Assembly (NCBI RefSeq): GCF_001742165.1
Contig: NZ_CP016443.1
Location: 744,001-808,000, forward strand
Source of the DNA: Burkholderia stabilis
GTDB taxonomy: Bacteria; Pseudomonadota; Gammaproteobacteria; Burkholderiales; Burkholderiaceae
DNA: 64,000 bases
Direction: 5' to 3'
In this document: one piece after another, positions 1 to 64,000 of the stretch
Position numbering within the stretch: position 1 is the stretch's first letter
How the letters are laid out: the number at the start of each line of letters is the position of its first letter
The notes under the pieces: generated by a model
Databases searched by the model: none
Told to the model about the DNA's origin: nothing
The model's input: the letters and a program-made list of their open reading frames with translations, nothing else
Program-made: the position numbers and the translations under genes

Positions 1-606
1 GTCGAGCCGCTTGCCGGTCGCGGGATCGGTCTCGCGCAGCTCCGCGCGGATCAGCGCCGACTTCAGGTCGTTGCCGACGAGGCGACCGATCTGCCCCGAA
101 CGCGCGACGTTGCGGCGCACCTTCGCGAGATCGTCCGGGTTCGCGCTGGAGAACTGACCCGGCACGACCACGTCGCCGCGAAAGCCGGCCTCGGTCACCT
201 CGGTGTAGTGGACGTTCGGCGTGAACAGCGAGAACACGCGCGAGCGGTTCACGCCGGGGATGAAGAACACGTCGTCGGTCGCATGGCGCAGCCCATCCAT
301 GAACGTCTGGTTGTAGATGTCGCCGTCGCCCTTCCAGCGCAGGCTCACGAGGATCGTGTTCGCGCCGGGGAACGCGCCCGCGTAGCGTTCGAACACCTGC
401 ATGTACGGGTGCTGCATCGGGATCATCTTGTTGAAGCCCGGATCGAGCTTCAGGCGCGTCGCGGACAGGCCGAGCGCGAGCGTCACCGCGACGCAGAGCA
501 GCATCAGCAGCTTGCGCTGGCGAATGATCGTGTTGGCGCAGCGCTCGACGAACGCGGCGAGGCGCGACGCGGGAACGGCTTCAGGGGGGCGTGACAGGTC
601 GTTCAT
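1..606 (-). CDS. RND/MMPL superfamily transporter, N-terminal part (runs off window)
   Basis: The first 202 codons of a large inner-membrane RND (MMPL-type) protein whose 3' end lies outside the window. The start ATG at 606 is followed by a cytoplasmic segment, one strong membrane helix at about residues 34-50 (LLMLLCVAVTLALG), and then a periplasmic stretch (residues 55-200) typical of the first loop of hydrophobe/lipid RND proteins. It starts 70 bp after the YCF48-like gene on the same strand, at the far end of the steroid operon. From family knowledge, MMPL-YCF48 pairs often accompany DUF1302/DUF1329 genes in degraders of hydrophobic substrates. A role in steroid or acyl-CoA-intermediate transport is inference. 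An ordinary efflux pump cannot be ruled out because most of the protein is missing. Confidence 0.85.
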   Translation of the reverse strand, partial: MNDLSRPPEAVPASRLAAFVERCANTIIRQRKLLMLLCVAVTLALGLSATRLKLDPGFNKMIPMQHPYMQVFERYAGAFPGANTILVSLRWKGDGDIYNQTFMDGLRHATDDVFFIPGVNRSRVFSLFTPNVHYTEVTEAGFRGDVVVPGQFSSANPDDLAKVRRNVARSGQIGRLVGNDLKSALIRAELRETDPATGKRLD

Positions 607-676
607 GGAATTCTCGTGTCGGTACGGACTGGCGATGCGAAACGAACCAAAGCGGACGGAAACCGGCGGCCGGGCT

Positions 677-1636
677 TCAGGACGGCGACGCGGCGAGCGG
701 CGCGACGCCGGCTTCACCGCCGAGCAGCAGCGCGCCGTGGCCCATGTCGAGCACGGCCGCGAGGCTCTGCACGCCGCCGAGCTTGCGCACGCCGAAGGTC
801 AGCCCGCCGTCGCGCGACGCGACGATCGCGCCGCCCTGGCCGACCAGCACGAGTTCGCCGTCGGTGAGCTGGGTCGCGCCGAAGTACGACACCGGCACGT
901 GGCTGTCGACGTGCGTCCAGGTCGCGCCACGATCGGTGCTGCGCACCACGTTGCCGCGCATCCCGTATGCGACCCAGTCGCCGTTCGCGAGCATCAGCGC
1001 GCCGAACAGCGAGCCGGCGTACGGCGAAGGCAGCTTGTCCCAGGTGACGCCGTTGTCGGTCGAGCGCAGCAGCGTGCCGCTCTCGCCCGCGATCAGCAGG
1101 TTGCCGTGACCGTCGCCGACGATCGCGTTCAGGTGGCGGTCGCCGGCCGGCGTCTTCACGGTCTGCCAGTTGACGCCGGCGTCATCCGAGCGCAGCAGCT
1201 GCCCGAAACTGCCGGCCGCGAACAGCGGGCCGTTCGCGGTGCCCCATACGGACAGCAGCGGATCGGAGTGTTCGTGGTCCATGTGCACCTCGCGCCAGTG
1301 CACGCCCGCGTCGTCGCTGCGCACGATCCGGCCGTCGTGGCCAACCGCGATCCCGAGCGTCGGCGTGATGAAACGCACCTGGGTGAGCGTCGACGCGTCG
1401 TCGGGCGTGACCGACGCCGGCCGCCAGTGGGCGCCCGAGTCGTCGCTCAGCAGGATCACGCCGCGTTCACCGACCGCGACGATGCGCGTGCCGGCCCGGG
1501 CGAGCCCGTTGATCTGCAGCCGGTCCGCATGGATCGCCGTGACCGGGAACGCCGGCAGCGGGCGCGGCGAAAACGCGAACAACGCGGCGCCGAGCACGAG
1601 CGCCGACATCGCGAGTCCGGGCAAAGTTCGTTTCAT
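677..1636 (-). CDS. YCF48-like / BNR-repeat secreted protein
   Basis: A 319-residue protein with an N-terminal signal peptide (MKRTLPGLAMSALVLGAALFAF). It then carries repeated blade motifs such as LLSDDSGAHW, IVRSDDAGVHW, LLRSDDAGVNW, LLRSTDNGVTW and VVRSTDRGATW, the S/T-x-D-x-G-x-T/H-W signature of YCF48/BNR beta-propellers. It probably acts in the periplasm. The start at 1636 is the first ATG giving an intact signal peptide. It lies 131 bp downstream of the thiolase and 70 bp upstream of the RND gene. Partnering the RND transporter in handling hydrophobic substrate is inferred from this pairing, which recurs in lipid and steroid catabolic clusters. YCF48 proteins are otherwise known as photosystem II assembly factors, which does not apply here. 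Confidence 0.88.
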   Translation of the reverse strand: MKRTLPGLAMSALVLGAALFAFSPRPLPAFPVTAIHADRLQINGLARAGTRIVAVGERGVILLSDDSGAHWRPASVTPDDASTLTQVRFITPTLGIAVGHDGRIVRSDDAGVHWREVHMDHEHSDPLLSVWGTANGPLFAAGSFGQLLRSDDAGVNWQTVKTPAGDRHLNAIVGDGHGNLLIAGESGTLLRSTDNGVTWDKLPSPYAGSLFGALMLANGDWVAYGMRGNVVRSTDRGATWTHVDSHVPVSYFGATQLTDGELVLVGQGGAIVASRDGGLTFGVRKLGGVQSLAAVLDMGHGALLLGGEAGVAPLAASPS

Positions 1637-1767
1637 CGCTTGTCTCCTGTATCTGCATTCGATGGCGGTTCGCGCCGAAGCGCCCGCCGCCGTCGCCTGC
1701 AAGTCTCCGGGCCGCCGGTCGTTGCCGCGGCCTCGAATGGTCCTGACTGGATCGCTGCCGGTTCCTG

Positions 1768-2973
1768 CTACGCGCCGACGTCGAACAGCGCGGCGGCACC
1801 CATCCCGCCGCCGATGCACATCGTCACGACCGCGTGCCGCACGCCGCGCCGCGCGCCTTCGAGCAGCGCGTGCATCGTCATCCGCGTGCCCGACATCCCG
1901 AACGGATGGCCGAGCGCGATCGCGCCGCCGTCCACGTTCAGGCGATCGTCGGGGATGCCGAGCGTGTCGCGGCAATACAGCGCCTGGCACGCGAACGCCT
2001 CGTTCAGCTCCCACAGCCCGACGTCGGCCACCGTCATTCCGAAACGCGCCAGCAGCTTCGGGATCGCGAACACCGGGCCGATGCCCATCTCGTCCGGCTC
2101 GCAGCCGGCCACCGCGAGGCCGCGGAACGCGCCGAGCGGCGTCAGCCCGCGGCGCGCCGCTTCGCTGCGCGACATCACGACCACGGCGGCCGCGCCGTCC
2201 GACAGTTGCGACGCATTGCCGGCCGTCACGAACTCGCCCTGCTCGACGACCTTGCCGCCGCTCCACGAAGGCTTCAGCCCTGCGAGCCGCTCGGCCGTCG
2301 TGTCGGCGCGCACGCCTTCGTCGCGTGCCGCGCGCAGGTCTTCGTGACCGGTCTCGTTGCCTTCCTTGTCGAACAGCGCGCGCCGCACGTCGAGCGGCGC
2401 GATTTCCGCGTCGAAGCGGCCGGCCGCCTGGGCGTCGGCCGTGCGCTGGTGGCTCTGCAGCGCGAATTCGTCCTGCGCCGCGCGCGAGATGCCGTAGCGG
2501 CGCGACACGATCTCGGCCGTTTCCATCATCGCCATGTACGCGGCCGGCTGGTGATCGAGCACCGCTTGCGAGCGCGCGCGATACGCGTTCTTGTGCTTGT
2601 TCTGCGTGAGCGAGATCGACTCGACGCCGCCCGCGACGACGATCCGCGCGTCGCCCGCGCCGATGCTGCGTGCGGCGCTCGCGATCGACATCAGGCCCGA
2701 CGAGCACATGCGGTCGATCGCCATGCCCGGCACCGAAGCCGGCAGCCCGGCCGCCGCGGCCGACAGGCGGCCGATGTTGTAGCCCTGCGTGCCCTGCTGC
2801 GCGGCGCAGCCGATCAGCACGTCGTCGACGTCGGCCGGCGCGACGCCCGCGCGTTCGAGCGCCGTGCGCACGACGTGGCCGCCCAGCGCGGGCGCCTCGG
2901 TGTCGTTGAACATGCCGCGAAACGCCTTGCCGATCGGCGTGCGTGCGACGGAAACGATGACTGCGTCTTCCAT
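1768..2973 (-). CDS. acetyl-CoA acyltransferase (thiolase)
   Basis: A 401-residue thiolase that cleaves 3-oxoacyl-CoA with CoA. The nucleophilic Cys90 lies in DRMCSSG, the His in [11 protein letters not shown], and the second catalytic Cys in MCIGGG near the C-terminus, so all active-site residues are present. It follows the MaoC gene by 23 bp. It is clearly distinct from the FadA6-type thiolase at 7632-8783, and a second thiolase would suit another round of beta-oxidation, for example the side chain or the last chain-shortening steps after ring opening. The substrate cannot be told from sequence alone. A general beta-oxidation thiolase recruited to the operon is equally possible. Confidence 0.92.
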
Positions 2974-2996
2974 GTGCTGGCTCTCTGAATCTGGAT

Positions 2997-3485
2997 CTAG
3001 AAGTAGTAACGGCTGATCGTGTCGGCCACGCAACCGGGCTTGGCTTCGCCTTCGATCTCGACGGTCACGCGTATCCACGCCTGCACGCCGCCTTCGAGCG
3101 GCTCGACGCGCAGCAGCTCGCCGACGCCGCGCACGCGCGCGCCGACCTTCACCGGCGCGGGGAAACGGATCTTGTCGCAGCCGTAGTTGACGCCGAGCCG
3201 CGCGCCGTCGATGCGCACGATCTGCGGCAGGAAGTAGTTGACGAGCGACAGCGTCAGGTAGCCGTGCGCGATGCACGCGCCGAACGGGCCGTCCTTCGCG
3301 CGCACCGGATCGACGTGCACCCACTGGTGATCGCCCGTCGCATCGGCGAAGCCGTCGATGCGGATCTGGTCGATCGCGAGCCACGCGCTCGCGCCGAGCG
3401 TGTCGCCGACGGCCGCCGCGAGTTCGCCGGGATGCGCGAACACGCGGGGCGTCGCGCGCACGGGGTCGAGGGTCGTGTCCATCAT
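2997..3485 (-). CDS. MaoC-family hydratase (hot-dog fold)
   Basis: A 162-residue single hot-dog protein of the MaoC-like R-specific enoyl-CoA hydratase family. The hydratase signature appears at about residues 50-78 ([11 protein letters not shown] followed by [16 protein letters not shown]), with the Asp and His expected for water activation. Two ATG codons in tandem open the gene, and the first overlaps the stop of the upstream SDR, giving translational coupling; either Met could be used. In steroid degraders MaoC proteins hydrate side-chain or ring-derived enoyl-CoAs. Here only one MaoC polypeptide is present, so a homodimer is expected rather than the ChsH1-ChsH2 type heteromer. The substrate is inferred from context. 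Confidence 0.88.
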
Positions 3486-4282
3486 GCGTGCTGGCTGCTG
3501 ACCGACAGCACTTCGCCCGTCATGTACGACGCGTAATCGCTTGCAAGAAACACCATCACGTTCGCGACCTCCCAGACTTCGGCGGCGCGCCCGAAGGCTT
3601 CGCGCGACGCCAGTTGATTCAGCAAGTCGGCCGGCGCCGACTTCTTCAGAAAATCGTGCATCGCGATGCTCGGTGCAACCGCGTTGATGCGCACGCCGTA
3701 CGGCGACGCTTCGAGCGCCGCGCAGCGCGTGAGCGCCATCACGCCCGCTTTCGCCGCCGCGTAGTGCGCCTGTTCCGCCTGCGCGCGCCAGCCGAGCACC
3801 GATGCGTTGTTGACGATCGCGCCGCGGCCTCGGGCCTGCATGTGCGGCAGCATCGCGCGCGTCATCCGGAACGTCCCGGTAAGGCTAATGTCGATCACGC
3901 GCGACCATTCGGCATCGTCCATATCGACGATGCGGGTCGACCCGCCGAGCCCGGCGTTGTTGATCAGCACGTCGACGCCGTCGAGCTTGTCCTGCGCGTC
4001 GGCCACCAGCGCCTGCACGTCGGCTTCCACCGAGACGTTGCACAGGCGGCCGTAGATCTGTTGCAGCCCCGTTTCGGCGCGCAGCGTCTGCACCGCCTGT
4101 TCGAGGCGTTTTTCGTGGATGTCGGAGATGAACAGCGCGCGGCAGCCTTCCTCCGCGCAGCGGCGCGCGGCCGCGAAGCCGATGCCCGCGCCGGCGGCGG
4201 CCGTGATCAGCACCGATTTGCCGGCGAGCAGCTGGTGGCCCGGCACGTAGGGCGGCGCTTTTGCAATCTGAAGTTCGGTCAT
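3482..4282 (-). CDS. ipdF: IpdF-like short-chain dehydrogenase
   Basis: A 266-residue SDR with the nucleotide-binding turn TAAAGAGIG (residues 28-36), NNAG (108-111), catalytic Ser161 and Tyr174-x3-Lys178 (HYAAAKAG). The stretches [33 protein letters not shown] and [14 protein letters not shown] match, as I recall it, the actinobacterial IpdF of the KstR2 regulon very closely. IpdF oxidises the ring hydroxyl of hydrindane-derived CoA esters in degradation of the last two steroid rings. The start overlaps the preceding acyl-CoA dehydrogenase stop by ATGA, and its own stop overlaps the MaoC start. This is among the strongest single indicators that the operon degrades steroid nuclei. Confidence 0.9.
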
Positions 4283-5475
4283 GCGTTACCTCGTGGTTCT
4301 CTCGGCATGCCGAGCCCGCGCTCGGCCATGATGTTGAGCTGGATTTCATTGGTGCCGGCGTAGATCGTGTCCGCACGGGAGAACAGGAATACGCGCTGCA
4401 GATGGGTGAGCTTTTCGTCGGCCGGATCGACCACGTTCGCGCGGGGGCCGAGCGCATCCATCGCGAGCTGGCCGAGGTCGCGGTGCCAGTTCGACCAGAA
4501 GTACTTGTAGATCAGCGCCTCACGGCGCAGCGGCGCGCCGGCGTCGGCGTCGTCCGCGCCGGACAGCATCCGCAGCGCGTTGTAGCGCATCACGCGCAGC
4601 CCGGCCCAGGCGCGACCGATCCGCTGGCGCAGCACCGGGTCGAGGTCCGCGCCCGATTCGCGCGCGGCGTCGATCACCCATTCGAGTTCGCGGACGAACT
4701 GCATCTGCTGGCCGAGCGTCGACATGCCGCGCTCGAAGCCGAGCAGCGTCATCGCGATCCGCCAGCCGTCGCCCGGCGCGCCGACGAGGTCGCGGGCTTC
4801 CGCGCGCGCGCCGTCGAAGAACACTTCGTTGAATTCCGCGCCGCCGTTGAGCTGCCTGATCGGCCGGATCTCGATGCCCGGCTGGTCGAGCGGCATCAGC
4901 AGGAACGACAGCCCCTTGTTGCCTTTCGACTCGGGATCGGTGCGCGCGAGCACGAAGATCCAGTCGGAATCGTGCGCGAGCGATGTCCACACCTTCTGGC
5001 CGTACACGCGCCACGCGCCGTCCGCATCCTGTTCGGCGCGCGTGCGGACGTTGGCCAGATCCGAACCCGCGCCCGGCTCCGAATAACCCTGGCACCAGAA
5101 CTGCGTGCCGGCGAGGATGCCGGGCAGGAAGCGCGCGCGCTGGTCGTCGGTGCCGCACGCGACCAGCGTCGGCCCAAGCAGCCCTTCGCCGATATGGCCC
5201 ATCCGCCCCGGGCCGCCGGCGCGTGCATATTCCTCGTGGAAGATCACCTGCTCGGCGACCGTCAAGCCGCGCCCGCCGGCGCTGGTCGGCCAGCCGAGCC
5301 CGGTCCAGCCGCCCTGCGCCATTTCCCGTTCCCACGCCTTGCGCAGCGCCGGCCACGCTTCCTCGTCGCCGGGGCCGCCGCGGTATTTCAGGCACGCGAA
5401 TTCGCCGGTCAGGTGCGACTGCACCCAGTCGGCCACTTCGTGCCGCAATTGCTGTTCGCGCGTTTCGCTGTTCAT
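4279..5475 (-). CDS. acyl-CoA dehydrogenase, alpha-type subunit (pair 1)
   Basis: A 398-residue acyl-CoA dehydrogenase. It contains the flavin/substrate segments WCQGYSEPGAGSDLA and WTSLAHDSDW, and the C-terminal IYAGTNEIQ motif in which the MCAD-type catalytic Glu is replaced by Ala. A Glu in GFERG (about residue 255) could serve as base, as in long-chain and FadE-type enzymes. It is coupled by ATGA overlaps both to the upstream 414-residue homologue and to downstream ipdF. From family knowledge, steroid FadE enzymes often work as alpha2beta2 heterotetramers encoded by adjacent genes, and this gene fits the catalytic alpha subunit. Which CoA ester it dehydrogenates (intact hydrindane or opened product) is not evident. 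Confidence 0.9.
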   Translation of the reverse strand: MNSETREQQLRHEVADWVQSHLTGEFACLKYRGGPGDEEAWPALRKAWEREMAQGGWTGLGWPTSAGGRGLTVAEQVIFHEEYARAGGPGRMGHIGEGLLGPTLVACGTDDQRARFLPGILAGTQFWCQGYSEPGAGSDLANVRTRAEQDADGAWRVYGQKVWTSLAHDSDWIFVLARTDPESKGNKGLSFLLMPLDQPGIEIRPIRQLNGGAEFNEVFFDGARAEARDLVGAPGDGWRIAMTLLGFERGMSTLGQQMQFVRELEWVIDAARESGADLDPVLRQRIGRAWAGLRVMRYNALRMLSGADDADAGAPLRREALIYKYFWSNWHRDLGQLAMDALGPRANVVDPADEKLTHLQRVFLFSRADTIYAGTNEIQLNIMAERGLGMPREPRGNA

Positions 5476-6716
5476 TGAAGTGCTCCTGCACGCGCGGCGG
5501 ACGGACGCGTTGCCGCCGAAACCGGCGGCGTCGCTGGCGCTGCGTCGCGCTGCGGCGCGCCGCCGTCGATCGCATGGCAAGCGATCCATTCGAGCAGTTG
5601 CGGCGTGCTGCCGAACTGCGCGCCCGACGCCTGCGCGCGCTTGAAGTAGAGATGCGGGTCGTATGCCCACGTGAAGCCTACGCCGCCGTGCAACTGGATC
5701 GCTTCCTGTGCGCAGAACGCATAGGCGTCGTTCGCGGCGGCCTTCGCGGCGGCGATGTCGACGCGCAGCGCGGCGCCCGGCGTCGCGCCGGCTTGCGCAT
5801 CCCACACATGCGCGGCGCCGAGCACGGCCGAGCGTGCCGATTCGATCAGCACCATCATCTGTGCGCAGCGATGCTTCACCGCCTGGAACGACGCGATCGC
5901 ACGGCCGAATTGCACGCGCTGGCTCGTGTAGTCGAGCGTCAGGTCGAGGCATTGCTGAGCACCGCCGAGCTGTTCGGCAGCCAGCGCGAGCGCCGCGAAC
6001 CATGCGGCGCGTTCGAGCGCCTGCGCGGCGTCGCGGCCGGCGAGCAGCGCATCGCGATTCACGCGCGTTTCGTCGAACGCAATGCGCGCGATCGGCCGCG
6101 TCGCGTCGAGCGTGTCGAGCGGCGTGACGGTCAGGCCGGTTGCCGTTGCGACGTCGATTGCGAACACCGCGATCGACTGCGCTTCATTCGCGATCCGCGC
6201 GGGGATCAACAACAGGTCGGCACGCGCGCCGTCGATCACCTGCGGGATCACGCCGGACAGCGCATAGCCGCCCGCCGCTTCCTCCGCGACGACCGGCAGC
6301 GGCCAGGAAGCCGCTGCCGCGTCGAACGGCAGGTCGAGCGGCAGCGCCAGCGTCGCGCTGCAAGCGCCTTCGGCAATCTTCGCGAGCCAGCCGGCCACAA
6401 CCGGCGTGTCGCAGCCGGCCAGCACGGTCGCAGCAAGGCACGCGGTCGGGAAATACGGCACGCATGCGACGCGCCGGCCGAGCTGTTCCATCAGCACCGT
6501 CTGCTCGACCGCGCCGAGCCCCAGCCCGCCGGCCGCTTCGGGCAGCGCCAGCGCGTTCCAGCCGAGCTCGCCTGCGAGCGCGGCCCACAACGCGTCGTCT
6601 CGCCCGGCCGATTGCTCGAGCGCGCGGCGCACGTCGGCGGACGCGCTGCGTTCGGCGAGCACGTCGGCCGCCGCGTCGCGGATCATCGCCTGTTCGTCGG
6701 TGAGCGCCAGGTCCAT
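5472..6716 (-). CDS. acyl-CoA dehydrogenase, beta-type subunit (pair 1)
   Basis: A 414-residue acyl-CoA dehydrogenase homologue with the N-terminal helical domain (LTDEQAMIRDAAADVL), a divergent middle domain, and the C-terminal helices with YTSQRVQFGRAIASFQAVKH and HGGVGFTWAYD. Neither the FERG-type Glu nor the IYEGT-type Glu seen in catalytic acyl-CoA dehydrogenases is visible. It is therefore best read as the structural or FAD-binding partner of the next gene, with which it shares a 4-bp ATGA overlap. It starts 3 bp after the SDR stop. The last 30 or so residues are Ala/Pro-rich and probably disordered. Heterotetramer formation is inferred from known FadE pairs and has not been shown here. 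Confidence 0.88.
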   Translation of the reverse strand: MDLALTDEQAMIRDAAADVLAERSASADVRRALEQSAGRDDALWAALAGELGWNALALPEAAGGLGLGAVEQTVLMEQLGRRVACVPYFPTACLAATVLAGCDTPVVAGWLAKIAEGACSATLALPLDLPFDAAAASWPLPVVAEEAAGGYALSGVIPQVIDGARADLLLIPARIANEAQSIAVFAIDVATATGLTVTPLDTLDATRPIARIAFDETRVNRDALLAGRDAAQALERAAWFAALALAAEQLGGAQQCLDLTLDYTSQRVQFGRAIASFQAVKHRCAQMMVLIESARSAVLGAAHVWDAQAGATPGAALRVDIAAAKAAANDAYAFCAQEAIQLHGGVGFTWAYDPHLYFKRAQASGAQFGSTPQLLEWIACHAIDGGAPQRDAAPATPPVSAATRPSAARAGALQ

Positions 6717-6719
6717 TGC

Positions 6720-7598
6720 TCAGCTCCCGTACACGCGCTGCGCGGGGCGCGCATCGGCGAGCAGCTGCGCGACGGCCGGGCCGACTTCGGCCGCTGCCCA
6801 GCGCGCGCCGCGATCGACGCTCGGGCCGGTGCGCCAGCCTTCGGCGACCGCGATCATCCCGCCCGCGACCTCGAACACCTGGCCCGTCACGTCGGCCGAC
6901 AGCGCGCTGCCGAGCCACACCACCAGCGGCGCGACGTTGGCCGGATCGAAGTAGTCGAAGCCGCCGTCCTCGGGCTTCTTCATCATGTCGGCGAACACGC
7001 CTTCGGTCATCGACGTGCGCGCGGCCGGTGCGAGCGCGTTCACGCGCACGCCGTAGCGCTGCAGCTCGGCCGCCTGCATCAGCGTGAGAGCGGCGATTCC
7101 GGCCTTCGCCGCGCCATAGTTCGACTGGCCGATCGAGCCTTGCAGCCCGGCACCCGAACTCGTGTTGACGATGCGCGCGTCGACTGCCTGGCCGGCCTTC
7201 GCGGCGTCGCGCCAGACGCGCGCCAGCACGCTCGACAGGCAGAAGTGGCCGCGCAGGTGCACGCGCATCACGTCGTCCCAGTCGTTCTCGGTCATGCTCG
7301 TGAACATCTTGTCGCGGCAGATGCCCGCGTTGTTGACGAGCACGTGCACGTCGCCGAACGCTTCGCGCGCCGCATCGACGATCCGCTGCGCGGTGTCGGT
7401 GCGCGTGATGTCGTCCGAATTCGCGAGCGCGCGCCCGCCGCGTTGCGCGATCTCGTCGCACACGGCCTGCGCGGCGTCGTGCCGGATGTCGTTGACGACG
7501 ACCGCCGCGCCTTCGGCCGCGAACGCGAGCGCGTATTCGCGCCCGAGCCCGCCGCCCGCGCCGGTGATGATGACGGTGCGTCCGTTACAGATTCCCAT
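6720..7598 (-). CDS. SDR-family 3-hydroxyacyl-CoA dehydrogenase-like protein
   Basis: A 292-residue SDR with the NAD motif TGAGGGLG (12-19), NNAG at 89-92, the SSGAGLQGS block containing catalytic Ser147/148, and Tyr161-x3-Lys165. The length, the insert around residues 130-140 and the C-terminal tail ending in VYGS resemble the peroxisomal multifunctional enzyme type 2/Hsd4 branch. They also closely resemble an actinobacterial SDR that sits beside ipdC in the KstR2 regulon (from memory). It probably oxidises a 3-hydroxyacyl-CoA before FadA6 thiolysis; the fadA6-like gene is directly upstream with a 33-bp gap. Another steroid-ring alcohol is an alternative substrate. Confidence 0.88.
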   Translation of the reverse strand: MGICNGRTVIITGAGGGLGREYALAFAAEGAAVVVNDIRHDAAQAVCDEIAQRGGRALANSDDITRTDTAQRIVDAAREAFGDVHVLVNNAGICRDKMFTSMTENDWDDVMRVHLRGHFCLSSVLARVWRDAAKAGQAVDARIVNTSSGAGLQGSIGQSNYGAAKAGIAALTLMQAAELQRYGVRVNALAPAARTSMTEGVFADMMKKPEDGGFDYFDPANVAPLVVWLGSALSADVTGQVFEVAGGMIAVAEGWRTGPSVDRGARWAAAEVGPAVAQLLADARPAQRVYGS

Positions 7599-7631
7599 GC
7601 TTGTGCCTCGTGGATCGTGAAAGTGACGCGC

Positions 7632-8783
7632 TCACAGGCGCTCGATGATCGTGACGTTCGCGAGGCCGCCGCCTTCGCACATCGTCTGCAGGCCGTAGCG
7701 GCCGCCGGTGCGTTCCAGCTCGTGCAGCAGCGTCGTCATCAGCCGTGCGCCGGTCGCGCCGAGCGGATGGCCGAGCGCGATGCCGCCGCCGTTCGGATTG
7801 GTCTTTTCGTGCGGAAAACGCGTGTCGGCGAGCCAGGCCATCGCGACTGACGCGAACGCCTCGTTCATTTCGACCACGTCGATCTGCGACCAGTCGAGCC
7901 CGCTCTTCTTCAATGCGGCCTTGGTCGCCGGAATCGGCGCGGTCAGCATCCACAGCGGATCGTCGCCGAGCACGCTCAGGTGATGAATGCGTGCGCGCGG
8001 CGTGAGGCCATAGCGCTTCAACGCATCCTCCGACACGATCAGCAAGGCGGCTGCCGCATCGCAGGTCTGGCTCGCGACGGCGGCCGTCAGCGAGCCGCCC
8101 GGCGCGAGCGGTTCGAGCGTCGCCATCTTTTCCAGCGACGTGTCGGGGCGCGGCGTCTCGTCGTGCAGCACGCCTTCGAGCGGCACGATTTCCCGCTTGA
8201 AATGGCCGGCCTCGATCGCCGCGACCGCGCGGCGGTGGCTTTCGAGCGCATAACGCTCCATCGCGTCGCGCGACAGGTTCCAGTGATCGGCGATCCGCTG
8301 CGCGGCGACGAACTGCGACACCGGCGCGTCGCCGAAGCGCGCGCGCCAGCCGGCGCTGCCCGAGAACGGATCGGTGAAGCCGAGCGGCGCGGCGCAGGTC
8401 ATCGCGGACGAGATCGGGATCTGCGTCATCGTCTGCACGCCGCCGGCGACGACGACATCCTGCACGCCGCTCATCACGGCCTGCGCGGCGAAATGCACGG
8501 CCTGCTGCGACGAGCCGCACTGCCGGTCGACCGTCACGCCCGGCACCGTGAGCGGCAGCCCGGCCGCGAGCCAGCAGGTGCGCGCGATGTTGCCCGCGAG
8601 CGGGCCGATCGTGTCGACGCAGCCGAATACCACGTCGTCGTATTCGTCGGCCGGAATCGCGTTGCGTTCGACGAGCGTCTTCAGCACGAAGCCGCCGAGG
8701 TCCGCCCCATGCACGTGCGCGAGCCCGCCCTTGCGGCGGCCGGTCGGCGTGCGCAGCGCGTCGACGATATAGGCTTGTTTCAT
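7632..8783 (-). CDS. fadA6: FadA6-type thiolase
   Basis: A 383-residue thiolase with nucleophile Cys89 in VDRQCGSSQQ, the His in NPNGGGIALGHPLGATGA, and the second Cys in LQTMCEGGG close to the C-terminus (ANVTIIERL). The blocks QCGSSQQAVHFAAQAVMSG, IPISSAMT and GGRYGLQTMCEGGG match my recollection of actinobacterial FadA6 over long stretches. FadA6 performs the thiolytic step in beta-oxidation of the propionyl chain on the hydrindane (HIP-CoA) skeleton. The start ATG overlaps the preceding stop as TGATG, showing tight coupling to the upstream acyl-CoA dehydrogenase. Catalytic assignment is firm; the exact substrate comes from family and context. Confidence 0.92.
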   Translation of the reverse strand: MKQAYIVDALRTPTGRRKGGLAHVHGADLGGFVLKTLVERNAIPADEYDDVVFGCVDTIGPLAGNIARTCWLAAGLPLTVPGVTVDRQCGSSQQAVHFAAQAVMSGVQDVVVAGGVQTMTQIPISSAMTCAAPLGFTDPFSGSAGWRARFGDAPVSQFVAAQRIADHWNLSRDAMERYALESHRRAVAAIEAGHFKREIVPLEGVLHDETPRPDTSLEKMATLEPLAPGGSLTAAVASQTCDAAAALLIVSEDALKRYGLTPRARIHHLSVLGDDPLWMLTAPIPATKAALKKSGLDWSQIDVVEMNEAFASVAMAWLADTRFPHEKTNPNGGGIALGHPLGATGARLMTTLLHELERTGGRYGLQTMCEGGGLANVTIIERL

Positions 8784-9850
8784 CAGTTCAGTTCCTCGAG
8801 GTCGAAGGTCTGCGCGGGGCCGATCGGCAATGCGTCGCCGAGAATCGCGTCGGCCACGCGGGCCTTGTGGAACGCGCTGTCGCCCCAGCTGCCGGAAAGC
8901 GCCCAGATGCGCTTCATGAAGATCTGCAGGTCGAGCTCCCACGTGTAGCCGATCGCGCCGTGCACCTGCATCGTGTGACGCGCGGCCAGTTGCGCGGCCG
9001 CCGTCGCCGCGAGCTTCGCGTGCGACACGAACACCGCGCGCTGCGGGTGATCGTCGGCGATCGCCTGCGCGGCGCGCGCGACCACCGGCCGCGCGAACTC
9101 GTAGCGGATCGCCACGTCCGCGAGCAGATGCTTGAGCGCCTGGTACGAGCCGATCGCCTTGCCGAACTGCTTGCGCTGCGCGCTGTAATCGATCGCGACG
9201 TCGAGCACGCGCTGCGTGAGGCCGAGCAATTGCGCGGCCACCGCGAACGCGCCGTGGTCGAGCGCGCGTGCCAGCAGCGGCGCGGCTTCCTCCGCATCCG
9301 CGATGCGCGTGGCCGCCGCGGGTTCCCAGTCGAGCGTGAACAGGCGCCGCGACGGGTCGACGCTGTCGACCGCGCGCCACGCGCACTGCGCGGGATCGAC
9401 GCGGTGCAGCTCGCCGCGGTGTTCGCACAGCAGCGTCTGCGCGACGTGCACGTCGGCCGCATACGGGTTCACCGGATGCACGAGCGCGACGCGCGCGCGC
9501 CCTTCGGCGATGTCGCGCAACAGCGCGTCGCGCCAGTCGCTCGCGGGCAACCGCGCCAGCACGCCGGCCGACACGAGCGCCGTGTCGAGCAGCGGCTCGG
9601 GGCTGCCGAAGTAACCGTAGGTCTGCGCGAGCAGCGCCCATTCCGCCTCGGTCAGGCCGAGGCCGCCGTACGCCTCGGGCACCGACACGGCGGTCAGCCC
9701 CTGCGACGCGAACAGCGCCCACAGCGCGTCCGAGCGGCCGGTCGGCGTGGCCCAGAGCTCGCGGATCAGCTCGGGCGTCATCTCGGTCATCAGCAGGCGC
9801 TTCACGCTGTCCGCGAGCGCTTCCTGGTCTTCATCGAATACGAAATCCAT
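8783..9850 (-). CDS. acyl-CoA dehydrogenase, beta-type subunit (pair 2)
   Basis: A 355-residue acyl-CoA dehydrogenase homologue. It has FDEDQEALADSVKRLL at the N-terminus, YSAQRKQFGKAIGSYQALKH for FAD contacts, and HGAIGYTWELD near residue 315. The middle domain is short and no MCAD- or LCAD-type catalytic Glu is obvious. It follows the 389-residue homologue with a 34-bp gap, repeating the long-plus-short arrangement seen at 4279-6716. This supports an alpha/beta partner role. The ATG at 9850 starts the conserved N-terminal helix, and the stop overlaps the fadA6 start. A separate active enzyme is possible but less likely given the missing residues. Confidence 0.87.
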   Translation of the reverse strand: MDFVFDEDQEALADSVKRLLMTEMTPELIRELWATPTGRSDALWALFASQGLTAVSVPEAYGGLGLTEAEWALLAQTYGYFGSPEPLLDTALVSAGVLARLPASDWRDALLRDIAEGRARVALVHPVNPYAADVHVAQTLLCEHRGELHRVDPAQCAWRAVDSVDPSRRLFTLDWEPAAATRIADAEEAAPLLARALDHGAFAVAAQLLGLTQRVLDVAIDYSAQRKQFGKAIGSYQALKHLLADVAIRYEFARPVVARAAQAIADDHPQRAVFVSHAKLAATAAAQLAARHTMQVHGAIGYTWELDLQIFMKRIWALSGSWGDSAFHKARVADAILGDALPIGPAQTFDLEELN

Positions 9851-9884
9851 ACGATGTCCGTTCAGTGAGGTGTCGCCGGCGCCG

Positions 9885-11054
9885 TTACGCGCGCGGCATG
9901 CCGAGCATCCGTTCGGCGACGATGTTGCGCTGGATCTCGTTGGTGCCCGCGTAGATCGGGCCGGCCTGCGCGAACAGGAAGCCATCGAGCCAGTGGCCGA
10001 GCGTCGCGTGCTGCGCGGCCGTCTGCGGGACGACCTCGCCGTGCGCGCCGAGGATGTCGAGCGCTGTCTGATGCATGCGCAGGTCGAGTTCAGACCAGAA
10101 CACCTTGTTGGTGCTCGACTCCGCGCCGATGTGACCGCCCTTGAGCAGCCGGCTCGCGGTCGCGTAGGTCGACAGCGCATACGCCTGCGCATCCATCCAG
10201 GCCGACACCACGCGCTCGCGCAGCGTCGGATCGCGATCCGCGCTGTCGCGGTGCGCGAGATACAGGTCGCGCAATGCCTGCGCGGTGCGCTGGAAGCGCG
10301 CCGGCGAGCGCAGCATCAGCCCGCGCTCGAAGCCGGCCGTCGCCATCGCGACCTGCCAGCCCGCGCCTTCGGCCGCGAGCCGGTTCTCCACCGGCACACG
10401 CACGTCGTCGAAGAAGATCTCCGCGAAGCCTGTCTGCCCGTTCAACTGCCGGATCGGCCGCACCGTGATGCCCGGCGCGGACAGCGGCACCATCAGGAAC
10501 GTGAGCCCGTGGTGGCGCGACGATTCGGGATCGCTGCGGAACAGCCCGAACAGCCAGTCGGCCCACACCGCGCGCGTCGACCAGATCTTCTGGCCGTTCA
10601 GCACGTACTCGTCGCCGATGCGGACCGCCGTCGTGCGGATCGCGGCCATGTCCGAGCCCGCGTTCGGCTCCGACCAGCCCTGCGCCCACACGTGCTCGCC
10701 GGCCGCCATCGCGGGCAGGAAGCGCGCTTTCTGCTCCGGCGTGCCGAAATCCATCAGCGTCGGGCCGAGCAGGAAGATGCCGTTCTGGTTCACGCGCATC
10801 GGCGCGTCGGCGCGCCAGTACTCTTCCTCGAAGATCAGCCACTCGATCAGGTCGCAACCGCGCCCGCCCAGCTCGCGCGGCCACGTGACCATGCTCCAGC
10901 GGCCCGAGTGCAGCGTGCGCTCCCATTCGCGGTGCGCGGCGAAGCCTTCCTCGGTGTCGAAGCTCGGCAGCCGCTCGCGCGGCACGTGCGCGGCGAGCCA
11001 TTCGCGGATTTCCGCGCGGAACGCCTGCTGTTGCGGCGTATAGGTCAGGTTCAT
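9885..11054 (-). CDS. acyl-CoA dehydrogenase, alpha-type subunit (pair 2)
   Basis: A 389-residue acyl-CoA dehydrogenase beginning NLTYTPQQQAFRAEIREWL. It contains WAQGWSEPNAGSDMAAIRT (flavin-contacting region), NGQKIWSTRAVWADW, a Glu in GFERG (about residue 245) as candidate base, and the C-terminal IYAGTNEIQRNI with Ala at the MCAD Glu position. It overlaps the upstream EchA20 stop by 4 bp. With the next gene it forms the second alpha/beta set. Two such sets imply at least two distinct dehydrogenation steps in the pathway, for example the propionyl chain on the ring and the opened-ring acid, but the order is not readable from sequence. Confidence 0.9.
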   Translation of the reverse strand: MNLTYTPQQQAFRAEIREWLAAHVPRERLPSFDTEEGFAAHREWERTLHSGRWSMVTWPRELGGRGCDLIEWLIFEEEYWRADAPMRVNQNGIFLLGPTLMDFGTPEQKARFLPAMAAGEHVWAQGWSEPNAGSDMAAIRTTAVRIGDEYVLNGQKIWSTRAVWADWLFGLFRSDPESSRHHGLTFLMVPLSAPGITVRPIRQLNGQTGFAEIFFDDVRVPVENRLAAEGAGWQVAMATAGFERGLMLRSPARFQRTAQALRDLYLAHRDSADRDPTLRERVVSAWMDAQAYALSTYATASRLLKGGHIGAESSTNKVFWSELDLRMHQTALDILGAHGEVVPQTAAQHATLGHWLDGFLFAQAGPIYAGTNEIQRNIVAERMLGMPRA

Positions 11055-11854
11055 GCGCGTGCCTCCTCGGCCTGCGCGTCGAAACGCGCGTCGCGCTTCT
11101 CGACGAACGCGGCGCGCGCCTCCGTCGAGTCGTTCGTCATGTACGCCTGCAGCGTGAAACCCTGCTCCCAGCGGTACTTGTCCTCGAGATCACCGTCCTC
11201 GACGCCGTTCAGCGCCTCCTTCGCAAGCCGCACCATCGCCGGGCTCTTGTCCGCGATCTTGCGGGCGATCGCGAGCGCCGCGTCGCGCAGCGCATCACGC
11301 GCGACGACCTGCTCGACCGCGCCGAGCCGGTACGCTTCGGCCGCGTCGATCATGTCGCCGGTGAAATACATCGCCCGCACCTTCTGCACGCCGAACAGCC
11401 GCTGCAGGTGCGCGCCGCCGCCCATCGCGCCGCGGTCGATCTCGGGCACGCCGAAGCGCGCGCAATCCGCCGCGACGACGATGTCCGCCGCGCCGCAGAT
11501 GCCGATCCCGCCGCCGAGCACGAAACCGTGCACGGCCGCGATCACCGGCTTCGGGTTGCGGTGCACCGCGCGGAACGTCTCGTAGTTGCCCGCGTTGACA
11601 GACACGATCCGCTCCGGATGCGCGGCCAGTTCCTTGATGTCGACGCCCGCGCAGAAGCCGCGCCCCTCGCCGCGCACGACGATCACGCGCACGTCGTCGT
11701 CCTCGCCGAGCGCGTCGAGCGCGCGGGAGAGCGCATGCCAGCCCTGCGCGTCGAGCGCGTTCACGGGCGGATGGGCGATCACCAGTTCGGCGATGCCGTC
11801 GGCGCGATCGATCCGGAACGGCATCGCGCCGGCCGGTTGATTGGATGCTGTCAT
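11051..11854 (-). CDS. echA20: EchA20-like crotonase-fold ring hydrolase
   Basis: A 267-residue crotonase. Oxyanion-hole segments are GRGFCAGVDIKEL (about 65-77) and HGFVLGGGIGICGAADIV (about 108-125). The acidic motif GVPEIDRGAMGGGAHLQR follows. ATDDVRVIVVRGEGRGF-type spacing, the PPVNAL start and the YRWEQGFTLQ tail resemble actinobacterial EchA20. That enzyme opens one ring of the hydrindane-derived CoA ester by hydrolysis to give the substrate of IpdAB. Start choice is the first ATG (11854), preceded by purine-rich sequence. It lies 25 bp below ipdC and overlaps the acyl-CoA dehydrogenase start. The alternative is a plain enoyl-CoA hydratase, but the neighbours ipdC, ipdA and ipdB favour EchA20. 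Confidence 0.85.
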   Translation of the reverse strand: MTASNQPAGAMPFRIDRADGIAELVIAHPPVNALDAQGWHALSRALDALGEDDDVRVIVVRGEGRGFCAGVDIKELAAHPERIVSVNAGNYETFRAVHRNPKPVIAAVHGFVLGGGIGICGAADIVVAADCARFGVPEIDRGAMGGGAHLQRLFGVQKVRAMYFTGDMIDAAEAYRLGAVEQVVARDALRDAALAIARKIADKSPAMVRLAKEALNGVEDGDLEDKYRWEQGFTLQAYMTNDSTEARAAFVEKRDARFDAQAEEARA

Positions 11855-11879
11855 CTCCTTTGCCTCCCTGTGTTTGTGC

Positions 11880-12992
11880 TTATGCGGCCTGCGCCGCTGC
11901 CGCGCCGCGCAACGCGGCCAGTGCGTCGAGCCGTTCGCCGGCTTCCGCGACGATCCGCGCGATCAGCGCGTCGCACGATTCGATCGCGCCGATCATCGCG
12001 GCCGCCTGGCCGCTCGGCAGCACGCCTTCGTCCGGCTTGCCCTCGACGATCGCGCGCTGGATCAGGAACGGTGCGTTCGCGGCCATCAGCGTCTGGCTCG
12101 CCGTGTAGTCGTGCGAACGCAGCGCCTTGATCGCGAGGCCGAGCATTTCGCTCGTGCGCAGCCCGTTCTGGCGCCGCCATGCTTCGGCCGTCTTCAGCGC
12201 GAACAGCGTGCGGCGCAGCGGGCCGAAGCGTTCGAGCTTCAGCAGATACGGGTTGTCGATCATCCGTTGCGGCAAACCGTCGAGCGCGTCCGACACGCGA
12301 ATGCGCGCCGGGTCGCCCACCGCGACGTAACGATCGAGCGTTTCGCGCGGCACCGGCGATTCGGCGCTCATCAGGAAACGCGTGCCCATCGCGATGCCGG
12401 CCGCGCCGTACGCAAGCGCGGCGGCCAGCCCGCGACCGTCGAAAAATCCGCCCGCCGCGACGACCGGCACGCGTACCGCGTCGAGCACCTTCGGCAGCAG
12501 CAGCGTGGTCGGCACCGAGCCTGTGTGGCCGCCGCCTTCCGCGCCCTGCACGGTGACGATGTCCGCGCCCAGCTCGACCGCCTTGGCCGCATGCTTCGGC
12601 GCGCCGACGGTCGGCATGCAGACGATGCCGGCATCCTTGAAGCGGCGGATCGTCTTCGCGTCCGGCCCGCGGCCGTAGCTGACCGCGCGCAGCCGGTGCT
12701 TGATCGCGAGATCGACGACCTGCGCGGCGTTCTTTTGGAACATGTGGAAGTTGATGCCGAACGGCTGGTCCGTCAGCGACTTCACTTTCAGGATCTCGGC
12801 CTCGACCTGGTCGGGCTCGAGCGTCGCGCCGGCCAGGAAGCCGAAGCCGCCCGCGTTCGCGGTCGCCGCGACGAGCCGTGCGTCGGCCACCCAGCCCATC
12901 GCGGTCTGCACGATCGGGTAGCGGCAGCCGAGCAGGTCGCACAAAGGCGTATGCAGCGGGCTGTGAAGCTGGCTGTGAAGCGTCGTGCTCAT
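11880..12992 (-). CDS. ipdC: IpdC-like nitronate monooxygenase-family flavoprotein
   Basis: A 370-residue TIM-barrel FMN protein of the 2-nitropropane dioxygenase/nitronate monooxygenase family. The start of the barrel is YPIVQTAMGWVADARLVAATANAGGFGFLAG. The phosphate-binding part is VTVQGAEGGGHTGSVPT followed by VVAAGGFFDGRGLAAALAYGAAGIAMGTRF. In steroid degraders the IpdC branch acts on hydrindane CoA esters before ring opening, as an isomerase/dehydrogenase-like step rather than on nitroalkanes. The ATG overlaps the crotonase stop by ATGA. The N-terminus carries a His/Leu/Ser repeat (LHSQLHSPLHTPL) before the fold. The assignment rests on family plus the IpdAB/EchA20/IpdF context. Confidence 0.87.
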   Translation of the reverse strand: MSTTLHSQLHSPLHTPLCDLLGCRYPIVQTAMGWVADARLVAATANAGGFGFLAGATLEPDQVEAEILKVKSLTDQPFGINFHMFQKNAAQVVDLAIKHRLRAVSYGRGPDAKTIRRFKDAGIVCMPTVGAPKHAAKAVELGADIVTVQGAEGGGHTGSVPTTLLLPKVLDAVRVPVVAAGGFFDGRGLAAALAYGAAGIAMGTRFLMSAESPVPRETLDRYVAVGDPARIRVSDALDGLPQRMIDNPYLLKLERFGPLRRTLFALKTAEAWRRQNGLRTSEMLGLAIKALRSHDYTASQTLMAANAPFLIQRAIVEGKPDEGVLPSGQAAAMIGAIESCDALIARIVAEAGERLDALAALRGAAAAQAA

Positions 12993-13909
12993 GCCGCGGC
13001 TCCGTTGACGGCGACCGGCGCCGGCGTATCGCCGCGATCCGCGCCGCTCGGCTGGCGCTGCGAGCTGGCCATGCTGCGCGCGTCGTAGCCGCCGAGGCGG
13101 TCGCCGCTGACGAGCTCGTTGTGCGCGTGCGCGAAGTGATGCCACGCGAACGCTGCGTCCATCGCCGCGCGCTTGCCCTGCAGTTCCTCGACGTGGTTCA
13201 GCGCCTGCTTCGTCAGCGTGAGCCCGAGGCGCGGCATCGTCGCGATCTTCGCGGCGATCGCGTAGGTCGCATCGCGCAGCCGCTCGCGCGGCACCACGCG
13301 GTTGACCATCCCCATCTGGTACGCGCGTTCGGCCGGCATCCGTTCGCCGAGGAACAGGAATTCCTTCGCGATGCGCGGGTTCAGCTCGTACGCATGCGCG
13401 AAATACTCGACGCCCGGAATCCCCATCCGCACGACCGGATCGGCAAAGAACGCATCCTCCGACGCGACGATCAGGTCGCACACCCACGCGAGCATCAGGC
13501 CGCCCGCGATACACGCGCCCTGCACCATCGCGATCGTCGGCTTCGGCAGGTCGCGCCAGCGCCGGCACATTCCGAGGTACACCTCCTGCTCGCGCGCATA
13601 GAGGAATTCGCCGCCCTCCTTGTCGACGTGGTCGTACCACAGCGACGCACGATCGAACGACTCGTGGATGTCGCGGCCCGGCGTGCCGATGTCGTGGCCC
13701 GCCGAGAAATGCTTGCCGGCGCCCGCTAGCACGATCGCCTTCACCGCATCGTCGTGCGCCGCGCGCCGGAATGCCGCGTCGAGCGCGTACGTCATCTTCG
13801 AGTTCTGCGCGTTGTGATACTCGGGGCGGTTCATCGTGATCGTCGCGATGCCGTCCTCGACCGCGTAGTCGACGACACCGTCGCCGAACGTCACCTGGGT
13901 CGCTTCCAT
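12989..13909 (-). CDS. enoyl-CoA hydratase/isomerase-family protein
   Basis: A 306-residue crotonase with oxyanion-hole segments GKHFSAGHDIGTPG and QGACIAGGLMLAWVCDLIV, and a long insert (HESFDRASLWYDHVDKEGGEF) between them that is typical of a steroid-cluster crotonase subgroup. ATG at 13909 was chosen because GATGAGG lies at a good Shine-Dalgarno distance; an in-frame ATG at 13921 overlaps the ipdB stop and would add four residues. It probably hydrates the unsaturated CoA ester made by one of the dehydrogenase pairs. The C-terminal 35 residues are Ala/Pro/Ser-rich and not part of the fold. The exact step is unknown. Confidence 0.88.
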   Translation of the reverse strand: MEATQVTFGDGVVDYAVEDGIATITMNRPEYHNAQNSKMTYALDAAFRRAAHDDAVKAIVLAGAGKHFSAGHDIGTPGRDIHESFDRASLWYDHVDKEGGEFLYAREQEVYLGMCRRWRDLPKPTIAMVQGACIAGGLMLAWVCDLIVASEDAFFADPVVRMGIPGVEYFAHAYELNPRIAKEFLFLGERMPAERAYQMGMVNRVVPRERLRDATYAIAAKIATMPRLGLTLTKQALNHVEELQGKRAAMDAAFAWHHFAHAHNELVSGDRLGGYDARSMASSQRQPSGADRGDTPAPVAVNGAAA

Positions 13910-13917
13910 GTCAGGCC

Positions 13918-14715
13918 TCATCCCCGGCGCGGCGCCGGATTGTTGCGCACGATCGTCGCGCGCAGGTTGTGCGGATCGAGCGCGCGGACGATGCGCAGGT
14001 CTTCCGCATTCGGCGCGGCCGTCGTGTCGAGTTCCGGATGCGCGACCAGCGGAAAGCCCGTTGCGTCCTGCACCTCGTCGAAGCTCACGCCCGGATGCAG
14101 CGAGCGCACGCGGATCGCGTGGTCGGGCCCGCTGAAATCCATCACGCACAGGTCGGTGACGATGCTGCGCAGGTCGACGAAGGTTTTCATCCCGGGCAGC
14201 CGGCGCGCCGGGTTGTAGCCGACCGTGCAGACCATGTCGACTTCGCGTTCGACGAACGTGCGCTTGCCGTGGCCGCTGACGAAGAACGAGTTCGCGTGGT
14301 TCGTCGAATTGCCGGGGAAACCGCGTGCGCCGAGCAGTTGGGTTTTCGGCTGGGCGTAGTCGTCGCCGAGCCACGAGATATTGGCCTGGCCGAAGCGGTC
14401 GATCTGCGTCGGCATCACGAGCGCGTGGCGGCGGCCGTGCCACAGGCAGTCGAACACGCGTTCGTAAGTCATCCAGCCGCTCGCCTTCACGCGGAAACCG
14501 TCGGGGCGCGGGCCGAGCGGCACCGGCTCCTCGACGAGATACGCTTCGCCGTCGGTCAGCATCAGCCCGTTGTTGTAGGCGAGCCGCGCGAGGCCGGCCG
14601 CGAGCCGCGGGCCCGTGCCGATGCCGGTCGCCAGCACTTCGCCGTCGTCGCGCCAGAGTCGCGCGGACGCGACGATCATCAGTTCCGCGAGGGAATGGTC
14701 GAGAGATTCGCTCAC
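13918..14715 (-). CDS. ipdB: CoA-transferase family beta subunit, IpdB-like
   Basis: A 265-residue class I CoA-transferase-fold beta subunit. Visible blocks are ATGIGTGPRLAAGLARL, PTQIDRFGQANISWLGDDYAQPK and FVSGHGKRTFVEREVDMVCTVG. It follows the alpha subunit by 10 bp on the same strand. IpdAB is known not to transfer CoA. It hydrolyses a cyclic beta-keto CoA thioester (COCHEA-CoA) in a retro-Claisen-like opening of the last steroid ring. The pairing with IpdA, IpdC, EchA20 and IpdF makes this reading much more likely than a glutaconate or 3-oxoadipate CoA-transferase. Confidence 0.88.
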   Translation of the reverse strand: MSESLDHSLAELMIVASARLWRDDGEVLATGIGTGPRLAAGLARLAYNNGLMLTDGEAYLVEEPVPLGPRPDGFRVKASGWMTYERVFDCLWHGRRHALVMPTQIDRFGQANISWLGDDYAQPKTQLLGARGFPGNSTNHANSFFVSGHGKRTFVEREVDMVCTVGYNPARRLPGMKTFVDLRSIVTDLCVMDFSGPDHAIRVRSLHPGVSFDEVQDATGFPLVAHPELDTTAAPNAEDLRIVRALDPHNLRATIVRNNPAPRRG

Positions 14716-14725
14716 AGGCGCTCCT

Positions 14726-15619
14726 TTACAGAATCGGCAACGGCAGCATCGTCACGTGCGACAGCCCGCCGACGCCTTCGAGGTACTGGCGTTCGTCCTG
14801 GCCGACCACGTCGCGCAGGTACGCCGTCGTTTTCGCATCGTCTTCCGCGCTCGCGCAGTACGCGCGCAGGTGCGGCAGGTCCCAGCCGTAGGCCGGCCCG
14901 CACGACGTCGGGTGCGCGCCGCCCGGCGCGTGCACGACGCCCGTGACGAGCGAACGCTCGAACGGGTTGCGTTTCGCGGCGTCGAGGTCTTCGGTCGCGA
15001 TCGATGCGTCGACCGTTTCCGCGGACACGTAGCAGCGCTGCGCGGCACGCGCCATCCATGCGTCGAAGAACGGATCCGGGCCGTCGATGCGTGTGTTGCC
15101 CATCCGGTCGGCCGCGTTCACGTGCAGCAGCGCGACGTCGAGTTCGAGCGCAGGCATCGCCAGCAGCGTCTCGCCGTCGTCGTATGGCGAGCTCACCGTG
15201 CGCAGTTCCGGCGCGTGATCCAGCAGCGCGGTGCCGAGCCCGGCGCGCGTCGGCAGGAACGGCAGGCGCGCGGCAGCCGCGCGCAGGCCGAGCTGCAGCA
15301 TGCCTTCGTCGAGTTCGAGCACGTCGATGCGGCCTTGCTCGCGCGCCCGGCGGAAATGCGGTTCGAGCGGAATCACGTCAAGCGACACGAAGCCGAACAC
15401 CACCTTGCGCACCTTGCCCGCCGCGCACAGCAGGCCGACATCGGCGCCGCCGTACGCGACGATCGTCAGGTCCTTAAGGTTCGAGCGCGCGATTTCGCGC
15501 ACCAGCGCCATCGGCTTGCGCCGCGGCCCCCATCCGCCGATACCGATCGTCATGCCGTCGGCGAGTTGCGCGACCACGTCGCGCGCGGACATCGTCTTGT
15601 CGAGAGGTTTCATCGTCAT
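14726..15619 (-). CDS. ipdA: CoA-transferase family alpha subunit, IpdA-like
   Basis: A 297-residue CoA-transferase-fold alpha subunit with IGGWGPRRKPMALVREIAR near the N-terminus, TIVAYGGADVGLL and a long C-terminal extension (YVSAETVDASIATEDL to GVVHAPGGAHPTSCGPAYGWD), as in IpdA-type proteins. The C-terminus ends LSHVTMLPLPIL. ATG at 15619 is taken; a second in-frame ATG two codons later is equally good. It is located 9 bp after the dioxygenase gene and 10 bp before ipdB, and the two subunits should form a heteromer. Function as ring-opening hydrolase is from family knowledge. Confidence 0.88.
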   Translation of the reverse strand: MTMKPLDKTMSARDVVAQLADGMTIGIGGWGPRRKPMALVREIARSNLKDLTIVAYGGADVGLLCAAGKVRKVVFGFVSLDVIPLEPHFRRAREQGRIDVLELDEGMLQLGLRAAAARLPFLPTRAGLGTALLDHAPELRTVSSPYDDGETLLAMPALELDVALLHVNAADRMGNTRIDGPDPFFDAWMARAAQRCYVSAETVDASIATEDLDAAKRNPFERSLVTGVVHAPGGAHPTSCGPAYGWDLPHLRAYCASAEDDAKTTAYLRDVVGQDERQYLEGVGGLSHVTMLPLPIL

Positions 15620-15628
15620 CGTGCTGGC

Positions 15629-16525
15629 TTACCGGTATCCGATGCTGAAATCGTGGCCCCACTGGCTCACCTTCGTGGCCTCGAACACAGCGTGCTTCGA
15701 CCAGTCGACCGTGAGGCCGCCGAAGCCGTATTCGAGATCGAAGCCGCCGGGGGTCTTCATGTAGAAAGAGATCATCTGGTCGTTGCAGTGCCGGCCGAGC
15801 GTCGCGGACATCTTCACGTCGTGCGCGGCGACGCGATCGAGCGCGCGGCCGACTTCGTCCATCGAATCGACTTCGGCCATCACGTGCACGCAGCCGGACG
15901 GCACCGCCATCTCGAACAGCGCGAGGCTGTGATGGCGCGCGTTGCGGCAGTGCATGAAATGGATGCGCTTTTCCGGTTCGGCCGGATCGGGCGTGAACTT
16001 GACGCGGTAGATGTCGGACAGCTCGAAGCCGAGCACGCCGCGCACGAATGCATCGGTCGCATCGAACTGCGGCGCGGGCAGCACCGCGTGGCCGAGCCCC
16101 ATGTCGCCGGTGACGAAATGCGCAACGCCCAGCGGCGACACGAAGCGACGGAAGTCGCAGCGCGCGCCCCAGTACAGCTCGTGGCGGTTGCCGGACGGGT
16201 CGGTGCACCACGCCATCGCCTGCACGCGGCGCAGCGCGACTTCGTCGCGGGTTGCGCGCACGGGCTCGACGCCTGCGCGCTGCAGCGCCGCCAGCGCGGC
16301 GTCGAACGCCGCGCCGTCGGGCAGCTCCCAGCCCGACGCGAAATAGCGGTCGGTCGAGCCGGGAACGATCACGTAGCGGAAATCGCGCTCGTCCATCTTC
16401 AGGTACAGCGCGCCGTCGGGCGCGTCGAGCGCCTGCATGCCCAGCACGTCTTCCGCGTAGCGGCGCCACGCATCGACGCGCGTCGCCTCGACGACGACAT
16501 AGCCAAGCGCACGGACATCGATCAT
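15629..16525 (-). CDS. hsaC: HsaC/BphC-type extradiol ring-cleavage dioxygenase
   Basis: A 298-residue type I (two-domain VOC) extradiol dioxygenase. The iron ligands expected from BphC (His146, His210, Glu260) have counterparts at His146 (MGLGHAV), His199 (RHHSLALF) and Glu265 (FDLEYG). In steroid degraders this enzyme (HsaC/TesB) opens the aromatised A ring of 3,4-DHSA by meta cleavage. ATG 16525 is preceded by a very strong ribosome site (AGGAGGAGG), matching a position as first gene of the long operon. Upstream lies a 430-bp regulatory gap with the TCGTC-N6-GACGA dyad. A biphenyl-type dioxygenase is an alternative, but no biphenyl genes are nearby. Confidence 0.9.
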   Translation of the reverse strand: MIDVRALGYVVVEATRVDAWRRYAEDVLGMQALDAPDGALYLKMDERDFRYVIVPGSTDRYFASGWELPDGAAFDAALAALQRAGVEPVRATRDEVALRRVQAMAWCTDPSGNRHELYWGARCDFRRFVSPLGVAHFVTGDMGLGHAVLPAPQFDATDAFVRGVLGFELSDIYRVKFTPDPAEPEKRIHFMHCRNARHHSLALFEMAVPSGCVHVMAEVDSMDEVGRALDRVAAHDVKMSATLGRHCNDQMISFYMKTPGGFDLEYGFGGLTVDWSKHAVFEATKVSQWGHDFSIGYR

Positions 16526-16955
16526 GTCGGCCTCCTCCTGGTTCAGAATCCGTTGTTCGTGAAAGGATTCTGGCCGGTCGGGGGTGGTGTTACATCGTCT
16601 GTTGGGACGAGAGGCGGCGGGGAATCGTGGCGGTGCGGGAGAACCCTGCGACGCGGGTTTCGCGTTCAAGGGGACGGAAAGCCCGGACAGGTTGTGGCCT
16701 GATTGCCGCATTGCAGCAGCGGGAATCAGGCGAAACGGCTCGGTCGTCTTGCACGGGTGCGGAGCGAGGTGCCGGCGGCAAGCGTGCCGGCTGGCCGGGA
16801 CGAGCGATTCGGCGCGTTATTTTTCATGGCTGCAACGGGTGTGACGCACGACGGCAGCTAGAATCGTGCGTGCCCCCTTCGTACTTCGGAACATCGCTTG
16901 CGCCGACCGCTCTGGCTACTTGGCGCATCGGTATCCGGTTCTTTCATGCCGACTC
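16526..16955. other. 430-bp intergenic regulatory region upstream of hsaC
   Basis: A divergent gap between hsaC (minus) and the NTF2-like gene (plus). No plausible coding frame is present. It holds the AGGAGGAGG ribosome site of hsaC and a dyad at 16595-16610 that is repeated before other steroid genes. A TGTAAC-like element on the minus strand around 16588-16593 could be part of a promoter, but I could not assign a convincing -35. Confidence 0.6.
16595..16610. promoter_or_regulatory. dyad operator candidate 1 (hsaC operon)
   Basis: The sequence TCGTCTGTTGGGACGA has inverted arms TCGTC and GACGA around six bases. With the preceding CA it shares CATCGTCTGTTKGGA with a site upstream of the LLM monooxygenase gene (28566-28580), and CATCGTCNGNNGGGACGA with a site before hsaA (27275-27292). 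It lies about 70 bp upstream of the hsaC start, a suitable place for an activator or repressor site. Confidence 0.55.
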
Positions 16956-17348
16956 ATGTCCACCTTTACCGAAGCTGACCAGCAAGCCGTCGAACAGGCC
17001 GAGCATGCGATCGCGGCCGCACATCTCGATCTCGACCACGGGATCGATGTCATCGCCCACCTGCTTCATCCCGATTACGTACTGATTCAGCCTGGCGGCG
17101 ACATCGAAACGAAAGATGACGTGCTCGCTTCGTACCGCTCCGGCACTCGACGGTGGGATACAGCGGCGGTGGACCAACTGAGCACCCGCGCGCACGGCGA
17201 TGCCGCAATCGTGATCGGCCGCTGGCGCGCAACCGGGCAGAACGGCGCGGAGCATTTCGATTATCAGGCGCGCTTTCTTTCCGTCTGGGTCCGGCACGAC
17301 GGGACGTGGCGGAACATTGCGTATCAGTCGACCGAGATTGGTGCTTAG
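16956..17348 (+). CDS. NTF2-like (DUF4440/SnoaL-type) protein
   Basis: A 130-residue alpha+beta-barrel protein of the NTF2-like superfamily. Its pattern is an N-terminal helix followed by a substrate-pocket segment (LLHPDYVLIQPGGDIETKDDVL), with C-terminal strands ending FLSVWVRHDGTWRNIAYQST. This is the usual DUF4440 layout. The ATG at 16956 follows TCATGCCGACTC without a strong Shine-Dalgarno; an upstream ATG at 16866 is in frame but adds non-family residues. It is divergent from hsaC. The same fold includes ketosteroid isomerase, which is interesting beside steroid genes, but the ketosteroid isomerase catalytic pattern is not evident. Enzyme function is unknown. Confidence 0.8.
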   Translation: MSTFTEADQQAVEQAEHAIAAAHLDLDHGIDVIAHLLHPDYVLIQPGGDIETKDDVLASYRSGTRRWDTAAVDQLSTRAHGDAAIVIGRWRATGQNGAEHFDYQARFLSVWVRHDGTWRNIAYQSTEIGA

Positions 17349-17409
17349 GCAAGCCTGGGGCAAACGCGAGGCGATGGCGCCTCTGTGGCGAACCAGCGCC
17401 ACCTCCGTG

Positions 17410-17826
17410 TCAATCGAACGGATTCAGCAGCCGGACACCGGTGCGAGCGAAATCGTCGACGTTGCGCGTAACGACCGTGAGATCGTTGATCAACGCGGTG
17501 GCCGCGATCAGCTTGTCGAGCTCGTGCGTCGGATCGGGCACGCGCAAATGCCCCCACATCTGGCTGGTCTCGATATCGACCGGCAGGATGTTCGGCGCAT
17601 AGCCGGACAGGATCGTCGCCATCCATGCTTCGAGAGCCGACGCCTGCGGATGATCGCCTCGATGACGGATCAGGTCGACGCCGCGCCGAAGCTCGGCCAC
17701 CGTCACGACGGACAGATACAGCGGGCTCGCGTCGGCTTCGGCTTGCCTGAAGAACGCCCGCACGCCGCGGTTGGTTCGCTTGCCCTTCCTGATTTCGCTG
17801 ATGACGTTCGTATCAATCAAAAACAC
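17410..17826 (-). CDS. vapC: VapC/FitB-type PIN-domain toxin
   Basis: A 138-residue PIN-domain ribonuclease with the acidic metal-binding residues in place. These are Asp in FLIDTNVISE at the start, Glu in VTVAELRRG, Asp in HELDKLIAATA and Asp in VVTRNVDDF. A GTG start at 17826 is preferred: GAGG sits at a good distance, and the protein then begins right at the first PIN strand. It overlaps the antitoxin gene by 14 bp. An ATG at 17880 would add 18 non-family residues. PIN toxins cleave RNA, often tRNA or rRNA. The pair probably acts as addiction or growth-control module inside the steroid locus. Confidence 0.9.
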   Translation of the reverse strand: MFLIDTNVISEIRKGKRTNRGVRAFFRQAEADASPLYLSVVTVAELRRGVDLIRHRGDHPQASALEAWMATILSGYAPNILPVDIETSQMWGHLRVPDPTHELDKLIAATALINDLTVVTRNVDDFARTGVRLLNPFD

Positions 17827-18049
17827 GCCTGACCTCGCCGGAATCCTGAATCCGCTGGAAATCCGTGTCTTCGCCAGCATCGGGCATGCTCATCAGCACT
17901 TGCGCAAATGACCTTCGCTTCGGCCGGCCGAGCGCATCGGCCAGGATGGCCCGATGTTCGGCCTCGGCACTCCTGCCATTTGCCGCAGCCTGCTCGCGCA
18001 GGCTCTGAACGATACTGTCATCCACGTTACGCACCAGTAGATTTGCCAT
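17813..18049 (-). CDS. vapB: VapB/FitA-type antitoxin
   Basis: A 78-residue protein whose first 45 residues (MANLLVRNVDDSIVQSLREQAAANGRS) have the ribbon-helix-helix pattern of FitA/Phd-like antitoxins. The C-terminal tail, containing SMPDAGEDTDFQ and ending RRVFD, would wrap the toxin. ATG 18049 has a GGAGG six bases upstream. The downstream toxin gene overlaps by 14 bp, so the pair is translationally coupled. A palindrome over its -10 box suggests autorepression by the VapBC complex. Confidence 0.88.
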   Translation of the reverse strand: MANLLVRNVDDSIVQSLREQAAANGRSAEAEHRAILADALGRPKRRSFAQVLMSMPDAGEDTDFQRIQDSGEVRRVFD

Positions 18050-18065
18050 AAGTCCCTCCATCCAG

Positions 18066-18115
18066 ATTGCTATCAATGATAGCGTCACGACCATGAATTG
18101 CAAGCATTGCTATCA
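18066..18115 (-). promoter_or_regulatory. vapBC promoter with autoregulatory palindrome
   Basis: Read on the minus strand, a -35 TTGCAA (18098-18103) and a -10 TATCAT (18076-18081) are separated by 16 bp. A perfect 15-bp palindrome GCTATCA-A-TGATAGC (18069-18083) covers the -10. The ten-base block ATTGCTATCA occurs at 18066-18075 and again at 18106-18115, 40 bp apart (about four helical turns), flanking the promoter. This is the arrangement expected for cooperative binding of a VapBC complex. Confidence 0.7.
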
Positions 18116-18449
18116 CCGTCAGTGGCGGAGGGAAACGATAGTTGGCGCCGGCGAACAGCAAAGGCCGCATGAATACACATGGCTTGCGCCGCTCGCCCGA
18201 CACGTCGAACTGCAGTCCGCAAGGTAAGTCGAATCGGAAAAATGAAAAAGACGGCCGATTGGCTATCGGCAGCCGTTTCTCGCGTACAGATGTGCAAACC
18301 GACGCAGCGCGCGGCCGCATCCACCGATCGATCGCGCAACACGCCCGCCGGCCACCTGGCAACGTATTCCGGATCGCCAGCAACCGAACCATTGCCATGC
18401 CCTCATCGCCAATCCACCGTTCGGCGCGCGCAACAACAGCTCGACCCGC
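18116..18449. other. intergenic stretch between vapBC promoter and OMP gene
   Basis: About 330 bp with lower G+C than the neighbours and only short, compositionally unconvincing frames on the plus strand. The OMP gene ends at its left... boundary (18450) and vapBC is transcribed away from it. I see no terminator hairpin or repeat that stands out. Confidence 0.45.
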
Positions 18450-19109
18450 TCAGAACCGATACGAAATCCCGATCTGCAAAACCGGATACCACCGATAGCG
18501 CGACATCACCTGCCTCAGTTGGTCCAGCCCGCTCGCGACCAGGATCTGGCTCTTCGCCGGTCCGACTGCCGCCGCCAGTTCCGGCGACAGCGAATACGCG
18601 CATTTCGGCATCCCGTACGCGACGCCGAGGTCGGCGACGAATCCCAACCCTTTCGATGCCGGCCGGTGCCCGTAGCCGATTCCGACATACGGCATCACCG
18701 CCGGATAACGCGCTTGCGCGACCGCGTACATCCCCGGCATCGCCGGATAGCGCTTGCCGCCGAATACGTAAGTGCCGTTGGTCGGCACCGATACGCCGCG
18801 AAGTTCGTCATCGTTGAAGCGCATCCCGATCGTCGCGCGAAAGCCGCTGCCTCGCCAAGGAAAGATGTCCGCGTACAGACCGCCCTGACGCAGCTTCAGG
18901 TCGTCCTGATAGCGATTGCCGGCCACCGTGAAGTCGTGCGAAAGATCGATCGCATTGAAATCCGCGTGCGCGCCCAGCATCGAATTGAAGCTCACGGCCG
19001 CACCGATGCCGACGCCCTGCGTGCCGCCCTGCAGGTAGATCTCCTGCGCGTGCGCGCTCGCGGCACACATCACCGCGACTGCGGCCCATTGGTTCACTGT
19101 CGTTTTCAC
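18450..19109 (-). CDS. small outer-membrane beta-barrel protein
   Basis: A 219-residue exported protein with a signal peptide (KTTVNQWAAVAVMCAASAHAQ). It continues with alternating hydrophobic/polar strands rich in Gly and Tyr, and a C-terminal Phe (LQIGISYRF), the classic outer-membrane assembly signal. A GTG start at 19109 is chosen because GGGGAGG lies five bases upstream; the ATG at 19127 lies before that ribosome site. Strand count by eye is about eight to ten. It sits between the two steroid blocks, so uptake or sensing of a hydrophobic compound is conceivable, but no substrate motif supports it. I do not recognise the family. Confidence 0.75.
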   Translation of the reverse strand: MKTTVNQWAAVAVMCAASAHAQEIYLQGGTQGVGIGAAVSFNSMLGAHADFNAIDLSHDFTVAGNRYQDDLKLRQGGLYADIFPWRGSGFRATIGMRFNDDELRGVSVPTNGTYVFGGKRYPAMPGMYAVAQARYPAVMPYVGIGYGHRPASKGLGFVADLGVAYGMPKCAYSLSPELAAAVGPAKSQILVASGLDQLRQVMSRYRWYPVLQIGISYRF

Positions 19110-19925
19110 GGGCGCCTCCCCCGACATGTGCCGGGCGCGCCGTCCCGCCGCATGCAGCCCCTGCGCAATGCGTGGCGCGAACCCCGGCACGACACCTTGC
19201 AAGCAAGCTTGCTGTTCGACGGATCGGGAACACGGTGCCCGTGCGCATGACCGATACGACATGCGCGACGGATACGCCGCAACAGACGGCACCTGCGCCC
19301 CGATCCGATTCCCCGTTTGTTTCGATGTCGTTACATGCCGTCGATGCGATCGTCGTTCTGGCCAATTTCGTTTGCAGCGGCGGCCCCGGGTCAACCGCAA
19401 AGCGCGTGCCATGCGGCGCAAACCGAAGCGAGGCAAGCGTTACCGCCGAACATGCACGGTCACGTGGGGGAAGAATCGGAGGAAATGTTTCAGGAACGTA
19501 TCCGTATTCGGCAGACCAGGCCGAAACCCGGCCAAAACGCGTGATTCGCCCCGTCGTACGTCGAGATCGCAACGCCTGCCGAACAAGGCCGCACGGCCGT
19601 CAGCGCATGCGCGTGGCCGTCCCGATCAATCGAGTACCGGGGAATACTTTGAAAAAGCGTTGCAGAAGTGTGACCTCGCGCAGGGTGCAAGCGATGCAGA
19701 CGCGCAATCGTGCGTGACGAGGCAGGGTGAATACCGATGCGTGCGCATGCAACTTGTTCATGTCACGCCCGGAAGCGATACGAGAGCCGGAACGACTGCC
19801 GCGAGCCGATCCGCAGATCGGCCGCGTTGTCGGCGTTCTGAAAAAGGAAGAATGGTGATCAATATCGACACGCGGGACGACCGGCACGCAAGCGCGGTTG
19901 CCCGAACGTGCAATTCCGCGCCGAG
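19110..19925. other. 816-bp stretch without a convincing gene
   Basis: The G+C content looks lower than in flanking genes, and the open frames present (for example 19172-19717 and 19126-19974, plus strand) have no codon bias, no family motif and Arg/Thr-rich composition, so I do not call them. It contains the upstream region of the OMP gene and the downstream region of the block-2 operon. A 7-bp stem hairpin GCCGATC-CGCA-GATCGGC at 19805-19822 could be a weak terminator for the operon ending at 19926. It may be a remnant of an insertion separating the two steroid blocks. Confidence 0.5.
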
Positions 19926-20699
19926 CTACAACCCATACCCTCCGGACACATTCAACTGCTGCCCGGTAATGTAATCCGCCCTGTCCGACGCCAGAAACAC
20001 CGCCGCCCGCCCCACGTCGTGCGCCTTCCCCCAGCGCTTGAGCGCGAGCATCTTCTGCGTCTCGTCGATCCACGCCTGGTCGAACTGCCCCTGTTCGAGC
20101 AGCACCGGAAACATCCCGGCCTCGATCACGCCGACCAGGATCGAATTCGCGCGAATGTTGTAACGCCCCTCCTCGCGCGCCAGCCCCTTCACCAGCGCCT
20201 CGTTCGCGGCCTTCGGCGCGACCGACAGTCCGTCTCGATCAGGCCAGCGCAGATGCCCCGCCGAACCGAGCGTCACGAACGACCCGCCGCCTGACGCACG
20301 GAAGTGCGGCAGCGCGGCTTTCGCCGCGACGAAGAAACCGATCGTCTCGACGTCGATCGCGCGGCGCCAGTCGTCGTGCGTCATATCGCCGATATGACGC
20401 TGGTTCACGAACGGCCCGGCCGCCCAGACAACCGTATGCACCCGGCCATGCGCGTCGATCGCGGCCGCGAGCGCGGCGTCGACCTGCGCGGGATCGGTCA
20501 CGTCCACGCAGTGCGTGGTAGCCGCCACACCTTCGGCCCGAATATCACGCGCAACGCGCTCGGCCACGTCGGCCTTGCTGCGATAACCCACCGCGACCGG
20601 CACGCCGGCACGCGCAAACTCGAGCGCGACGCCCTGCCCGATCCCGCCGCTGCCGCCGAACACCAGCACCGCGCCCTGCGCAAATCCGTTGTCGTTCAT
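19926..20699 (-). CDS. SDR-family protein with missing catalytic Tyr
   Basis: A 257-residue Rossmann-fold SDR. The cofactor motif is FGGSGGIGQG (14-23); NNAG is replaced by WAAG (92-95), and Ser146 is present. The usual Tyr-x3-Lys is Ser159-x3-Lys163 (LSVAPKAANEAL). The C-terminus has FLASDRADYITGQQLNVSGG, normal for the family. It is the last gene of block 2, 32 bp after fadD3. Loss of the Tyr suggests a changed mechanism, an isomerase or binding role, or decay, although the reading frame is intact. ATG 20699 is the only reasonable start. Physiological substrate unknown. Confidence 0.88.
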   Translation of the reverse strand: MNDNGFAQGAVLVFGGSGGIGQGVALEFARAGVPVAVGYRSKADVAERVARDIRAEGVAATTHCVDVTDPAQVDAALAAAIDAHGRVHTVVWAAGPFVNQRHIGDMTHDDWRRAIDVETIGFFVAAKAALPHFRASGGGSFVTLGSAGHLRWPDRDGLSVAPKAANEALVKGLAREEGRYNIRANSILVGVIEAGMFPVLLEQGQFDQAWIDETQKMLALKRWGKAHDVGRAAVFLASDRADYITGQQLNVSGGYGL

Positions 20700-20731
20700 G
20701 CGTCCATCCCGTTCGTGTGTCGCGGCGGCGC

Positions 20732-22318
20732 TCAGGCCGCCGACTCGGTTCCCGCGCGCAGCCGGTACTTCAGCACCTTGCCCGCCGCGCTCGTCGGCAA
20801 TTGCTCGACGAACGTGAAGTGCCGCGGCACCTTGTAGTTCGCCATGTTGCGGCGCGCCCAGTCGTTCAGTTCGTCGGCGTCGGCATGCGCGCCCGGACGC
20901 AGCACGACATACGCGTGTCCGACCTCGCCCAGCCGCGTATCGGGCACGCCGACCAGCGCAACCTGTGCGATGGCGGGATGCGCGGCGAGCAGCCGCTCGA
21001 TCTCCGCCGGATAACAGTTGAAACCGCCGACGATGAACATGTCCTTGATGCGGTCGGTGATCTTCAGGTTGCCGTTCGCATCGACGCAGCCGAGATCGCC
21101 CGTATGCAGCCAGCCGTCCGCATCGACGGTCTCGCGTGTCGCCTCGGGCTGGTTGAAGTAGCCGCGCATCACGTTGTAGCCGCGCACCCAGATTTCGCCG
21201 GTCTCGTCCGGCCCGAGCGGCGCGCCGCCCGGCCCCGCGATGCGCAGTTCGACATCCGGCATCGGCCGCCCCGACGTATAGGCGACGGTTTCCGCATCGT
21301 CGCCCTGACGGCACAGCGTCGCGAAGCCGCACGATTCGGTCAGCCCGTAGCCGGTCAGCACCGTCTCGAAGCCGAGCTCCGCGCGCATCCGCTCGATCAG
21401 GCTCGGCGCAATCGCCGCCGCGCCCGTTACCGCGATCCGCAGCGACGACAGGTCGCGCGTCGAGCGATCGGGCGCGTCGAGCAGCGCGTAGTACAGCGTC
21501 GGCGGGCCGGGCAGCACCGACACACGATCGTCGGCGACACGCCGCAACACGTCGGCCGGCTGGAACACGAGATGCGGCAGCACGGTCGCGCCGCTCGACA
21601 GCGCGGCAAGCCAGCCGGCCTTGTAGCCGAACGTGTGGAAGAACGGGTTGACGATCAGGTAGCGGTCGTCGCGGCGCACGCCGGCGATCGTCGCCCACGC
21701 TTGCGCGGCACGCAGGTTCTGGCCATGCGTCGTCATCACGCCCTTCGGGCGGCCCGTCGTGCCGGACGTGAACATCAGGTCCATCACGGTATCGGGCGTG
21801 ACCTGCGCCTCGCGCTCACGCACCGCGGCCAGCGGCACCGCCGCGCCACGCGCGAGGAACGCGTTCCAGGTCTCGTCGCGCGCGCCGGACGGCGGCGCAC
21901 CGTCGAACACGACGACGCGTTCGAGCGTCGCCGGCCGGTGCGGCGCGAGCATCGCCGGATAGGATTCTCCGAGGAAGGCGCCACAACAGAACAGCAGCCG
22001 CGCGCCGCCGTCGTGCAGAATGCCGCCGACCTCCATCCCCTTCATCCGCGTATTGACCGGCACGAGGATCGCGCCGACGGTGTGGATTGCGAGCGCGGCG
22101 ACGATCCATTGCGGCAGGTTCGGCGCCCAGACCGCGATGCGGTCGCCGGCGTCGATGCCGCTCGCCAGCAGCGCGCGGGCCGCGTCGAGGCGCGCCGCGT
22201 CGAGTTCCGCGTAGGTCAGCCGGCCATGCTCCGACTCGATCGCCGGGTGCGCGCCGTGGCGCGCGGCAGCCCGCGCGATCAGCGCGGGCGTGGTCAGGAT
22301 TTCATTGTCCATCGTCAT
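20732..22318 (-). CDS. fadD3: FadD3-like HIP-CoA ligase
   Basis: A 528-residue adenylate-forming CoA ligase. The P-loop is MFTSGTTGRPKG (about 180), followed by VNPFFHTFGYKAGWLAAL, VLPGPPTLYYALLD, TGYGLTESCGF (about 315), the GWLHTGDLG/ITDRIKD hinge, and the C-terminal Lys in SAAGKVLKYRL. The NPFF-FGYKAG and LPGPPT blocks match my memory of FadD3, which activates the two-ring propionate HIP to HIP-CoA, the entry to C/D-ring degradation. Three in-frame ATGs (22324, 22318, 22312) are possible and none has a strong ribosome site; 22318 is a compromise. It is 40 bp below the KshB-like gene in the same operon. Confidence 0.9.
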   Translation of the reverse strand: MTMDNEILTTPALIARAAARHGAHPAIESEHGRLTYAELDAARLDAARALLASGIDAGDRIAVWAPNLPQWIVAALAIHTVGAILVPVNTRMKGMEVGGILHDGGARLLFCCGAFLGESYPAMLAPHRPATLERVVVFDGAPPSGARDETWNAFLARGAAVPLAAVREREAQVTPDTVMDLMFTSGTTGRPKGVMTTHGQNLRAAQAWATIAGVRRDDRYLIVNPFFHTFGYKAGWLAALSSGATVLPHLVFQPADVLRRVADDRVSVLPGPPTLYYALLDAPDRSTRDLSSLRIAVTGAAAIAPSLIERMRAELGFETVLTGYGLTESCGFATLCRQGDDAETVAYTSGRPMPDVELRIAGPGGAPLGPDETGEIWVRGYNVMRGYFNQPEATRETVDADGWLHTGDLGCVDANGNLKITDRIKDMFIVGGFNCYPAEIERLLAAHPAIAQVALVGVPDTRLGEVGHAYVVLRPGAHADADELNDWARRNMANYKVPRHFTFVEQLPTSAAGKVLKYRLRAGTESAA

Positions 22319-22358
22319 AGGCATCAGGTTGCCGTGCGCGCCGCCGGCGCGCCACGGC

Positions 22359-23402
22359 TCAGTCGGGAAACACCACGCGCAGCGCATCGCTCGCGGGTCG
22401 CGCGCAACAGGCCAGCGTCCAGCCGGCCGCGATCTCGTCGTCGTCGAGCACGTGGTTACTGTCGAGCGCGACCTCGCCGCGCTCGATCCGGCACATGCAC
22501 GCGCCGCATTGCCCCATCCGGCAGGAATTCGGCGCCGGCACGCCCGCGCGCAGCATCGCGTCGAGCAGCGTTTCGCCAGGCGCGCTGTCGAACGCGAACG
22601 CGTCGCCGTCGAGCACCGTCTCGATCGCCGCGCCTTCGCCGGCGCCTGCCGCTGCCGCGGCCGACGCCGCGGTCTCGGCCTGCGCCGGCGCATCGGGCAG
22701 CGACGCGAACCGCTCGACGTGCACGCGCGCACGCGGCAGCCCGAGGCCGAGCATCGCGGCCAGCGCGTTCTCCATGAACAGCGCGGGCCCGCAGATGAAC
22801 GTCTCCTGCTGGCTGAACGGCCGCGCAAGTTCTTCGAGATGGCGTTGCTGCGGAATGCCCTGCACGCTGTCGAGCCAGTGAATCACGCGCACGCGGCCTG
22901 GATGGCGCTGCGCGAGCTGCTGCAGCTCGTCGCGGAAGATCACCGAGCGCTCGTCGCGGTTCGCATAGATCAGCGTCAGCATCCCGCGCCCGTGCACGAG
23001 CGCCGATTTCAGGATCGACAGCACGGGCGTGATACCGCTGCCGCCCGCGAACAGCAGCAGGTCGCCGTCGAGCGCGCGCGGCGTGAACACGCCGGCCGGC
23101 GGCAGCACGTCGAGCGTGTCGCCCGCCTGCACGCGGTCGCACAGCCAGTTCGACGCGCGGCCGTCGCGCACGCGCTTGACGGTGATCTTCGGCGCGGCAT
23201 CGATGCCCGGCGCGCTCGACAGCGAATAACAGCGCGTGACGGTCGCGTCCGCGCACGGCACGTTCAGCGTCAGGAACTGCCCGGGCCGGTAAGCGAATGC
23301 GTCGCGCAGCGCGGCGGGCACGTCGAACACGAACGAGCACGCGTCGTCGCTTTCGGCAATCACTTCGGCAACGGTCAGCCGGTGGAAGCGCGAATCGCTC
23401 AT
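22359..23402 (-). CDS. kshB: KshB/HmpA-type ferredoxin-NAD(P)H reductase
   Basis: A 347-residue iron-sulfur flavoprotein. An N-terminal FNR-type domain has RCYSLSSAP for FAD, LFAGGSGITPVLSIL for the nucleotide, and FICGP. It is fused to a C-terminal plant-type [2Fe-2S] ferredoxin with Cys294-x4-Cys299-x2-Cys302-x29-Cys332. This is the architecture of KshB, the electron donor to 3-ketosteroid 9alpha-hydroxylase (KshA), and of PaaK-type reductases. The Rieske oxygenase KshA is not in the window, so the partner must be encoded elsewhere. ATG 23402 is 10 bp after the small ORF's stop. A linker of Ala/Glu (about 240-260) joins the domains. Confidence 0.88.
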   Translation of the reverse strand: MSDSRFHRLTVAEVIAESDDACSFVFDVPAALRDAFAYRPGQFLTLNVPCADATVTRCYSLSSAPGIDAAPKITVKRVRDGRASNWLCDRVQAGDTLDVLPPAGVFTPRALDGDLLLFAGGSGITPVLSILKSALVHGRGMLTLIYANRDERSVIFRDELQQLAQRHPGRVRVIHWLDSVQGIPQQRHLEELARPFSQQETFICGPALFMENALAAMLGLGLPRARVHVERFASLPDAPAQAETAASAAAAAGAGEGAAIETVLDGDAFAFDSAPGETLLDAMLRAGVPAPNSCRMGQCGACMCRIERGEVALDSNHVLDDDEIAAGWTLACCARPASDALRVVFPD

Positions 23403-23412
23403 GGCCGGCTCC

Positions 23413-23628
23413 TCATGCCGTGCCGGCAACATGGCCGGCCCGTTCGCGACGGTCGGCGACGACCTGCGCTTCGTTCGACGCCAGCGCCGGCGCGAGGCAC
23501 GCGAACCCGTTCAGCACATGCGATGCCGCACCGCCGAGCAGGCGCACGATCTCGCGCGCGGCCGATGCATCGGCGCCGCGCCGGGCATCGCCGGCTTGCG
23601 CGGTGCGGCCGTTCAGTCTGCGTGTCAT
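23413..23628 (-). CDS. small hypothetical protein in steroid operon
   Basis: A 71-codon frame between hsaB and the KshB-like gene. It has a GGAG eight bases before its ATG, strong G/C third-position bias and gaps of 38 and 10 bp to its neighbours, all consistent with a real operon gene. The protein has a charged N-terminus and a more hydrophobic middle (REIVRLLGGAASHVLNGFACLAPALA). No signal peptide or known motif is visible. Function unknown; it could also be a non-coding spacer. Confidence 0.45.
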   Translation of the reverse strand: MTRRLNGRTAQAGDARRGADASAAREIVRLLGGAASHVLNGFACLAPALASNEAQVVADRRERAGHVAGTA

Positions 23629-23666
23629 GGATCGTCTCCGCGGTGGCTGGAAAACCTGTGCGGCCA

Positions 23667-24185
23667 TCACGCGGCCGCACGGCTCGCGGGCGCGCCGGGT
23701 GTCGTATAGGCGCCGTCGAGATAGACGAGCGGATCGACGTCGCCGCTCATCAGCACCTCGCGGATGCGCCCGATGAACACCGTATGCGTGCCGTATTCGA
23801 AGCGGCCGTCCTGCTCGCACACGAAGCTCGCCTGCGAATCGCGCAGATACGGCACGCCGTGCGGCGACGTGTGCCAGTCGCCGGTCGTGAAGCGCGCTTC
23901 GCCCTTCAGGCGGCCGCTGCAGTCGATCGCGATGCCTTCGTGCCGTGCCGACAGCACGTTCACGCAGAACGGCGCTCCGGCATCGAGCGGCGGATACAGC
24001 GATGCCGAACGATTGATGCAGATCAGCAGCGACGGCGGCTCGGTGGACAGCGAATCGACCGCCGTCGCGGACATCGAGTAGCGCCGGCCGTCGTGCGCGC
24101 TGCTGATGACCGTGACGGAGCGCGCGAGGCGGCGCATCGCGAGCAGCATGTCGGTGCGCAGCGGGTGGGTGGTGAGATCGCTCAT
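23667..24185 (-). CDS. hsaB: HsaB-like flavin reductase
   Basis: A 172-residue flavin reductase domain protein. RRLARSVTVISSAHDGRRYSMSATAVDSLSTEPPSLLICI covers the flavin site, followed by FCVNVLSA and the terminal VFIGRI strand. HsaB supplies reduced flavin to the HsaA monooxygenase in A-ring opening. Its ATG overlaps the kstD-like stop by 4 bp (ATGA), so production is coupled to that gene; hsaA is one gene further upstream. It might also serve the LLM monooxygenase at the head of the block. Other two-component reductases share this fold, so the name rests partly on context. Confidence 0.88.
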   Translation of the reverse strand: MSDLTTHPLRTDMLLAMRRLARSVTVISSAHDGRRYSMSATAVDSLSTEPPSLLICINRSASLYPPLDAGAPFCVNVLSARHEGIAIDCSGRLKGEARFTTGDWHTSPHGVPYLRDSQASFVCEQDGRFEYGTHTVFIGRIREVLMSGDVDPLVYLDGAYTTPGAPASRAAA

Positions 24186-25942
24186 GGTCGTACTCCGTCA
24201 AGTTCAGTCGTGGATGGCCGGGCTGCCCGGCCGCCGGCGTCGGCCGCCTGCGCGGCCAGGTGATCGGCGGCGATGATCCCGAAGGTCATCGCCGGACCGA
24301 GCGTCGAGCCCGCGCCGGGGTAGCTCGCGCCCATCATCGAAGCGCTGGTGTTGCCGATGGCGTAGAGGCCATCGATCGGCGTGCCGTCGCCGCGCAGCAC
24401 GCGGGCCTGCACGTCGGTGACGAGTCCGCCCTTCGTGCCGATGTCGCCCGCGTCGATCCGCACCGCGTAGAACGGCGCCTGGTCGACCGGCCCGAGGCAC
24501 GGGTTCGGCGTGTTCTGCGGATCGCCGTAGTACGTGTCGAAAGCGTTGTCGCCCTTGCCGAATTCGTCGTCGACGCCGGTGACCGCGTAGCGCGCCATGT
24601 CGCGCAGCGTGTCGCGCAGGCCGGCCGCGTCGACGCCGATCCGCGCGGCAAGCGCGTCGATCGTGTCGGCCTTCACGAGCACGTCGCGAAACGCTGCCGG
24701 AATCCGCGAATCGGGCATCATCGACGCCGGCATGATCGGGCCGCACGGGTATTTGCGGCGAAAGCGCGCGTCGAACACCATCCACGCAGGCACGCTGGCG
24801 CCGGTGCGCGCATGATCGCGATACATCGCCGGCACGAATTCGGAATACGGCGCGGCCTCGTTGACGAAGCGCTTGCCGAGACCGTTGACGATCACGCAGC
24901 CCGGCAGGTTGCGTTCGACGAACAGCGCGCGCTGCTTCTCCTCGCCCGCCACGCCGACCGTCGGCGCGCCCCACACGTGCTCCATCAGCGCCAGCGCGCC
25001 GCCGAGCCGGTGGCCTTCGGCGATCGCGTCGCCGGTGTTGGACGGCGGCGTCGCGCTCCATTGCGCCTGCGTCGGCTGCGGCAGGTAACGCTCGCGCATC
25101 GGCTGGTTGCGCTCGAAACCGCCCGCGCCGAGGATCACGCCACGCCGCGCGGCGATCGTCACGGGCTGCCCGAAGCGCTGCGCGCGCACGCCCGTCACGC
25201 GGCCGTCCACGTCGAGCAGGTCGCGCATCGGCGTGTCGAGCCACACCGGCACGTTGCGCTCGAGCAGCGCGTGGCGCAGCCCGCCGATCAGCGCGTTGCC
25301 GAGCGTCAGGCGCCGGTCGCGCCGCGTGCGGCGGCGCATCCCGAAGTCGAGCCAGTAGCGGCCGAACTGCGCGATCGCCAGCTTCATGAAGCCGGGCCCG
25401 CGCGAGAACAGCGTGTGCGCTTCCTTCGACGTCACCGCGACGCGCCCGCCGATCAGCGTGCCGGGCGACGGCGGCCGCAGCCGGTCGAACTCGTCGCCGA
25501 GCAGCCCGCCGTCGAACGGCAGCGGATCGAGCGCCCGATAACCGGGCATCGCGCCCGGCAGCTTCTGGAAATAGTCCGCGTACTTCGGCAGCGCCTGGTA
25601 GCGCACCGGCGTCTTCGATTCCAGGTAGCGCAGCATCTCCGGCGCGCGGTCGAGGTACGCGTCGAGCTTGTCGGGCGTCGACGCGCCGGCCACGCACGCG
25701 TCGATGTAGCGGCGCGCGGCCTCGCGCGTATCGGTCGCGCCGAGCTCGGCGATATGGTGATTGCACGGCACCCAGATGCCGCCGCCCGACACCGCCGACG
25801 TGCCGCCATACAGCCCCGTCTTCTCGATCACGACGACGGACAGGCCGCGGTCGGCCGCGCGGCACGCGGCGAGCAGCGCGCCCGCGCCGGAGCCGACCAC
25901 CACGACGTCGAACGTGTACTGCTGCGCTTGCGTGTCGTTCAT
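24182..25942 (-). CDS. kstD: 3-ketosteroid delta1-dehydrogenase-like flavoprotein
   Basis: A 586-residue FAD protein of the fumarate reductase/KstD family. The dinucleotide fold is VVVVGSGAGALLAACRAADRG (14-34), followed by VVIEKTGLYGGTSAVSGGGIW. A long catalytic domain contains YYGDPQNTPNPCLGP and APFYAVRI, where the Tyr corresponds to a proton-transfer Tyr of KstD. The C-terminal FAD part is GLYAIGNTSASMMGASYPGAGSTLGPAMTFG. KstD introduces the delta1 double bond that, with 9alpha-hydroxylation, opens ring B. The gap to hsaA upstream is 10 bp. A delta4-(5alpha)-dehydrogenase is a close alternative that sequence alone does not exclude. Confidence 0.88.
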   Translation of the reverse strand: MNDTQAQQYTFDVVVVGSGAGALLAACRAADRGLSVVVIEKTGLYGGTSAVSGGGIWVPCNHHIAELGATDTREAARRYIDACVAGASTPDKLDAYLDRAPEMLRYLESKTPVRYQALPKYADYFQKLPGAMPGYRALDPLPFDGGLLGDEFDRLRPPSPGTLIGGRVAVTSKEAHTLFSRGPGFMKLAIAQFGRYWLDFGMRRRTRRDRRLTLGNALIGGLRHALLERNVPVWLDTPMRDLLDVDGRVTGVRAQRFGQPVTIAARRGVILGAGGFERNQPMRERYLPQPTQAQWSATPPSNTGDAIAEGHRLGGALALMEHVWGAPTVGVAGEEKQRALFVERNLPGCVIVNGLGKRFVNEAAPYSEFVPAMYRDHARTGASVPAWMVFDARFRRKYPCGPIMPASMMPDSRIPAAFRDVLVKADTIDALAARIGVDAAGLRDTLRDMARYAVTGVDDEFGKGDNAFDTYYGDPQNTPNPCLGPVDQAPFYAVRIDAGDIGTKGGLVTDVQARVLRGDGTPIDGLYAIGNTSASMMGASYPGAGSTLGPAMTFGIIAADHLAAQAADAGGRAARPSTTELDGVRP

Positions 25943-25952
25943 CGTGGCCTCG

Positions 25953-27146
25953 TCAGATGAAGAAGTCGGTGTTCTCGCGACCGAGCATCACCGCGCCGAG
26001 GTTCTGGCCGAAGCGGTCCACGTTGTTCGCGTAGTGCGCGCGGGCCGCATGCAGGTCGAGGAAACGGCGCACCAGCGGATTGCGGTGATAGATGCCGTTG
26101 CCGCCCGCATAGCGCAGCAGCGTGTTCGCAGCCTGCGCGCAACGCTCGGCGACCTGCGCCGACTGGTAGCGGAAATGCACGCGCCGCTCGATCGACACGG
26201 CCGGACCGCCGGCGACCGACGCCATCAGTTCGGCGAAATTGCGCTTGAGCAGCACCTTCATCTCGTCGATCGCGACGGCCGCGTTCGCGCATGCGTTCTG
26301 CGCGCCCGGATCGTCGGTCGTTTTCGCGCCGCTGTTCGCGGACACCCGTGTGGCCGCATAACCGGTGAAATCGTCGAGCGCGCCCTGCAGCGCGCCGATG
26401 CACGACGTGCACACCGCGCGCACGAAGATCTGCGCGAACGGCAGCTTGAACAGCGGCGCGTCGTTGATTGCCAGGCCGGGGCTCGTACCCATCATCCCGT
26501 CGATCGCCTTGTGCGTGCGGTACGCGGGCACGAACACGTCGTCGACGACGATGTCGTGGCTGCCCGTCGCGCGCAGGCCGAGCACGTCCCAGTCCTGCTC
26601 GATCCGGTAGTCCGATTTCGGCAGCAGGAAGGTGCGGTATTCCGGCGGCTGGCCGGCAACGGCCGGCGGCACCAGCGCGCCGAGGAACACCCACTCGCAC
26701 AGTTCGCTGCCGCTCGAGAATTTCCAGTGGCCCGACAGGCGGAAGCCGCCGTCGACCGGCGTGACGCGGCCGACCGGCATGTAGGTCGACGCGATCAGCG
26801 TCGCCGGATCGTTGCCCCACACCTCCTGCTGCGCGCGCTCGTCGAACAGCGCGAGTTGCCAGTTGTGCACGCCGACGACGCCGTACACCCACGCGGTCGA
26901 CATGCAGCCGCGCGCGAGCGCCATCTGGATGTCGAAGAAGGTCTGCGGATCGAGCTCGTAGCCGCCGTAGCGCTTCGGTTGCAGCACCTTGAAGAAGCCG
27001 GCGGCCTGCATGTCGGCGATCGTCTCGGCCGGGATGCGGCCCTGCGCTTCGGCCTGCGCGGCGCGGCCGGCCAGCGTCGGCGCCAGTGCCTCGGCCCGCT
27101 CGATCAGCGTGGCGGCCAGTGCGTTCGTATCGTTGTCGCGATGCAC
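25953..27146 (-). CDS. hsaA: HsaA-like flavin-dependent monooxygenase
   Basis: A 397-residue acyl-CoA-dehydrogenase-fold monooxygenase (group D). Features are the N-terminal helical domain (AGFFKVLQPKRYGG), the middle beta domain (STYMPVGRVTPVDGGFRLSGHWKFSSGSELCEW, then LGLRATGSHDIVVDDVFVP) and a C-terminal helical domain with LLRYAGGNGIYHRNPLVRRF. It lacks the acyl-CoA dehydrogenase catalytic Glu pattern. HsaA, with HsaB, hydroxylates 3-HSA to the catechol opened by HsaC; the length is as in HsaA (about 394). ATG 27146 is preceded by a GGAG-type site. A dyad candidate lies 130 bp upstream, suggesting a second promoter inside the block. Confidence 0.88.
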   Translation of the reverse strand: MHRDNDTNALAATLIERAEALAPTLAGRAAQAEAQGRIPAETIADMQAAGFFKVLQPKRYGGYELDPQTFFDIQMALARGCMSTAWVYGVVGVHNWQLALFDERAQQEVWGNDPATLIASTYMPVGRVTPVDGGFRLSGHWKFSSGSELCEWVFLGALVPPAVAGQPPEYRTFLLPKSDYRIEQDWDVLGLRATGSHDIVVDDVFVPAYRTHKAIDGMMGTSPGLAINDAPLFKLPFAQIFVRAVCTSCIGALQGALDDFTGYAATRVSANSGAKTTDDPGAQNACANAAVAIDEMKVLLKRNFAELMASVAGGPAVSIERRVHFRYQSAQVAERCAQAANTLLRYAGGNGIYHRNPLVRRFLDLHAARAHYANNVDRFGQNLGAVMLGRENTDFFI

Positions 27147-27312
27147 GAATGTCTCCTGTGGAACGGAGCGCGCGCCGCGGCGCCTGCTCCGGTCTCTCTC
27201 AAAGTTGTTCGTCGCGGCCCGCGCCGCGAGCGATGGGTCCTGCCGCCGATGGTCGGCGTCGCGCGGCCGCGCCGCATCGTCCGAAGGGACGACGGGCGCG
27301 GCCCTGCCCGCC
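27147..27312 (-). promoter_or_regulatory. hsaA upstream region with dyad operator candidate 2
   Basis: Between the LLM gene and hsaA. The dyad TCGTCC-GAAG-GGACGA (27277-27292) has perfect 6-bp arms and matches the hsaC-upstream element at 15 of 18 positions when CA is included. No clear sigma70 boxes were found, so an activator-dependent promoter is possible. Confidence 0.5.
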
Positions 27313-28452
27313 TTATGCGCAGGCCCGTTCCTTCTCCTTGTTGAAGAACGGGATCACGTGCTCGCCGATGTTGCGGATCGTCTCCATCTGCGCTTCGTGC
27401 GGCACCGTGCCCATCTGGCACAGGAACAGCACTTCGTCGACACCCGCTTCCTGCAGGCGGCCGACGTAGCCGATGCAGTCGTCCACCGTGCCGTACGCGT
27501 GGTTCGGGTTCATCATCGCGAGGGCCGGGTCGGCGAAGTTCACGACGACCTCCTCGGACGCGAAGCGCGAGCGGATCACCATCTCGCCGGTGTCGGCCTG
27601 CACGAGGTCGTCGCCCCACTTCGCCGGGTCCGGACGCTCGCCGCCCGTGTACCAGTACGCGAGCGATTCCATGAAGTAGCGCTGGCCGCGGATGCCGATC
27701 TTGCGGGCGGCCTGGCCGTCAGCCATCACGACCGTCGGGCACAGCGCCGCGAGGTGCTGGGTCGGGCGGAAGCCGACCTGATCTTCCGGCTTGCGGTTCG
27801 CCCATGCTTCGCGGTAAACCGCGTTCTTCTTCGCGACTTCGTCCGGGCCGCCGAAACCGAGCACGAGCGCGCCCATGCCGCGCTGGCCGGCGCGCAGCAG
27901 CGCGTCGGTGTTGGTACACGCGAGGTACATCGGCGGGTGCGGGTCCTGGAACGGCTTCGGGTGAATCGGGCGCTTCGGGATCTTGATGTACTTGCCGTCG
28001 TGCTCGATCTCGTCCTGCACGAACATCTTCGGCACGAGGTACATCGATTCGTCGATCATCGGCTGCAGTTCGTTGAGGTCGTAGCCGAATGCGCCCGCTT
28101 CCTGCTGGCTGCCGCCCTTGCCGACGCCGAAATGCACGCGGCCGCCCGACAGGATGTCGAGCAGCGCGACGCGCTCCGCGACCTTGATCGGATGGTTCAT
28201 CGCCGGCGGCAGGCACACGACGCCGTGGCCGAGGCCGATGCGCGTCGTGCGGCCGGCCAGGTACGCAAGGAAGGTTTCGGGCGCGCTCATGTGCGCATAG
28301 TTGGTCAGCGACGTGTGCTCCACGCACCAGATCGTGTCGAAGCCGACCTGTTCGGCGAGCAGCGCCTGTTCGACCGTCTCCTTGAACACCCGGTGGTCGC
28401 CCTCGCGCGACGCGTCGGTGGTCTGGGCTTCGTAGATAAGGGAAAACTTCAT
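27313..28452 (-). CDS. LLM-class flavin-dependent monooxygenase
   Basis: A 379-residue luciferase-like TIM-barrel protein. It begins KFSLIYEAQTT and has the flavin-site regions VEHTSLTNYAHMSAPETFLAYLAGRT, GHGVVCLPPAMNHPIKVAERVALLDILSGGRVHFGVGKG and LVLGFGGPDE. The family uses FMNH2 or F420H2 for oxygenation, including Baeyer-Villiger and aldehyde oxidations. It heads block 2, 166 bp upstream of hsaA, with the shared regulatory motif before it. No LLM enzyme belongs to the canonical steroid route I know, so it may handle a side chain or a special ring substituent, perhaps with HsaB as reductase. ATG 28452 starts the first barrel strand. Confidence 0.88.
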   Translation of the reverse strand: MKFSLIYEAQTTDASREGDHRVFKETVEQALLAEQVGFDTIWCVEHTSLTNYAHMSAPETFLAYLAGRTTRIGLGHGVVCLPPAMNHPIKVAERVALLDILSGGRVHFGVGKGGSQQEAGAFGYDLNELQPMIDESMYLVPKMFVQDEIEHDGKYIKIPKRPIHPKPFQDPHPPMYLACTNTDALLRAGQRGMGALVLGFGGPDEVAKKNAVYREAWANRKPEDQVGFRPTQHLAALCPTVVMADGQAARKIGIRGQRYFMESLAYWYTGGERPDPAKWGDDLVQADTGEMVIRSRFASEEVVVNFADPALAMMNPNHAYGTVDDCIGYVGRLQEAGVDEVLFLCQMGTVPHEAQMETIRNIGEHVIPFFNKEKERACA

Positions 28453-28565
28453 TGCGTGCGTCTCCATGTATGTTGGACGAGTCGGGGTCGCGCAGGCCGC
28501 CCGCACGATACGGACGAATAGCGACGGTCCACGAATGGGAGTGTCGGCGCGCGGGCGGCGGCAGG

Positions 28566-28583
28566 CATCGTCTGTTTGGAGTA
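28566..28583. promoter_or_regulatory. operator candidate 3 (LLM gene / VOC gene divergent region)
   Basis: CATCGTCTGTTTGGA at 28566-28580 differs at one base from the hsaC-upstream element CATCGTCTGTTGGGA; the second arm here is degenerate (GAGTA). It lies 114 bp from the LLM start and about 130 bp from the divergent VOC gene, so one bound regulator could serve both. Confidence 0.5.
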
Positions 28584-28712
28584 ACGGGGTACGTGCGGGA
28601 ACAGAGGGGTTTCACGGTCATCCGATCGGACTGCGTGAGCACGCGAACGGCGCGCTAGCATCGACGGGCGGCGCGTTGCACGCCGCCCACATCAAGACAA
28701 GGGAGAACCGGG

Positions 28713-29063
28713 ATGAAGGTATCGATGCTGCTGTATCCGGTCGACGACATCGACACGGCGTTGCCGCTGTTCGTCGACGGGCTGGGCCTGAACGTGAAGT
28801 TCCGCGACGGCGACCGCTATTGCGCGCTCGACGGCGGGCCGCTGACGATCGCGCTGGTCGCAGGCGACGAGCAGATCGTCGAGCGCGCGGCGCTCACGCT
28901 GCGTGTCGACGAGGACGACGATCTCTATGCGGCGATGGCGCGGGTCGTGAAGGCCGGCGCGTCGGTGCGCGTGCCCATTCAGGCCGGGCCGCACGAATAC
29001 CGCGCGGTGCTGGAGGACAAGAACGGCGCACTGCTCGTGATTTCGCAGAAACGGGCCGCATGA
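28713..29063 (+). CDS. VOC (glyoxalase/bleomycin resistance) family protein
   Basis: A 116-residue single VOC module: KVSMLLYPVDDIDTALPLFVDGLGLNVKFRDGDRY is the first beta-alpha-beta-beta unit and YRAVLEDKNGALLVI ends the second. It is too short for a two-domain dioxygenase, and would form a dimer. GGGAGAAC precedes the ATG. It is divergent from block 2 with a shared regulatory gap, so co-regulation with steroid genes is possible. No metal-ligand triad of dioxygenases is obvious, and the role is unknown. Confidence 0.82.
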   Translation: MKVSMLLYPVDDIDTALPLFVDGLGLNVKFRDGDRYCALDGGPLTIALVAGDEQIVERAALTLRVDEDDDLYAAMARVVKAGASVRVPIQAGPHEYRAVLEDKNGALLVISQKRAA

Positions 29064-29228
29064 CGCGGCGCAGCGCGCGGCCGTGCGGGGCCGTGCGTCA
29101 TGCCACCGTTGGCCTGCCATCAGGCCGGGCCCCTTCGAACGGCTTCCCGACGACCGGCGGAATCGGTACCATCGAACGCCTGAAGACCGGCACCACGCCG
29201 GTCCGGCCGTCGCACCACGCCTTTCGTC

Positions 29229-30617
29229 ATGTCCCGGGAACCCACTCACTCCGCGCTGCTCTGGATCGTCGCCGCTGCATTCTTCATGCAGTCGCTCGAC
29301 ACGACGATCGTCAACACCGCGCTGCCTTCGATCGCGCAAAGCCTGCATGCGTCGCCGCTCGCGATGCAGCCCGTCGTGGTCGCCTACACGCTGATGATGG
29401 CGATGCTCACGCCGGCGTCCGGCTGGCTCGCCGACCGGTTCGGCACGCGCCGCGTGTTTTCGGTCGCCATTCTCGTCTTCGTGCTCGCGTCGATCGGTTG
29501 CGCGGCGTCGCATACGCTCGGCCAGCTCGTGGCTGCGCGCGCCGTGCAGGGCATCGGCGGCTCGATGCTGCTGCCGATCGGGCGACTCGCCGTGCTGCGC
29601 CGCGTGCCGGGCGAACAATACGTGGCGGCGATCGCGTTCGTGTCGATCGCCGGCCAGCTCGGCCCGATCGTCGGGCCGACGCTCGGCGGCTGGCTCACGC
29701 AGGCGATTTCGTGGCACTGGGTGTTCATCGTCAACGTGCCGGTCGGCGCGATCGGCTTCGCCGCCGTGCAGCGCTACCTGCCGCACGACCAGGCGAAGCA
29801 GCCGCCGCCGTTCGACTTCGTCGGCTGTGCGCTGCTGTCGGTCGCGATGATCGCGCTGTCGCTCGCGATCGACCCGCCGATGCCCGCGCATCGCGCCGCG
29901 TGGGCGGCCGGCCTCGCCGCGGCCGGCTTCGCGAGCGCGCTCGCCTACCTGCCGCACGCGCGGCGGCGTGCGCAGCCGCTGTTCCGGCTCGGGCTGTTTC
30001 GCGAGCCGAATTTCGGTTCGGGGCTGCTCGGCAACCTGCTGTGCCGAATCGGCACGAGTTCGGTGCCGTTCATGCTGCCGCTGCTGATGCAGGTGCAGCT
30101 CGGCTATTCGCCGCTGAAATCGGGCCTGATGATGCTGCCGGCCGCGATCGCGGGCGTCATCGCGAAACGCTGGATCGCGCCGCTCGTGAAGCGCTTCGGC
30201 TACGCGGCGTTTCTCGTCGTGAATACGGGGATCGTCGGGTGTGCGATCGCGGGGTTCGCGTTCGTATCGGCGCGGCCCGCGCCGGTGCTGGAGATCGTGC
30301 TGCTGGTGGTGTTCGGCGCCGCGAACTCGATGCAGTTCGCGGCGATGAACGGCGTGACGCTCAAGGGGCTGTCGCATGCCGACGCGGGCAGCGGCAACAG
30401 CCTGTTCACGATGATGCAGATGCTGGCGATGGGGCTCGGCGTGTCGATCGGCGGCGGGCTCGTGAATCTGTTCGCCGCCTATCGGGGCTCGATGGCGCAC
30501 GGCTTCATGCTGTCGTTCGCCTGCATGGGCGTGGTCACGTTGCTGTCGTCCGTCGTGTTCCGGCGGATCGATACGGTCGCGCCGCCGCAAGCAGCGGCGT
30601 CGCGACCGGCCGCATGA
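29229..30617 (+). CDS. DHA2-family (EmrB/QacA) drug:H+ antiporter
   Basis: A 462-residue major facilitator with about 14 hydrophobic segments. It has the motif GWLADRFGTRRVF in loop 2-3 and the antiporter motif C region (GQLGPIVGPTLGGWL at about 140-154), both typical of EmrB/QacA-type exporters. The N-terminus FFMQSLDTTIVNTALPSIAQSL is the usual DHA2 helix 1. It converges with the DUF4377 lipoprotein (9-bp gap). No membrane-fusion partner is adjacent. It could export toxic hydrophobics, including steroids, but this is not shown. Confidence 0.9.
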   Translation: MSREPTHSALLWIVAAAFFMQSLDTTIVNTALPSIAQSLHASPLAMQPVVVAYTLMMAMLTPASGWLADRFGTRRVFSVAILVFVLASIGCAASHTLGQLVAARAVQGIGGSMLLPIGRLAVLRRVPGEQYVAAIAFVSIAGQLGPIVGPTLGGWLTQAISWHWVFIVNVPVGAIGFAAVQRYLPHDQAKQPPPFDFVGCALLSVAMIALSLAIDPPMPAHRAAWAAGLAAAGFASALAYLPHARRRAQPLFRLGLFREPNFGSGLLGNLLCRIGTSSVPFMLPLLMQVQLGYSPLKSGLMMLPAAIAGVIAKRWIAPLVKRFGYAAFLVVNTGIVGCAIAGFAFVSARPAPVLEIVLLVVFGAANSMQFAAMNGVTLKGLSHADAGSGNSLFTMMQMLAMGLGVSIGGGLVNLFAAYRGSMAHGFMLSFACMGVVTLLSSVVFRRIDTVAPPQAAASRPAA

Positions 30618-30626
30618 GCCCGCGCG

Positions 30627-31007
30627 TCAGTTCGCCGGGCGGCGCTCGACGACGCGCTTGAGCACCCAGCGGATCGACGAACCGTCGGCCGGCGGCTGCG
30701 CAACGTGGTATTCGTCGATTTCGAGCGTGTACAGGTAACCGGGCTGGTACGCGAAGCCTTCGATGCCCGCGTACCACAGGCTCCACGGCTCGCTCGGGCT
30801 GTTGCGCACCTGCAGGCATTCCATCGGCGCGACGCCCGTGCAGCGCGCGGATTGCGGTGCGACATAGACGGTCTTGGTCACCGGCCGGCCGTCGGCCGGG
30901 CGCGCCGCGTTCGGCGCCGTGGCAGCCGCGTCGGTCTGGCATCCGGCGAGGAGCGTACTGCCGGCAATGACGGCGGCGCCGAGCAGCGTTCTGGTTTGAC
31001 GAATCAT
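30627..31007 (-). CDS. DUF4377-containing lipoprotein
   Basis: A 126-residue lipoprotein with signal peptide and lipobox (STLLAGC, Cys23). A DUF4377-like domain follows: ARCTGVAPMECLQVR, then WSLWYAGIEGFAYQPGYLYTLEI and a final VLKRVVERR strand. The family is found in periplasmic or surface lipoproteins, often next to heat-shock-type HslJ domains, with no defined enzyme activity. It stands alone on the minus strand, upstream of the divergent LuxR gene. Confidence 0.82.
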   Translation of the reverse strand: MIRQTRTLLGAAVIAGSTLLAGCQTDAAATAPNAARPADGRPVTKTVYVAPQSARCTGVAPMECLQVRNSPSEPWSLWYAGIEGFAYQPGYLYTLEIDEYHVAQPPADGSSIRWVLKRVVERRPAN

Positions 31008-31231
31008 CTGATGTTCCTCTGGAAGCGTTGGAGGGGCGATTAGACGATCAGGGCGGCGAGAAAGTTCACAAATACCTTACAAAAGACGATCCGCCACCCT
31101 CATTCGTGCGATGTGACGCGCACGCCGACACGTTACCGTGTTCCGGTTCAGCCGCGCGCATCGCCGCCGGCGGTCCGCACGTGCACGCCGGGCGCCTCGC
31201 GACCCGCCGGCCGCAACAGGAGACAACCCGA

Positions 31232-32407
31232 ATGACCACGGCGCCCCCGGCCCTTCCGCCGCACCTTGCCCAATCGAAGCTGACGCTCGAGCAGTTCGAC
31301 GCGATGCTCGCGACAATCTACGAGGGGCCGCTGGAAGACGTGCCGTGGGGCGGCGCGCTGGAGCAGATCCGCGTGCACCTGCAGGCGAACTACGTGACGA
31401 TGATCCTGCGCTGGCCGGCCAGCGGCCACGCGGGGCTGATGATCAATGCGTCCGAGCACAGTGCGCCGCTGCCGGGCGTCGCGTCGTACAACCACTACTA
31501 TTACGCGCTCGATCCGTTCGTGAACCTGCCGACCGATCGCGTCGTCACCGTCGACGAGCTGCTCGGCGTGGGCGTCTGGCGCGGCAGCACCATGTATCGC
31601 GAGTTCATGGAACCGCACGACGTCGGCTACCTGATGGGCGCCGACCTGCGCACGCACGACGGCGTCGAATGCCGTTTCCGCGTGTGCCGCCCGCATCGCG
31701 GCGACGCGTTCTCGGCGACCGACAAGGCGGCCTGCAATGCGCTGCTGCCGCACCTGAAGCGCGCGGTGCGGCTGCACGCGAAGTTCGGGATGGTCGAATC
31801 CGAGCGCACGCTGTACGCGAGCGCCATCGACCGCATGCTCGTCGGCACCGCGATTCTCGACGAGCGCGGCGCGATCATGAAGACCAATTCCGTCGCGGAC
31901 GAGATCTTCGCCGAATGCGACGGCCTGCGCGTGCGCGGCGGCGCGCTCGAAGCGTCGTATCCGCTGGAAGACCGCAAGCTGCAGAAGATGATCCGGCAGG
32001 TGCTCGCGGAACGCGCGGGCGGCATGCCGACGCTCGTGCAGGCGATCGCGGTGCCGCGCCCGTCCGGCAAGCCGCGGCTCGGCGTGCTGATCCGCGCGGT
32101 CCCGTTGAGCGAATGGTCGGAGGACAATCCGCGCCGGCCGGCGTGCGCGGTGTTCATTCGCGACGCCGAGCGCAAGTCGCAGGCGTCGCACGACATCGTG
32201 CGCAAGCTGTTCGACCTCACGCCGGCCGAAACCGCGCTGGCGCTCGCGCTCGTCAACGGGCAGACGCTCGAGGAAGCCGCCGACGCGCTCGCGATCAGCA
32301 AGAACACCGCGCGCTCGCATTTGCGCGCGATTTTTTCGAAGACGGGGGTGACGCGGCAGGCGACGCTGGTGCGGACGTTGTTGAACAGTGTGTTGTCGTT
32401 GGGGTGA
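31232..32407 (+). CDS. LuxR-family transcriptional regulator
   Basis: A 391-residue regulator. The N-terminal 190 residues form a PAS/autoinducer-like sensory region (VTMILRWPASGHAGLMIN, then YYYALDPFVNLP). A second PAS-like segment covers about 200-320 (RMLVGTAILDERGAIMKTN). The C-terminal LuxR-type helix-turn-helix is LTPAETALALALVNGQTLEEAADALAISKNTARSHLRAIFSKTG (about 335-378). ATG 31232 has AGGAG ten bases upstream. The layout resembles TeiR, the LuxR-type testosterone-inducible regulator of Comamonas (from memory). It is 2.8 kb from the steroid operon and the only regulator near it, so it is a candidate steroid activator. This is inference. Confidence 0.87.
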   Translation: MTTAPPALPPHLAQSKLTLEQFDAMLATIYEGPLEDVPWGGALEQIRVHLQANYVTMILRWPASGHAGLMINASEHSAPLPGVASYNHYYYALDPFVNLPTDRVVTVDELLGVGVWRGSTMYREFMEPHDVGYLMGADLRTHDGVECRFRVCRPHRGDAFSATDKAACNALLPHLKRAVRLHAKFGMVESERTLYASAIDRMLVGTAILDERGAIMKTNSVADEIFAECDGLRVRGGALEASYPLEDRKLQKMIRQVLAERAGGMPTLVQAIAVPRPSGKPRLGVLIRAVPLSEWSEDNPRRPACAVFIRDAERKSQASHDIVRKLFDLTPAETALALALVNGQTLEEAADALAISKNTARSHLRAIFSKTGVTRQATLVRTLLNSVLSLG

Positions 32408-32567
32408 TGCGCTCGTCGCGCGGCCATCTCGCCGGCAAATTGATCGCGAGCGACCGCACATTCACCGCATGACGATCGTGTACCATCGGCGCTTCCCGTT
32501 ACGCTTCGTCGCGCTGCGTTCGTCCGCCTGACCACACACACGCGGCACGCACTGCGCTCTCCATTGC

Positions 32568-33761
32568 ATGACCTCACCCGTTCCGTCCGGCGCCACCCCG
32601 CGCCTGCTGCCGATCGATACGCTGACCGTGCCGGCCGCGCTCGACGGACGCGCGGGCACCAACCGCTCGGGCAGCGCGCATCCGCAGATTGCCGCGACCA
32701 ACGATCTCGACGCCGTGCGCGCGTGGCTCGCGCGCTTCGTCGATACACCGACCACGTTCCAGAACTACCGCAAGGAAGCCGAGCGCCTGCTGCTGTGGGC
32801 CGTGATCGCGTGCGGCAAGCCGCTGTCGTCGCTCACGCACGAGGATCTCGTCGTCTACAGGCAGTTCCTGCTCGCGCCCGCGCCGGCCGACGTCTGGTGC
32901 GCGAACGGCGGCCGCAAACATCCGCGCGACGATCCGCGCTGGCGGCCGTTCTACGGGCCGCTGTCGGCGGCCAGCCAGCGGCAGGCGCTGGTGATCCTGA
33001 ACGTGATGTTCTCGTGGCTCGTGCAGGCCGGGTATCTGGCCGGCAATCCGCTTGCATTGTCGCGGCAGCGGCAACGTCGACCCGCGCCGCGCGTCACGCG
33101 CCATCTCGGCCAACCGCTGTGGCAATCGGTCAAGGACGCCATCGCCGCGATGCCGCGCGACGATGCGCGCGCGTGCTTCCATGCGGATCGCGCGCGCTGG
33201 CTGTTCACACTGCTGTATCTCGGTGGGCTGCGCATCACCGAAGCGGCCGACACGACGATGGGCCGGTTCTTCTGCCGGCGCGATGCGAACGGGCACGAGC
33301 GCTGGTGGCTCGACGTGACGGGCAAAGGCGGCCGGCAGCGGCTCGTGCCGGCCACCGACGAAATGATGGCCGAGCTGTCGCGCTACCGACGCACGCACGG
33401 CCTGCCGGCGCTGCCGTCCGACGGCGAGCCCACGCCGCTCGTGCTGCCGTTCGGCCAGGCGCGCAAGCCGCTCACGCGCGCGGCGCTGCACCGGATCGTG
33501 AAGCAGGTGTTCCAGCACGCGGCCGACCGGCTGCGCGCGAGCGGCGAAGCCGGCGACGCACAGGCGCGCGTGCTCGAACAGGCGTCGGCGCACTGGCTGC
33601 GGCACAGCGCCGGCTCGCACATGGCCGACGGCCGTGTCGACCTGCGGCTCGTGCGCGACAACCTCGGCCACGCGTCGCTCACGACGACGAGCCAGTACCT
33701 GCACGCAGACGATGACTGGCGGCATCGCGAGACGGAAGAGAAGCACCGGATCGGGTGGTAG
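32568..33761 (+). CDS. solitary tyrosine recombinase/integrase
   Basis: A 397-residue phage-integrase-family recombinase. The catalytic residues are Arg222 (LGGLRITEA), a Lys in VTGKGGRQR, His342-x2-Arg345 (HWLRHSAGS), His368 (LGHAS) and Tyr377 (SQYLH). An N-terminal SAM-like core-binding domain covers about 45-165. No tRNA, direct repeat or phage gene flanks it, so it is probably a resident XerC-like chromosomal recombinase rather than an active prophage integrase. It is 160 bp downstream of the LuxR gene on the same strand. Confidence 0.88.
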   Translation: MTSPVPSGATPRLLPIDTLTVPAALDGRAGTNRSGSAHPQIAATNDLDAVRAWLARFVDTPTTFQNYRKEAERLLLWAVIACGKPLSSLTHEDLVVYRQFLLAPAPADVWCANGGRKHPRDDPRWRPFYGPLSAASQRQALVILNVMFSWLVQAGYLAGNPLALSRQRQRRPAPRVTRHLGQPLWQSVKDAIAAMPRDDARACFHADRARWLFTLLYLGGLRITEAADTTMGRFFCRRDANGHERWWLDVTGKGGRQRLVPATDEMMAELSRYRRTHGLPALPSDGEPTPLVLPFGQARKPLTRAALHRIVKQVFQHAADRLRASGEAGDAQARVLEQASAHWLRHSAGSHMADGRVDLRLVRDNLGHASLTTTSQYLHADDDWRHRETEEKHRIGW

Positions 33762-33948
33762 ATTGCCTGCGAGCCGTCGGTGCTCATGTCGGCATGTGTC
33801 GAGCGCACGCGTTCCGTACGGTGATCGAGTTCGAGCCCGCCCAGCCCACCGTCGAAATCAGGAGACCCGGGCCGATGCGTATCGCGGGTCAATCCGCCGC
33901 ACCGCCTCCCGCAGAGACGCCGCGAACCGCGCGGCGCGTCACACCCTG

Positions 33949-34167
33949 TCAGTACACCACCACCCAGTGCCCGGGCACCCACGCCCAATGATTGCCGGCC
34001 CACCGGTAATGCCCCTTCGCCCAGCGATAACCGGGCGCCGGCGGTGGCGGCGGCACCTCGGCGACGGGCGCCGGTTGCGGCGGCCGCACGGGTTCGACCA
34101 CGCAGGCGGACATCAGCGCGGCACTCACGCTCACCAGCACGGCGAGCGAAACGGATCGGATCTTCAT
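33949..34167 (-). CDS. small YXWGXW-type lipoprotein
   Basis: A 72-residue exported protein. The signal peptide ends in a lipobox-like SACVV (Cys22), followed by a Pro-rich linker and YRWAKGHYRWAGNHWAWVPGHW, two and a half copies of the YXWGXW aromatic repeat found in Burkholderia envelope proteins. The stop follows VVVY. It has the same tail style as the genes at 38760 and 38944. Function unknown; probably outer-membrane anchored. Confidence 0.8.
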   Translation of the reverse strand: MKIRSVSLAVLVSVSAALMSACVVEPVRPPQPAPVAEVPPPPPAPGYRWAKGHYRWAGNHWAWVPGHWVVVY

Positions 34168-34225
34168 CGTCGATTCTCCCTGTTGTGTAATCGGTTGCCG
34201 CGAGCGAACGCGCAAGCGCGGCGCG

Positions 34226-35389
34226 TCACGCGGCGCCGTGAATCAGCCCGGTCATCGGCCGTGTCGCCCCGCTTTCCGCGAACAGCGCGGACGCGGTACG
34301 GCGCGGATCGAGCCGCAGGCTTTCAGCGGCCGCGCCGGAGATCAGCGCGTCGAGTGACGCGGTCGGCTTCAGGTCGCGCCCTTCGTACAGGTCGCCGGGC
34401 CGCAACCCCGGCCAGTCGGCGATCACGCGGCCGCCGGCAACCGCGCCGCCCATGAGCATCGCGACCGACGCCTGCCCGTGATCGGTGCCGCCGGTGCCGT
34501 TCACGGCAGCCGTGCGGCCGAACTCGGTTGCGACGAGCACCGTGGTCTGCTGCCATGCAGGCCCGAGGCCGTCGCGCAGCGCGGCAAGCATCGTGTCGAG
34601 CGCCTTCAGCTGATTCGCGAGCCGCGCGTTCTGCGCGCTGTGCGTGTCCCAGCCGCCCGTCTCGATCATCGCGATCCGCGGGCCGTCGTCGCGCGCGAGG
34701 AACGTCGCGGCGAGCTTGCCGACACCGGCCGGGTCCTGCCGCGCATGCGCATCGCCCGCGAGGCCGCGCGCGGCCATCGCCGACTGCCACAACGGACCGA
34801 GCTGCGCGTCGGCCTCGTAAAGCGCCGACACGCGCGTGAGCAAGTCATCAGGCGCGGCGGGCAAACCGGATGGCGCATACGACGCCGCCTGCACGGTGCC
34901 GCGCAACGCGAGCGGGACGGTCGGCGCGAACGCGATCGCGCTTTCGCGCGTCGGCGGCAGCAGCGCGGCGAGCCGGTTCAGCCAGCCGTCCTTCACCTGA
35001 TACGGCGCGCGGCCGCCCGTCTCCAGCACGTTCTGGCCGTCGAAGTGCGAGCGGTCGCGATACGGCGACGCGATCGCGTGAACGAACAGCGCCTGCCCGT
35101 CGCGGTACGACTGCGCGGTCTGCGCGAGCGACGGATGCAATGCGAACGTGCCGTCGAGCCGCGTCGCGGCGGCCGTGTCGATCGCGAGCGGGCCGCGCAG
35201 CGACGCATACGCGGGCTCCGCATACGGGACGACGATGTTCAGGCCGTCGGCCGCGCCGCGCTGGATCACGAACACGAAGCGCCGGTCGGTCTCCACGTTC
35301 GCGAACACGATTCGCGGCGCGACGAGGATCGCGCCTGCGCCGGCGGCAGCCACGCTCAGGAATTGTCGGCGGGACAGTGACATGTTCAT
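34226..35389 (-). CDS. DUF1501 secreted protein
   Basis: A 387-residue protein of the DUF1501 (sulfatase-like alkaline phosphatase superfamily) type. A Tat signal, SRRQFLSVAAAGAGAILVAPR, opens it. Conserved segments include VIQRGAADGLNIVVPY, RSHFDGQNVLETG, METGGWDTHSAQN and TEFGRTAAVNGTGGTDHGQASVAMLMGG, where Asp/His residues could bind metal. It overlaps the DUF1800 gene by 4 bp. DUF1501-DUF1800 pairs are widespread and co-transcribed; they are thought to be secreted but have no settled function. ATG 35389 allows coupling; a second ATG two codons on is possible. Confidence 0.9.
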   Translation of the reverse strand: MNMSLSRRQFLSVAAAGAGAILVAPRIVFANVETDRRFVFVIQRGAADGLNIVVPYAEPAYASLRGPLAIDTAAATRLDGTFALHPSLAQTAQSYRDGQALFVHAIASPYRDRSHFDGQNVLETGGRAPYQVKDGWLNRLAALLPPTRESAIAFAPTVPLALRGTVQAASYAPSGLPAAPDDLLTRVSALYEADAQLGPLWQSAMAARGLAGDAHARQDPAGVGKLAATFLARDDGPRIAMIETGGWDTHSAQNARLANQLKALDTMLAALRDGLGPAWQQTTVLVATEFGRTAAVNGTGGTDHGQASVAMLMGGAVAGGRVIADWPGLRPGDLYEGRDLKPTASLDALISGAAAESLRLDPRRTASALFAESGATRPMTGLIHGAA

Positions 35390-36780
35390 CTCCGTTGGAA
35401 GTCGGGCGATACGAGCAGCAGCGCGAGCGACGTGGTCGCGCTTTCGGCGCGCGACAGCGCGGTCGCCGTCGGCGCGCTCATCGAACCGGCGAGCAGCGTG
35501 TTGCCGAGCGTGCGCGGGTCGAGCCGGTCGCCGGTGCGGGCAGCCAGGCGCTGCGCGATCTCGACGCGGCGCACGAGCGCGTCGGGCGCGGCCCAACTCG
35601 CGGCGACGTCGTCGTAACCGGCCGGCGAGCCCGGCCGCCACACGGGCTGGCCAAGCTGCGTGAGCAACGGCGCGGCCTTCAGGTCGCCCGTGTCGCGCCA
35701 GCCGAGCCCGCGCAGTGACGATACGGCCCACTCCCACGGCGTCTTGAACTTGCGGTTGACCGGCGACCACGCGTCGGGCGCATCGACGAGCGCGCGATAG
35801 ACGGCCGGCAAATCGCCGCCGCTCGCGTCGAACGCGCGGGCGAGCCGGTCGGTCAGTGCGGGCGGCGGATTGTCGGCGACGAAATGACGGGCGAGCTGGA
35901 ACGCGATGTGCCGGCCGGTCGCATCCGAATGCGCAAGATCGTGCAGGACCGCGCGCGCCTGCGCTTCGCCCGGCTGGTCGTAGGTGCGCCCCATCACCGT
36001 GCGCGTGCCCGGTTCGTGCAGCTTCGGGCGGAACACGAATGCGCCGGGCGCGGCGTCGCCCGGTTGCTGCCCGTTCCCGCCGGCGAGGCTCCAGCCGGTC
36101 AGTGCGCGCGCGAATTCCGTCACGTCGGCTTGCGTGTAGCCCGTACGCACGCCGAGCGTGTGCAGTTCCATGATTTCGCGCGCGAGATTTTCGTTGAGCC
36201 CGCGTTTCGCGGACGGATTGCGTTCCGCCGTGCGCAGCGCAGCCGGGCTGTCGGGGCCGACCGAGCGCGCCTGGTCGAGAAAGAGCTGCATCGCGGGATG
36301 CTGTTCGACCGCGACGAGCATGTCCTCGAAGCGGCCGAGCACGTGCGGGCGGATCGCGTCGCGCTCGAACGCGCCCGCGTACGCGGCCACCTGCCCCTTG
36401 TCGACCGACACCGCGAAATGGTTCGCCCAGAAATGCACGAGACGCTCGACGAACGGCGCGGGCGTGTTCAGCGCGCTGTTCATCCGTGCCGTGACGGCGC
36501 TGCGGTACGCGTCGTAGCCGTCGCGGCGAATCGATTGCGCGGTCGCGCGTTTAGCAGCCGCGTCGTCGCCGGTCATCGCGCTGCGCGCGGTCGCGAAACG
36601 CGTCGCGAGCGCCACCGCGTCCGGCTCGCCGGCCCACGCGGCAGGCCGTGCGTCGTAACGGTCGAATTGCGCGACGAGCGCCGCCTTCGGGTCGGCAGGC
36701 GGCGCTTCGTCGCCCCGCGCGCCGAGACCGAAGCGGTTCAGCGCGATCGCGGCCGGCGTGGTGTCGTTCGGATGGTCCAT
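35386..36780 (-). CDS. DUF1800 protein
   Basis: A 464-residue DUF1800 family protein. Hallmarks are the N-terminal ALNRFGLGARG, ERLVHFWANHFAVSVDKG, MELHTLGVRTGYTQADVTEFARALTGW, and the C-terminal PDALVRRVEIAQRLAART. No signal peptide is evident from this ATG, although the partner DUF1501 has a Tat signal and could carry it out as a complex. A shared ECF-type promoter element lies 28-62 bp upstream. The likely target is the envelope; biochemical role unknown. Confidence 0.9.
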   Translation of the reverse strand: MDHPNDTTPAAIALNRFGLGARGDEAPPADPKAALVAQFDRYDARPAAWAGEPDAVALATRFATARSAMTGDDAAAKRATAQSIRRDGYDAYRSAVTARMNSALNTPAPFVERLVHFWANHFAVSVDKGQVAAYAGAFERDAIRPHVLGRFEDMLVAVEQHPAMQLFLDQARSVGPDSPAALRTAERNPSAKRGLNENLAREIMELHTLGVRTGYTQADVTEFARALTGWSLAGGNGQQPGDAAPGAFVFRPKLHEPGTRTVMGRTYDQPGEAQARAVLHDLAHSDATGRHIAFQLARHFVADNPPPALTDRLARAFDASGGDLPAVYRALVDAPDAWSPVNRKFKTPWEWAVSSLRGLGWRDTGDLKAAPLLTQLGQPVWRPGSPAGYDDVAASWAAPDALVRRVEIAQRLAARTGDRLDPRTLGNTLLAGSMSAPTATALSRAESATTSLALLLVSPDFQRR

Positions 36781-36808
36781 GACGGGCTCTCTTGCGGTGC
36801 GTACCCGT

Positions 36809-36842
36809 GTTTAACGCGGGAGCGCCGGGAAATCCGTCGCGG
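36809..36842 (-). promoter_or_regulatory. putative ECF-sigma promoter of DUF1800-DUF1501
   Basis: On the minus strand CCGCGACGGATTTCC (36842-36828) is followed after 11 bases by CGTTAAAC (36816-36809). The same block with CGTTTAAC and identical spacing lies before the YXWGXW gene at 38944. The -10-like CGTT core fits ECF sigma promoters, and the element ends 28 bp before the DUF1800 start. Confidence 0.6.
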
Positions 36843-37027
36843 GAATCGCAAATATTTTCCGGATCGGGGAAATGCCGGACGCGAAGATCGGCGGAGATCG
36901 CACGCCATGGCGGCACTCGTCGCGTCGTCGACGCGCAACGGCGGCGCGATTTGTCCGGTGCACGCATTGCGCGTGACCGAAAACAACCGAAAGCGGCACG
37001 CTTGCTGCGCGCCGCCCTGCTCGTTGC

Positions 37028-37531
37028 TTACCGGCTCGCCGATGCGTCCGGCTTCTTCTGCAGCTTCGGCGGCAAACGCCAGTTGCCGCTGTGCTGCAAC
37101 CCGTCGACGAATTTCGCGCGCTCGTCGGGTGTGAGCGTCGCCGCGAAATCGACGACGCTGCGCTCGACCTGCGCACGCATCGCGGTATCGGCCGCGCGCG
37201 TGCGGTCGAGTGCGGCATCGATCGCCGCGCGATCGAGCTGCGGCGCGGCGAGCAGGTCCAGCACGGTGATCCGGCCATCGCGCCCTTCGCGCGCAAAATC
37301 GCGGCCGTCCTTGCGCGCCGCCTTCAGCGCGGCGGCGAATTCGCGCTGCCGCGCATCGGGCAATTCGTCCGCCGCGAAACGCAACGCGGTGCGTTGCGCG
37401 GGCGCGCCCGCCGCCGGCAGGTCGCGATGCGTCGCGAACCACTGATAGGCCCCGCCGCCGATCGCGCCGAGCATGAACACGTTCAACACGACCGAGCCGA
37501 CGAGCGCGAATTTCCAGCTGCGTTCACTCAT
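37028..37531 (-). CDS. CnrX-like periplasmic metal/stress sensor
   Basis: A 167-residue protein with one N-terminal membrane helix (WKFALVGSVVLNVFMLGAIGGGAYQW) and a helical periplasmic domain of the heavy-metal sensor/Spy type (LPDARQREFAAALKAARKDGRDF, and LTPDERAKFVDGL near the end). It overlaps the anti-sigma start region by 4 bp and ends the sigma operon. In Cupriavidus, CnrX senses metal and signals through the CnrY/CnrH pair; the same logic is inferred here. No His/Met-rich metal site is obvious, so the trigger may not be metal. Confidence 0.85.
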   Translation of the reverse strand: MSERSWKFALVGSVVLNVFMLGAIGGGAYQWFATHRDLPAAGAPAQRTALRFAADELPDARQREFAAALKAARKDGRDFAREGRDGRITVLDLLAAPQLDRAAIDAALDRTRAADTAMRAQVERSVVDFAATLTPDERAKFVDGLQHSGNWRLPPKLQKKPDASASR

Positions 37532-37947
37532 TCGTCACTCCAATCTACGCTCGGGCCGCCGAACGTCGTCGTCAAATAGCCCGGTTCGTGCTGCGCCGAC
37601 GGCACGCTGCCGAGCATCAGCATCGACACGGCCACGGCGCCCGCGAGCGCGCCGGCCAGGCCGACACCCGCGAATGCCGCGCCCGACCACCACACCGTGC
37701 CGCGCCGGCGCGCGCGTTGCGGCGCGGGCGCCGTCGCGACGATGCGCTCGACGAGCGCCGGCGCGGGCGGTGCGACCATGTCGTACGACAGCCATGCGTC
37801 GAGGTCGGCGGCATCGTCGAGCGCCAGCAGCGCGTCGCGCGGGTTCGCGCGCGCCCACGCCTCGGCGGCCGCGCGTTCGCCGTCCGGCCAACGCCGTGCG
37901 TCCGAGCCGTATGCGGCGACGATGGTACGAAATCGTTCGGGTGTCAT
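37528..37947 (-). CDS. putative anti-sigma factor
   Basis: A 139-residue protein with a cytoplasmic N-terminal part (MTPERFRTIVAAYGSDARRWP) reminiscent of short anti-sigma factors. It has one membrane helix (about residues 88-112, AAFAGVGLAGALAGAVAVSMLML) and a short periplasmic tail. The ATG overlaps the sigma gene stop (ATGA) and its stop overlaps the next gene, as expected for a sigma/anti-sigma pair. It lacks a zinc-binding HxxxCxxC motif. The call rests mainly on position and topology. Confidence 0.82.
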   Translation of the reverse strand: MTPERFRTIVAAYGSDARRWPDGERAAAEAWARANPRDALLALDDAADLDAWLSYDMVAPPAPALVERIVATAPAPQRARRRGTVWWSGAAFAGVGLAGALAGAVAVSMLMLGSVPSAQHEPGYLTTTFGGPSVDWSDE

Positions 37948-38609
37948 CGCTTGTCCTCGCTAGGTGGGCCGCCGGCCAGTTGCGCGCGCAGGTTGCGCCT
38001 GGCGCGCGCGAGCAGGCTTTCCAGCGCATCGACGGTGATGCCCATCAGGTTGGCCGCTTCCACGTTCGACATTTCCTGATAGTACTGGAGCACGAGCGCT
38101 TCCCGCTGCCGGGGCGGCAACGCGGCAAGCGCCTGCCGCACACGCGCATCGCGCGAGCGCAGCTCCGCATGCGCGGCCGGCTCCGGTTGCGGGTCCGGCA
38201 CGTCGGGCAACGTATCGACAGGCTCTTCGCGCCGCCCACGCAACCGGTCGTAGCACAGGTTCAGCACGACGCGATGCAGCCACGTGTCGAAGCGCGCCTC
38301 GCCTTCGCGCCAGCGCGGCGCCTGGTTCCATATCCGCAAGAACGTCTCCTGTGCGACGTCCTCGGCTTCGTTCCGGTCGCCGAGCATGCGCGTCGCCAAT
38401 GCGAGCAGACGCGGCAGCTTGCGCGCAACGAGCACGCGCACCGCCGACGAATCGCGCGCGCCAACGCGCGCGACGAGTTCCGCGTCCGGATCGCGGTCGC
38501 CGCGATCGCTCAACGCGGCCTGCTCCGCAGCACAGTGCGTTTGCGCCGCCCTGTGCCGGCAGGTCTGCCCGCCGCCCGGCTGAAGCTCATCGTCGTGCTC
38601 TCCTTGCAT
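37944..38609 (-). CDS. ECF-type RNA polymerase sigma factor
   Basis: A sigma-70 family ECF protein. Region 2 contains RMLGDRNEAEDVAQETFLRIW and region 4 contains LPPRQREALVLQYYQEMSNVEAANLMGITVDALESLLARARRNLR. The start is uncertain: ATG 38609 (221 residues) is given, ATG 38717 would extend it. A TTG at 38513 with GGAG upstream gives 189 residues and best fits the usual length, the conserved part beginning at DPDAELVARV. It is followed by the anti-sigma and CnrX-like genes, all overlapping by 4 bp. Likely target promoters are those at 36809-36842 and 39291-39324. Confidence 0.88.
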   Translation of the reverse strand: MQGEHDDELQPGGGQTCRHRAAQTHCAAEQAALSDRGDRDPDAELVARVGARDSSAVRVLVARKLPRLLALATRMLGDRNEAEDVAQETFLRIWNQAPRWREGEARFDTWLHRVVLNLCYDRLRGRREEPVDTLPDVPDPQPEPAAHAELRSRDARVRQALAALPPRQREALVLQYYQEMSNVEAANLMGITVDALESLLARARRNLRAQLAGGPPSEDKR

Positions 38610-38759
38610 GCGTCGGGCCGTCGCCGCGCGGCGCCACGCCGACTGTTCGGCGCCGCCGCGTGCATCGCGCACGGCGTCGGCCATGCCCGTTTCATCGACA
38701 TCCGTTTCGCGCGGCATATCGATCCTGTCGTCCGGTCACGCGAGCGTCGGCCGGCGCGT

Positions 38760-38873
38760 TCAATATACGACGACCGGCGCGGGCCGGTAATACGCCGGAC
38801 GTGCCGGCACCACGACGCAGCCGGCCAGCACGATGGCCGTGGCCGCCAGTATCACGATGGTTCGAAAAGGCAT
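38760..38873 (-). CDS. very small lipoprotein (37 aa)
   Basis: A 37-codon frame whose product starts MPFRTIVILAATAIVLAGC, a full lipoprotein signal with lipobox LAGC, then a short Pro/Tyr tail ending PAPVVVY. The tail style matches the C-terminus VVVY of the lipoprotein at 33949. It sits between the YXWGXW gene and the sigma gene on the same strand. G/C third-position use is high. No strong ribosome site, so a modest call. Confidence 0.6.
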   Translation of the reverse strand: MPFRTIVILAATAIVLAGCVVVPARPAYYRPAPVVVY

Positions 38874-38943
38874 GGCTTCGACTCATGAGATTGCGTGAAG
38901 GGACCGCCGCACCGGCACGACGTACCGCGCGGCGGCATGCGCA

Positions 38944-39243
38944 TCAGGCCCAGTGGCCCGGCACCCAGCGCCACGCCGGGCCGCGCGCGGCCCAGTGTCC
39001 GGGTACCCAGTGATAACCGACGCGCACCACTTGCCAGTGGCCCGGAATCCATACGTAGCGCCCCTGCCGCCAGTGCCAGTGGCCCTGGTCCCAGACGTAA
39101 CCCGCGCGCGGCGCCGGCATCACTTCGACGCGTGGCGCCGGCGGCGCGTAAGGTGCGACGATGACGGCCTGCGCGAATGCGGCGGACGCCGCCAGCGCGG
39201 CCACGCATCCGGCGGCAAACCGCAATGGAACAGAAAGTTTCAT
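38944..39243 (-). CDS. YXWGXW-repeat periplasmic protein
   Basis: A 99-residue exported protein with a signal peptide (MKLSVPLRFAAGCVAALAASAAFAQA) and three to four WxxGHWxW/WVPGHW repeats (YVWDQGHWHWRQGRYVWIPGHW, and HWVPGHW twice). This is the YXWGXW domain of Burkholderia and related envelope proteins. The repeats form aromatic hairpins, and no enzyme activity is known. An ECF-type promoter element lies 47-81 bp upstream, which ties it to the adjacent sigma operon. Confidence 0.85.
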   Translation of the reverse strand: MKLSVPLRFAAGCVAALAASAAFAQAVIVAPYAPPAPRVEVMPAPRAGYVWDQGHWHWRQGRYVWIPGHWQVVRVGYHWVPGHWAARGPAWRWVPGHWA

Positions 39244-39556
39244 GAAAGACTCCGAAGTAACCTGCATCGACCGGAAGCGGCCGTTCATGCGTTAAACGGA
39301 GCCGGCGCAGGAAATCCGTCGCGGCGTTGGAAAAAAATTCAGGCGAGCCGGATGCGCCTGGTAGCGGGCCGGAATGCGCGGGCCCGCGTACCAGCCGCCG
39401 CACGCGCAGGCTTGCCGTGCTGTCACAACCCGGCAAAACTGCCCTCCGACAATGTGTTCACCGGGATCCCGCTCGTTTCCGGCCCACGCCCCGGCCACGC
39501 TCGCGCATGGCCGCGCGGTTCCACATCTCGCGTCCCCATCAACGAAAACTACGACC
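39244..39556. other. 313-bp divergent gap
   Basis: This separates the YXWGXW gene from the phosphatase gene. It contains the ECF-type element at 39291-39324 directed left. No gene-like frame is visible. I could not find a convincing promoter for the rightward gene. Confidence 0.5.
39291..39324 (-). promoter_or_regulatory. putative ECF-sigma promoter of YXWGXW gene
   Basis: CCGCGACGGATTTCC (39324-39310, minus strand), 11 bases, then CGTTTAAC (39298-39291), 47 bp before the ATG. The 15-base block and spacing are identical to the element before DUF1800, which is unlikely to be chance in two short gaps of one locus. Confidence 0.6.
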
Positions 39557-41242
39557 ATGTCGAACCAGGACACTCTCCCTGATCAGCCGAACGAGCCGGC
39601 CGCCTCGGTGTCGCGCCGCGGCTTCCTGAAACTCGCCGGCGTCTCCGGCCTCGCCACCGCTGCCGGCGGCCTCGCAGCCGCCCGCGCCGCCGCGTCGAAT
39701 CCGGACGGCACGCCCGAACAGGTCCACCTGACGTGGGGCAACGACCCGACGTCCGAAGTCGTGATCTCGTGGGCATCGCTCGCGCCGGCCGTCAATCCGC
39801 GCGCGCGCATCGTCGCCGACGGCGAGCCGCCGCGCACCGTGCACGGCGTACAGCGCCTGTACACGGATGGCCTGAACGGCGAAACGGTGTTCGCTTACCA
39901 CGCGCGCGTACACGGGCTGAAGCCGAATACGCGCTATCGCTACGAAATTACGGCCGACAACGACAGCAACGCCGCGCAGCCGTTCGCCGCGAATTTTTCG
40001 ACCGCGCCGCGCGGCCGCGCGCCGTTCCGTTTCACCAGCTACGGCGATCTCGCGACGCCGAACGGCGCATGGGTGCTGTCGTCGCCGCAGAGCCGCTTCG
40101 CGGTGCAGGCCGTCGAACAGTTCCAGCCGCTGTTCCACCTGCTGAACGGCGACCTCTGCTACGCGAACCTGAACCCGGCGCACCAGCCCGAGGTGTGGCG
40201 CGACTTCGGCAACAACAACCAGACGTCGGCCGCGAATCGTCCGTGGATGCCGTGCCCCGGCAATCACGAGATCGAGTTCAACAACGGTCCGCAAGGGCTG
40301 GACTCGTATCTCGCGCGCTATACGCTGCCCGAGAACGGCACGCACTTCCCGGGCCGCTGGTACAGCTTCCGCGTGAGTTCGGTGCTGTTCGTGTCGCTCG
40401 ACGCCGACGATGTCGTGTACCAGGACGCTGCCGCGTTCGTCGGCGGCCCGGCCCCGCTCGTGCCGGCCGCGAGCACGGGCCGCCCGCCGATCGAACCCGG
40501 CACGTCGTTCTACGTGCGCGGCTACAGCAACGGCGAACAGACGCGCTGGCTCGAACACACGCTGCGCCATGCGGCGCACGACGACGATATCGACTGGATC
40601 GTCGTGCAGATGCACCAGGACGCGCTCAGTTCGTCGAAGACGGGCAACGGTTCCGACAAGGGCATTCGCGAAGCATGGTTGCCGCTGTTCGACCGTTACG
40701 GTGTCGATCTCGTGCTGTGCGGCCACGATCACGACTACGAGCGCAGCTACCCGGTGCGCGGCTGCAATCACCGCGCGGGCGTCGACGCGACGACCGGCGA
40801 AGTCGTCGAGACGCTGCAGCCGCGCCCGGTCGGGTCGAACGACCCGGATCGCACGAAGTTCGACACGAGCCACGGCACGATCCACCTGATCCTCGGCGGC
40901 GGCGGCACCAGCGCGCCGCTCGACGTGTACGGCGAGAATCCGGCGACCGGTTATGCGCGGGCGAAGGTATTCACGAAACCGAACCGGCCGGTGCCGGGCG
41001 CGGCGGCGAACACGTTCGTGCGCCAGCCGGCCGATGCGCTCGAGGATGCGATCTGGTCCGCGCGCCGCGATACGGGCACCGGGTACGGGATCGCCGTGTT
41101 CGACCACGACCCGGGCAAGCCGGGCGGGCATACGACGATCACGATGCGCTACTACCACGCGCCGGGCGCCGACCAGCACCCGACCGCGGACTACGAGCTG
41201 TTCGAGACGATCGAGCTGAGCAAGAAGCGGCACGAGCGCTGA
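39557..41242 (+). CDS. Tat-exported purple acid phosphatase-like metallophosphoesterase
   Basis: A 561-residue enzyme with a Tat signal (SRRGFLKLAGVSGLATAAGG). An N-terminal fibronectin-like PAP domain (VHLTWGNDPTSEVVISWAS, KPNTRYRYEI) comes next. The metallophosphoesterase motifs are YGDLA (about 155), LNGDLCYAN (about 196), CPGNHEIEF (about 233), VVQMHQD (about 352) and CGHDHDYERSYP (about 392), so all five metal-binding blocks are present. It should hydrolyse phosphate monoesters or related compounds in the periplasm. ATG 39557 places the twin Arg correctly. It stands alone on the plus strand, and I see no Pho box. Confidence 0.92.
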   Translation: MSNQDTLPDQPNEPAASVSRRGFLKLAGVSGLATAAGGLAAARAAASNPDGTPEQVHLTWGNDPTSEVVISWASLAPAVNPRARIVADGEPPRTVHGVQRLYTDGLNGETVFAYHARVHGLKPNTRYRYEITADNDSNAAQPFAANFSTAPRGRAPFRFTSYGDLATPNGAWVLSSPQSRFAVQAVEQFQPLFHLLNGDLCYANLNPAHQPEVWRDFGNNNQTSAANRPWMPCPGNHEIEFNNGPQGLDSYLARYTLPENGTHFPGRWYSFRVSSVLFVSLDADDVVYQDAAAFVGGPAPLVPAASTGRPPIEPGTSFYVRGYSNGEQTRWLEHTLRHAAHDDDIDWIVVQMHQDALSSSKTGNGSDKGIREAWLPLFDRYGVDLVLCGHDHDYERSYPVRGCNHRAGVDATTGEVVETLQPRPVGSNDPDRTKFDTSHGTIHLILGGGGTSAPLDVYGENPATGYARAKVFTKPNRPVPGAAANTFVRQPADALEDAIWSARRDTGTGYGIAVFDHDPGKPGGHTTITMRYYHAPGADQHPTADYELFETIELSKKRHER

Positions 41243-41345
41243 TCGGGCGGGCGCTCGCTGCGGCGGGCGCCTGCTGTTTCGGCATCGGCTGATGGGCGGG
41301 CCGGGCGCGGGTTAGACTGCTCGCCTCGCACCCCGACCCACGACG

Positions 41346-41627
41346 ATGAGTTTCGAATACCGCATTCACACGCGCCCGTCGGCCGACGCATTCGATGCAA
41401 TCGCGCATGTGCTGCGGCAAACGCACGGCGACGTCGACATCGATCCCGACAGGCGACGGCTCGAAATCCGCGAGACCGCCAACGGCTGGCCGCTGATCGA
41501 CCTGTCGACCGGCGACGACGGGTTCTTCCTCGTCACGACACTCGGGCCGACGCGCAACGCCATGCTCGACGCGATCGGACGCGCGTTGTCGGCAATCGGC
41601 GCGACATGGCGCATCGACGACGCATGA
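41346..41627 (+). CDS. hypothetical protein (93 aa)
   Basis: A 93-residue cytosolic-looking protein with alternating beta and alpha segments (DIDPDRRRLEIRETANGWPLIDLSTGDDGFFLVTTLG). It has no signal peptide and no recognised domain. Codon bias is typical of the replicon. It is 103 bp after the phosphatase gene on the same strand, and may be an independent unit. Function unknown. Confidence 0.65.
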   Translation: MSFEYRIHTRPSADAFDAIAHVLRQTHGDVDIDPDRRRLEIRETANGWPLIDLSTGDDGFFLVTTLGPTRNAMLDAIGRALSAIGATWRIDDA

Positions 41628-41842
41628 CGAACTGCCCCGTTCCGCGCCTTGCCTGAACCGGCCGCAGGCACCGGGCCGCGCTCCCGCCAGCGTCCACCGC
41701 CGGGCCGCCCCGGCTCCGCCCCGTTAAACTGTGCATGTTCGCGCGCAACGCGCCGTATCGGATTGTCATTTGCGATCACGGCGCATGCGGACGAAACCGA
41801 ATCATCCGTATCCGAATTTGAATGTTGAAACAGGCAGGAAGC

Positions 41843-42787
41843 ATGAAGCGCAAGAACAAGGCAACGCTCGTCGGGCTCGGCGCGGTGTTGTTGTGGGCCT
41901 CGGTGGTGGCGCTCGTCCGTGGGGTCAGCGAAAGCCTCGGCGCGACCGGCGGCGCGGCGATGATCTACACGGTGGCCTCCGTCCTCCTGCTGTTTTCGAT
42001 CGGCTTCCCCGATCTGAGCAAGTTCCCGAAAAACTATCTGATCTGGGGCGGGCTGTTGTTCGTCGCGTACGAGCTGTGCATGTCGCTGTCGATCGGCTAT
42101 GCGAGCAACGGCCGCCAGGCGATCGAAGTCGCGATGGTCAACTATCTGTGGCCGAGCTTCACGCTGGTCGCCGCCATCGTGTTCAACAAGCAGCGCGCGA
42201 GCCTGCTGGTCGTGCCGGGCGTCCTGCTGTCGATGCTCGGAATCTGCTGGGTGCTCGGCGGCGACCAGGGCCTCGATCCGGCCGGCATGCTGCGCAACGT
42301 CGCGGACAATCCGCTGAGCTACGGCCTCGCCTTCTTCGGCGCGCTGATCTGGGCCGCCTATTGCACGGTGACCGCACGTATCGCCGACGGCAAGAATGGC
42401 GTCACGCCGTTCTTCATGCTGGTCGCCGCGGCGCTCTGGATCAAGTTCGCGATCGAAGGCGGCGGCGCAATGACGTTCAGCCTTCAGGCAGTCGTGTATA
42501 TCGTGCTGGCGGCATCGGCGCTGGGGTTCGGTTATGCGGCGTGGAACACCGGCATCATGCACGGCAACGTGACGATCATCGTCGGCGCCTCGTATTTCAC
42601 GCCGGTGCTCGCGGCCGCGCTCGCCGCGACGCTGCTGCATGCGCCGCTGTCGATCGCGTTCTGGCAAGGCGCGTCGATGGTTTGCGGCGGATCGATCCTG
42701 TGCTGGCTTGCGACGCGCAGCCGGCGTATCGAAAAGGCCACGCCCGTTCGCGCCGGGAAGGAAGCACGGGAGAATTGCCACGGGTAA
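41843..42787 (+). CDS. yddG: YddG-type DMT-family exporter
   Basis: A 314-residue drug/metabolite transporter with ten hydrophobic segments. It begins KRKNKATLVGLGAVLLWASVVALVRGVSE and includes EVAMVNYLWPSFTLVAAIVFNKQR, a block typical of the aromatic amino-acid exporter YddG. ATG 41843 is preferred, since AGGAAGC is immediately upstream; an ATG at 41822 is in frame. It converges with the LysE gene 70 bp away. The substrate (aromatic amino acids or methyl viologen in E. coli) is by homology only. Confidence 0.88.
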   Translation: MKRKNKATLVGLGAVLLWASVVALVRGVSESLGATGGAAMIYTVASVLLLFSIGFPDLSKFPKNYLIWGGLLFVAYELCMSLSIGYASNGRQAIEVAMVNYLWPSFTLVAAIVFNKQRASLLVVPGVLLSMLGICWVLGGDQGLDPAGMLRNVADNPLSYGLAFFGALIWAAYCTVTARIADGKNGVTPFFMLVAAALWIKFAIEGGGAMTFSLQAVVYIVLAASALGFGYAAWNTGIMHGNVTIIVGASYFTPVLAAALAATLLHAPLSIAFWQGASMVCGGSILCWLATRSRRIEKATPVRAGKEARENCHG

Positions 42788-42856
42788 CGGTGCCGGGTGC
42801 TTGCAACGGGACGCGCGGTTGCCGCTCTCCGTTTCGTGCCCGGCAAGCCGCTCGCG

Positions 42857-43489
42857 CTAGCTTCGCGACTCCAGCGCGATACGCACCGCCAATCCGGCCA
42901 GCACGGTGCCCATCAACCAGCGCTGCACCGACGCCCAGAGCGGCCGTCCCGCGAGAAAGCCCGCGATGGACCCGGCCATGCACGCAATCAGCGCGTTCAC
43001 GCTGATGCTCACCGCGATCTGCACGCAGCCGAGCGCCAGCGATTGCGCGAGCACGCTGCCGTGCCCCGGCGAAATGAACTGCGGCAGAAGCGACAGATAC
43101 ATCACCGCGATCTTCGGGTTCGCGAGGTTCGTGACGAACCCCATCGTGAAGAGCCTCACGCGGCCGTCGTGCGGCAACTGCCGGACCTGGAACGCGGAAC
43201 GGCCGCCCGGCTTGAGCGCCTGCCATGCCAGGTATGACAGATACAGCGCACCGGCAAAACGCAACGCGTCGTACGCGTAAGGCACGGTCATCACCAGCGC
43301 GGTAATGCCGAACGCCGCGCAAACCATGTAGAAGACGAACCCCAGCGCGACACCGCCGAGCGACACCAGCCCGGCACGGCGACCCTGGCAGATCGAGCGC
43401 GAAACCAGATAGATCATGTTCGGTCCGGGCGTGAGCACCATGCCGAGCGACACGAGTCCGAATGCAAACAGGGTAGGCAAAGCCGGCAC
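42857..43489 (-). CDS. LysE/RhtB-family amino-acid exporter
   Basis: A 210-residue LysE-type translocator with six hydrophobic segments. The hallmark LTPGPNMIYLVSRSICQGRRAGLVSLGGVALGF lies at about 19-52. A GTG start at 43489 is chosen because AAGGAG sits seven bases upstream; an ATG at 43537 would add residues not seen in the family. It lies between yddG and the LysR gene. The exported substrate is unknown, most likely an amino acid or homoserine-like compound. Confidence 0.88.
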   Translation of the reverse strand: MPALPTLFAFGLVSLGMVLTPGPNMIYLVSRSICQGRRAGLVSLGGVALGFVFYMVCAAFGITALVMTVPYAYDALRFAGALYLSYLAWQALKPGGRSAFQVRQLPHDGRVRLFTMGFVTNLANPKIAVMYLSLLPQFISPGHGSVLAQSLALGCVQIAVSISVNALIACMAGSIAGFLAGRPLWASVQRWLMGTVLAGLAVRIALESRS

Positions 43490-43615
43490 GGCAGTCTCCT
43501 TCGGGGCAGAGCAGTCACTGGGACGAAGTCCGGACAATGTATTGCATCCCGGCCATCATCGGCATGAATAAACTGCAAGCCGCCCATGAGCGGCGTTCAT
43601 CGTGCCGGCTGTACG

Positions 43616-44512
43616 TTACCCGCGCTTTTTCGCGCGTGCCTGGGTTGCCTTCACGGCCTTGGCGCGCTGTGCGTCGACGAGCCTCACGAACTCATCGGCA
43701 ATCGCATTGCCGCCCGCGTTCCACGACAGCCGCACGGAACGATGCAGCTTCGGCGACAGCTCCAGCACACGGCCGCCAAACGGCGTATACGTGAGCGTGA
43801 TGCGCGGAACGATCGATACGCCCATGCCGGCCTCCGCCATCGAAAGAATGGTGCGCATCTCGACCACGTTGAACGCGGCCCGCAGCGGCGCGCCGCTTCG
43901 CGCGAAGTAATCCGCGATCACCGGCCCGCAACCTGCCTTCGAAAAAATGAACGGCACCGCGGACAGCTGCTTGGCCGATACGCGCTTGCTCGCACCGAAC
44001 ATGCCTTGCGCCGCCACCGCGACGAAATCCTCGTCGAGCAGCGGAAGATTGTGGGCGAACGTCTTCGTGCCGGCCACCACGCCGATGTCGGCGGTACCGT
44101 CGTCGATCCACCCTTCGACTTCGCTGTCCGTACCTTCGAGCAGCACCGCCGACACACCCTGATGCATCTCCTTCAACGCCTCGAGCGCGGGGACGACGAA
44201 CGCCAGCGAGACGCTCGGCAGCGACGCGACCACCAGCTTCCCTTCGAGCTTGCCGCGAGACAGGCTGAACTGCTGGCGCAGCATCTGCGCTTCCCGAACC
44301 ACGCTCTGGACGTACGGCCACAGGCGTTCGCCCGCCGCGGTCAACACGACCGGCTGCCGGTCGCGCCAGAGCAGCTTGACCTGCGTGAGATCCTCCAGCT
44401 CGGTCAGCGCGTGACTGATCGCGGATTGACTTCGGCTGAGCCGGTCGGCCGCGGCCGTGAGCGAACCGAGTTCGACTACGGCCGCCAGTGCCTGCAACTG
44501 CGCAAGCGTCAT
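43616..44512 (-). CDS. LysR-family regulator
   Basis: A 298-residue LysR protein. The N-terminal wHTH is LAAVVELGSLTAAADRLSRSQSAISHALTELEDL, and the substrate-binding domain starts at about residue 92 (GKLVVASLPSVSLAF). The start ATG 44512 has AGGAG at ideal spacing. A T-N11-A site (ATG-N9-CAT, 44534-44548) lies close upstream, fitting autorepression. It is divergent from the TauE/SafE gene, which is its probable target. The effector is unknown. Confidence 0.88.
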   Translation of the reverse strand: MTLAQLQALAAVVELGSLTAAADRLSRSQSAISHALTELEDLTQVKLLWRDRQPVVLTAAGERLWPYVQSVVREAQMLRQQFSLSRGKLEGKLVVASLPSVSLAFVVPALEALKEMHQGVSAVLLEGTDSEVEGWIDDGTADIGVVAGTKTFAHNLPLLDEDFVAVAAQGMFGASKRVSAKQLSAVPFIFSKAGCGPVIADYFARSGAPLRAAFNVVEMRTILSMAEAGMGVSIVPRITLTYTPFGGRVLELSPKLHRSVRLSWNAGGNAIADEFVRLVDAQRAKAVKATQARAKKRG

Positions 44513-44816
44513 CGGATCTCCTCGTTTCATCACATGTATGTTGTGCATGATACGGCTACTCGTCATGAACCGGATCGAATGATAGCGACGGTGCGGCGGG
44601 CAAGCCGAATGCCCTTCGCGGCGCTCAGGTAAGATGCGTGCTCGAACCGCCGCGTCGATTGCATGCTCACCCGGCCGCACCCAACGGACTGCATGCGATC
44701 GCATGACCGGTTCAAGCCGATCCAGAACTCCAGAACACATGCGTGCAAGACGCACGCGACCGCAACGGGCTCCGCCGACCGCGCTCGCTGCCGGATATGC
44801 CGCGACATGCCACTCG
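44513..44816. other. 304-bp divergent LysR/TauE gap
   Basis: This holds the LysR-type T-N11-A motif at 44534-44548. Otherwise there is no gene-like frame: an open frame upstream of 44817 continues the TauE frame but is not family-like. No other repeat stands out. Confidence 0.5.
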
Positions 44817-45665
44817 ATGATCCATTTCAATCTGACTGAAGGTGTGCTGGTCTCCAGCCTGCAGGGCCTTACCCCGTTCGATCTGGCCGGCATCGCCGTC
44901 GCGCTGCTGCTCGGCGGCATGGTCAAGGGCGTCACGGGCATCGGCGTGCCGCTAATCGCGATGCCGATCCTCAGCCAGTTCCTGCCGATCCGGCATGCGG
45001 TGCTCCTGCTGTCGATGCCGATCATCCTCGGCAACATTCCGCAGGCGCTCGAAGGCGGCCAGGTGCTGGCGACGGCACGCAAGATCGCCGCGCCGATCGC
45101 CGGCACCGTGATCGGCAATATCGTCGGCGTCGCGATTCTCCTGTCGCTCAATCCCGGGCACGCACAAGCGGCATCGGGCGCACTGCTGATCGTCGCCGCG
45201 ACGCTCATGCTCGCCGCGCCGAAGCTCAACCTGCCCGACGCGTGGCAGAAGCCCGTCGGTTTCGTGCTCGGGTTCGGTGCGGCGCTGATGGAAAGCATCG
45301 CGTCGGTGCCGGGCCCGCTGCTCGCCACCTACCTGATTTCGTCCGGTGCGACCGGGCGCGTCTTCACGAAGCAGATCGCGATCATCCTCGTGGTGTCGAT
45401 CGTCACGCTGATCACGACGTTCAGCGGCGCCGCGCATGCGAGCGCCGCGGACCTGGCGATCTCGGCGGCGGCCAGCCTGCCGGCCATTGCCGGCATGTGG
45501 CTCGTTCGCCCGCTGCGGGACAAGATGTCGCCGAAGGTCTTCAGGATGGTCGTCCTGCTGTTCGTGCTCGTCGCGGCATCGCAGATGATCTGGAAATCGG
45601 GCGCGCTCAGGCATGGCGGATCGCCTGCGGCCCAGACGAACGGCGCACACGCAGCCGGGAAATGA
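44817..45665 (+). CDS. TauE/SafE-family anion exporter
   Basis: A 282-residue membrane protein with eight to nine hydrophobic segments. The family motif GGMVKGVTGIGVPLIAMPILSQFLP is in the first third. A second GFGAALMESIASVPGPLLATYL repeat unit marks the internal duplication of TauE/SafE permeases. Members export sulfite, sulfoacetate or other organic anions. ATG 44817 begins MIHFNLTEG, a short amphipathic start. It is divergently paired with the LysR gene, which probably regulates it. Substrate not known. Confidence 0.88.
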   Translation: MIHFNLTEGVLVSSLQGLTPFDLAGIAVALLLGGMVKGVTGIGVPLIAMPILSQFLPIRHAVLLLSMPIILGNIPQALEGGQVLATARKIAAPIAGTVIGNIVGVAILLSLNPGHAQAASGALLIVAATLMLAAPKLNLPDAWQKPVGFVLGFGAALMESIASVPGPLLATYLISSGATGRVFTKQIAIILVVSIVTLITTFSGAAHASAADLAISAAASLPAIAGMWLVRPLRDKMSPKVFRMVVLLFVLVAASQMIWKSGALRHGGSPAAQTNGAHAAGK

Positions 45666-45854
45666 CGGCCGGCAGTGCCGCCGTCGATCGCGCATGCGTT
45701 CTGAAAGCTGCAAAGCGTAGTATTCGCGGACCCGGCGTATCGCTCGGCTCCGACGGCACGGGACACCGTGCAACGACGCGAACGACACGCTACCGACTTT
45801 GCTACTCGCGCGCTGATGCAACAGTCAGCGTTGCGCCGTTTTCAGAGGCACGAA

Positions 45855-45935
45855 ATGGAAACCTATGTGTTGCTGGGCTGCGGATTCGGCCTCGGCCTGT
45901 TGATCGCGATCTGGGGAATCTGGTCGCTCAGGTAA
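45855..45935 (+). CDS. putative 26-aa small membrane protein
   Basis: A 26-codon frame, METYVLLGCGFGLGLLIAIW then GIWSLR and a stop. It encodes one continuous transmembrane helix with an acidic N-terminus and basic C-terminus, and AGAGG lies seven bases upstream. Length and topology resemble CydX- or KdpF-like small subunits, but no matching partner gene is adjacent. It lies in the gap after TauE/SafE. It could be chance. Confidence 0.4.
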   Translation: METYVLLGCGFGLGLLIAIWGIWSLR

Positions 45936-46106
45936 GACGCACGCGCGGCTTCCCGTGCGCAAGGAGGCCGCATGGAGGAAGACGGGAAACTGTAATCTCC
46001 GGCGAACGACAGCAGCGCCCTCCGTTCCAATTGCTTCGCACCCCGACTCAATCGGCCTGAGACGACACGCCCCGACGAAAGTACCCGTCGAATCCGGCAA
46101 CATCGA
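45936..46106. other. gap before convergent LysR gene
   Basis: The short gap to the LysR gene stop (46107), with no recognised terminator or repeat. With the stretch 45666-45854 it frames the 26-codon frame above; nothing else is apparent in either. Confidence 0.35.
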
Positions 46107-47057
46107 TCACCGGTGCAGGCCCCCGTTCGGCACCAGCCCCGACCGCGCTTCATCGAAGCGCGCGCACTCCGCCTTGAGCCAGTCCGAAAAGGCGGCGGTA
46201 CGCGGATCGTCCGGGTTGCGGGAAAGCAGCACGTAGCGCGCCGGCGCGCGCACGTGGGCGCCAAAGACATCGACGAGCCGCCCACTGGCGATCTCGTCAT
46301 GCACGAGCGCCGAGCGCCCCATCGCGACACCCTGATGGTTCAACGCGGCCGTGATCGCCAGGCTCGAGAAATTGAACCGTGGCCCGTCCAGCTGCGCGAG
46401 CCACGCCGGATGGACCGCCTCCAGCCACGTGCGCCATTCCACGAACTCGGGCGCGCCGGCCCACGGCGCGGCGTCGTGCAGCAACACGACGCCGTCCAGC
46501 GACTCCCCGCTCGCGAAAGCCGGATGCTGCGCCAGATAAGCAGGCGTGGCGACCGGAAACAGGATTTCGTCGAGGATGGCGTCGGCATGCAGCCGGCTGT
46601 ATTGCATCGGGTCGTAGCGCACGGCCACGTCGATGTCGTCGGACTCCATCGCCTGTCGATCCAGCACCTGAAACTCGGCTTTCACGCGCACCGACACGTT
46701 CGGCTGTTGCCGGTGAAATCCGGTCAGGCGCGGCATCAACCATTGCAGCGCGAGCGACGGCAGGCAGCTCACCTGCAGCGGCGCGTCCGACATGCCGAGC
46801 GCGTCCAGCGTGCGGTTGATATCGCCGAACGCACCCGACATCGTCCCGAGCAGCACCTCGCCCTTCCCGGTCAACTTCAGCCCGCGCGCCTGACGCACGA
46901 AAAGCGGATACCCGAGCCTGTCCTCCAGGTGCCGGATCTGCTGGCTGACCGCGCTTTGCGTCAGGTTGAACGCCTGCGCCGTCTTCGTGAAGCTCAGCAA
47001 CCGGCCGGCGGTTTCAAAACAGAGCAACGCACCAAGGATCGAACCGTCCAGTCGCAT
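46107..47057 (-). CDS. GcvA/DsdC-type LysR regulator
   Basis: A 316-residue LysR protein with helix-turn-helix LLSFTKTAQAFNLTQSAVSQQIRHLEDRLGYPLF (about 20-53) and a GcvA-type effector domain (LQVSCLPSLALQWLMPRL). It is divergent from dsdA with a 99-bp gap, so it is the probable regulator of D-serine dehydratase, analogous to DsdC. The sequence resembles GcvA as much as DsdC, so I leave the symbol empty. ATG 47057 is the only sensible start. Confidence 0.9.
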   Translation of the reverse strand: MRLDGSILGALLCFETAGRLLSFTKTAQAFNLTQSAVSQQIRHLEDRLGYPLFVRQARGLKLTGKGEVLLGTMSGAFGDINRTLDALGMSDAPLQVSCLPSLALQWLMPRLTGFHRQQPNVSVRVKAEFQVLDRQAMESDDIDVAVRYDPMQYSRLHADAILDEILFPVATPAYLAQHPAFASGESLDGVVLLHDAAPWAGAPEFVEWRTWLEAVHPAWLAQLDGPRFNFSSLAITAALNHQGVAMGRSALVHDEIASGRLVDVFGAHVRAPARYVLLSRNPDDPRTAAFSDWLKAECARFDEARSGLVPNGGLHR

Positions 47058-47156
47058 AGATATAAGTCAGGCTAATGCATTCATTAGAAATCGGCGCTTT
47101 CGCGCAAACGTCTGGAATCGTAGCATTGCCGCACTTTACGAACACGAGGCCGATTC

Positions 47157-48482
47157 GTGACTATCGCGCTCCAACCTACCGATCTATTAGCCAAACTGCA
47201 ATCCCGCCACCCGCTCCTGTGGCTGAACCCGGGTGCCGGCCGCCCCTTGCCCCACGACGCGCCATCGTTCGACGCCATTGCGATGGCCGAAGCGCGGCTC
47301 GCGCGCTGCGAGCCGCTGATGGCCGAACTTTTTCCCGAGCTCGCGGCGAGTGCGGGAAAAATCGAGTCGCCGCTGATGCCCGCGGACGACTTGCAGCGCG
47401 CGTTGTCGCACCCGGCCGACGCGCGTGGCGCGTGGTTCATCAAGCGCGACGACGCGTTGCCGATTGCCGGTTCGATCAAGGCACGCGGCGGTTTTCACGA
47501 AGTGCTCGCGCTCGCCGAGTCGCTCGCGATCGAACACGGGCTGCTCGACCCCGCGGGAGACCGGCGAACTCTTGCGTCGACCGCGGCGCGCGCACTGTTT
47601 GCCGCGCACACCGTCATCGTGGGCAGCACCGGCAATCTCGGCCTGAGCATCGGCGTGATGGCCGCCGCGCTGGGGTTCGAATCGGTCGTTCACATGTCGA
47701 CCGAAGCGAAGCCCTGGAAAAAGGCGCGCCTGAGAAATCGCGGCGTGCGCGTGATCGAGCACGACGGCGATTACGCACAAGCCGTCGCGGCCGGACGCGC
47801 GCAGGCACACAATCAACCGCGCTGCCATTTCGTCGACGACGAAGGCTCGCTGATGCTGTTCCTCGGCTACGCGGCAAGCGCCCGGCATCTCGCCGCGCAA
47901 CTCGCCGAGGCGGGCCGCGGCGTGGACGCCGCACATCCACTTTTCGTCCATATCCCCTGCGGTGTCGGCGGTGCGCCGGGCGGCATCGCGTATGGCCTCA
48001 AGGCGCTTTTCGGCGAGCACGTGCATTGCTTTTTCGCCGAGCCCGTCGCTTCGCCCTGCATGCTGGTCCAGCTTGCGTCCGGTCGCCGCGAGCCGCTGTC
48101 CGTCTACGACGTGGGGCTCGACAACCGGACCGAGGCCGACGGCCTCGCCGTCGCGCAGGCGTCGCATCTTGTCAGCCCGCTGATGGCGCCGCTGCTGTCG
48201 GGCGTGTTCACCGTCAGCGACGCGCAGCTCTACGCGCAACTGCTCGCGGTTCAGCGCGCGCTGGGCGTGGAACTGGAACCGTCGGCCGCGGCTGCCGTCG
48301 GCGGGCCCGGCTGGCTGGAACGGTCGCCGGCCGGCCAGGACTACGTACGCAATCTCGCGATCGACATGCACCGGTCGACGCACGTCATCTGGGCGACGGG
48401 CGGATCGCTCGTCCCGCCGGACGAGCACCGCCGCTTCCAGGCCCATGCGAAAGCGCTCGCCGGTGGCGCGCCCGGCGTGTGA
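47157..48482 (+). CDS. dsdA: D-serine dehydratase
   Basis: A 441-residue PLP enzyme converting D-serine to pyruvate and ammonia. The cofactor lysine is Lys108 in PIAGSIKARGGFHEVL. The phosphate-binding Gly-rich loop is VGSTGNLGLSIGVM. Other DsdA blocks are FIKRDDALP and VHIPCGVGGAPGGIAYGLKALFG, and the length matches E. coli DsdA (442). It is divergent from the LysR gene that likely controls it. D-serine detoxification or use as carbon source is expected; no D-serine transporter is adjacent. Confidence 0.95.
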   Translation: MTIALQPTDLLAKLQSRHPLLWLNPGAGRPLPHDAPSFDAIAMAEARLARCEPLMAELFPELAASAGKIESPLMPADDLQRALSHPADARGAWFIKRDDALPIAGSIKARGGFHEVLALAESLAIEHGLLDPAGDRRTLASTAARALFAAHTVIVGSTGNLGLSIGVMAAALGFESVVHMSTEAKPWKKARLRNRGVRVIEHDGDYAQAVAAGRAQAHNQPRCHFVDDEGSLMLFLGYAASARHLAAQLAEAGRGVDAAHPLFVHIPCGVGGAPGGIAYGLKALFGEHVHCFFAEPVASPCMLVQLASGRREPLSVYDVGLDNRTEADGLAVAQASHLVSPLMAPLLSGVFTVSDAQLYAQLLAVQRALGVELEPSAAAAVGGPGWLERSPAGQDYVRNLAIDMHRSTHVIWATGGSLVPPDEHRRFQAHAKALAGGAPGV

Positions 48483-48533
48483 CCGTTCGGCGCGGCTTCC
48501 TCACCGTTTCGCAAGACGCGTTAGACTGTTCCG

Positions 48534-48788
48534 ATGGAACAATGCCGTTATTGCCAGAGAATCCGCGATGAATGGGATTGCCACGGGGACGAATGCCGCC
48601 GGGCAATCGCAAAGGCGCTGCGCCGCCAGCGTGCGGGCCTGCCGATGGTGCCCGATCGCATCCGCAACGAGCTGCCGTCCGGCGCGCCGACCCAGCAGGT
48701 CATCGCCGTCCTGTCGCGCCAGCGTCTGCGCGCGCGCCGCGGCAACGAGGAACGCCGGGAGCGCAAGGAAATCGACGACGACGTCTGA
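48534..48788 (+). CDS. small Cys-containing hypothetical protein (84 aa)
   Basis: An 84-residue basic protein beginning MEQCRYCQRIRDEWDCHGDEC, with four cysteines (C-x2-C-x8-C-x4-C) that could bind a zinc or iron ion. It is followed by an Arg-rich helical tail. Replicon-like codon use and a position 51 bp after dsdA support a real gene, possibly co-transcribed. No known family recognised. Confidence 0.6.
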   Translation: MEQCRYCQRIRDEWDCHGDECRRAIAKALRRQRAGLPMVPDRIRNELPSGAPTQQVIAVLSRQRLRARRGNEERRERKEIDDDV

Positions 48789-48981
48789 TCCCGCCTCACC
48801 GCAGCCCATCCACGTCACCTCCACCGCCTCCTTCGCCGCCGGGCGTCCGCTCGTACGCAGCATCGACGCCGCACCCACCCGCCACCGCGCCCTTGCAAAT
48901 CCGGCAACACCGATTGGGGACGGAAGATATTTATCCCGGAATTATTACCTCAGCGGCAACGATCTTTCGCTGAAATCCACG

Positions 48982-49010
48982 TTTACCCTAAGTCACCCGA
49001 CGCCTACGAT
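48982..49010 (+). promoter_or_regulatory. sigma70-like promoter of DUF4148 gene
   Basis: A -35-like TTTACC (48982-48987), 17 bp, and a -10-like TACGAT (49005-49010). The region 48900-49020 is unusually A+T-rich for this replicon. This would start transcription near 49017, about 57 bp before the ATG. Confidence 0.5.
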
Positions 49011-49073
49011 GTAATCAACCGCTTACGACATGGTGTCGAACGCGGAAAGCCAAGACAAACATCGGAGGTCATC

Positions 49074-49373
49074 ATGAAATCGCTCGTTTCCGCAGTCGTT
49101 GCCGCCGTCGCCCTGTCCGCCTCGTTCGGCGCATTCGCTCAAAGCACCGTAACCCGCGCTCAAGTGCGCGCCGAACTGGTCCAGCTCGAAAACGCCGGTT
49201 ACAAGCCAGCCGTGTCGAGCCCGCACTACCCGGCCGACATCGAAGCCGCGCAAGCCCGCGTGCACGCCGCCGACAACAGCGGCTACGGTGCGCAACCGGC
49301 CGCAACCGTCCAGGGCGGCGCACCGGCCGCCAAGGTGCAAAGCGCGCACGACTCGATCTACTTCGGCCACTAA
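49074..49373 (+). CDS. DUF4148 secreted protein
   Basis: A 99-residue exported protein with signal peptide (MKSLVSAVVAAVALSASFGAFAQ) and the DUF4148 core VTRAQVRAELVQLENAGYKP, then HYPADIEAAQARV. DUF4148 proteins are abundant, small and secreted in Burkholderia. GGAGG precedes the ATG. A perfect terminator follows 39 bp after the stop. Function unknown, probably envelope stress or surface related. Confidence 0.92.
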   Translation: MKSLVSAVVAAVALSASFGAFAQSTVTRAQVRAELVQLENAGYKPAVSSPHYPADIEAAQARVHAADNSGYGAQPAATVQGGAPAAKVQSAHDSIYFGH

Positions 49374-49411
49374 GCCAGCCGCTGCGCGCCCCGCGCGCGC
49401 AGTCCGCACAT

Positions 49412-49443
49412 GCAACGAGCCCGTCCCGCGACGGGCTCGTTGC
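49412..49443. terminator. strong hairpin terminator
   Basis: A perfect 14-bp stem (GCAACGAGCCCGTC / GACGGGCTCGTTGC) with a four-base loop (CCGC), followed by GTTTG. It lies between the DUF4148 gene and the convergent diguanylate cyclase gene, so it can serve both strands. Confidence 0.85.
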
Positions 49444-49473
49444 GTTTGCATCCTGCACTTCAGCGAGCGTCCC

Positions 49474-51249
49474 TCACCGGCTGCCGCCCGATGCGACCCG
49501 GCCGACCGCTTCCGTCGCGGCACCGCCGCCGACCAGTTCCTGATAGCGCACGCACGCGAACTGCGCGGACGCCTTCGCCGCGTACATCGCCGCGTCGGCC
49601 TTCACGAGCAATTCCTCGGCCGACGCACCGTCGGCCGGAAACTCGCTGACGCCGATGCTCGCGCCGACGGCCACGCGCCGGTCGCCGAATTCCAGTTCCT
49701 CGGCCATCACGATCTGGATGCGCGACGCGATATCGCCGATCACCGCCGGCGAACGCACGTCTGCAATCAGCACGATGAATTCGTCGCCGCCGAGCCGCGC
49801 GACCATGTCGCCGCTGCGCAGCACGAGGCTCAGCCGCTTCGCGACCGCGACGAGCGTGCGATCTCCGGCAGAATGCCCGTGCTGGTCGTTGATCTGCTTG
49901 AAGCGGTCGAGATCGACGAACATCACGGCCAGCCCTTCGCGCACCGCCGCCGCATGCCGGATCGCGGCATCGAGATGCTCCATGAACAGCAGACGGTTCG
50001 GCAGCGCGGTCAGCGGATCGTGGCCCGCGAGGTGCGTCAGCTCCTGCTGCTTCGCACGCAGCATCGCGACCTGCGTGCGGATCTCGACACGCATGCTGTC
50101 GAAACAGCGCGCGAGCACGCCGATCTCGTCGGCGCGACCGGTGGGCAGCCGTTCGGCGGCCGGATCGTCGAACACGTGCGTCGCGGCACGCGCGAGCGTC
50201 TGCAACGGCCGCGTGATCGCGCGCGCGAACAGGATCGCGAGAATCACCGCCAGCAGGCTCGACACGAGCACCATCCTGACGATCCGTTCGCCCAGCATGC
50301 CGGCCGGCGCGAGTACGTCCGCCAGCGGGCGCGCCATCCCGAGCACGACGAAGCGGTTGCCCTCGTCGTTTCCGAACGGCGTGCGCGCGAACGCGAACAT
50401 TTGCCCCGGCGCCTCGTCCGGCTGCTCCAGGCCGTTGAGCGTCACGTTCGCGCGCGCGCTGTCGAACAGCGCGCGCGTGGCGGCAAAGCGGTCCTGCATC
50501 AGCACGCGCCGGCCGCGGTCGAAGCCGAACGTCTGCGTCGGATCGGGGTGCACGAGGAAATCGCCCCATTCGTTCGCGAGATACACCCCGTAGTCTTCCG
50601 GCAGATCACGTTCGAGCCGGTCGAACACGCGCGAGAGCTCGACGTCGACGACGAGCGCACCGATCGTCTGGCCTGACGGGTCGACGACCGGCGTACCCAC
50701 GCGCAGGATCGGCAGCCCTTCGGCCGCGTGCGACCCCGTCTCGTGGTTGATCACGATCGGCGACAGGTAGATATGACCGGGCGCCGTCGCGAGCGTGTCG
50801 AATACATAGGAAAACTGTCCTTTTTCCTGGAACGCGCTTTCCGGCAGCACGACGATGCCGTGCGCATCGCGATCGACGCGGATGCGTTCGAGCCCGAAAT
50901 GCGCGCTTGCGATCAGGCGGATCTGCAGGTATTCCGGATGATTTCTCATGAAGCTGTAATACACCTGCTCGAGCCGCGAACGTGGTGCGCGATCCGGGTT
51001 GTCGCTGCCCGCGACGAGCGCGGCCGACGGCAACTGCGCCAGCACGAGCGCATCGTCGGCGACGTCGGCCAGTGCGGTGGTGAAGCGCTGCCCGAGCAGT
51101 TGCGTCGACATCAGCAGGCTGTGCTGCGCTTCCTGCACGAGCATCGCGCGGTTCGCGCGATACGCGTAGTAGCCGGTGGTACCCGACGCGATCACGCCGA
51201 TGCACGCGAACAGCACCGACAGCTTCGACGTGAGCCCGAGCCGGATCAT
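49474..51249 (-). CDS. Cache-HAMP-GGDEF diguanylate cyclase
   Basis: A 591-residue inner-membrane c-di-GMP synthase. TM1 is at about 8-28, the periplasmic dCache-like sensor at about 35-315, TM2 at about 322-342, and HAMP at about 343-395. The GGDEF domain has the catalytic motif GGDEF at 487-491 and the allosteric I-site RSGD at 478-481, so it should be active and product-inhibited. FVDLDRFKQIND and HSAGDRTL are intact. The ATG overlaps the upstream binding-protein gene by 4 bp, implying the two function together: the periplasmic binding protein may present a ligand to the Cache domain. Confidence 0.93.
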   Translation of the reverse strand: MIRLGLTSKLSVLFACIGVIASGTTGYYAYRANRAMLVQEAQHSLLMSTQLLGQRFTTALADVADDALVLAQLPSAALVAGSDNPDRAPRSRLEQVYYSFMRNHPEYLQIRLIASAHFGLERIRVDRDAHGIVVLPESAFQEKGQFSYVFDTLATAPGHIYLSPIVINHETGSHAAEGLPILRVGTPVVDPSGQTIGALVVDVELSRVFDRLERDLPEDYGVYLANEWGDFLVHPDPTQTFGFDRGRRVLMQDRFAATRALFDSARANVTLNGLEQPDEAPGQMFAFARTPFGNDEGNRFVVLGMARPLADVLAPAGMLGERIVRMVLVSSLLAVILAILFARAITRPLQTLARAATHVFDDPAAERLPTGRADEIGVLARCFDSMRVEIRTQVAMLRAKQQELTHLAGHDPLTALPNRLLFMEHLDAAIRHAAAVREGLAVMFVDLDRFKQINDQHGHSAGDRTLVAVAKRLSLVLRSGDMVARLGGDEFIVLIADVRSPAVIGDIASRIQIVMAEELEFGDRRVAVGASIGVSEFPADGASAEELLVKADAAMYAAKASAQFACVRYQELVGGGAATEAVGRVASGGSR

Positions 51250-52370
51250 TTTCCGAACCGCTCCGGCCGGTCGCCCGACACGATGCGCCCCCACAGCAAT
51301 TCGCGCCGCGCGATGTCTTCGACGGGCTGCAACCACACGAGATGCTGATGCCCGGTGTCGAGCCCCGGCGGCGGCTCGAGCGTGTTCGCGAGCCCCTGGC
51401 GCTCGGTCAGCAGCGCGCCGATCGCCGGTTCGAGCATGTAGTTGATCCACGCGAACGCGAGCGCGGGACGTTGCGTGCCGCGCGTGACGGCCCAGCAATC
51501 GAGCCATGCGAGCGCGCCTTCGTCCGGGATCACGTAGCCGACGTCCACGCCCGCGCGACGCAACAGCTCGACCTGTTGCGTGCCGTAGTTGCCGAACATC
51601 AGCGCCGCGCGATGCTGGACGAACAGCGCGGTCGCCTCTTCAGGGAGCGTGTAGTACGTCAGCAGGTTGCGGCGCAGGTCGATCAGCTTACGCGCGACGG
51701 CGAGCGTCTGCTCGGGCGACAGGCGAAACGGGTCGGGATAACCGAGCGCCAGCGCCGCGAACGAGAAGTTGTGCTGCGCGCTGTTGAAGTCGAGCACCTT
51801 GCCGCGGTAGCGCGGATTCCACAGCTCGCGCATCGAACGCGGCACGGCGGGCACCTGCTTGCGGTCGTAGATCAGCCCCATCGACGAATACGTGAACGGA
51901 ATCGCATAGGTCGCGCCGTCCTGCACGAGCCCGCCGATCGTCGCGAGTTGCTGGAAGTTCGGCAACTGCCGCCGCCGGTTCGGGATATGCGACAAGTCGA
52001 TCGGCGCGAGCAGATGTTCGCCCGCGTAGCGCTGGATCTCGGCCGTATTCGCGGCCAGCACGTCGTATGGCGGCGGCGCCGCGCTATGCAGCCGCGTCCA
52101 CAGCGCTTCGTCGGAATCGACGAACGTCACTTCGACACGCGCATGAAACCGCGCCTCGAATGCGCTGACGACGTCGCTGTCCGCGTAGCCCGGCCATGCC
52201 AGCACACGCAGCACGTTGTCGTTGACGGTTTCGGGAGAGGCAGCGAAAACAGGCAGGCCCAGTAAGCCCGACGTCAATATGATGAGCAGCGTGAACACGG
52301 CGCCGCGACGACGCGCACGTGCGCCGATTCCCCTGATCAATCGGACCCCGTCTGAATCGCACGGCTGCAT
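51246..52370 (-). CDS. polyamine-type periplasmic substrate-binding protein
   Basis: A 374-residue exported protein of the PotD/spermidine-putrescine binding family. A signal region (AVFTLLIILTSGLLGLPVFAAS) is followed by LRVLAWPGYADSDVVSAFEARF, typical of the family N-lobe. IPFTYSSMGLIYDR, LDCWAVTRGTQRP and INYMLEP are further family blocks. No ABC ATPase or permease gene is near; the only partner is the diguanylate cyclase, joined by an ATGA overlap. This resembles the Vibrio NspS protein, which binds polyamines and controls the MbaA cyclase/phosphodiesterase. Ligand specificity is not provable here. Confidence 0.88.
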   Translation of the reverse strand: MQPCDSDGVRLIRGIGARARRRGAVFTLLIILTSGLLGLPVFAASPETVNDNVLRVLAWPGYADSDVVSAFEARFHARVEVTFVDSDEALWTRLHSAAPPPYDVLAANTAEIQRYAGEHLLAPIDLSHIPNRRRQLPNFQQLATIGGLVQDGATYAIPFTYSSMGLIYDRKQVPAVPRSMRELWNPRYRGKVLDFNSAQHNFSFAALALGYPDPFRLSPEQTLAVARKLIDLRRNLLTYYTLPEEATALFVQHRAALMFGNYGTQQVELLRRAGVDVGYVIPDEGALAWLDCWAVTRGTQRPALAFAWINYMLEPAIGALLTERQGLANTLEPPPGLDTGHQHLVWLQPVEDIARRELLWGRIVSGDRPERFGK

Positions 52371-52582
52371 TCGACTGTCCTTTTTCGAGTCGATGCGATA
52401 TCCCGCAACGAAACCATAAAAAGGACCGACACGCAATCGGCAGAAGCCGCACGCAACGCATGCGCAGCGGCGGCGGCGCTTTCCCCGCACATCGTTGCAC
52501 GTGCATGAAATGCCGCCGGGCGAGCGTCAATGATCAGTCGAAAGCGCGCTGTCGCCGCTTCATCGGTTCGGTAACCGGTCCG

Positions 52583-54169
52583 TCACGCCTGCACGTCGCG
52601 ATGTCCGTCGATGCTGCGCGGCACACCCAGCGGATTCGTGTCGCGCAGCGCATCGGGCAGCAACGCATCGGGCACGTCCTGATAGCAGACCGCGCGCAGG
52701 AAGCGGCCGATCGCGAGGCTGCCCACCGACGTCGAACGGCCGTCCGACGTCGCCGGATACGGACCGCCGTGCACCATCGCATGCGCGACCTCGACGCCCG
52801 TGCCGAAACCGTTCACGAGAATGCGTCCCGCACGCCGTTCGAGCAACGGCATGAATGCGCGCGCCGCAGCGTGATCGCCATCGTCGATATGCAGCGCCGT
52901 CGTGAGCTGTCCGTCGAGCCGCTCGACGAGCGCATGCATCGTGTCGAGATCCGGGCAGCGCACGACGAGCGATGCGGGGCCGAACACTTCGTCGTGCAAC
53001 TCGGGCTGATGCGCGAACCGGTCGGCCGGCGTCGCGAACAGCGCCGCGCGGCCCGCATGACGGATCCCGCCGCCTGCCGGCGCACCGCGCGCAAGCAGCT
53101 CGACACCGGGCTGCGCGCCCAGGCGGGCGACCGCTTCTTCGTACGCGCGGTGAATGCCCGGCGTGAGCATCGGGGCCGCAGGCAGATCGGCCAGCACGGC
53201 GGCGGCCGCAGCCTCGAAGCGCCGCAGCGCCGGGCCGTCGACACCGAGAATCAGGCCCGGATTCGTGCAGAACTGACCGACGCCGAGCGTCAGCGCCGCC
53301 GCGAACGCGCGGCCGATCGCCTCCGCGCGCGCGTCGAGCGCATACGCGAACAGCAGCACGGGATTCACGCTGCTCATTTCCGCATAGACTGGTATCGGCT
53401 GCGGTCGCGCAGCCGCGAGCGCCATCAATGCGGTGCCCCCGCTGCGCGAGCCCGTGAAGCCCACCGCCTGGATGCGCGGATCGCGCACGAGCGCGGCACC
53501 CACTTCGTAACCGTCGTCGAACAGCAGCGAGAACGTGCCATCCGGCATCGCGCATGCATCCACGGCCTCCTGAATCGCGCGACCGACGAGCGCCGACGTG
53601 CCCGGATGGGCCGGATGCGCCTTCACGATCACCGGGCAGCCGGCCGCCAGCGCCGACGCCGTGTCGCCGCCCGCGACAGAAAACGCCAGCGGGAAATTGC
53701 TCGCGCCGAACACGGCGACGGGGCCCAGCGCGACGTGCTGCACGCGCAGGTCGACGCGCGGCATTGGCTGACGCGCCGGCTGCGCGGGATCGATGCGCAC
53801 GCCGAGGAAGTCACCCGCCCGCACGACCTGCGCGAACATCCGAAGCTGCGCGACCGTGCGTGCGCGTTCGCCTTCGATGCGCGCGCGCGGCAACCCGCTT
53901 TCCGCGACGCAGCGCTCGACCAGCGCATCGCCGAGCGCGAGCAGCCGCTCGGCGATCGTGTCGAGAAACGCCGCGCGTGCGCGCAGCGACGTATGCCGAT
54001 ACGCGTCGAATGCCTGGGCGGCCAGCGCGCAGGCTGCGTCGACGTCGTGCGCCGATGCGCGGCCGAACACGGGCTCAAGCGCCGCGCCGGTCGCCGGGTC
54101 GAGCGCCTGGAATCCCGCGGCGCCGGCCGCGCTGCGTCGACCGATCAGGGAAGCGCCGGAAATCTGCAT
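52583..54169 (-). CDS. 2-oxoglutarate semialdehyde (2,5-dioxovalerate) dehydrogenase
   Basis: A 528-residue NADP-type aldehyde dehydrogenase of the alpha-ketoglutaric-semialdehyde branch. The nucleophile Cys is in [13 protein letters not shown] (about 298), the general-base Glu in [12 protein letters not shown] (about 262), and the cofactor motif in [13 protein letters not shown]. Its N-terminal [37 protein letters not shown] is normal for the family. It lies 64 bp after the dehydratase gene on the same strand, as the last step to 2-oxoglutarate. Confidence 0.92.
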
Positions 54170-54233
54170 GAATTGTCCTCGTTGAACATCGTTGAATCGT
54201 GAAATCGTTGAACCGTGTCGGCGCGCGCTTCGC

Positions 54234-55166
54234 TCAGCGGCCCCAGCGCAGCACGAGCGGATCGAGCGCGCGTGCGATCCGCAGCAGGCTCGCGCGCGTG
54301 TCGGGATGCATCGACGGCAGCGGATGACGCACGGCGTCCGACGCGATCACGCCGCCCGCCTTCATCAGCACCTTCGCGGTCGCGATGCCGCCCTGGCGGT
54401 TCTCGTGATTGATGAGCGGCAACCAGCGCCCGTACTCGCGCTCGGCTTCGTCTGCACGGCCGGCCGCCCATGCGTCGACGATCCGGCGAATGCCGTCCGG
54501 ATACGCGCCGCCCGTCATGGCCCCCGTCGCGCCCGCTTCGAGATCGGCCAGCAGCGTGATCGCCTCCTCGCCGTCCCACGGCCCGACGATCGCATCGCCG
54601 CCGAGCGCGATCAGCTCGCGCAGCTTCGCGGCCGCCTGCGGCACCTCGATCTTGAAGTACGACACGTTCGGAATCTCGATCGCCATCCGCGCGAGCAGCG
54701 CGGCAGGCAGGTGCGTGCCGCTCGCCGGCGCGTCCTGGATCATGATCGGAATGTCGATCGCATCGGAGACGCTGCGAAAGAACTCGACGATCGCCGCCTC
54801 GCCCGCGCGAAACGTCGCGCCGTGATACGGCGGCATCACCATCACCATTGCAGCGCCCGCGTCCTGCGCGCGGCGGCTGCGCTGCGCGCACACGGTCGTG
54901 CCGAAATGCGACGTGGTGACGATCACGGGCACGCGGCCGGCGACGTGTTCGAGCACGCAGTGCATCACCGCATCGCGCTCGTCGTCGGCGAGCGAAAACT
55001 GCTCGGAGAAATTCGCGAGCACGCACAGGCCGTTCGATCCGGCATCGATCATGAAGTCGACGCAGCGGCGTTGTCCGTCGAGGTCGAGCCGGCCGTCGTC
55101 GGCGAAGATCGTCGGCACGACGGGAAACACGCCGCGATAGCGCGCGGATGAATGGTTCGATTGCAT
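54234..55166 (-). CDS. DHDPS-family keto-deoxy sugar-acid dehydratase
   Basis: A 310-residue class I aldolase-fold enzyme. [42 protein letters not shown] is the family N-terminus, and the Schiff-base Lys lies in [10 protein letters not shown] (about residue 172). It resembles 5-dehydro-4-deoxyglucarate dehydratase or L-2-keto-3-deoxyarabonate dehydratase; both feed 2-oxoglutarate semialdehyde to the adjacent dehydrogenase. The neighbouring UxaA/GarD-family gene favours the glucarate/galactarate reading, in which decarboxylation also occurs. Confidence 0.88.
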
Positions 55167-55206
55167 CAGTGGCACTCCTTGCCGCAGGAAATTCAAATCA
55201 GGTGAA

Positions 55207-56781
55207 TCAGGTGATCGCGCCGATCTGCCAGGGCACGAATTCGTTCTGCCCGTAGCCGTGCAGTTCGCTGCGCGTCGCATGGCCGGACGCGGCGTCGAGC
55301 ATCATCCGGAACAGCGTCGCGCCGAGCGCGTCGATGCGCGCGCCGCCGTCGAGCACGTCGCCGCAGTTCAGGTCGATGTCGTCGGCCTGCCGCCGCCACA
55401 GCGCACTGTTGGTCGCGAGCTTCAGCGACGGCGTCGGCGCGCAGCCGTATGCGGAGCCGCGCCCCGTCGTGAAGCAGATCAGGTTCGCACCGCCCGCGAC
55501 CTGCCCGGTCGCGGAGATCGGGTCGTAGCCTGGCGTGTCCATGAACACGAGCCCTTTCGCGCGCACCGGCATCGCGTATTCGTAGACGTCGACGAGATTC
55601 GTGCTGCCCGCCTTCGCGATGCCGCCGAGCGATTTCTCCAGCACCGTCGTGAGGCCGCCCGCCTTGTTGCCGGCCGACGGGTTGTTGTTCATTGCCGCGT
55701 GATGGCGCGCGCAATAGTCCTCCCACCAGCGGATGCGCGCGATCAGCTTCTCGCCGACGTCGCGCGACACCGCGCGGCGCGTGAGCAAATGCTCGGCGCC
55801 ATAGATCTCCGGCGTTTCGGACAGGATCGCGGTGCCGCCGTGCTTCACCAGCAGGTCGACCGCCGCGCCGAGCACGGGGTTCGCGGTGATGCCCGAGTAG
55901 CCGTCGGAGCCGCCGCATTGCAGGCCGACCGTTAGATGGCTCGCGTCGACGGGCTCGCGCCGCACGTCGTTCGCGGCGGCCAGCATCGACTCGACGAGCG
56001 CGATGCCTTTCTCGATCGTCTTGCGCGTGCCGCCGCTGTCCTGGATCGTGAACGTGCGCAACCGCGCGTGTTCCGTCAGCCCCTGGGTTTCGAGCAGGCG
56101 CGGAATCTGGTTGGTTTCACAACCGAGCCCGATCATCAGGACCGCCGCGAAATTCGGATGGCACGCGTAGCCGCCGAGCGTGCGCTGCAGGATCGCGAGC
56201 GCGTCGCCGTCGGGATCGACTGCGCAGCCGACGCCATGCGTCAACGCCACCACGCCGTCGACGTTCGGATACGCGGCGAGCGCGTCGGGGTGGATGTCGC
56301 GGCGGAAATGATCGGCGATCGCCCGCGCGACCGTCGCCGAGCAGTTCACCGACGTCAGGATGCCGATGTAGTTGCGCGTCGCGACGCGGCCGTCGGCGCG
56401 CACGATGCCGTCGAAGGTCGCGCGCTGCGCATCGGGCACGAACCCGGTGTCGCGGGTGCCTTCGCCGAACGCGTAATCGCGCGCGAACTCGCCCATGTCG
56501 AGGTTGTGCGTGTGGACGTGCTGGCCGGGCCGGATCGGCTGGCTCGCGAAGCCGATGATCTGGCCGTAGCGGCGCACGGGCGCGCCGGCGTCGATCGCGC
56601 GCGTCGCGACCTTGTGACCGGGCGGGATCAGCCCCACGACGCTCACGCCTTCGTCGTCGAGGCGCGTGCCGCTGACGAGTTGCTCGACGGCGATGACGAC
56701 GTCGTCGGCTGGGTCGAGCCGGATCGTGCGCGGGCGCGACGCGGCCGGCGCCTGCCGGGTTTCGGTGGAAAGTGACGACAT
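55207..56781 (-). CDS. UxaA/GarD-family sugar-acid dehydratase
   Basis: A 524-residue fusion of an N-terminal SAF-like domain (HKVATRAIDAGAPVRRYGQIIGFA) and a C-terminal UxaA domain. Iron-binding and catalytic blocks such as HGVGCA, GLGCETNQ, QCGGSDGYSGITANPVLG, NPSAGNKAGGLTT and FTTGRGSAYG are intact. Length matches galactarate dehydratase GarD (about 523) better than altronate dehydratase UxaA (about 495). With the dehydratase and semialdehyde dehydrogenase below it, galactarate to 2-oxoglutarate is the most likely route. Altronate or another aldarate remains possible. Confidence 0.9.
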   Translation of the reverse strand: MSSLSTETRQAPAASRPRTIRLDPADDVVIAVEQLVSGTRLDDEGVSVVGLIPPGHKVATRAIDAGAPVRRYGQIIGFASQPIRPGQHVHTHNLDMGEFARDYAFGEGTRDTGFVPDAQRATFDGIVRADGRVATRNYIGILTSVNCSATVARAIADHFRRDIHPDALAAYPNVDGVVALTHGVGCAVDPDGDALAILQRTLGGYACHPNFAAVLMIGLGCETNQIPRLLETQGLTEHARLRTFTIQDSGGTRKTIEKGIALVESMLAAANDVRREPVDASHLTVGLQCGGSDGYSGITANPVLGAAVDLLVKHGGTAILSETPEIYGAEHLLTRRAVSRDVGEKLIARIRWWEDYCARHHAAMNNNPSAGNKAGGLTTVLEKSLGGIAKAGSTNLVDVYEYAMPVRAKGLVFMDTPGYDPISATGQVAGGANLICFTTGRGSAYGCAPTPSLKLATNSALWRRQADDIDLNCGDVLDGGARIDALGATLFRMMLDAASGHATRSELHGYGQNEFVPWQIGAIT

Positions 56782-56813
56782 GGTTCGGTTCCGGTTGAAT
56801 CGGGCGACGGGCT

Positions 56814-58127
56814 TCAGTCGAGGCCCCGGTCGCGGTAATCGATGAGGCTCGCGCAGACGGCCAGGCCGAATGCCGCGACGACGAAGAACATCAGCGCAAG
56901 GAAATAGGTGCCGGTGAACTGCACGATGAGGCCGATCAGGATCGGCACGATCACGCCGACGATGTTGCCGCCGAAGTTCATCGCACCCGCGAGCAGGCCC
57001 GCACGGGACTGGCCGCCGAGCGTTGCCGGCACGCCCCAGAACATCCCGCACCAGCGGATGAAGAACAGCGCGACCGACAGCAGCACGACCACGCTGACGA
57101 GCCCCGTCGCGAAGCTCACCGCGAGGATCGCCGCGGCGGACGCGAGGCCCGCGACCGAAAACATCACGCGCATCACACGGTTCGGCGCGCCGCCGGCCGC
57201 GCGCCACTTGTCGGCGAGCCAGCCGCCGAACAGTTCGCCGACGAAGCCGCACATGAAGATGATGAAAGTCGCGCCGCCCATCTGCTTGAGGTCGAAGCCG
57301 TGTGCCTTGTGCAGGTAGCTGGGCATCCACGTCATCAGCCCGTAGAACACGCTGTTGTAGCAGGCCCAGCTCGCGAACATGAACAGCACCGAACGGTCGC
57401 GCAGCAGTTCGCGAAACGGCACGCTCGCCTTCGGCTCGCCGGCACGGGCCGCGGCCGCATGGGCGGTCACGTGCTCGAGCTCGGCGGCATTCACGCCGGC
57501 GTGCTCGGACGGATGGTTGCGGATGTACCACCACGCGAGGATGCCGACGACGATCGTGCCCGCGCCCGCGACGACGAACGCGAGCCGCCACGAGCCGAGG
57601 CCCGCGATCAGCGCGGTGATGATGATCGCGCCGCAGGCCGAGCCGAGCGGCGCGCCGCCGTCGAGCAGCGCGGCGCCGCGGCCGCGCTCGGCCGGCGTGA
57701 GCCACGTGCCCGCGAGTTTCGCGCCGGCCGGCATGATCGGCGATTCGGCGATGCCGAGCCCGAGCCGCGTCAGCAGCAGCGGCACCCAGCTGAAGCACGC
57801 GGCCGCGACGGCCTGACATGCTCCCCAGCCGATCGTCGCGAGGCCGACGATCGTGCGCGCCTTGAAGCGGTCGACCAGCAGCCCGCTCGGAATCTGCATC
57901 AGCGCGTACGTCCAGAAGAACGCGCTGAGCAGCACGCCTTCCATCGCGGGCGACAGGCTGAATTCGGCCGAGATGATCGGCAGCGCGACGGACAGCGACG
58001 CGCGGTCGATGTAGTTGATCGACGACAGCAACAGCAACAGCCAGAAAATCCGCCAGCGCACGGCGGTCGGCGCGGCGGTCGCGGCATGGGCCGTCGGGCG
58101 GGGTCCGGCTGAGTCTTCGAGGTGCAT
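56814..58127 (-). CDS. MFS anion:cation symporter (ACS family), sugar-acid uptake
   Basis: A 437-residue 12-helix transporter. The motif SINYIDRASLSVALPIISAEFSL and GLLVDRFKARTIVG are typical of the galactarate/glucarate/phthalate (ACS) branch. It is 32 bp upstream of the UxaA/GarD-family gene and first in its operon. Its promoter region carries the 22-bp palindrome at 58179-58200, 52 bp before the start. It probably imports the aldarate that the operon degrades. Confidence 0.92.
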   Translation of the reverse strand: MHLEDSAGPRPTAHAATAAPTAVRWRIFWLLLLLSSINYIDRASLSVALPIISAEFSLSPAMEGVLLSAFFWTYALMQIPSGLLVDRFKARTIVGLATIGWGACQAVAAACFSWVPLLLTRLGLGIAESPIMPAGAKLAGTWLTPAERGRGAALLDGGAPLGSACGAIIITALIAGLGSWRLAFVVAGAGTIVVGILAWWYIRNHPSEHAGVNAAELEHVTAHAAAARAGEPKASVPFRELLRDRSVLFMFASWACYNSVFYGLMTWMPSYLHKAHGFDLKQMGGATFIIFMCGFVGELFGGWLADKWRAAGGAPNRVMRVMFSVAGLASAAAILAVSFATGLVSVVVLLSVALFFIRWCGMFWGVPATLGGQSRAGLLAGAMNFGGNIVGVIVPILIGLIVQFTGTYFLALMFFVVAAFGLAVCASLIDYRDRGLD

Positions 58128-58178
58128 GCGTGTCTCCAGTGGGGATGGGTCGCCGGCCCCGCTTTCTTCGAAGCGTTG

Positions 58179-58200
58179 GCCAACTAATATATTAGTTGGC
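58179..58200. promoter_or_regulatory. perfect 22-bp GntR operator (transporter side)
   Basis: GCCAACTAATATATTAGTTGGC is a perfect palindrome in the divergent gap, 52 bp before the transporter gene. An imperfect copy, CACTAATATACTGAT (58294-58308), lies 52 bp before the GntR gene. The adjacent FadR-type GntR protein is the expected binder, controlling both promoters. Confidence 0.8.
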
Positions 58201-58293
58201 GATTATAGAGATACATCCCGGTGCCGATACAGGGGTAAACCCGCGAAGTGGTCGGTCGGGAATCCACCGACGATTCGCCGCAAGCGGTATGCG

Positions 58294-58308
58294 CACTAAT
58301 ATACTGAT
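58294..58308. promoter_or_regulatory. degenerate GntR operator (regulator side)
   Basis: CACTAATATACTGAT matches the core ACTAATATA of the 22-bp palindrome but loses symmetry in the second arm. It is the same distance (52 bp) from its gene as the perfect copy is from the transporter gene, suggesting weaker autorepression. Confidence 0.6.
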
Positions 58309-58359
58309 CGACCGGCATCCACCGAGGACGCCGGCAGCCTGCCACCCTCTCGCCCATTC

Positions 58360-59091
58360 ATGAAGTCAGAACACTCCACCCAGGCCGCCTTCATCGCCCG
58401 CCTGATCCCCGCCGATTTCACGCTGGACCGTTCGCAGGCCCTGTCCGTGCAGATTCACGCGCTGTTGCGCGACGCGATCGTGACGATGACGCTGCTTCCG
58501 AACGACGTGATCTACGAGCGTGCGATCGCGGAAGCGCTCGGTGTGTCGCGCACGCCCGTGCGCGAGGCGCTGCTGCAACTCGCGCGCGAGGAGCTCGTGC
58601 TGATCGCCGCGCAATCGGGCACCTTCGTCGCGCCCGTGAAGCGCGAGCAGTTCGTCGAGAGCGCGCTGATCCGCAAGGTGCTGGAAACGGCCGCGATCCG
58701 CCGCGCGGCCGAAGTCATCAGCGCACGCGAACTCGAACAACTCCACGACATCCAGGACGCGCACCGGCGCGCGATCGAACGCGGCAACGCGGTCGCGGCG
58801 ATCGCGTGCGACAACGCATTTCATGCAACCGTCAGCGCGGCCGCACGGCTGCCGCGCGTGCAGCAGCTCGTCGAGATCGTGCGCGCGCCGATCGACCGCG
58901 TGCGGCACGTGACCGTGCGCGATCCGATCGTCGGCGAGGTCACGCTTGCGCAGCACCAGAAAGTGCTCGACGCGCTCGAACGGCACGACGCCGATGCAGC
59001 CGAGCGCGCACTGCACGCGCATCTCGACGATGCGTACGCACGGCAGCAGCGCGCGTACGACGAGCATGTCGCGTTATTTGAAGGGCTTTGA
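58360..59091 (+). CDS. GntR-family (FadR/FCD) regulator of sugar-acid operon
   Basis: A 243-residue GntR protein with winged HTH (VIYERAIAEALGVSRTPVREALLQLAREELV) and a C-terminal helical FCD domain with metal-binding candidates (DNAFHATVSAAARLP, HLDDAY). It is divergent from the transporter operon and should bind the palindrome at 58179-58200. The effector is probably a sugar acid such as galactarate or a keto intermediate. Confidence 0.9.
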   Translation: MKSEHSTQAAFIARLIPADFTLDRSQALSVQIHALLRDAIVTMTLLPNDVIYERAIAEALGVSRTPVREALLQLAREELVLIAAQSGTFVAPVKREQFVESALIRKVLETAAIRRAAEVISARELEQLHDIQDAHRRAIERGNAVAAIACDNAFHATVSAAARLPRVQQLVEIVRAPIDRVRHVTVRDPIVGEVTLAQHQKVLDALERHDADAAERALHAHLDDAYARQQRAYDEHVALFEGL

Positions 59092-59118
59092 TGGTGGTTT
59101 GGCGGTGGCCTGAAACGC

Positions 59119-59135
59119 GGCCCGCGTAGCGGGCC
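59119..59135. terminator. bidirectional hairpin between convergent GntR genes
   Basis: GGCCCGC-GTA-GCGGGCC, a perfect 7-bp stem with a three-base loop, in the 73-bp gap between two convergent regulator genes. There is no U-tract, so it is only moderately convincing. Confidence 0.55.
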
Positions 59136-59164
59136 CGTCGCGCCATCGGCCTGCTGCCGGCACG

Positions 59165-59887
59165 CTAGCGCCACGCCTGCGTGAATTCCGCGATCACGCG
59201 CGACAGGTGCGCGCGCATCGCATCGCGCGCACTCGCCGCGTCGCGCGCCATGATCGCCGCGAAGATCCGCTGGTGATCCTCCTGCGACGCCTCGCGCAGC
59301 GCGGTCGAGTGAAAGTGCTCTTCGATCTTGTCCCACAGCGGATCGCTGCGTGCGCAGTCCCACATCGCCGTGACCATGTGCAGCAGCACCGTATTGCCGG
59401 TCGATTCCGCGATGCGCAGGTGGAACTGGCGATCGGCCGCGTCGTACGCGGCCTTGTCGTCCATCTGCTCGCGCATCGTCGTCAACGAGAAAAACAGGCG
59501 GTCGAGATCGGCATCCTTGCGCTCGGTCGCGGCGAGCGCCGCGACTTCCGCCTCGATCAGTCCGCGCGCGCGCAGCGTCTCGATCGGCCCCGGGCCGCGC
59601 GGCACCTCGAACGTCACCGGCCGCGCGGCATCGGCCGCCGACACGTAGATACCCGAGCCGATCCGCACTTCGACGATCCCCTGCACCTCGAGCGCGATGA
59701 TCGCCTCGCGCACCTGCGTGCGGCTCACGCCGAACTGGTCGGCCAGGCTGCGCTCCGACGGCAGCCGCGCGCCCGCTTCGAACGCGCCGGCGGCCACCAT
59801 CGCGTGAATCTGCCGCGCAAGGCCGATATAGGAGCGGTCCGCGGCATCGGTGTCGCGAGGGGCTGGCAGGCTGGAAAGATCGGTCAT
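59165..59887 (-). CDS. UxuR-like GntR/FCD regulator
   Basis: A 240-residue GntR protein. The wHTH is RLPSERSLADQFGVSRTQVREAIIALEVQGIVEVRIGSGIYV, followed by an FCD domain with DRQFHLRIAESTGN. ATG 59887 is preferred over 59938, which adds non-family residues. It is divergent from uxuA, and the gap holds three TGGT-N2-ACCA-like sites matching the UxuR/ExuR operator. Regulation of uxuA and its transporter in response to hexuronate or mannonate is the likely role. Confidence 0.9.
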   Translation of the reverse strand: MTDLSSLPAPRDTDAADRSYIGLARQIHAMVAAGAFEAGARLPSERSLADQFGVSRTQVREAIIALEVQGIVEVRIGSGIYVSAADAARPVTFEVPRGPGPIETLRARGLIEAEVAALAATERKDADLDRLFFSLTTMREQMDDKAAYDAADRQFHLRIAESTGNTVLLHMVTAMWDCARSDPLWDKIEEHFHSTALREASQEDHQRIFAAIMARDAASARDAMRAHLSRVIAEFTQAWR

Positions 59888-59940
59888 CGAAAGGCTCGCA
59901 ACGGGCTGGCTGGCACCATCGCGGCGCCGGATCGCCAAAA

Positions 59941-60072
59941 TGGTACACCAATTCCGCCGAGCCGCTTATTCGGCCTGCTGGCCAGCCTTGACGAGCGCGC
60001 CCGGGAGCGTCACTCCGGCGGCATCCGTTCCGGACAACTGGTAAACCACTATCCAACCAAACTGGCATACCA
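59941..60072. promoter_or_regulatory. three UxuR/ExuR-type operators
   Basis: TGGTACACCA (59941-59950), TGGTAAACCA (60039-60048) and TGGCATACCA (60063-60072). In the extended form AAAATGGTACACCAATT and, reversed, GATTGGTATGCCAGTTT, they resemble the enterobacterial UxuR/ExuR consensus AAATTGGTATACCAATTT (from memory). One site is on the regulator side and two are on the uxuA side. Confidence 0.7.
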
Positions 60073-60156
60073 ATCATAATCCGCACACCGATGCCGGGCC
60101 GGCACGCTGCCGCCCGATCGTCCGATGCATGAACCGCCAAGCCAGGAGCCGCTCCA

Positions 60157-61227
60157 GTGAAGATGTCATTCCGTTGGTACGGCGAGTCCGATCCGGTCTC
60201 GCTGCAATACATCCGCCAGATCCCCGGCGTCACGCACATCGTGTCCGCGATCTACGACGAGCCGGTGGGCGAAGTCTGGCCCGCGCACAAGATCGACGCG
60301 CTGAAGGCGACGATCGAACGTGCGGGCCTGCAGTTCGAAGTCGTCGAATCGGTGCCCGTCCACGAGGACATCAAGCTCGGCAAGCCGAGCCGCGACCGCC
60401 TGATCGACCACTACCGGCAGACGATCCGCCATCTCGGCGCGGCCGGCGTCCGCGTCATCTGCTACAACTTCATGCCCGTGTTCGACTGGACCCGCACCGA
60501 GCTGTCGAAGACGCTCGACGACGGCTCGACCTGCCTCGCGTTCAGCACCGACGCGGTCGACCGGATCGATCCGAACGACGGCATCGCGCTGCCGGGCTGG
60601 GATTCGAGCTACCGGCCCGAACAACTGCAGGCGCTGCTCGCCGACTATCGCGAAGTCGACGAGCGCGCGCTGTGGGCGAACCTCGAATACTTCCTGAAGG
60701 CGATCATTCCCGTCGCCGAGGAAGCCGGCGTGAAGATGGCGATCCACCCCGACGATCCGCCGCGCCCGATCTTCGGGCTGCCGCGCATCGTGAAGAACCG
60801 CGACGATCTCGCGCGCATCGTGCGCATCGTCGACACGCCCGCGAACGGGCTGACGCTGTGCTCGGGCTCGCTCGGCGCGGGCCCGCAGAACGATGTCGAA
60901 GCGCTCGTGCGCGAGTTCGGCGCGATGGGCCGCATCCATTTCGCGCACATCCGCAACGTGAAGGTCGATGCGAACGGCGATTTCGAGGAAACCGCGCACC
61001 TGTCGAGCTGCGGCTCGCTCGATATCGCCGCGATCGTGAAGGCGTACCACGACACCGGCTTCACGGGCTACGTGCGCCCCGACCACGGCCGCATGATCTG
61101 GGGCGAGACGGGCAAGCCCGGCTACGGCCTGTACGACCGCGCGCTCGGCGCGGTCTACCTGAACGGCCTGTGGGAAGCATTGGCGAAATTCGACCGCGCG
61201 CCGCAAGCGGCGCACGCATCGCAATAA
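60157..61227 (+). CDS. uxuA: mannonate dehydratase
   Basis: A 356-residue TIM-barrel enzyme converting D-mannonate to 2-keto-3-deoxygluconate. Family segments include [67 protein letters not shown] and [13 protein letters not shown], which contribute metal and substrate residues. A GTG start at 60157 has AGGAG eight bases upstream; ATG at 60163 is an alternative. UxuB and KDG kinase genes are not next to it. It is followed after 70 bp by an MFS transporter on the same strand. Confidence 0.95.
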
Positions 61228-61297
61228 ACGCCCATCGAGGCGGCCGGCGCAGCGGATCGCCGGTCGCCCGTCACGACATTCCGCGCGGAGACTTCAC

Positions 61298-62608
61298 ATG
61301 CCACGCATCCGATGGGCCATGATCCTGATGTGCTTCCTGGCCAACGTCATCAACTTCATCGACCGCGCGAACCTCGCGATCGCCGCGCCCAGCATCCGCG
61401 CCGATCTCGGCCTCGACGCGGTCGGCATGGGGCTCGTACTGAGCGCGTTCTTCTGGACCTACGCGTTCCTGCAACTGCCGGCCGGCTGGTTCATCGACAA
61501 GGTCGGCGTGCGCGTGAGCCTCGCGCTCGCGGTCGGCTGGTGGTCGGTGTTTACCGTCGCGACGGGCGCCGCGCGCGGCCTCGCGCAACTCGTCGGCGTG
61601 CGGCTGATGCTCGGCGTCGGTGAAGCCGCCGCGATCCCGTCGTTCGCGAAGGTCGCGTTCAACTGGTTTCCGCGCAGCGAACGCGGGCTCGCGAGCAGCA
61701 TCTTCGACAGCGGCTCGCGCGTCGGCTCCGCGCTGTCGCTGCCGCTCGTCGCGTGGCTGATCTCGATCGTCGGCTGGCGCGGGTCGTTCGTCATCACGGG
61801 CGGGATCGGCATCGTGTGGGCGTTTGCGTGGTGGTTCGTCTATCGCGACCCGGAACGCTATCGCGCGATCGCGCCGGATGCCGTCGACGCGCTGCTCGCG
61901 CAGCGTGGCGCGCCGGCCGTTGCGGCCGCAACCGACGGCCCGCAGGTGTCGTGGCTCGACCTGTTCCGCTACCGCACCGTGTGGGGCATGATGATCGGGC
62001 TGTTCTGCCTGAACTTCGCGATCTACTTCTTCATCACGTGGTTCCCGAGCTACCTGCTGCAATCGCGCGGCTTCTCGCTCGCGTCGCTCGGCACGTGGGG
62101 CATGCTGCCCGCGCTGCTCGCGATTCCCGGCGGCTGGCTCGGCGGCTACGTGTCGGACAGCCTGTTCCGCCGCGGCTGGAGCGCGACCGCCGCGCGCAAG
62201 ACCTGCCTCGTGCTCGGGATGCTGCTGTCGTCGTCGATCGCATTGTCCGCCTTCGTCGAAAACACATGGGCGTGCCTCGGCCTCTTCGCGCTGGCGTATG
62301 CGAGCCTGTCGTTCGCCGGCGCAAACGTGTGGACGCTCGTCGGCGAAATCGCGCCGACGCCCGCGCACGTCGCATCGATCGGCGGCATCCAGAACTTCGC
62401 GGGCAATCTCGCGGGGATCTTCATCACGACGTTCACGGGCGTGATGCTGTCGATCACGAAGGGCTCGTTCGTCGTGCCGCTCGCGGTGGCCGGCGTGCTG
62501 TGCGTGGTCGGCGCGCTGTCGTACCTGTTCATCGTCGGCAAGGTCGAGCCGCTGCCGCCGCTGCGTGGCGGCGCGAACGGGCGGAACGCGGAGCCGAACG
62601 CGGCCTGA
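61298..62608 (+). CDS. MFS hexuronate/sugar-acid transporter (ACS family)
   Basis: A 436-residue 12-helix transporter of the ACS branch. It has LANVINFIDRANLAIAAPSIRADLGL at the N-terminus, PAGWFIDKVGVRVSLALAVG, and GVGEAAAIPSFAKVAFNWFPRSERG. It sits 70 bp after uxuA. It likely imports glucuronate, galacturonate or mannonate. It is related to but clearly different from the transporter at 56814. Confidence 0.92.
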   Translation: MPRIRWAMILMCFLANVINFIDRANLAIAAPSIRADLGLDAVGMGLVLSAFFWTYAFLQLPAGWFIDKVGVRVSLALAVGWWSVFTVATGAARGLAQLVGVRLMLGVGEAAAIPSFAKVAFNWFPRSERGLASSIFDSGSRVGSALSLPLVAWLISIVGWRGSFVITGGIGIVWAFAWWFVYRDPERYRAIAPDAVDALLAQRGAPAVAAATDGPQVSWLDLFRYRTVWGMMIGLFCLNFAIYFFITWFPSYLLQSRGFSLASLGTWGMLPALLAIPGGWLGGYVSDSLFRRGWSATAARKTCLVLGMLLSSSIALSAFVENTWACLGLFALAYASLSFAGANVWTLVGEIAPTPAHVASIGGIQNFAGNLAGIFITTFTGVMLSITKGSFVVPLAVAGVLCVVGALSYLFIVGKVEPLPPLRGGANGRNAEPNAA

Positions 62609-62738
62609 CGCATCGCGGCGGCGCCTCGTCGCGGCGCCGCCTGCCCTTTCCTTTTCGGGCCGTGCATCGGACAATGACCCGCGCCCGCCGGCGCGGCGCC
62701 ACCCGGCCCGCGCGCGGCGACGCGTCCCGTCCACGCCG

Positions 62739-64000
62739 ATGAAACGCTACGAAACCCTCGCCCACACGATCGCCGACGACATCCGCCACGGCAACCTCGC
62801 GGTCGGCACGCGGCTGCCGTCGCTGCGGCAGATCATCGCGCAACATGGCGTGAGCCAGTCGACGGTGTTTCGCGCGTACTACCTGCTCGAACAACGGGGC
62901 TTGATCCGCGCGCGCGAACGTTCGGGCTACTACGTCGCGCCGGGCGCCAAACCGGATGCGGGCCCGGCCGCGAAGCGGCGCGCGAGCCGCGCCGGCGCGA
63001 CGCGCAAGGTCGACATCAGCAGCCTCGTGTTCTCCGTCCTCGATGCGGCCACGCAGCCGGGCATCGTGCCGCTCGGTTCCGCGTTCCCGGCGCCGCAACT
63101 GTTTCCGCTGCCGCGCCTGGCGAAGTCGCTCGCGCAGGCCACGCGGCTCGTGAGCCCGTGGAGCACGGTCGTCGACCTGCCGCCCGGCAACGAGGCGCTG
63201 CGCCAGCAGATCGCGCGGCGCTATCTCGCGACGGGCGTGTCGCAGCCGATCGACGAGATCGTCGTCACGAACGGCGCGCTCGAAGCGCTGAACCTGTGCC
63301 TGATGGCCGTCACGCGGCCCGGCGACGTCGTGGCCGTCGAAGCGCCCGGTTTCTATGCGGCGCTGCAGGCGATCGAACGGCTCGACCTGCGCGCGGTCGA
63401 GATTCCGGTCGATCCGCGCACGGGCCTCGATCTCGATGCGCTCGCGAACGCGCTCGACCGGCACGACATCCGCGCGTGCTGGTTCATGACCAATTTCCAG
63501 AACCCGACCGGCGTCACGCTTTCCGCCGACAAAAAACGCGCGCTCGTCAACATGCTCGCCGCGCGCGAAGTGCCGCTGATCGAGGACGACGTCTACGGCG
63601 AGCTGCATTTCGGCCCCGAGTATCCGCTGCCGGCGCGCGCGTTCGACCGGCACGGCCTCGTGATGCATTGCAGTTCGTTCTCGAAGACGCTCGCGCCCGG
63701 CTACCGGATCGGCTGGGCGGCCGCCGGCCGGTTCGCGGAGAAGGTGCAGCGACTCAAGCTGATGACGACGCTGTCGGCGAGCATTCCGGCGCAGGCCGGC
63801 ATCGCGAACTATCTCGAACACGGCGGCTACGATCGCCACCTGCGCAAGCTGCGCGGCGCGCTGCACACGCAGCTCGACCGGATGGACGACGCGCTGCGGC
63901 GCTGGTTGCCGCCCGGCGTCGAGTGGGTGCGGCCCGAAGGCGGGTATTTCCTGTGGCTCGCGTTTCCCGACGCGATCGACGCGATGGAACTGCATCGCCA
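62739..64000 (+). CDS. MocR-family (GntR-aminotransferase) regulator, partial
   Basis: The first 420 codons of a MocR protein; the 3' end is outside the window. The N-terminal GntR wHTH is LAVGTRLPSLRQIIAQHGVSQSTVFRAYYLLEQRGLI, joined by an Ala-rich linker (about 72-90) to a class I aminotransferase domain. PLP Lys316 is in CSSFSKTLAPGYRIGW, with ENEDDVYGELHF-type Asp/Tyr (IEDDVYGEL, about 283) and NFQNPTGVT. MocR proteins sense PLP or an amino-acid adduct and regulate vitamin B6, GABA or taurine genes; the target is not visible here. Confidence 0.9.
   Translation, partial: MKRYETLAHTIADDIRHGNLAVGTRLPSLRQIIAQHGVSQSTVFRAYYLLEQRGLIRARERSGYYVAPGAKPDAGPAAKRRASRAGATRKVDISSLVFSVLDAATQPGIVPLGSAFPAPQLFPLPRLAKSLAQATRLVSPWSTVVDLPPGNEALRQQIARRYLATGVSQPIDEIVVTNGALEALNLCLMAVTRPGDVVAVEAPGFYAALQAIERLDLRAVEIPVDPRTGLDLDALANALDRHDIRACWFMTNFQNPTGVTLSADKKRALVNMLAAREVPLIEDDVYGELHFGPEYPLPARAFDRHGLVMHCSSFSKTLAPGYRIGWAAAGRFAEKVQRLKLMTTLSASIPAQAGIANYLEHGGYDRHLRKLRGALHTQLDRMDDALRRWLPPGVEWVRPEGGYFLWLAFPDAIDAMELHR

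Follow-up and report, generated by a model that had tools for sequence, protein, structure and literature searches.

A 20 bp box at fixed distance from the -10 element as the likely site of a TesR/TeiR-like LuxR-type activator of scattered steroid genes in Burkholderia stabilis

The window, a 64,000 nt stretch of the Burkholderia stabilis contig NZ_CP016443.1 (positions 744,001 to 808,000), contains an hsaC-like extradiol dioxygenase gene, an hsaA-like monooxygenase gene followed by kstD, and a gene for an LLM-class monooxygenase (Table 1; the ATG of hsaC, at 16525, was read by eye). A sequence-only reading of this DNA had described a TCGTC-N6-GACGA dyad in front of each of hsaC, hsaA and the LLM gene, at 16595, 27277 and 28566 respectively, and all three are present with these sequences at these coordinates. 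The element proved to be longer than first reported, extending over 20 bp at each site, with the consensus NNTMNTCC-NNN-YRGACGATG in the direction of transcription. All three genes read leftward from their boxes. The stronger half of the box is the promoter-proximal one, and it is this half that is nearly invariant. The inverted repeat, around 20 bp long, is perfect in Burkholderia guangdongensis (L090), and asymmetric at most target promoters.

Table 1. Boxes, -10-like hexamers and associated genes within the window
Feature	Position	Strand	Evidence
LuxR-type box before hsaC, TCTCGTCCCAACAGACGATG in transcription direction	16593..16612	-	32/32 scored loci
-10-like hexamer CAGAAT, 20 nt downstream of hsaC box	16567..16572	-	spacing analysis
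hsaC-like extradiol dioxygenase, first gene of unit	15629..16525	-	NF045631, 311.9 bits, under its 450-bit cut-off
LuxR-type box before hsaA/kstD, CGTCGTCCCTTCGGACGATG	27275..27294	-	37/42 scored loci pass cut-off
-10-like hexamer GACCAT, 20 nt downstream of hsaA box	27249..27254	-	spacing analysis
hsaA-like monooxygenase oxygenase subunit	25953..27146	-	NF045629, 394.5 bits, under cut-off of 450
kstD, next after hsaA-like gene	24182..25942		
LuxR-type box before LLM monooxygenase, GTTACTCCAAACAGACGATG, distal half degenerate	28566..28585	-	42/42 scored loci
-10-like hexamer GACACT, 20 nt downstream of LLM box	28540..28545	-	spacing analysis
LLM-class (luciferase-like) monooxygenase gene	27313..28452	-	
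Candidate intragenic box, CATCGTCGATATGGACGATG, within SDR gene (3482..4282)	3913..3932	-	matrix score 27.3 (null maximum 16.4)
GACATT, 20 nt downstream of intragenic SDR box	3887..3892	-	
LuxR-B, paralogue of box-linked regulator, without full box upstream	31232..32407	+	GerE, E=1.8e-05

That such matches were unlikely to arise by chance had been argued from a 14/15 match between two small gaps, and is borne out by shuffling. The short pattern TCGTC-N6-GACGA is matched without mismatch at six places in the window, where 0.34 would be expected, and the 18-mer CATCGTCTGTTKGGACGA, with up to three mismatches allowed, has four against 0.06; none of 100 shuffles reached either count. One short-pattern match, at 3915, is part of a fourth candidate site lying within coding sequence, whilst those at 31542, 48409 and 52108 look like chance occurrences and are missing from the top 16 sites given by the fuller model. 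The two comparisons proposed as checks, of the whole genome and of orthologous gaps, gave no refutation. The pattern CATCGTCYGNNNGGANKA, composed after four of its five sites had been seen, is rare, with five exact matches in the 8.53 Mb genome, all of them at C2:579-773 kb and three being the reported dyads, and across orthologous loci the boxes are conserved with their distance to the -10 kept.

At least ten candidate sites were found on replicon 2, beside hsaC, hsaA, LLM, hsaD-like, SnoaL and OYE genes and a luxR gene. A matrix derived from four promoters of other species predicted new sites 67 bp upstream of the hsaD-like gene, before the SnoaL gene, and before a small gene that is followed by a FAD-binding frame; these score above the best of eight Markov nulls, and boxes occur in 5/5 relatives. 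Genomes with kstD contain three to six exact boxes versus none to two in the others, several of the exact matches in the non-Burkholderia kstD genomes being on other contigs. Boxes in other families precede hsaC, hsaA, hsaD, a kshA-like gene or an SDR gene, and the LuxR proteins there are 36-45% identical to LuxR-A, the paralogue considered below. The genome G020 has the perfect palindrome, with LuxR and kstD both undetected.

The boxes share a fixed promoter geometry. Among 117 unique sequences, drawn from the 130 of 149 locus rows (42 loci) that passed a box score of at least 12 of 14, every one has an nAnnnT hexamer exactly 20 nt downstream of the box, over four unrelated promoters; the rows under the cut-off include 5/42 at hsaA. 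The hexamer CAGAAT of the hsaC promoter is found at the same distance in G1075 and G870. When eight genomes outside those used to set the rule were considered, nAnnnT lay at 20 nt in 26 of 42 boxes, which had already been seen before the test, versus zero to three at each other offset between 8 and 35, with poor results in G1012 (1/6) and G856 (1/3). Within the B. stabilis genome itself, all six exact matches to TCYNNNYRGACGATG at C2:579-773 kb have nAnnnT at 19-21 nt, versus 0/7 elsewhere, two sites being spaced 19 or 21 nt from the -10-like hexamer. A second promoter on the far side of the LLM box and of the right SnoaL box was also considered, and rejected as, by eye, there is no nAnnnT at 20 nt in that direction. 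With start sites taken from the -10 elements, the box would be centred near -42.5, the class II position of the lux box, which is centred there and overlaps the -35 element. Since the spacing to the -10-like hexamer is fixed at 20 nt, and the box occupies the -35 position, the element is better read as an activator box than as a repressor operator.

The box within the SDR gene is kept in 7/7 relatives. Only one of its 14 synonymous-eligible codons varies, versus 69 of 236 gene-wide, making it the fifth least variable of 250 windows. These observations are suggestive of an internal promoter, from which the MaoC-like gene (2997-3485) and those after it would be transcribed.

A LuxR homologue (E<=1e-60) is present in 14/14 genomes with kstD at E<=1e-200 versus 0/16 others, the LuxR family being the one group of regulators for which this co-occurrence was examined. 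At least three LuxR paralogues are encoded in the host genome. The gene for LuxR-A (C2:583726-584913) lies beyond the window, some 176 kb away from the hsaC box, and has a box in its own promoter; the promoters of LuxR-A or the cluster luxR carry one in 19 of 33 scored loci; the remaining 14 correspond to 11 Burkholderia LuxR-B genes and three of Cupriavidus type, scoring 10-11 of 14. Matches to GerE, the LuxR-type C-terminal helix-turn-helix, scored 24.7 and 24.6 bits, barely exceeding the 23.5-bit cut-off, and a Pfam search of the LuxR proteins found no AHL-binding domain at E<=0.1. The sensor part is predicted to be GAF/PAS-like, ahead of the C-terminal helix-turn-helix, the structure model having a mean pLDDT of 81 and a pTM of 0.62, and the PDB matches listed having TM-scores by query of at most 0.35. 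For LuxR-C, another paralogue, a sister box lies no more than about 3.5 kb away in 8/8 genomes. No box was found upstream of the LuxR homologues of G388 or of one of the two in G240, and six distant LuxRs (L197-L202; 27-30% identity) lack a convincing box in the 800 bp upstream.

The sequence-only reading had named the LuxR protein at 31232, which is LuxR-B, as a candidate regulator. A regulator of this type is indeed likely; however, LuxR-B lacks a full box of its own whereas LuxR-A has one, and LuxR-A appears the better candidate for the main reader. As the recognition helices of the two are almost the same, either or both may bind. It is unlikely that LuxR-B reads the boxes by itself while LuxR-A has some other job, although its gene adjoins the cluster, its helix would suit, and the cluster LuxRs of Cupriavidus/Ralstonia (L107-L109) resemble it at least as much (59.8-63.6% identity, versus 56.1-61.8% to LuxR-A) and branch, weakly (support 87/63), nearer LuxR-B/C than LuxR-A. 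Besides the missing box, the cluster luxR genes of Burkholderia L090-L092, Burkholderia sp. Ax-1719 and Paraburkholderia, which encode LuxR-A orthologues (74-91% identity), argue against this; in Paraburkholderia the orthologue adjoins LLM/hsaA in the steroid cluster and has the palindrome in its promoter.

A quite different reader would be a repressor, whether a TetR-type analogue of KstR2 or a member of another family, blocking the promoters until a steroid-CoA arrives. Inverted repeats of the form 6-N4-6 are common among TetR repressors, and repression would also be compatible with a site that covers the -35 region. KstR and KstR2 are described as acting in this way in actinobacteria (PMC6678751), and in C. 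testosteroni repression of a steroid dehydrogenase gene has been reported both for a regulator of the LuxR type and for one of the TetR type (PMC6678751, PMC8700777). However, the spacing that is constant over unrelated promoters, the tracking of the box with the LuxR gene and its presence in the luxR-A promoter all count against a repressor, as does the statement, in PMC8399759, that KstR homologues are absent from bile-acid-degrading Proteobacteria; we regard this explanation as very unlikely. Chance dyads in GC-rich gaps, for which the other short-pattern matches in the window might speak, can practically be dismissed on account of the constant spacing and LuxR co-occurrence, alongside the shuffle counts, genome-wide rarity and cross-family conservation.

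The box, its spacing, its conservation across genera and families, its co-occurrence with LuxR and the site in the luxR-A promoter, all evident at the level of sequence, point to a class II activator, and we consider it very probable that the dyads are 20 bp boxes for a TesR/TeiR-like protein of the LuxR type governing scattered steroid genes in Burkholderia and related genera. The earlier interpretation, as operators of an as yet unknown steroid regulator, holds insofar as these are conserved regulatory sites of steroid units with LuxR as likely reader; however, the geometry is that of an activator box, and the kind of regulator is a known one. In Comamonas testosteroni, the LuxR-type positive regulator TesR (strain TA441) or TeiR (ATCC 11996) is described as required for the induction of steroid genes (PMC6678751, PMC8700777, PMC6895838). 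The assignment to this kind is drawn from gene order in other Burkholderiales: G870 and G1075, which have boxes before hsaC and LuxR at the end of the hsaC cluster, share the order hsaC - CoA-transferase pair ... SDR - LuxR with the tesB ... tesR cluster (PMC13101464; strain JLU460ET, PMC10637631). In G388, LuxR is about 12 kb from hsaC. Unlike these Comamonas systems, B. stabilis has several paralogues, and whilst TeiR is reported as a polar membrane kinase (PMC6678751, PMC8399759), the proteins considered here are proposed to be direct DNA-binding activators.

As with the class II sites of LuxR and TraR, an inverted repeat of about 20 bp would lie near -42.5 over the -35 position, upstream of a sigma-70 -10; the box differs in its RGACGATG half-site, its asymmetric conservation, and a reader with a predicted GAF/PAS-like sensor in place of an AHL-binding Pfam domain. 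The KstR motifs differ from this box. The KstR/KstR2 regulons of actinobacteria likewise place parts of the 9,10-seco steroid pathway under a single regulator that reads a dyad, but the protein family is another one, and the effect here is most likely activation, not repression.

We infer that a LuxR protein binds the box, activates transcription and answers to a steroid-derived ligand. A dimer of the TesR/TeiR-like activator would occupy the 20 bp box, which stands where a -35 element is expected, and, in the presence of a steroid or breakdown product, would most likely recruit sigma-70 RNA polymerase to the weak -10 elements. One regulator could thereby switch on a regulon whose members are spread along some 190 kb of replicon 2, a luxR gene included. 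We lean, by a little, towards the broader view that TesR/TeiR-like proteins of several Burkholderiales families are direct class II activators, not phosphorelay kinases, using one 20 bp code before most steroid promoters; that paralogues have split this code (CATCGTC versus CTTCGTC half-sites) for a second regulon beside cysD/cysNC-like genes; and that one intragenic box has been kept as an internal promoter.

The literature searched, in passages and listings to which the 2004 TeiR paper did not belong, yielded no published TesR/TeiR DNA site or Burkholderia steroid-regulon box, which is no proof of novelty; when the motif letters were searched for, the papers among the matches listed were all off topic by title. 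Although the kind of regulator is known, the DNA code is thus without a precedent in that material. How Proteobacteria regulate bile-acid degradation is described as largely unknown in a source that also notes TeiR-like genes in P. stutzeri Chol1 (PMC8399759), and another paper states, citing others, that tesR-like genes are restricted to C. testosteroni (PMC6895838). The box and its fixed spacing provide a testable DNA code, from which regulon members may be predicted by sequence. It marks the SnoaL-like, OYE and LLM genes, and one for a 67 aa protein, as likely steroid genes, bears on the choice between direct DNA binding and the kinase model of TeiR, and makes the promoters that carry it candidates for steroid biosensors.

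All three dyads that the sequence-only reading had placed before hsaC, hsaA and the LLM monooxygenase gene were found in the window, which corresponds to positions 744001-808000 of contig C2 in the 8.53 Mb, three-contig B. stabilis genome (G000). Across this genome CATCGTCYGNNNGGANKA has five exact matches, every one within C2:579-773 kb; allowing up to one mismatch gives 29 (these five included), as against 10 for the reversed pattern. The pattern TCYNNNYRGACGATG has 13 exact matches and its reverse none. All six of those at C2:579-773 kb are followed at 19-21 nt by a -10-like hexamer, nAnnnT, compared with 0/7 elsewhere.

The window's kstD, which is 88-95% identical to that of around twenty Burkholderia genomes (L074-L093, L104 and L105), was used as a query and recovered 43 orthologous loci in Burkholderia, Paraburkholderia, Cupriavidus and Ralstonia, 42 of which provided scored gene starts. 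With boxes called at a score of at least 12/14, a 20 bp box lies upstream of hsaC in all 32 scored loci, of hsaA in 37 of 42 and of the LLM gene in 42 of 42; the consensus of these three regions, in the direction of transcription, is NNTMNTCCNNNYRGACGATG. Across the 117 unique sequences retained, there is no variation at T6, C7, G17 and A18 and almost none at G14, A15 and C16, and the distal half is more variable than the proximal half, figures that are biased by the score cut-off itself enriching consensus letters. A second kstD-like frame, with one in-frame TAG, is present in B. stabilis (L071).

Downstream of the box, 20 nt of variable sequence precede nAnnnT, the A and T of which are fixed in 117/117 cases; the runner-up offsets within single promoters reach 11/28 (hsaC) and 10/18 (luxR). 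In a sigma-70 -10 element, A2 and T6 are the bases that matter most. Counting back from the hexamer would put the box centre near -42.5. The spacing was re-tested on 14 stretches (20 kb, two being shorter) of eight genomes outside those used to find the rule, all inspected before the count and with near-palindromes counted once per strand: nAnnnT is found at 20 nt in 26 of 42 boxes, and in 0-3 at each other offset from 8 to 35, whilst GACGAT words lacking the distal half have it at 20 nt in 21/228 cases. By genome, the proportions are 11/14 (G133), 5/6 (G870), 3/4 (G388), 1/6 (G1012), 1/3 (G856), 2/4 (G940), 2/3 (G961) and 1/2 (G1022).

Scanning C2:640-847 kb with a matrix derived from the 43 loci revealed eight distinct sites scoring above 16.4, the best value in eight Markov sequences of 207 kb; two others lie outside the scanned stretch. 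The hydrolase following one site has HsaD as its best NCBIfam match, at 199 bits, under the 400-bit cut-off. This site and that before the 67 aa gene, each with its hexamer, are present in 5/5 relatives, as is the right SnoaL site; the left SnoaL box is likewise found in 5/5, the A of its hexamer being lost in one (G141). The box and hexamer within the SDR coding sequence are kept in 7/7 relatives, and synonymous changes there are few. Several genomes of other families have a box immediately before the orthologous SDR gene.

Box sites, LuxR paralogues and neighbouring features
Feature	Location	Remark
Matrix sites, hsaC, LLM, hsaA		the three dyads
Matrix sites, two divergent SnoaL genes		one box each
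Matrix site, 67 aa gene		then FAD-binding reading frame (read by eye)
Matrix site, alpha/beta hydrolase gene		67 bp before gene
Matrix site, SDR gene	window 3887-3932, - strand	box and hexamer inside coding sequence
Site before OYE-type gene	C2:579239	outside scanned stretch; spacer 19 nt
Site before luxR-A	C2:583572	outside scanned stretch
LuxR-A gene	C2:583726-584913	
LuxR-B gene	window 31232-32407	57% identity to LuxR-A
LuxR-C gene	C1:3880589-3881701	43% identity to LuxR-A
GATTAGACGATC	window 30990-31060	upstream of LuxR-B
Phage-integrase-family gene	window 32568-33761	adjoins LuxR-B
CTTCGTCCGGGTGGACTAA inverted pair	G000:C1:3884812-3884880	L140, L193
CTTCGTCCGGGTGGACTAA, further copy	C2:1879870	before SnoaL-like gene (by eye)
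Fourth LuxR paralogue	G011:C2:1320299-1321441	L126, L194
CATCGTCCGATCGGACGATG	L196:6924-6943	G020:C7
Second kstD-like frame	G000:C3:654173-655891	

Amongst 30 genomes, a related LuxR (E<=1e-60) occurs in all 14 with kstD at E<=1e-200 and in 0/16 others. Exact boxes number 3-6 in the former and 0-2 in the latter, some matches in non-Burkholderia genomes sitting on other contigs; the reversed pattern matched once over all 30. Such proteins are rare, being found in 4/349 genomes of the order (E<=1e-40), 7/369 of the class (E<=1e-30) and 10/299 of the family of G240 (E<=1e-60), with the best 5-6 candidates scored in most genomes. B. stabilis has at least three, five of 42 candidates having been scored. 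The structure model of LuxR-A combines GAF/PAS-like sensor parts with a LuxR helix-turn-helix, its matches including phytochrome cores, DhaR and SdiA/RhlR.

The box palindrome lies around 135 bp upstream of LuxR-A in both B. stabilis and G011. The luxR within the steroid cluster is orthologous to LuxR-A (74-91% identity), and preceded by the box, in Burkholderia L090-L092, Burkholderia sp. Ax-1719 and Paraburkholderia; in cepacia-type genomes LuxR-B adjoins that cluster and LuxR-A is sited elsewhere. No full box was found upstream of LuxR-B, the scores being 9-10 of 14 in all 11 scored loci. The half-site-like GATTAGACGATC found there, with related stretches in several cepacia-type loci, may be what remains of a box. 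At L107-L109 (Cupriavidus and Ralstonia) the cluster LuxRs are about equidistant from LuxR-A and LuxR-B and branch weakly with the B/C group (support 87/63); a box scoring 12 is present at L109 but at neither of the other two loci. G011 encodes a fourth paralogue, 41% identical to LuxR-A; CATACTCCGGACGGACGAGA lies 294 bp upstream of the matching stretch. The perfect palindrome CATCGTCCGATCGGACGATG occurs in G020, a genome with no detected kstD or LuxR of the box-linked family.

Near LuxR-C, between a cysD-like gene (identified by eye) and a DUF1214 gene, is an inverted pair of CTTCGTCCGGGTGGACTAA. All eight genomes that encode LuxR-C (8/8) have the sequence CTTCGTCCNNNNGGACTAA no further than about 3.5 kb from that gene, and it occurs nowhere in seven Burkholderia genomes without any related LuxR. 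As all eight also have LuxR-A, co-occurrence alone cannot separate the paralogues; the neighbourhood of CTTCGTCCNNNNGGACTAA does. Because paralogue and box differ together, these sequence comparisons support the LuxR proteins as the putative readers of the boxes.

The arrangement extends further afield. The box-led first genes of G133, from a different genus, include kshA-, hsaC-, hsaA- and hsaD-like genes, and in G388, from a different family, hsaC is preceded by a near-perfect box with hexamers on both sides. In a third family, G870 and G1075 have the order hsaC, a CoA-transferase and its partner (which we take to be ipdA and ipdB), then further genes, SDR and LuxR. Their hsaC boxes have the hexamer CAGAAT, identical to that of hsaC in the window. 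This gene order matches that of the tesB...tesR cluster of Comamonas testosteroni (PMC13101464, PMC10637631). The gene table of the latter lists the LuxR gene with a rise of 4.88, in a column presumed to be a testosterone comparison.

Steroid degradation in Burkholderia had already been predicted by comparative genomics (PMC4810484). No published box of the TesR/TeiR type was found in the literature searched, which left out the TeiR paper and most subscription papers. Two published reports describe TeiR as a kinase located in the membrane at the cell pole (PMC6678751, PMC8399759), a view that is a point against direct class II activation or needs reconciling with it. The best reading is that a TesR-like LuxR, probably responding to a ligand, would bind the box directly and activate transcription in class II fashion.
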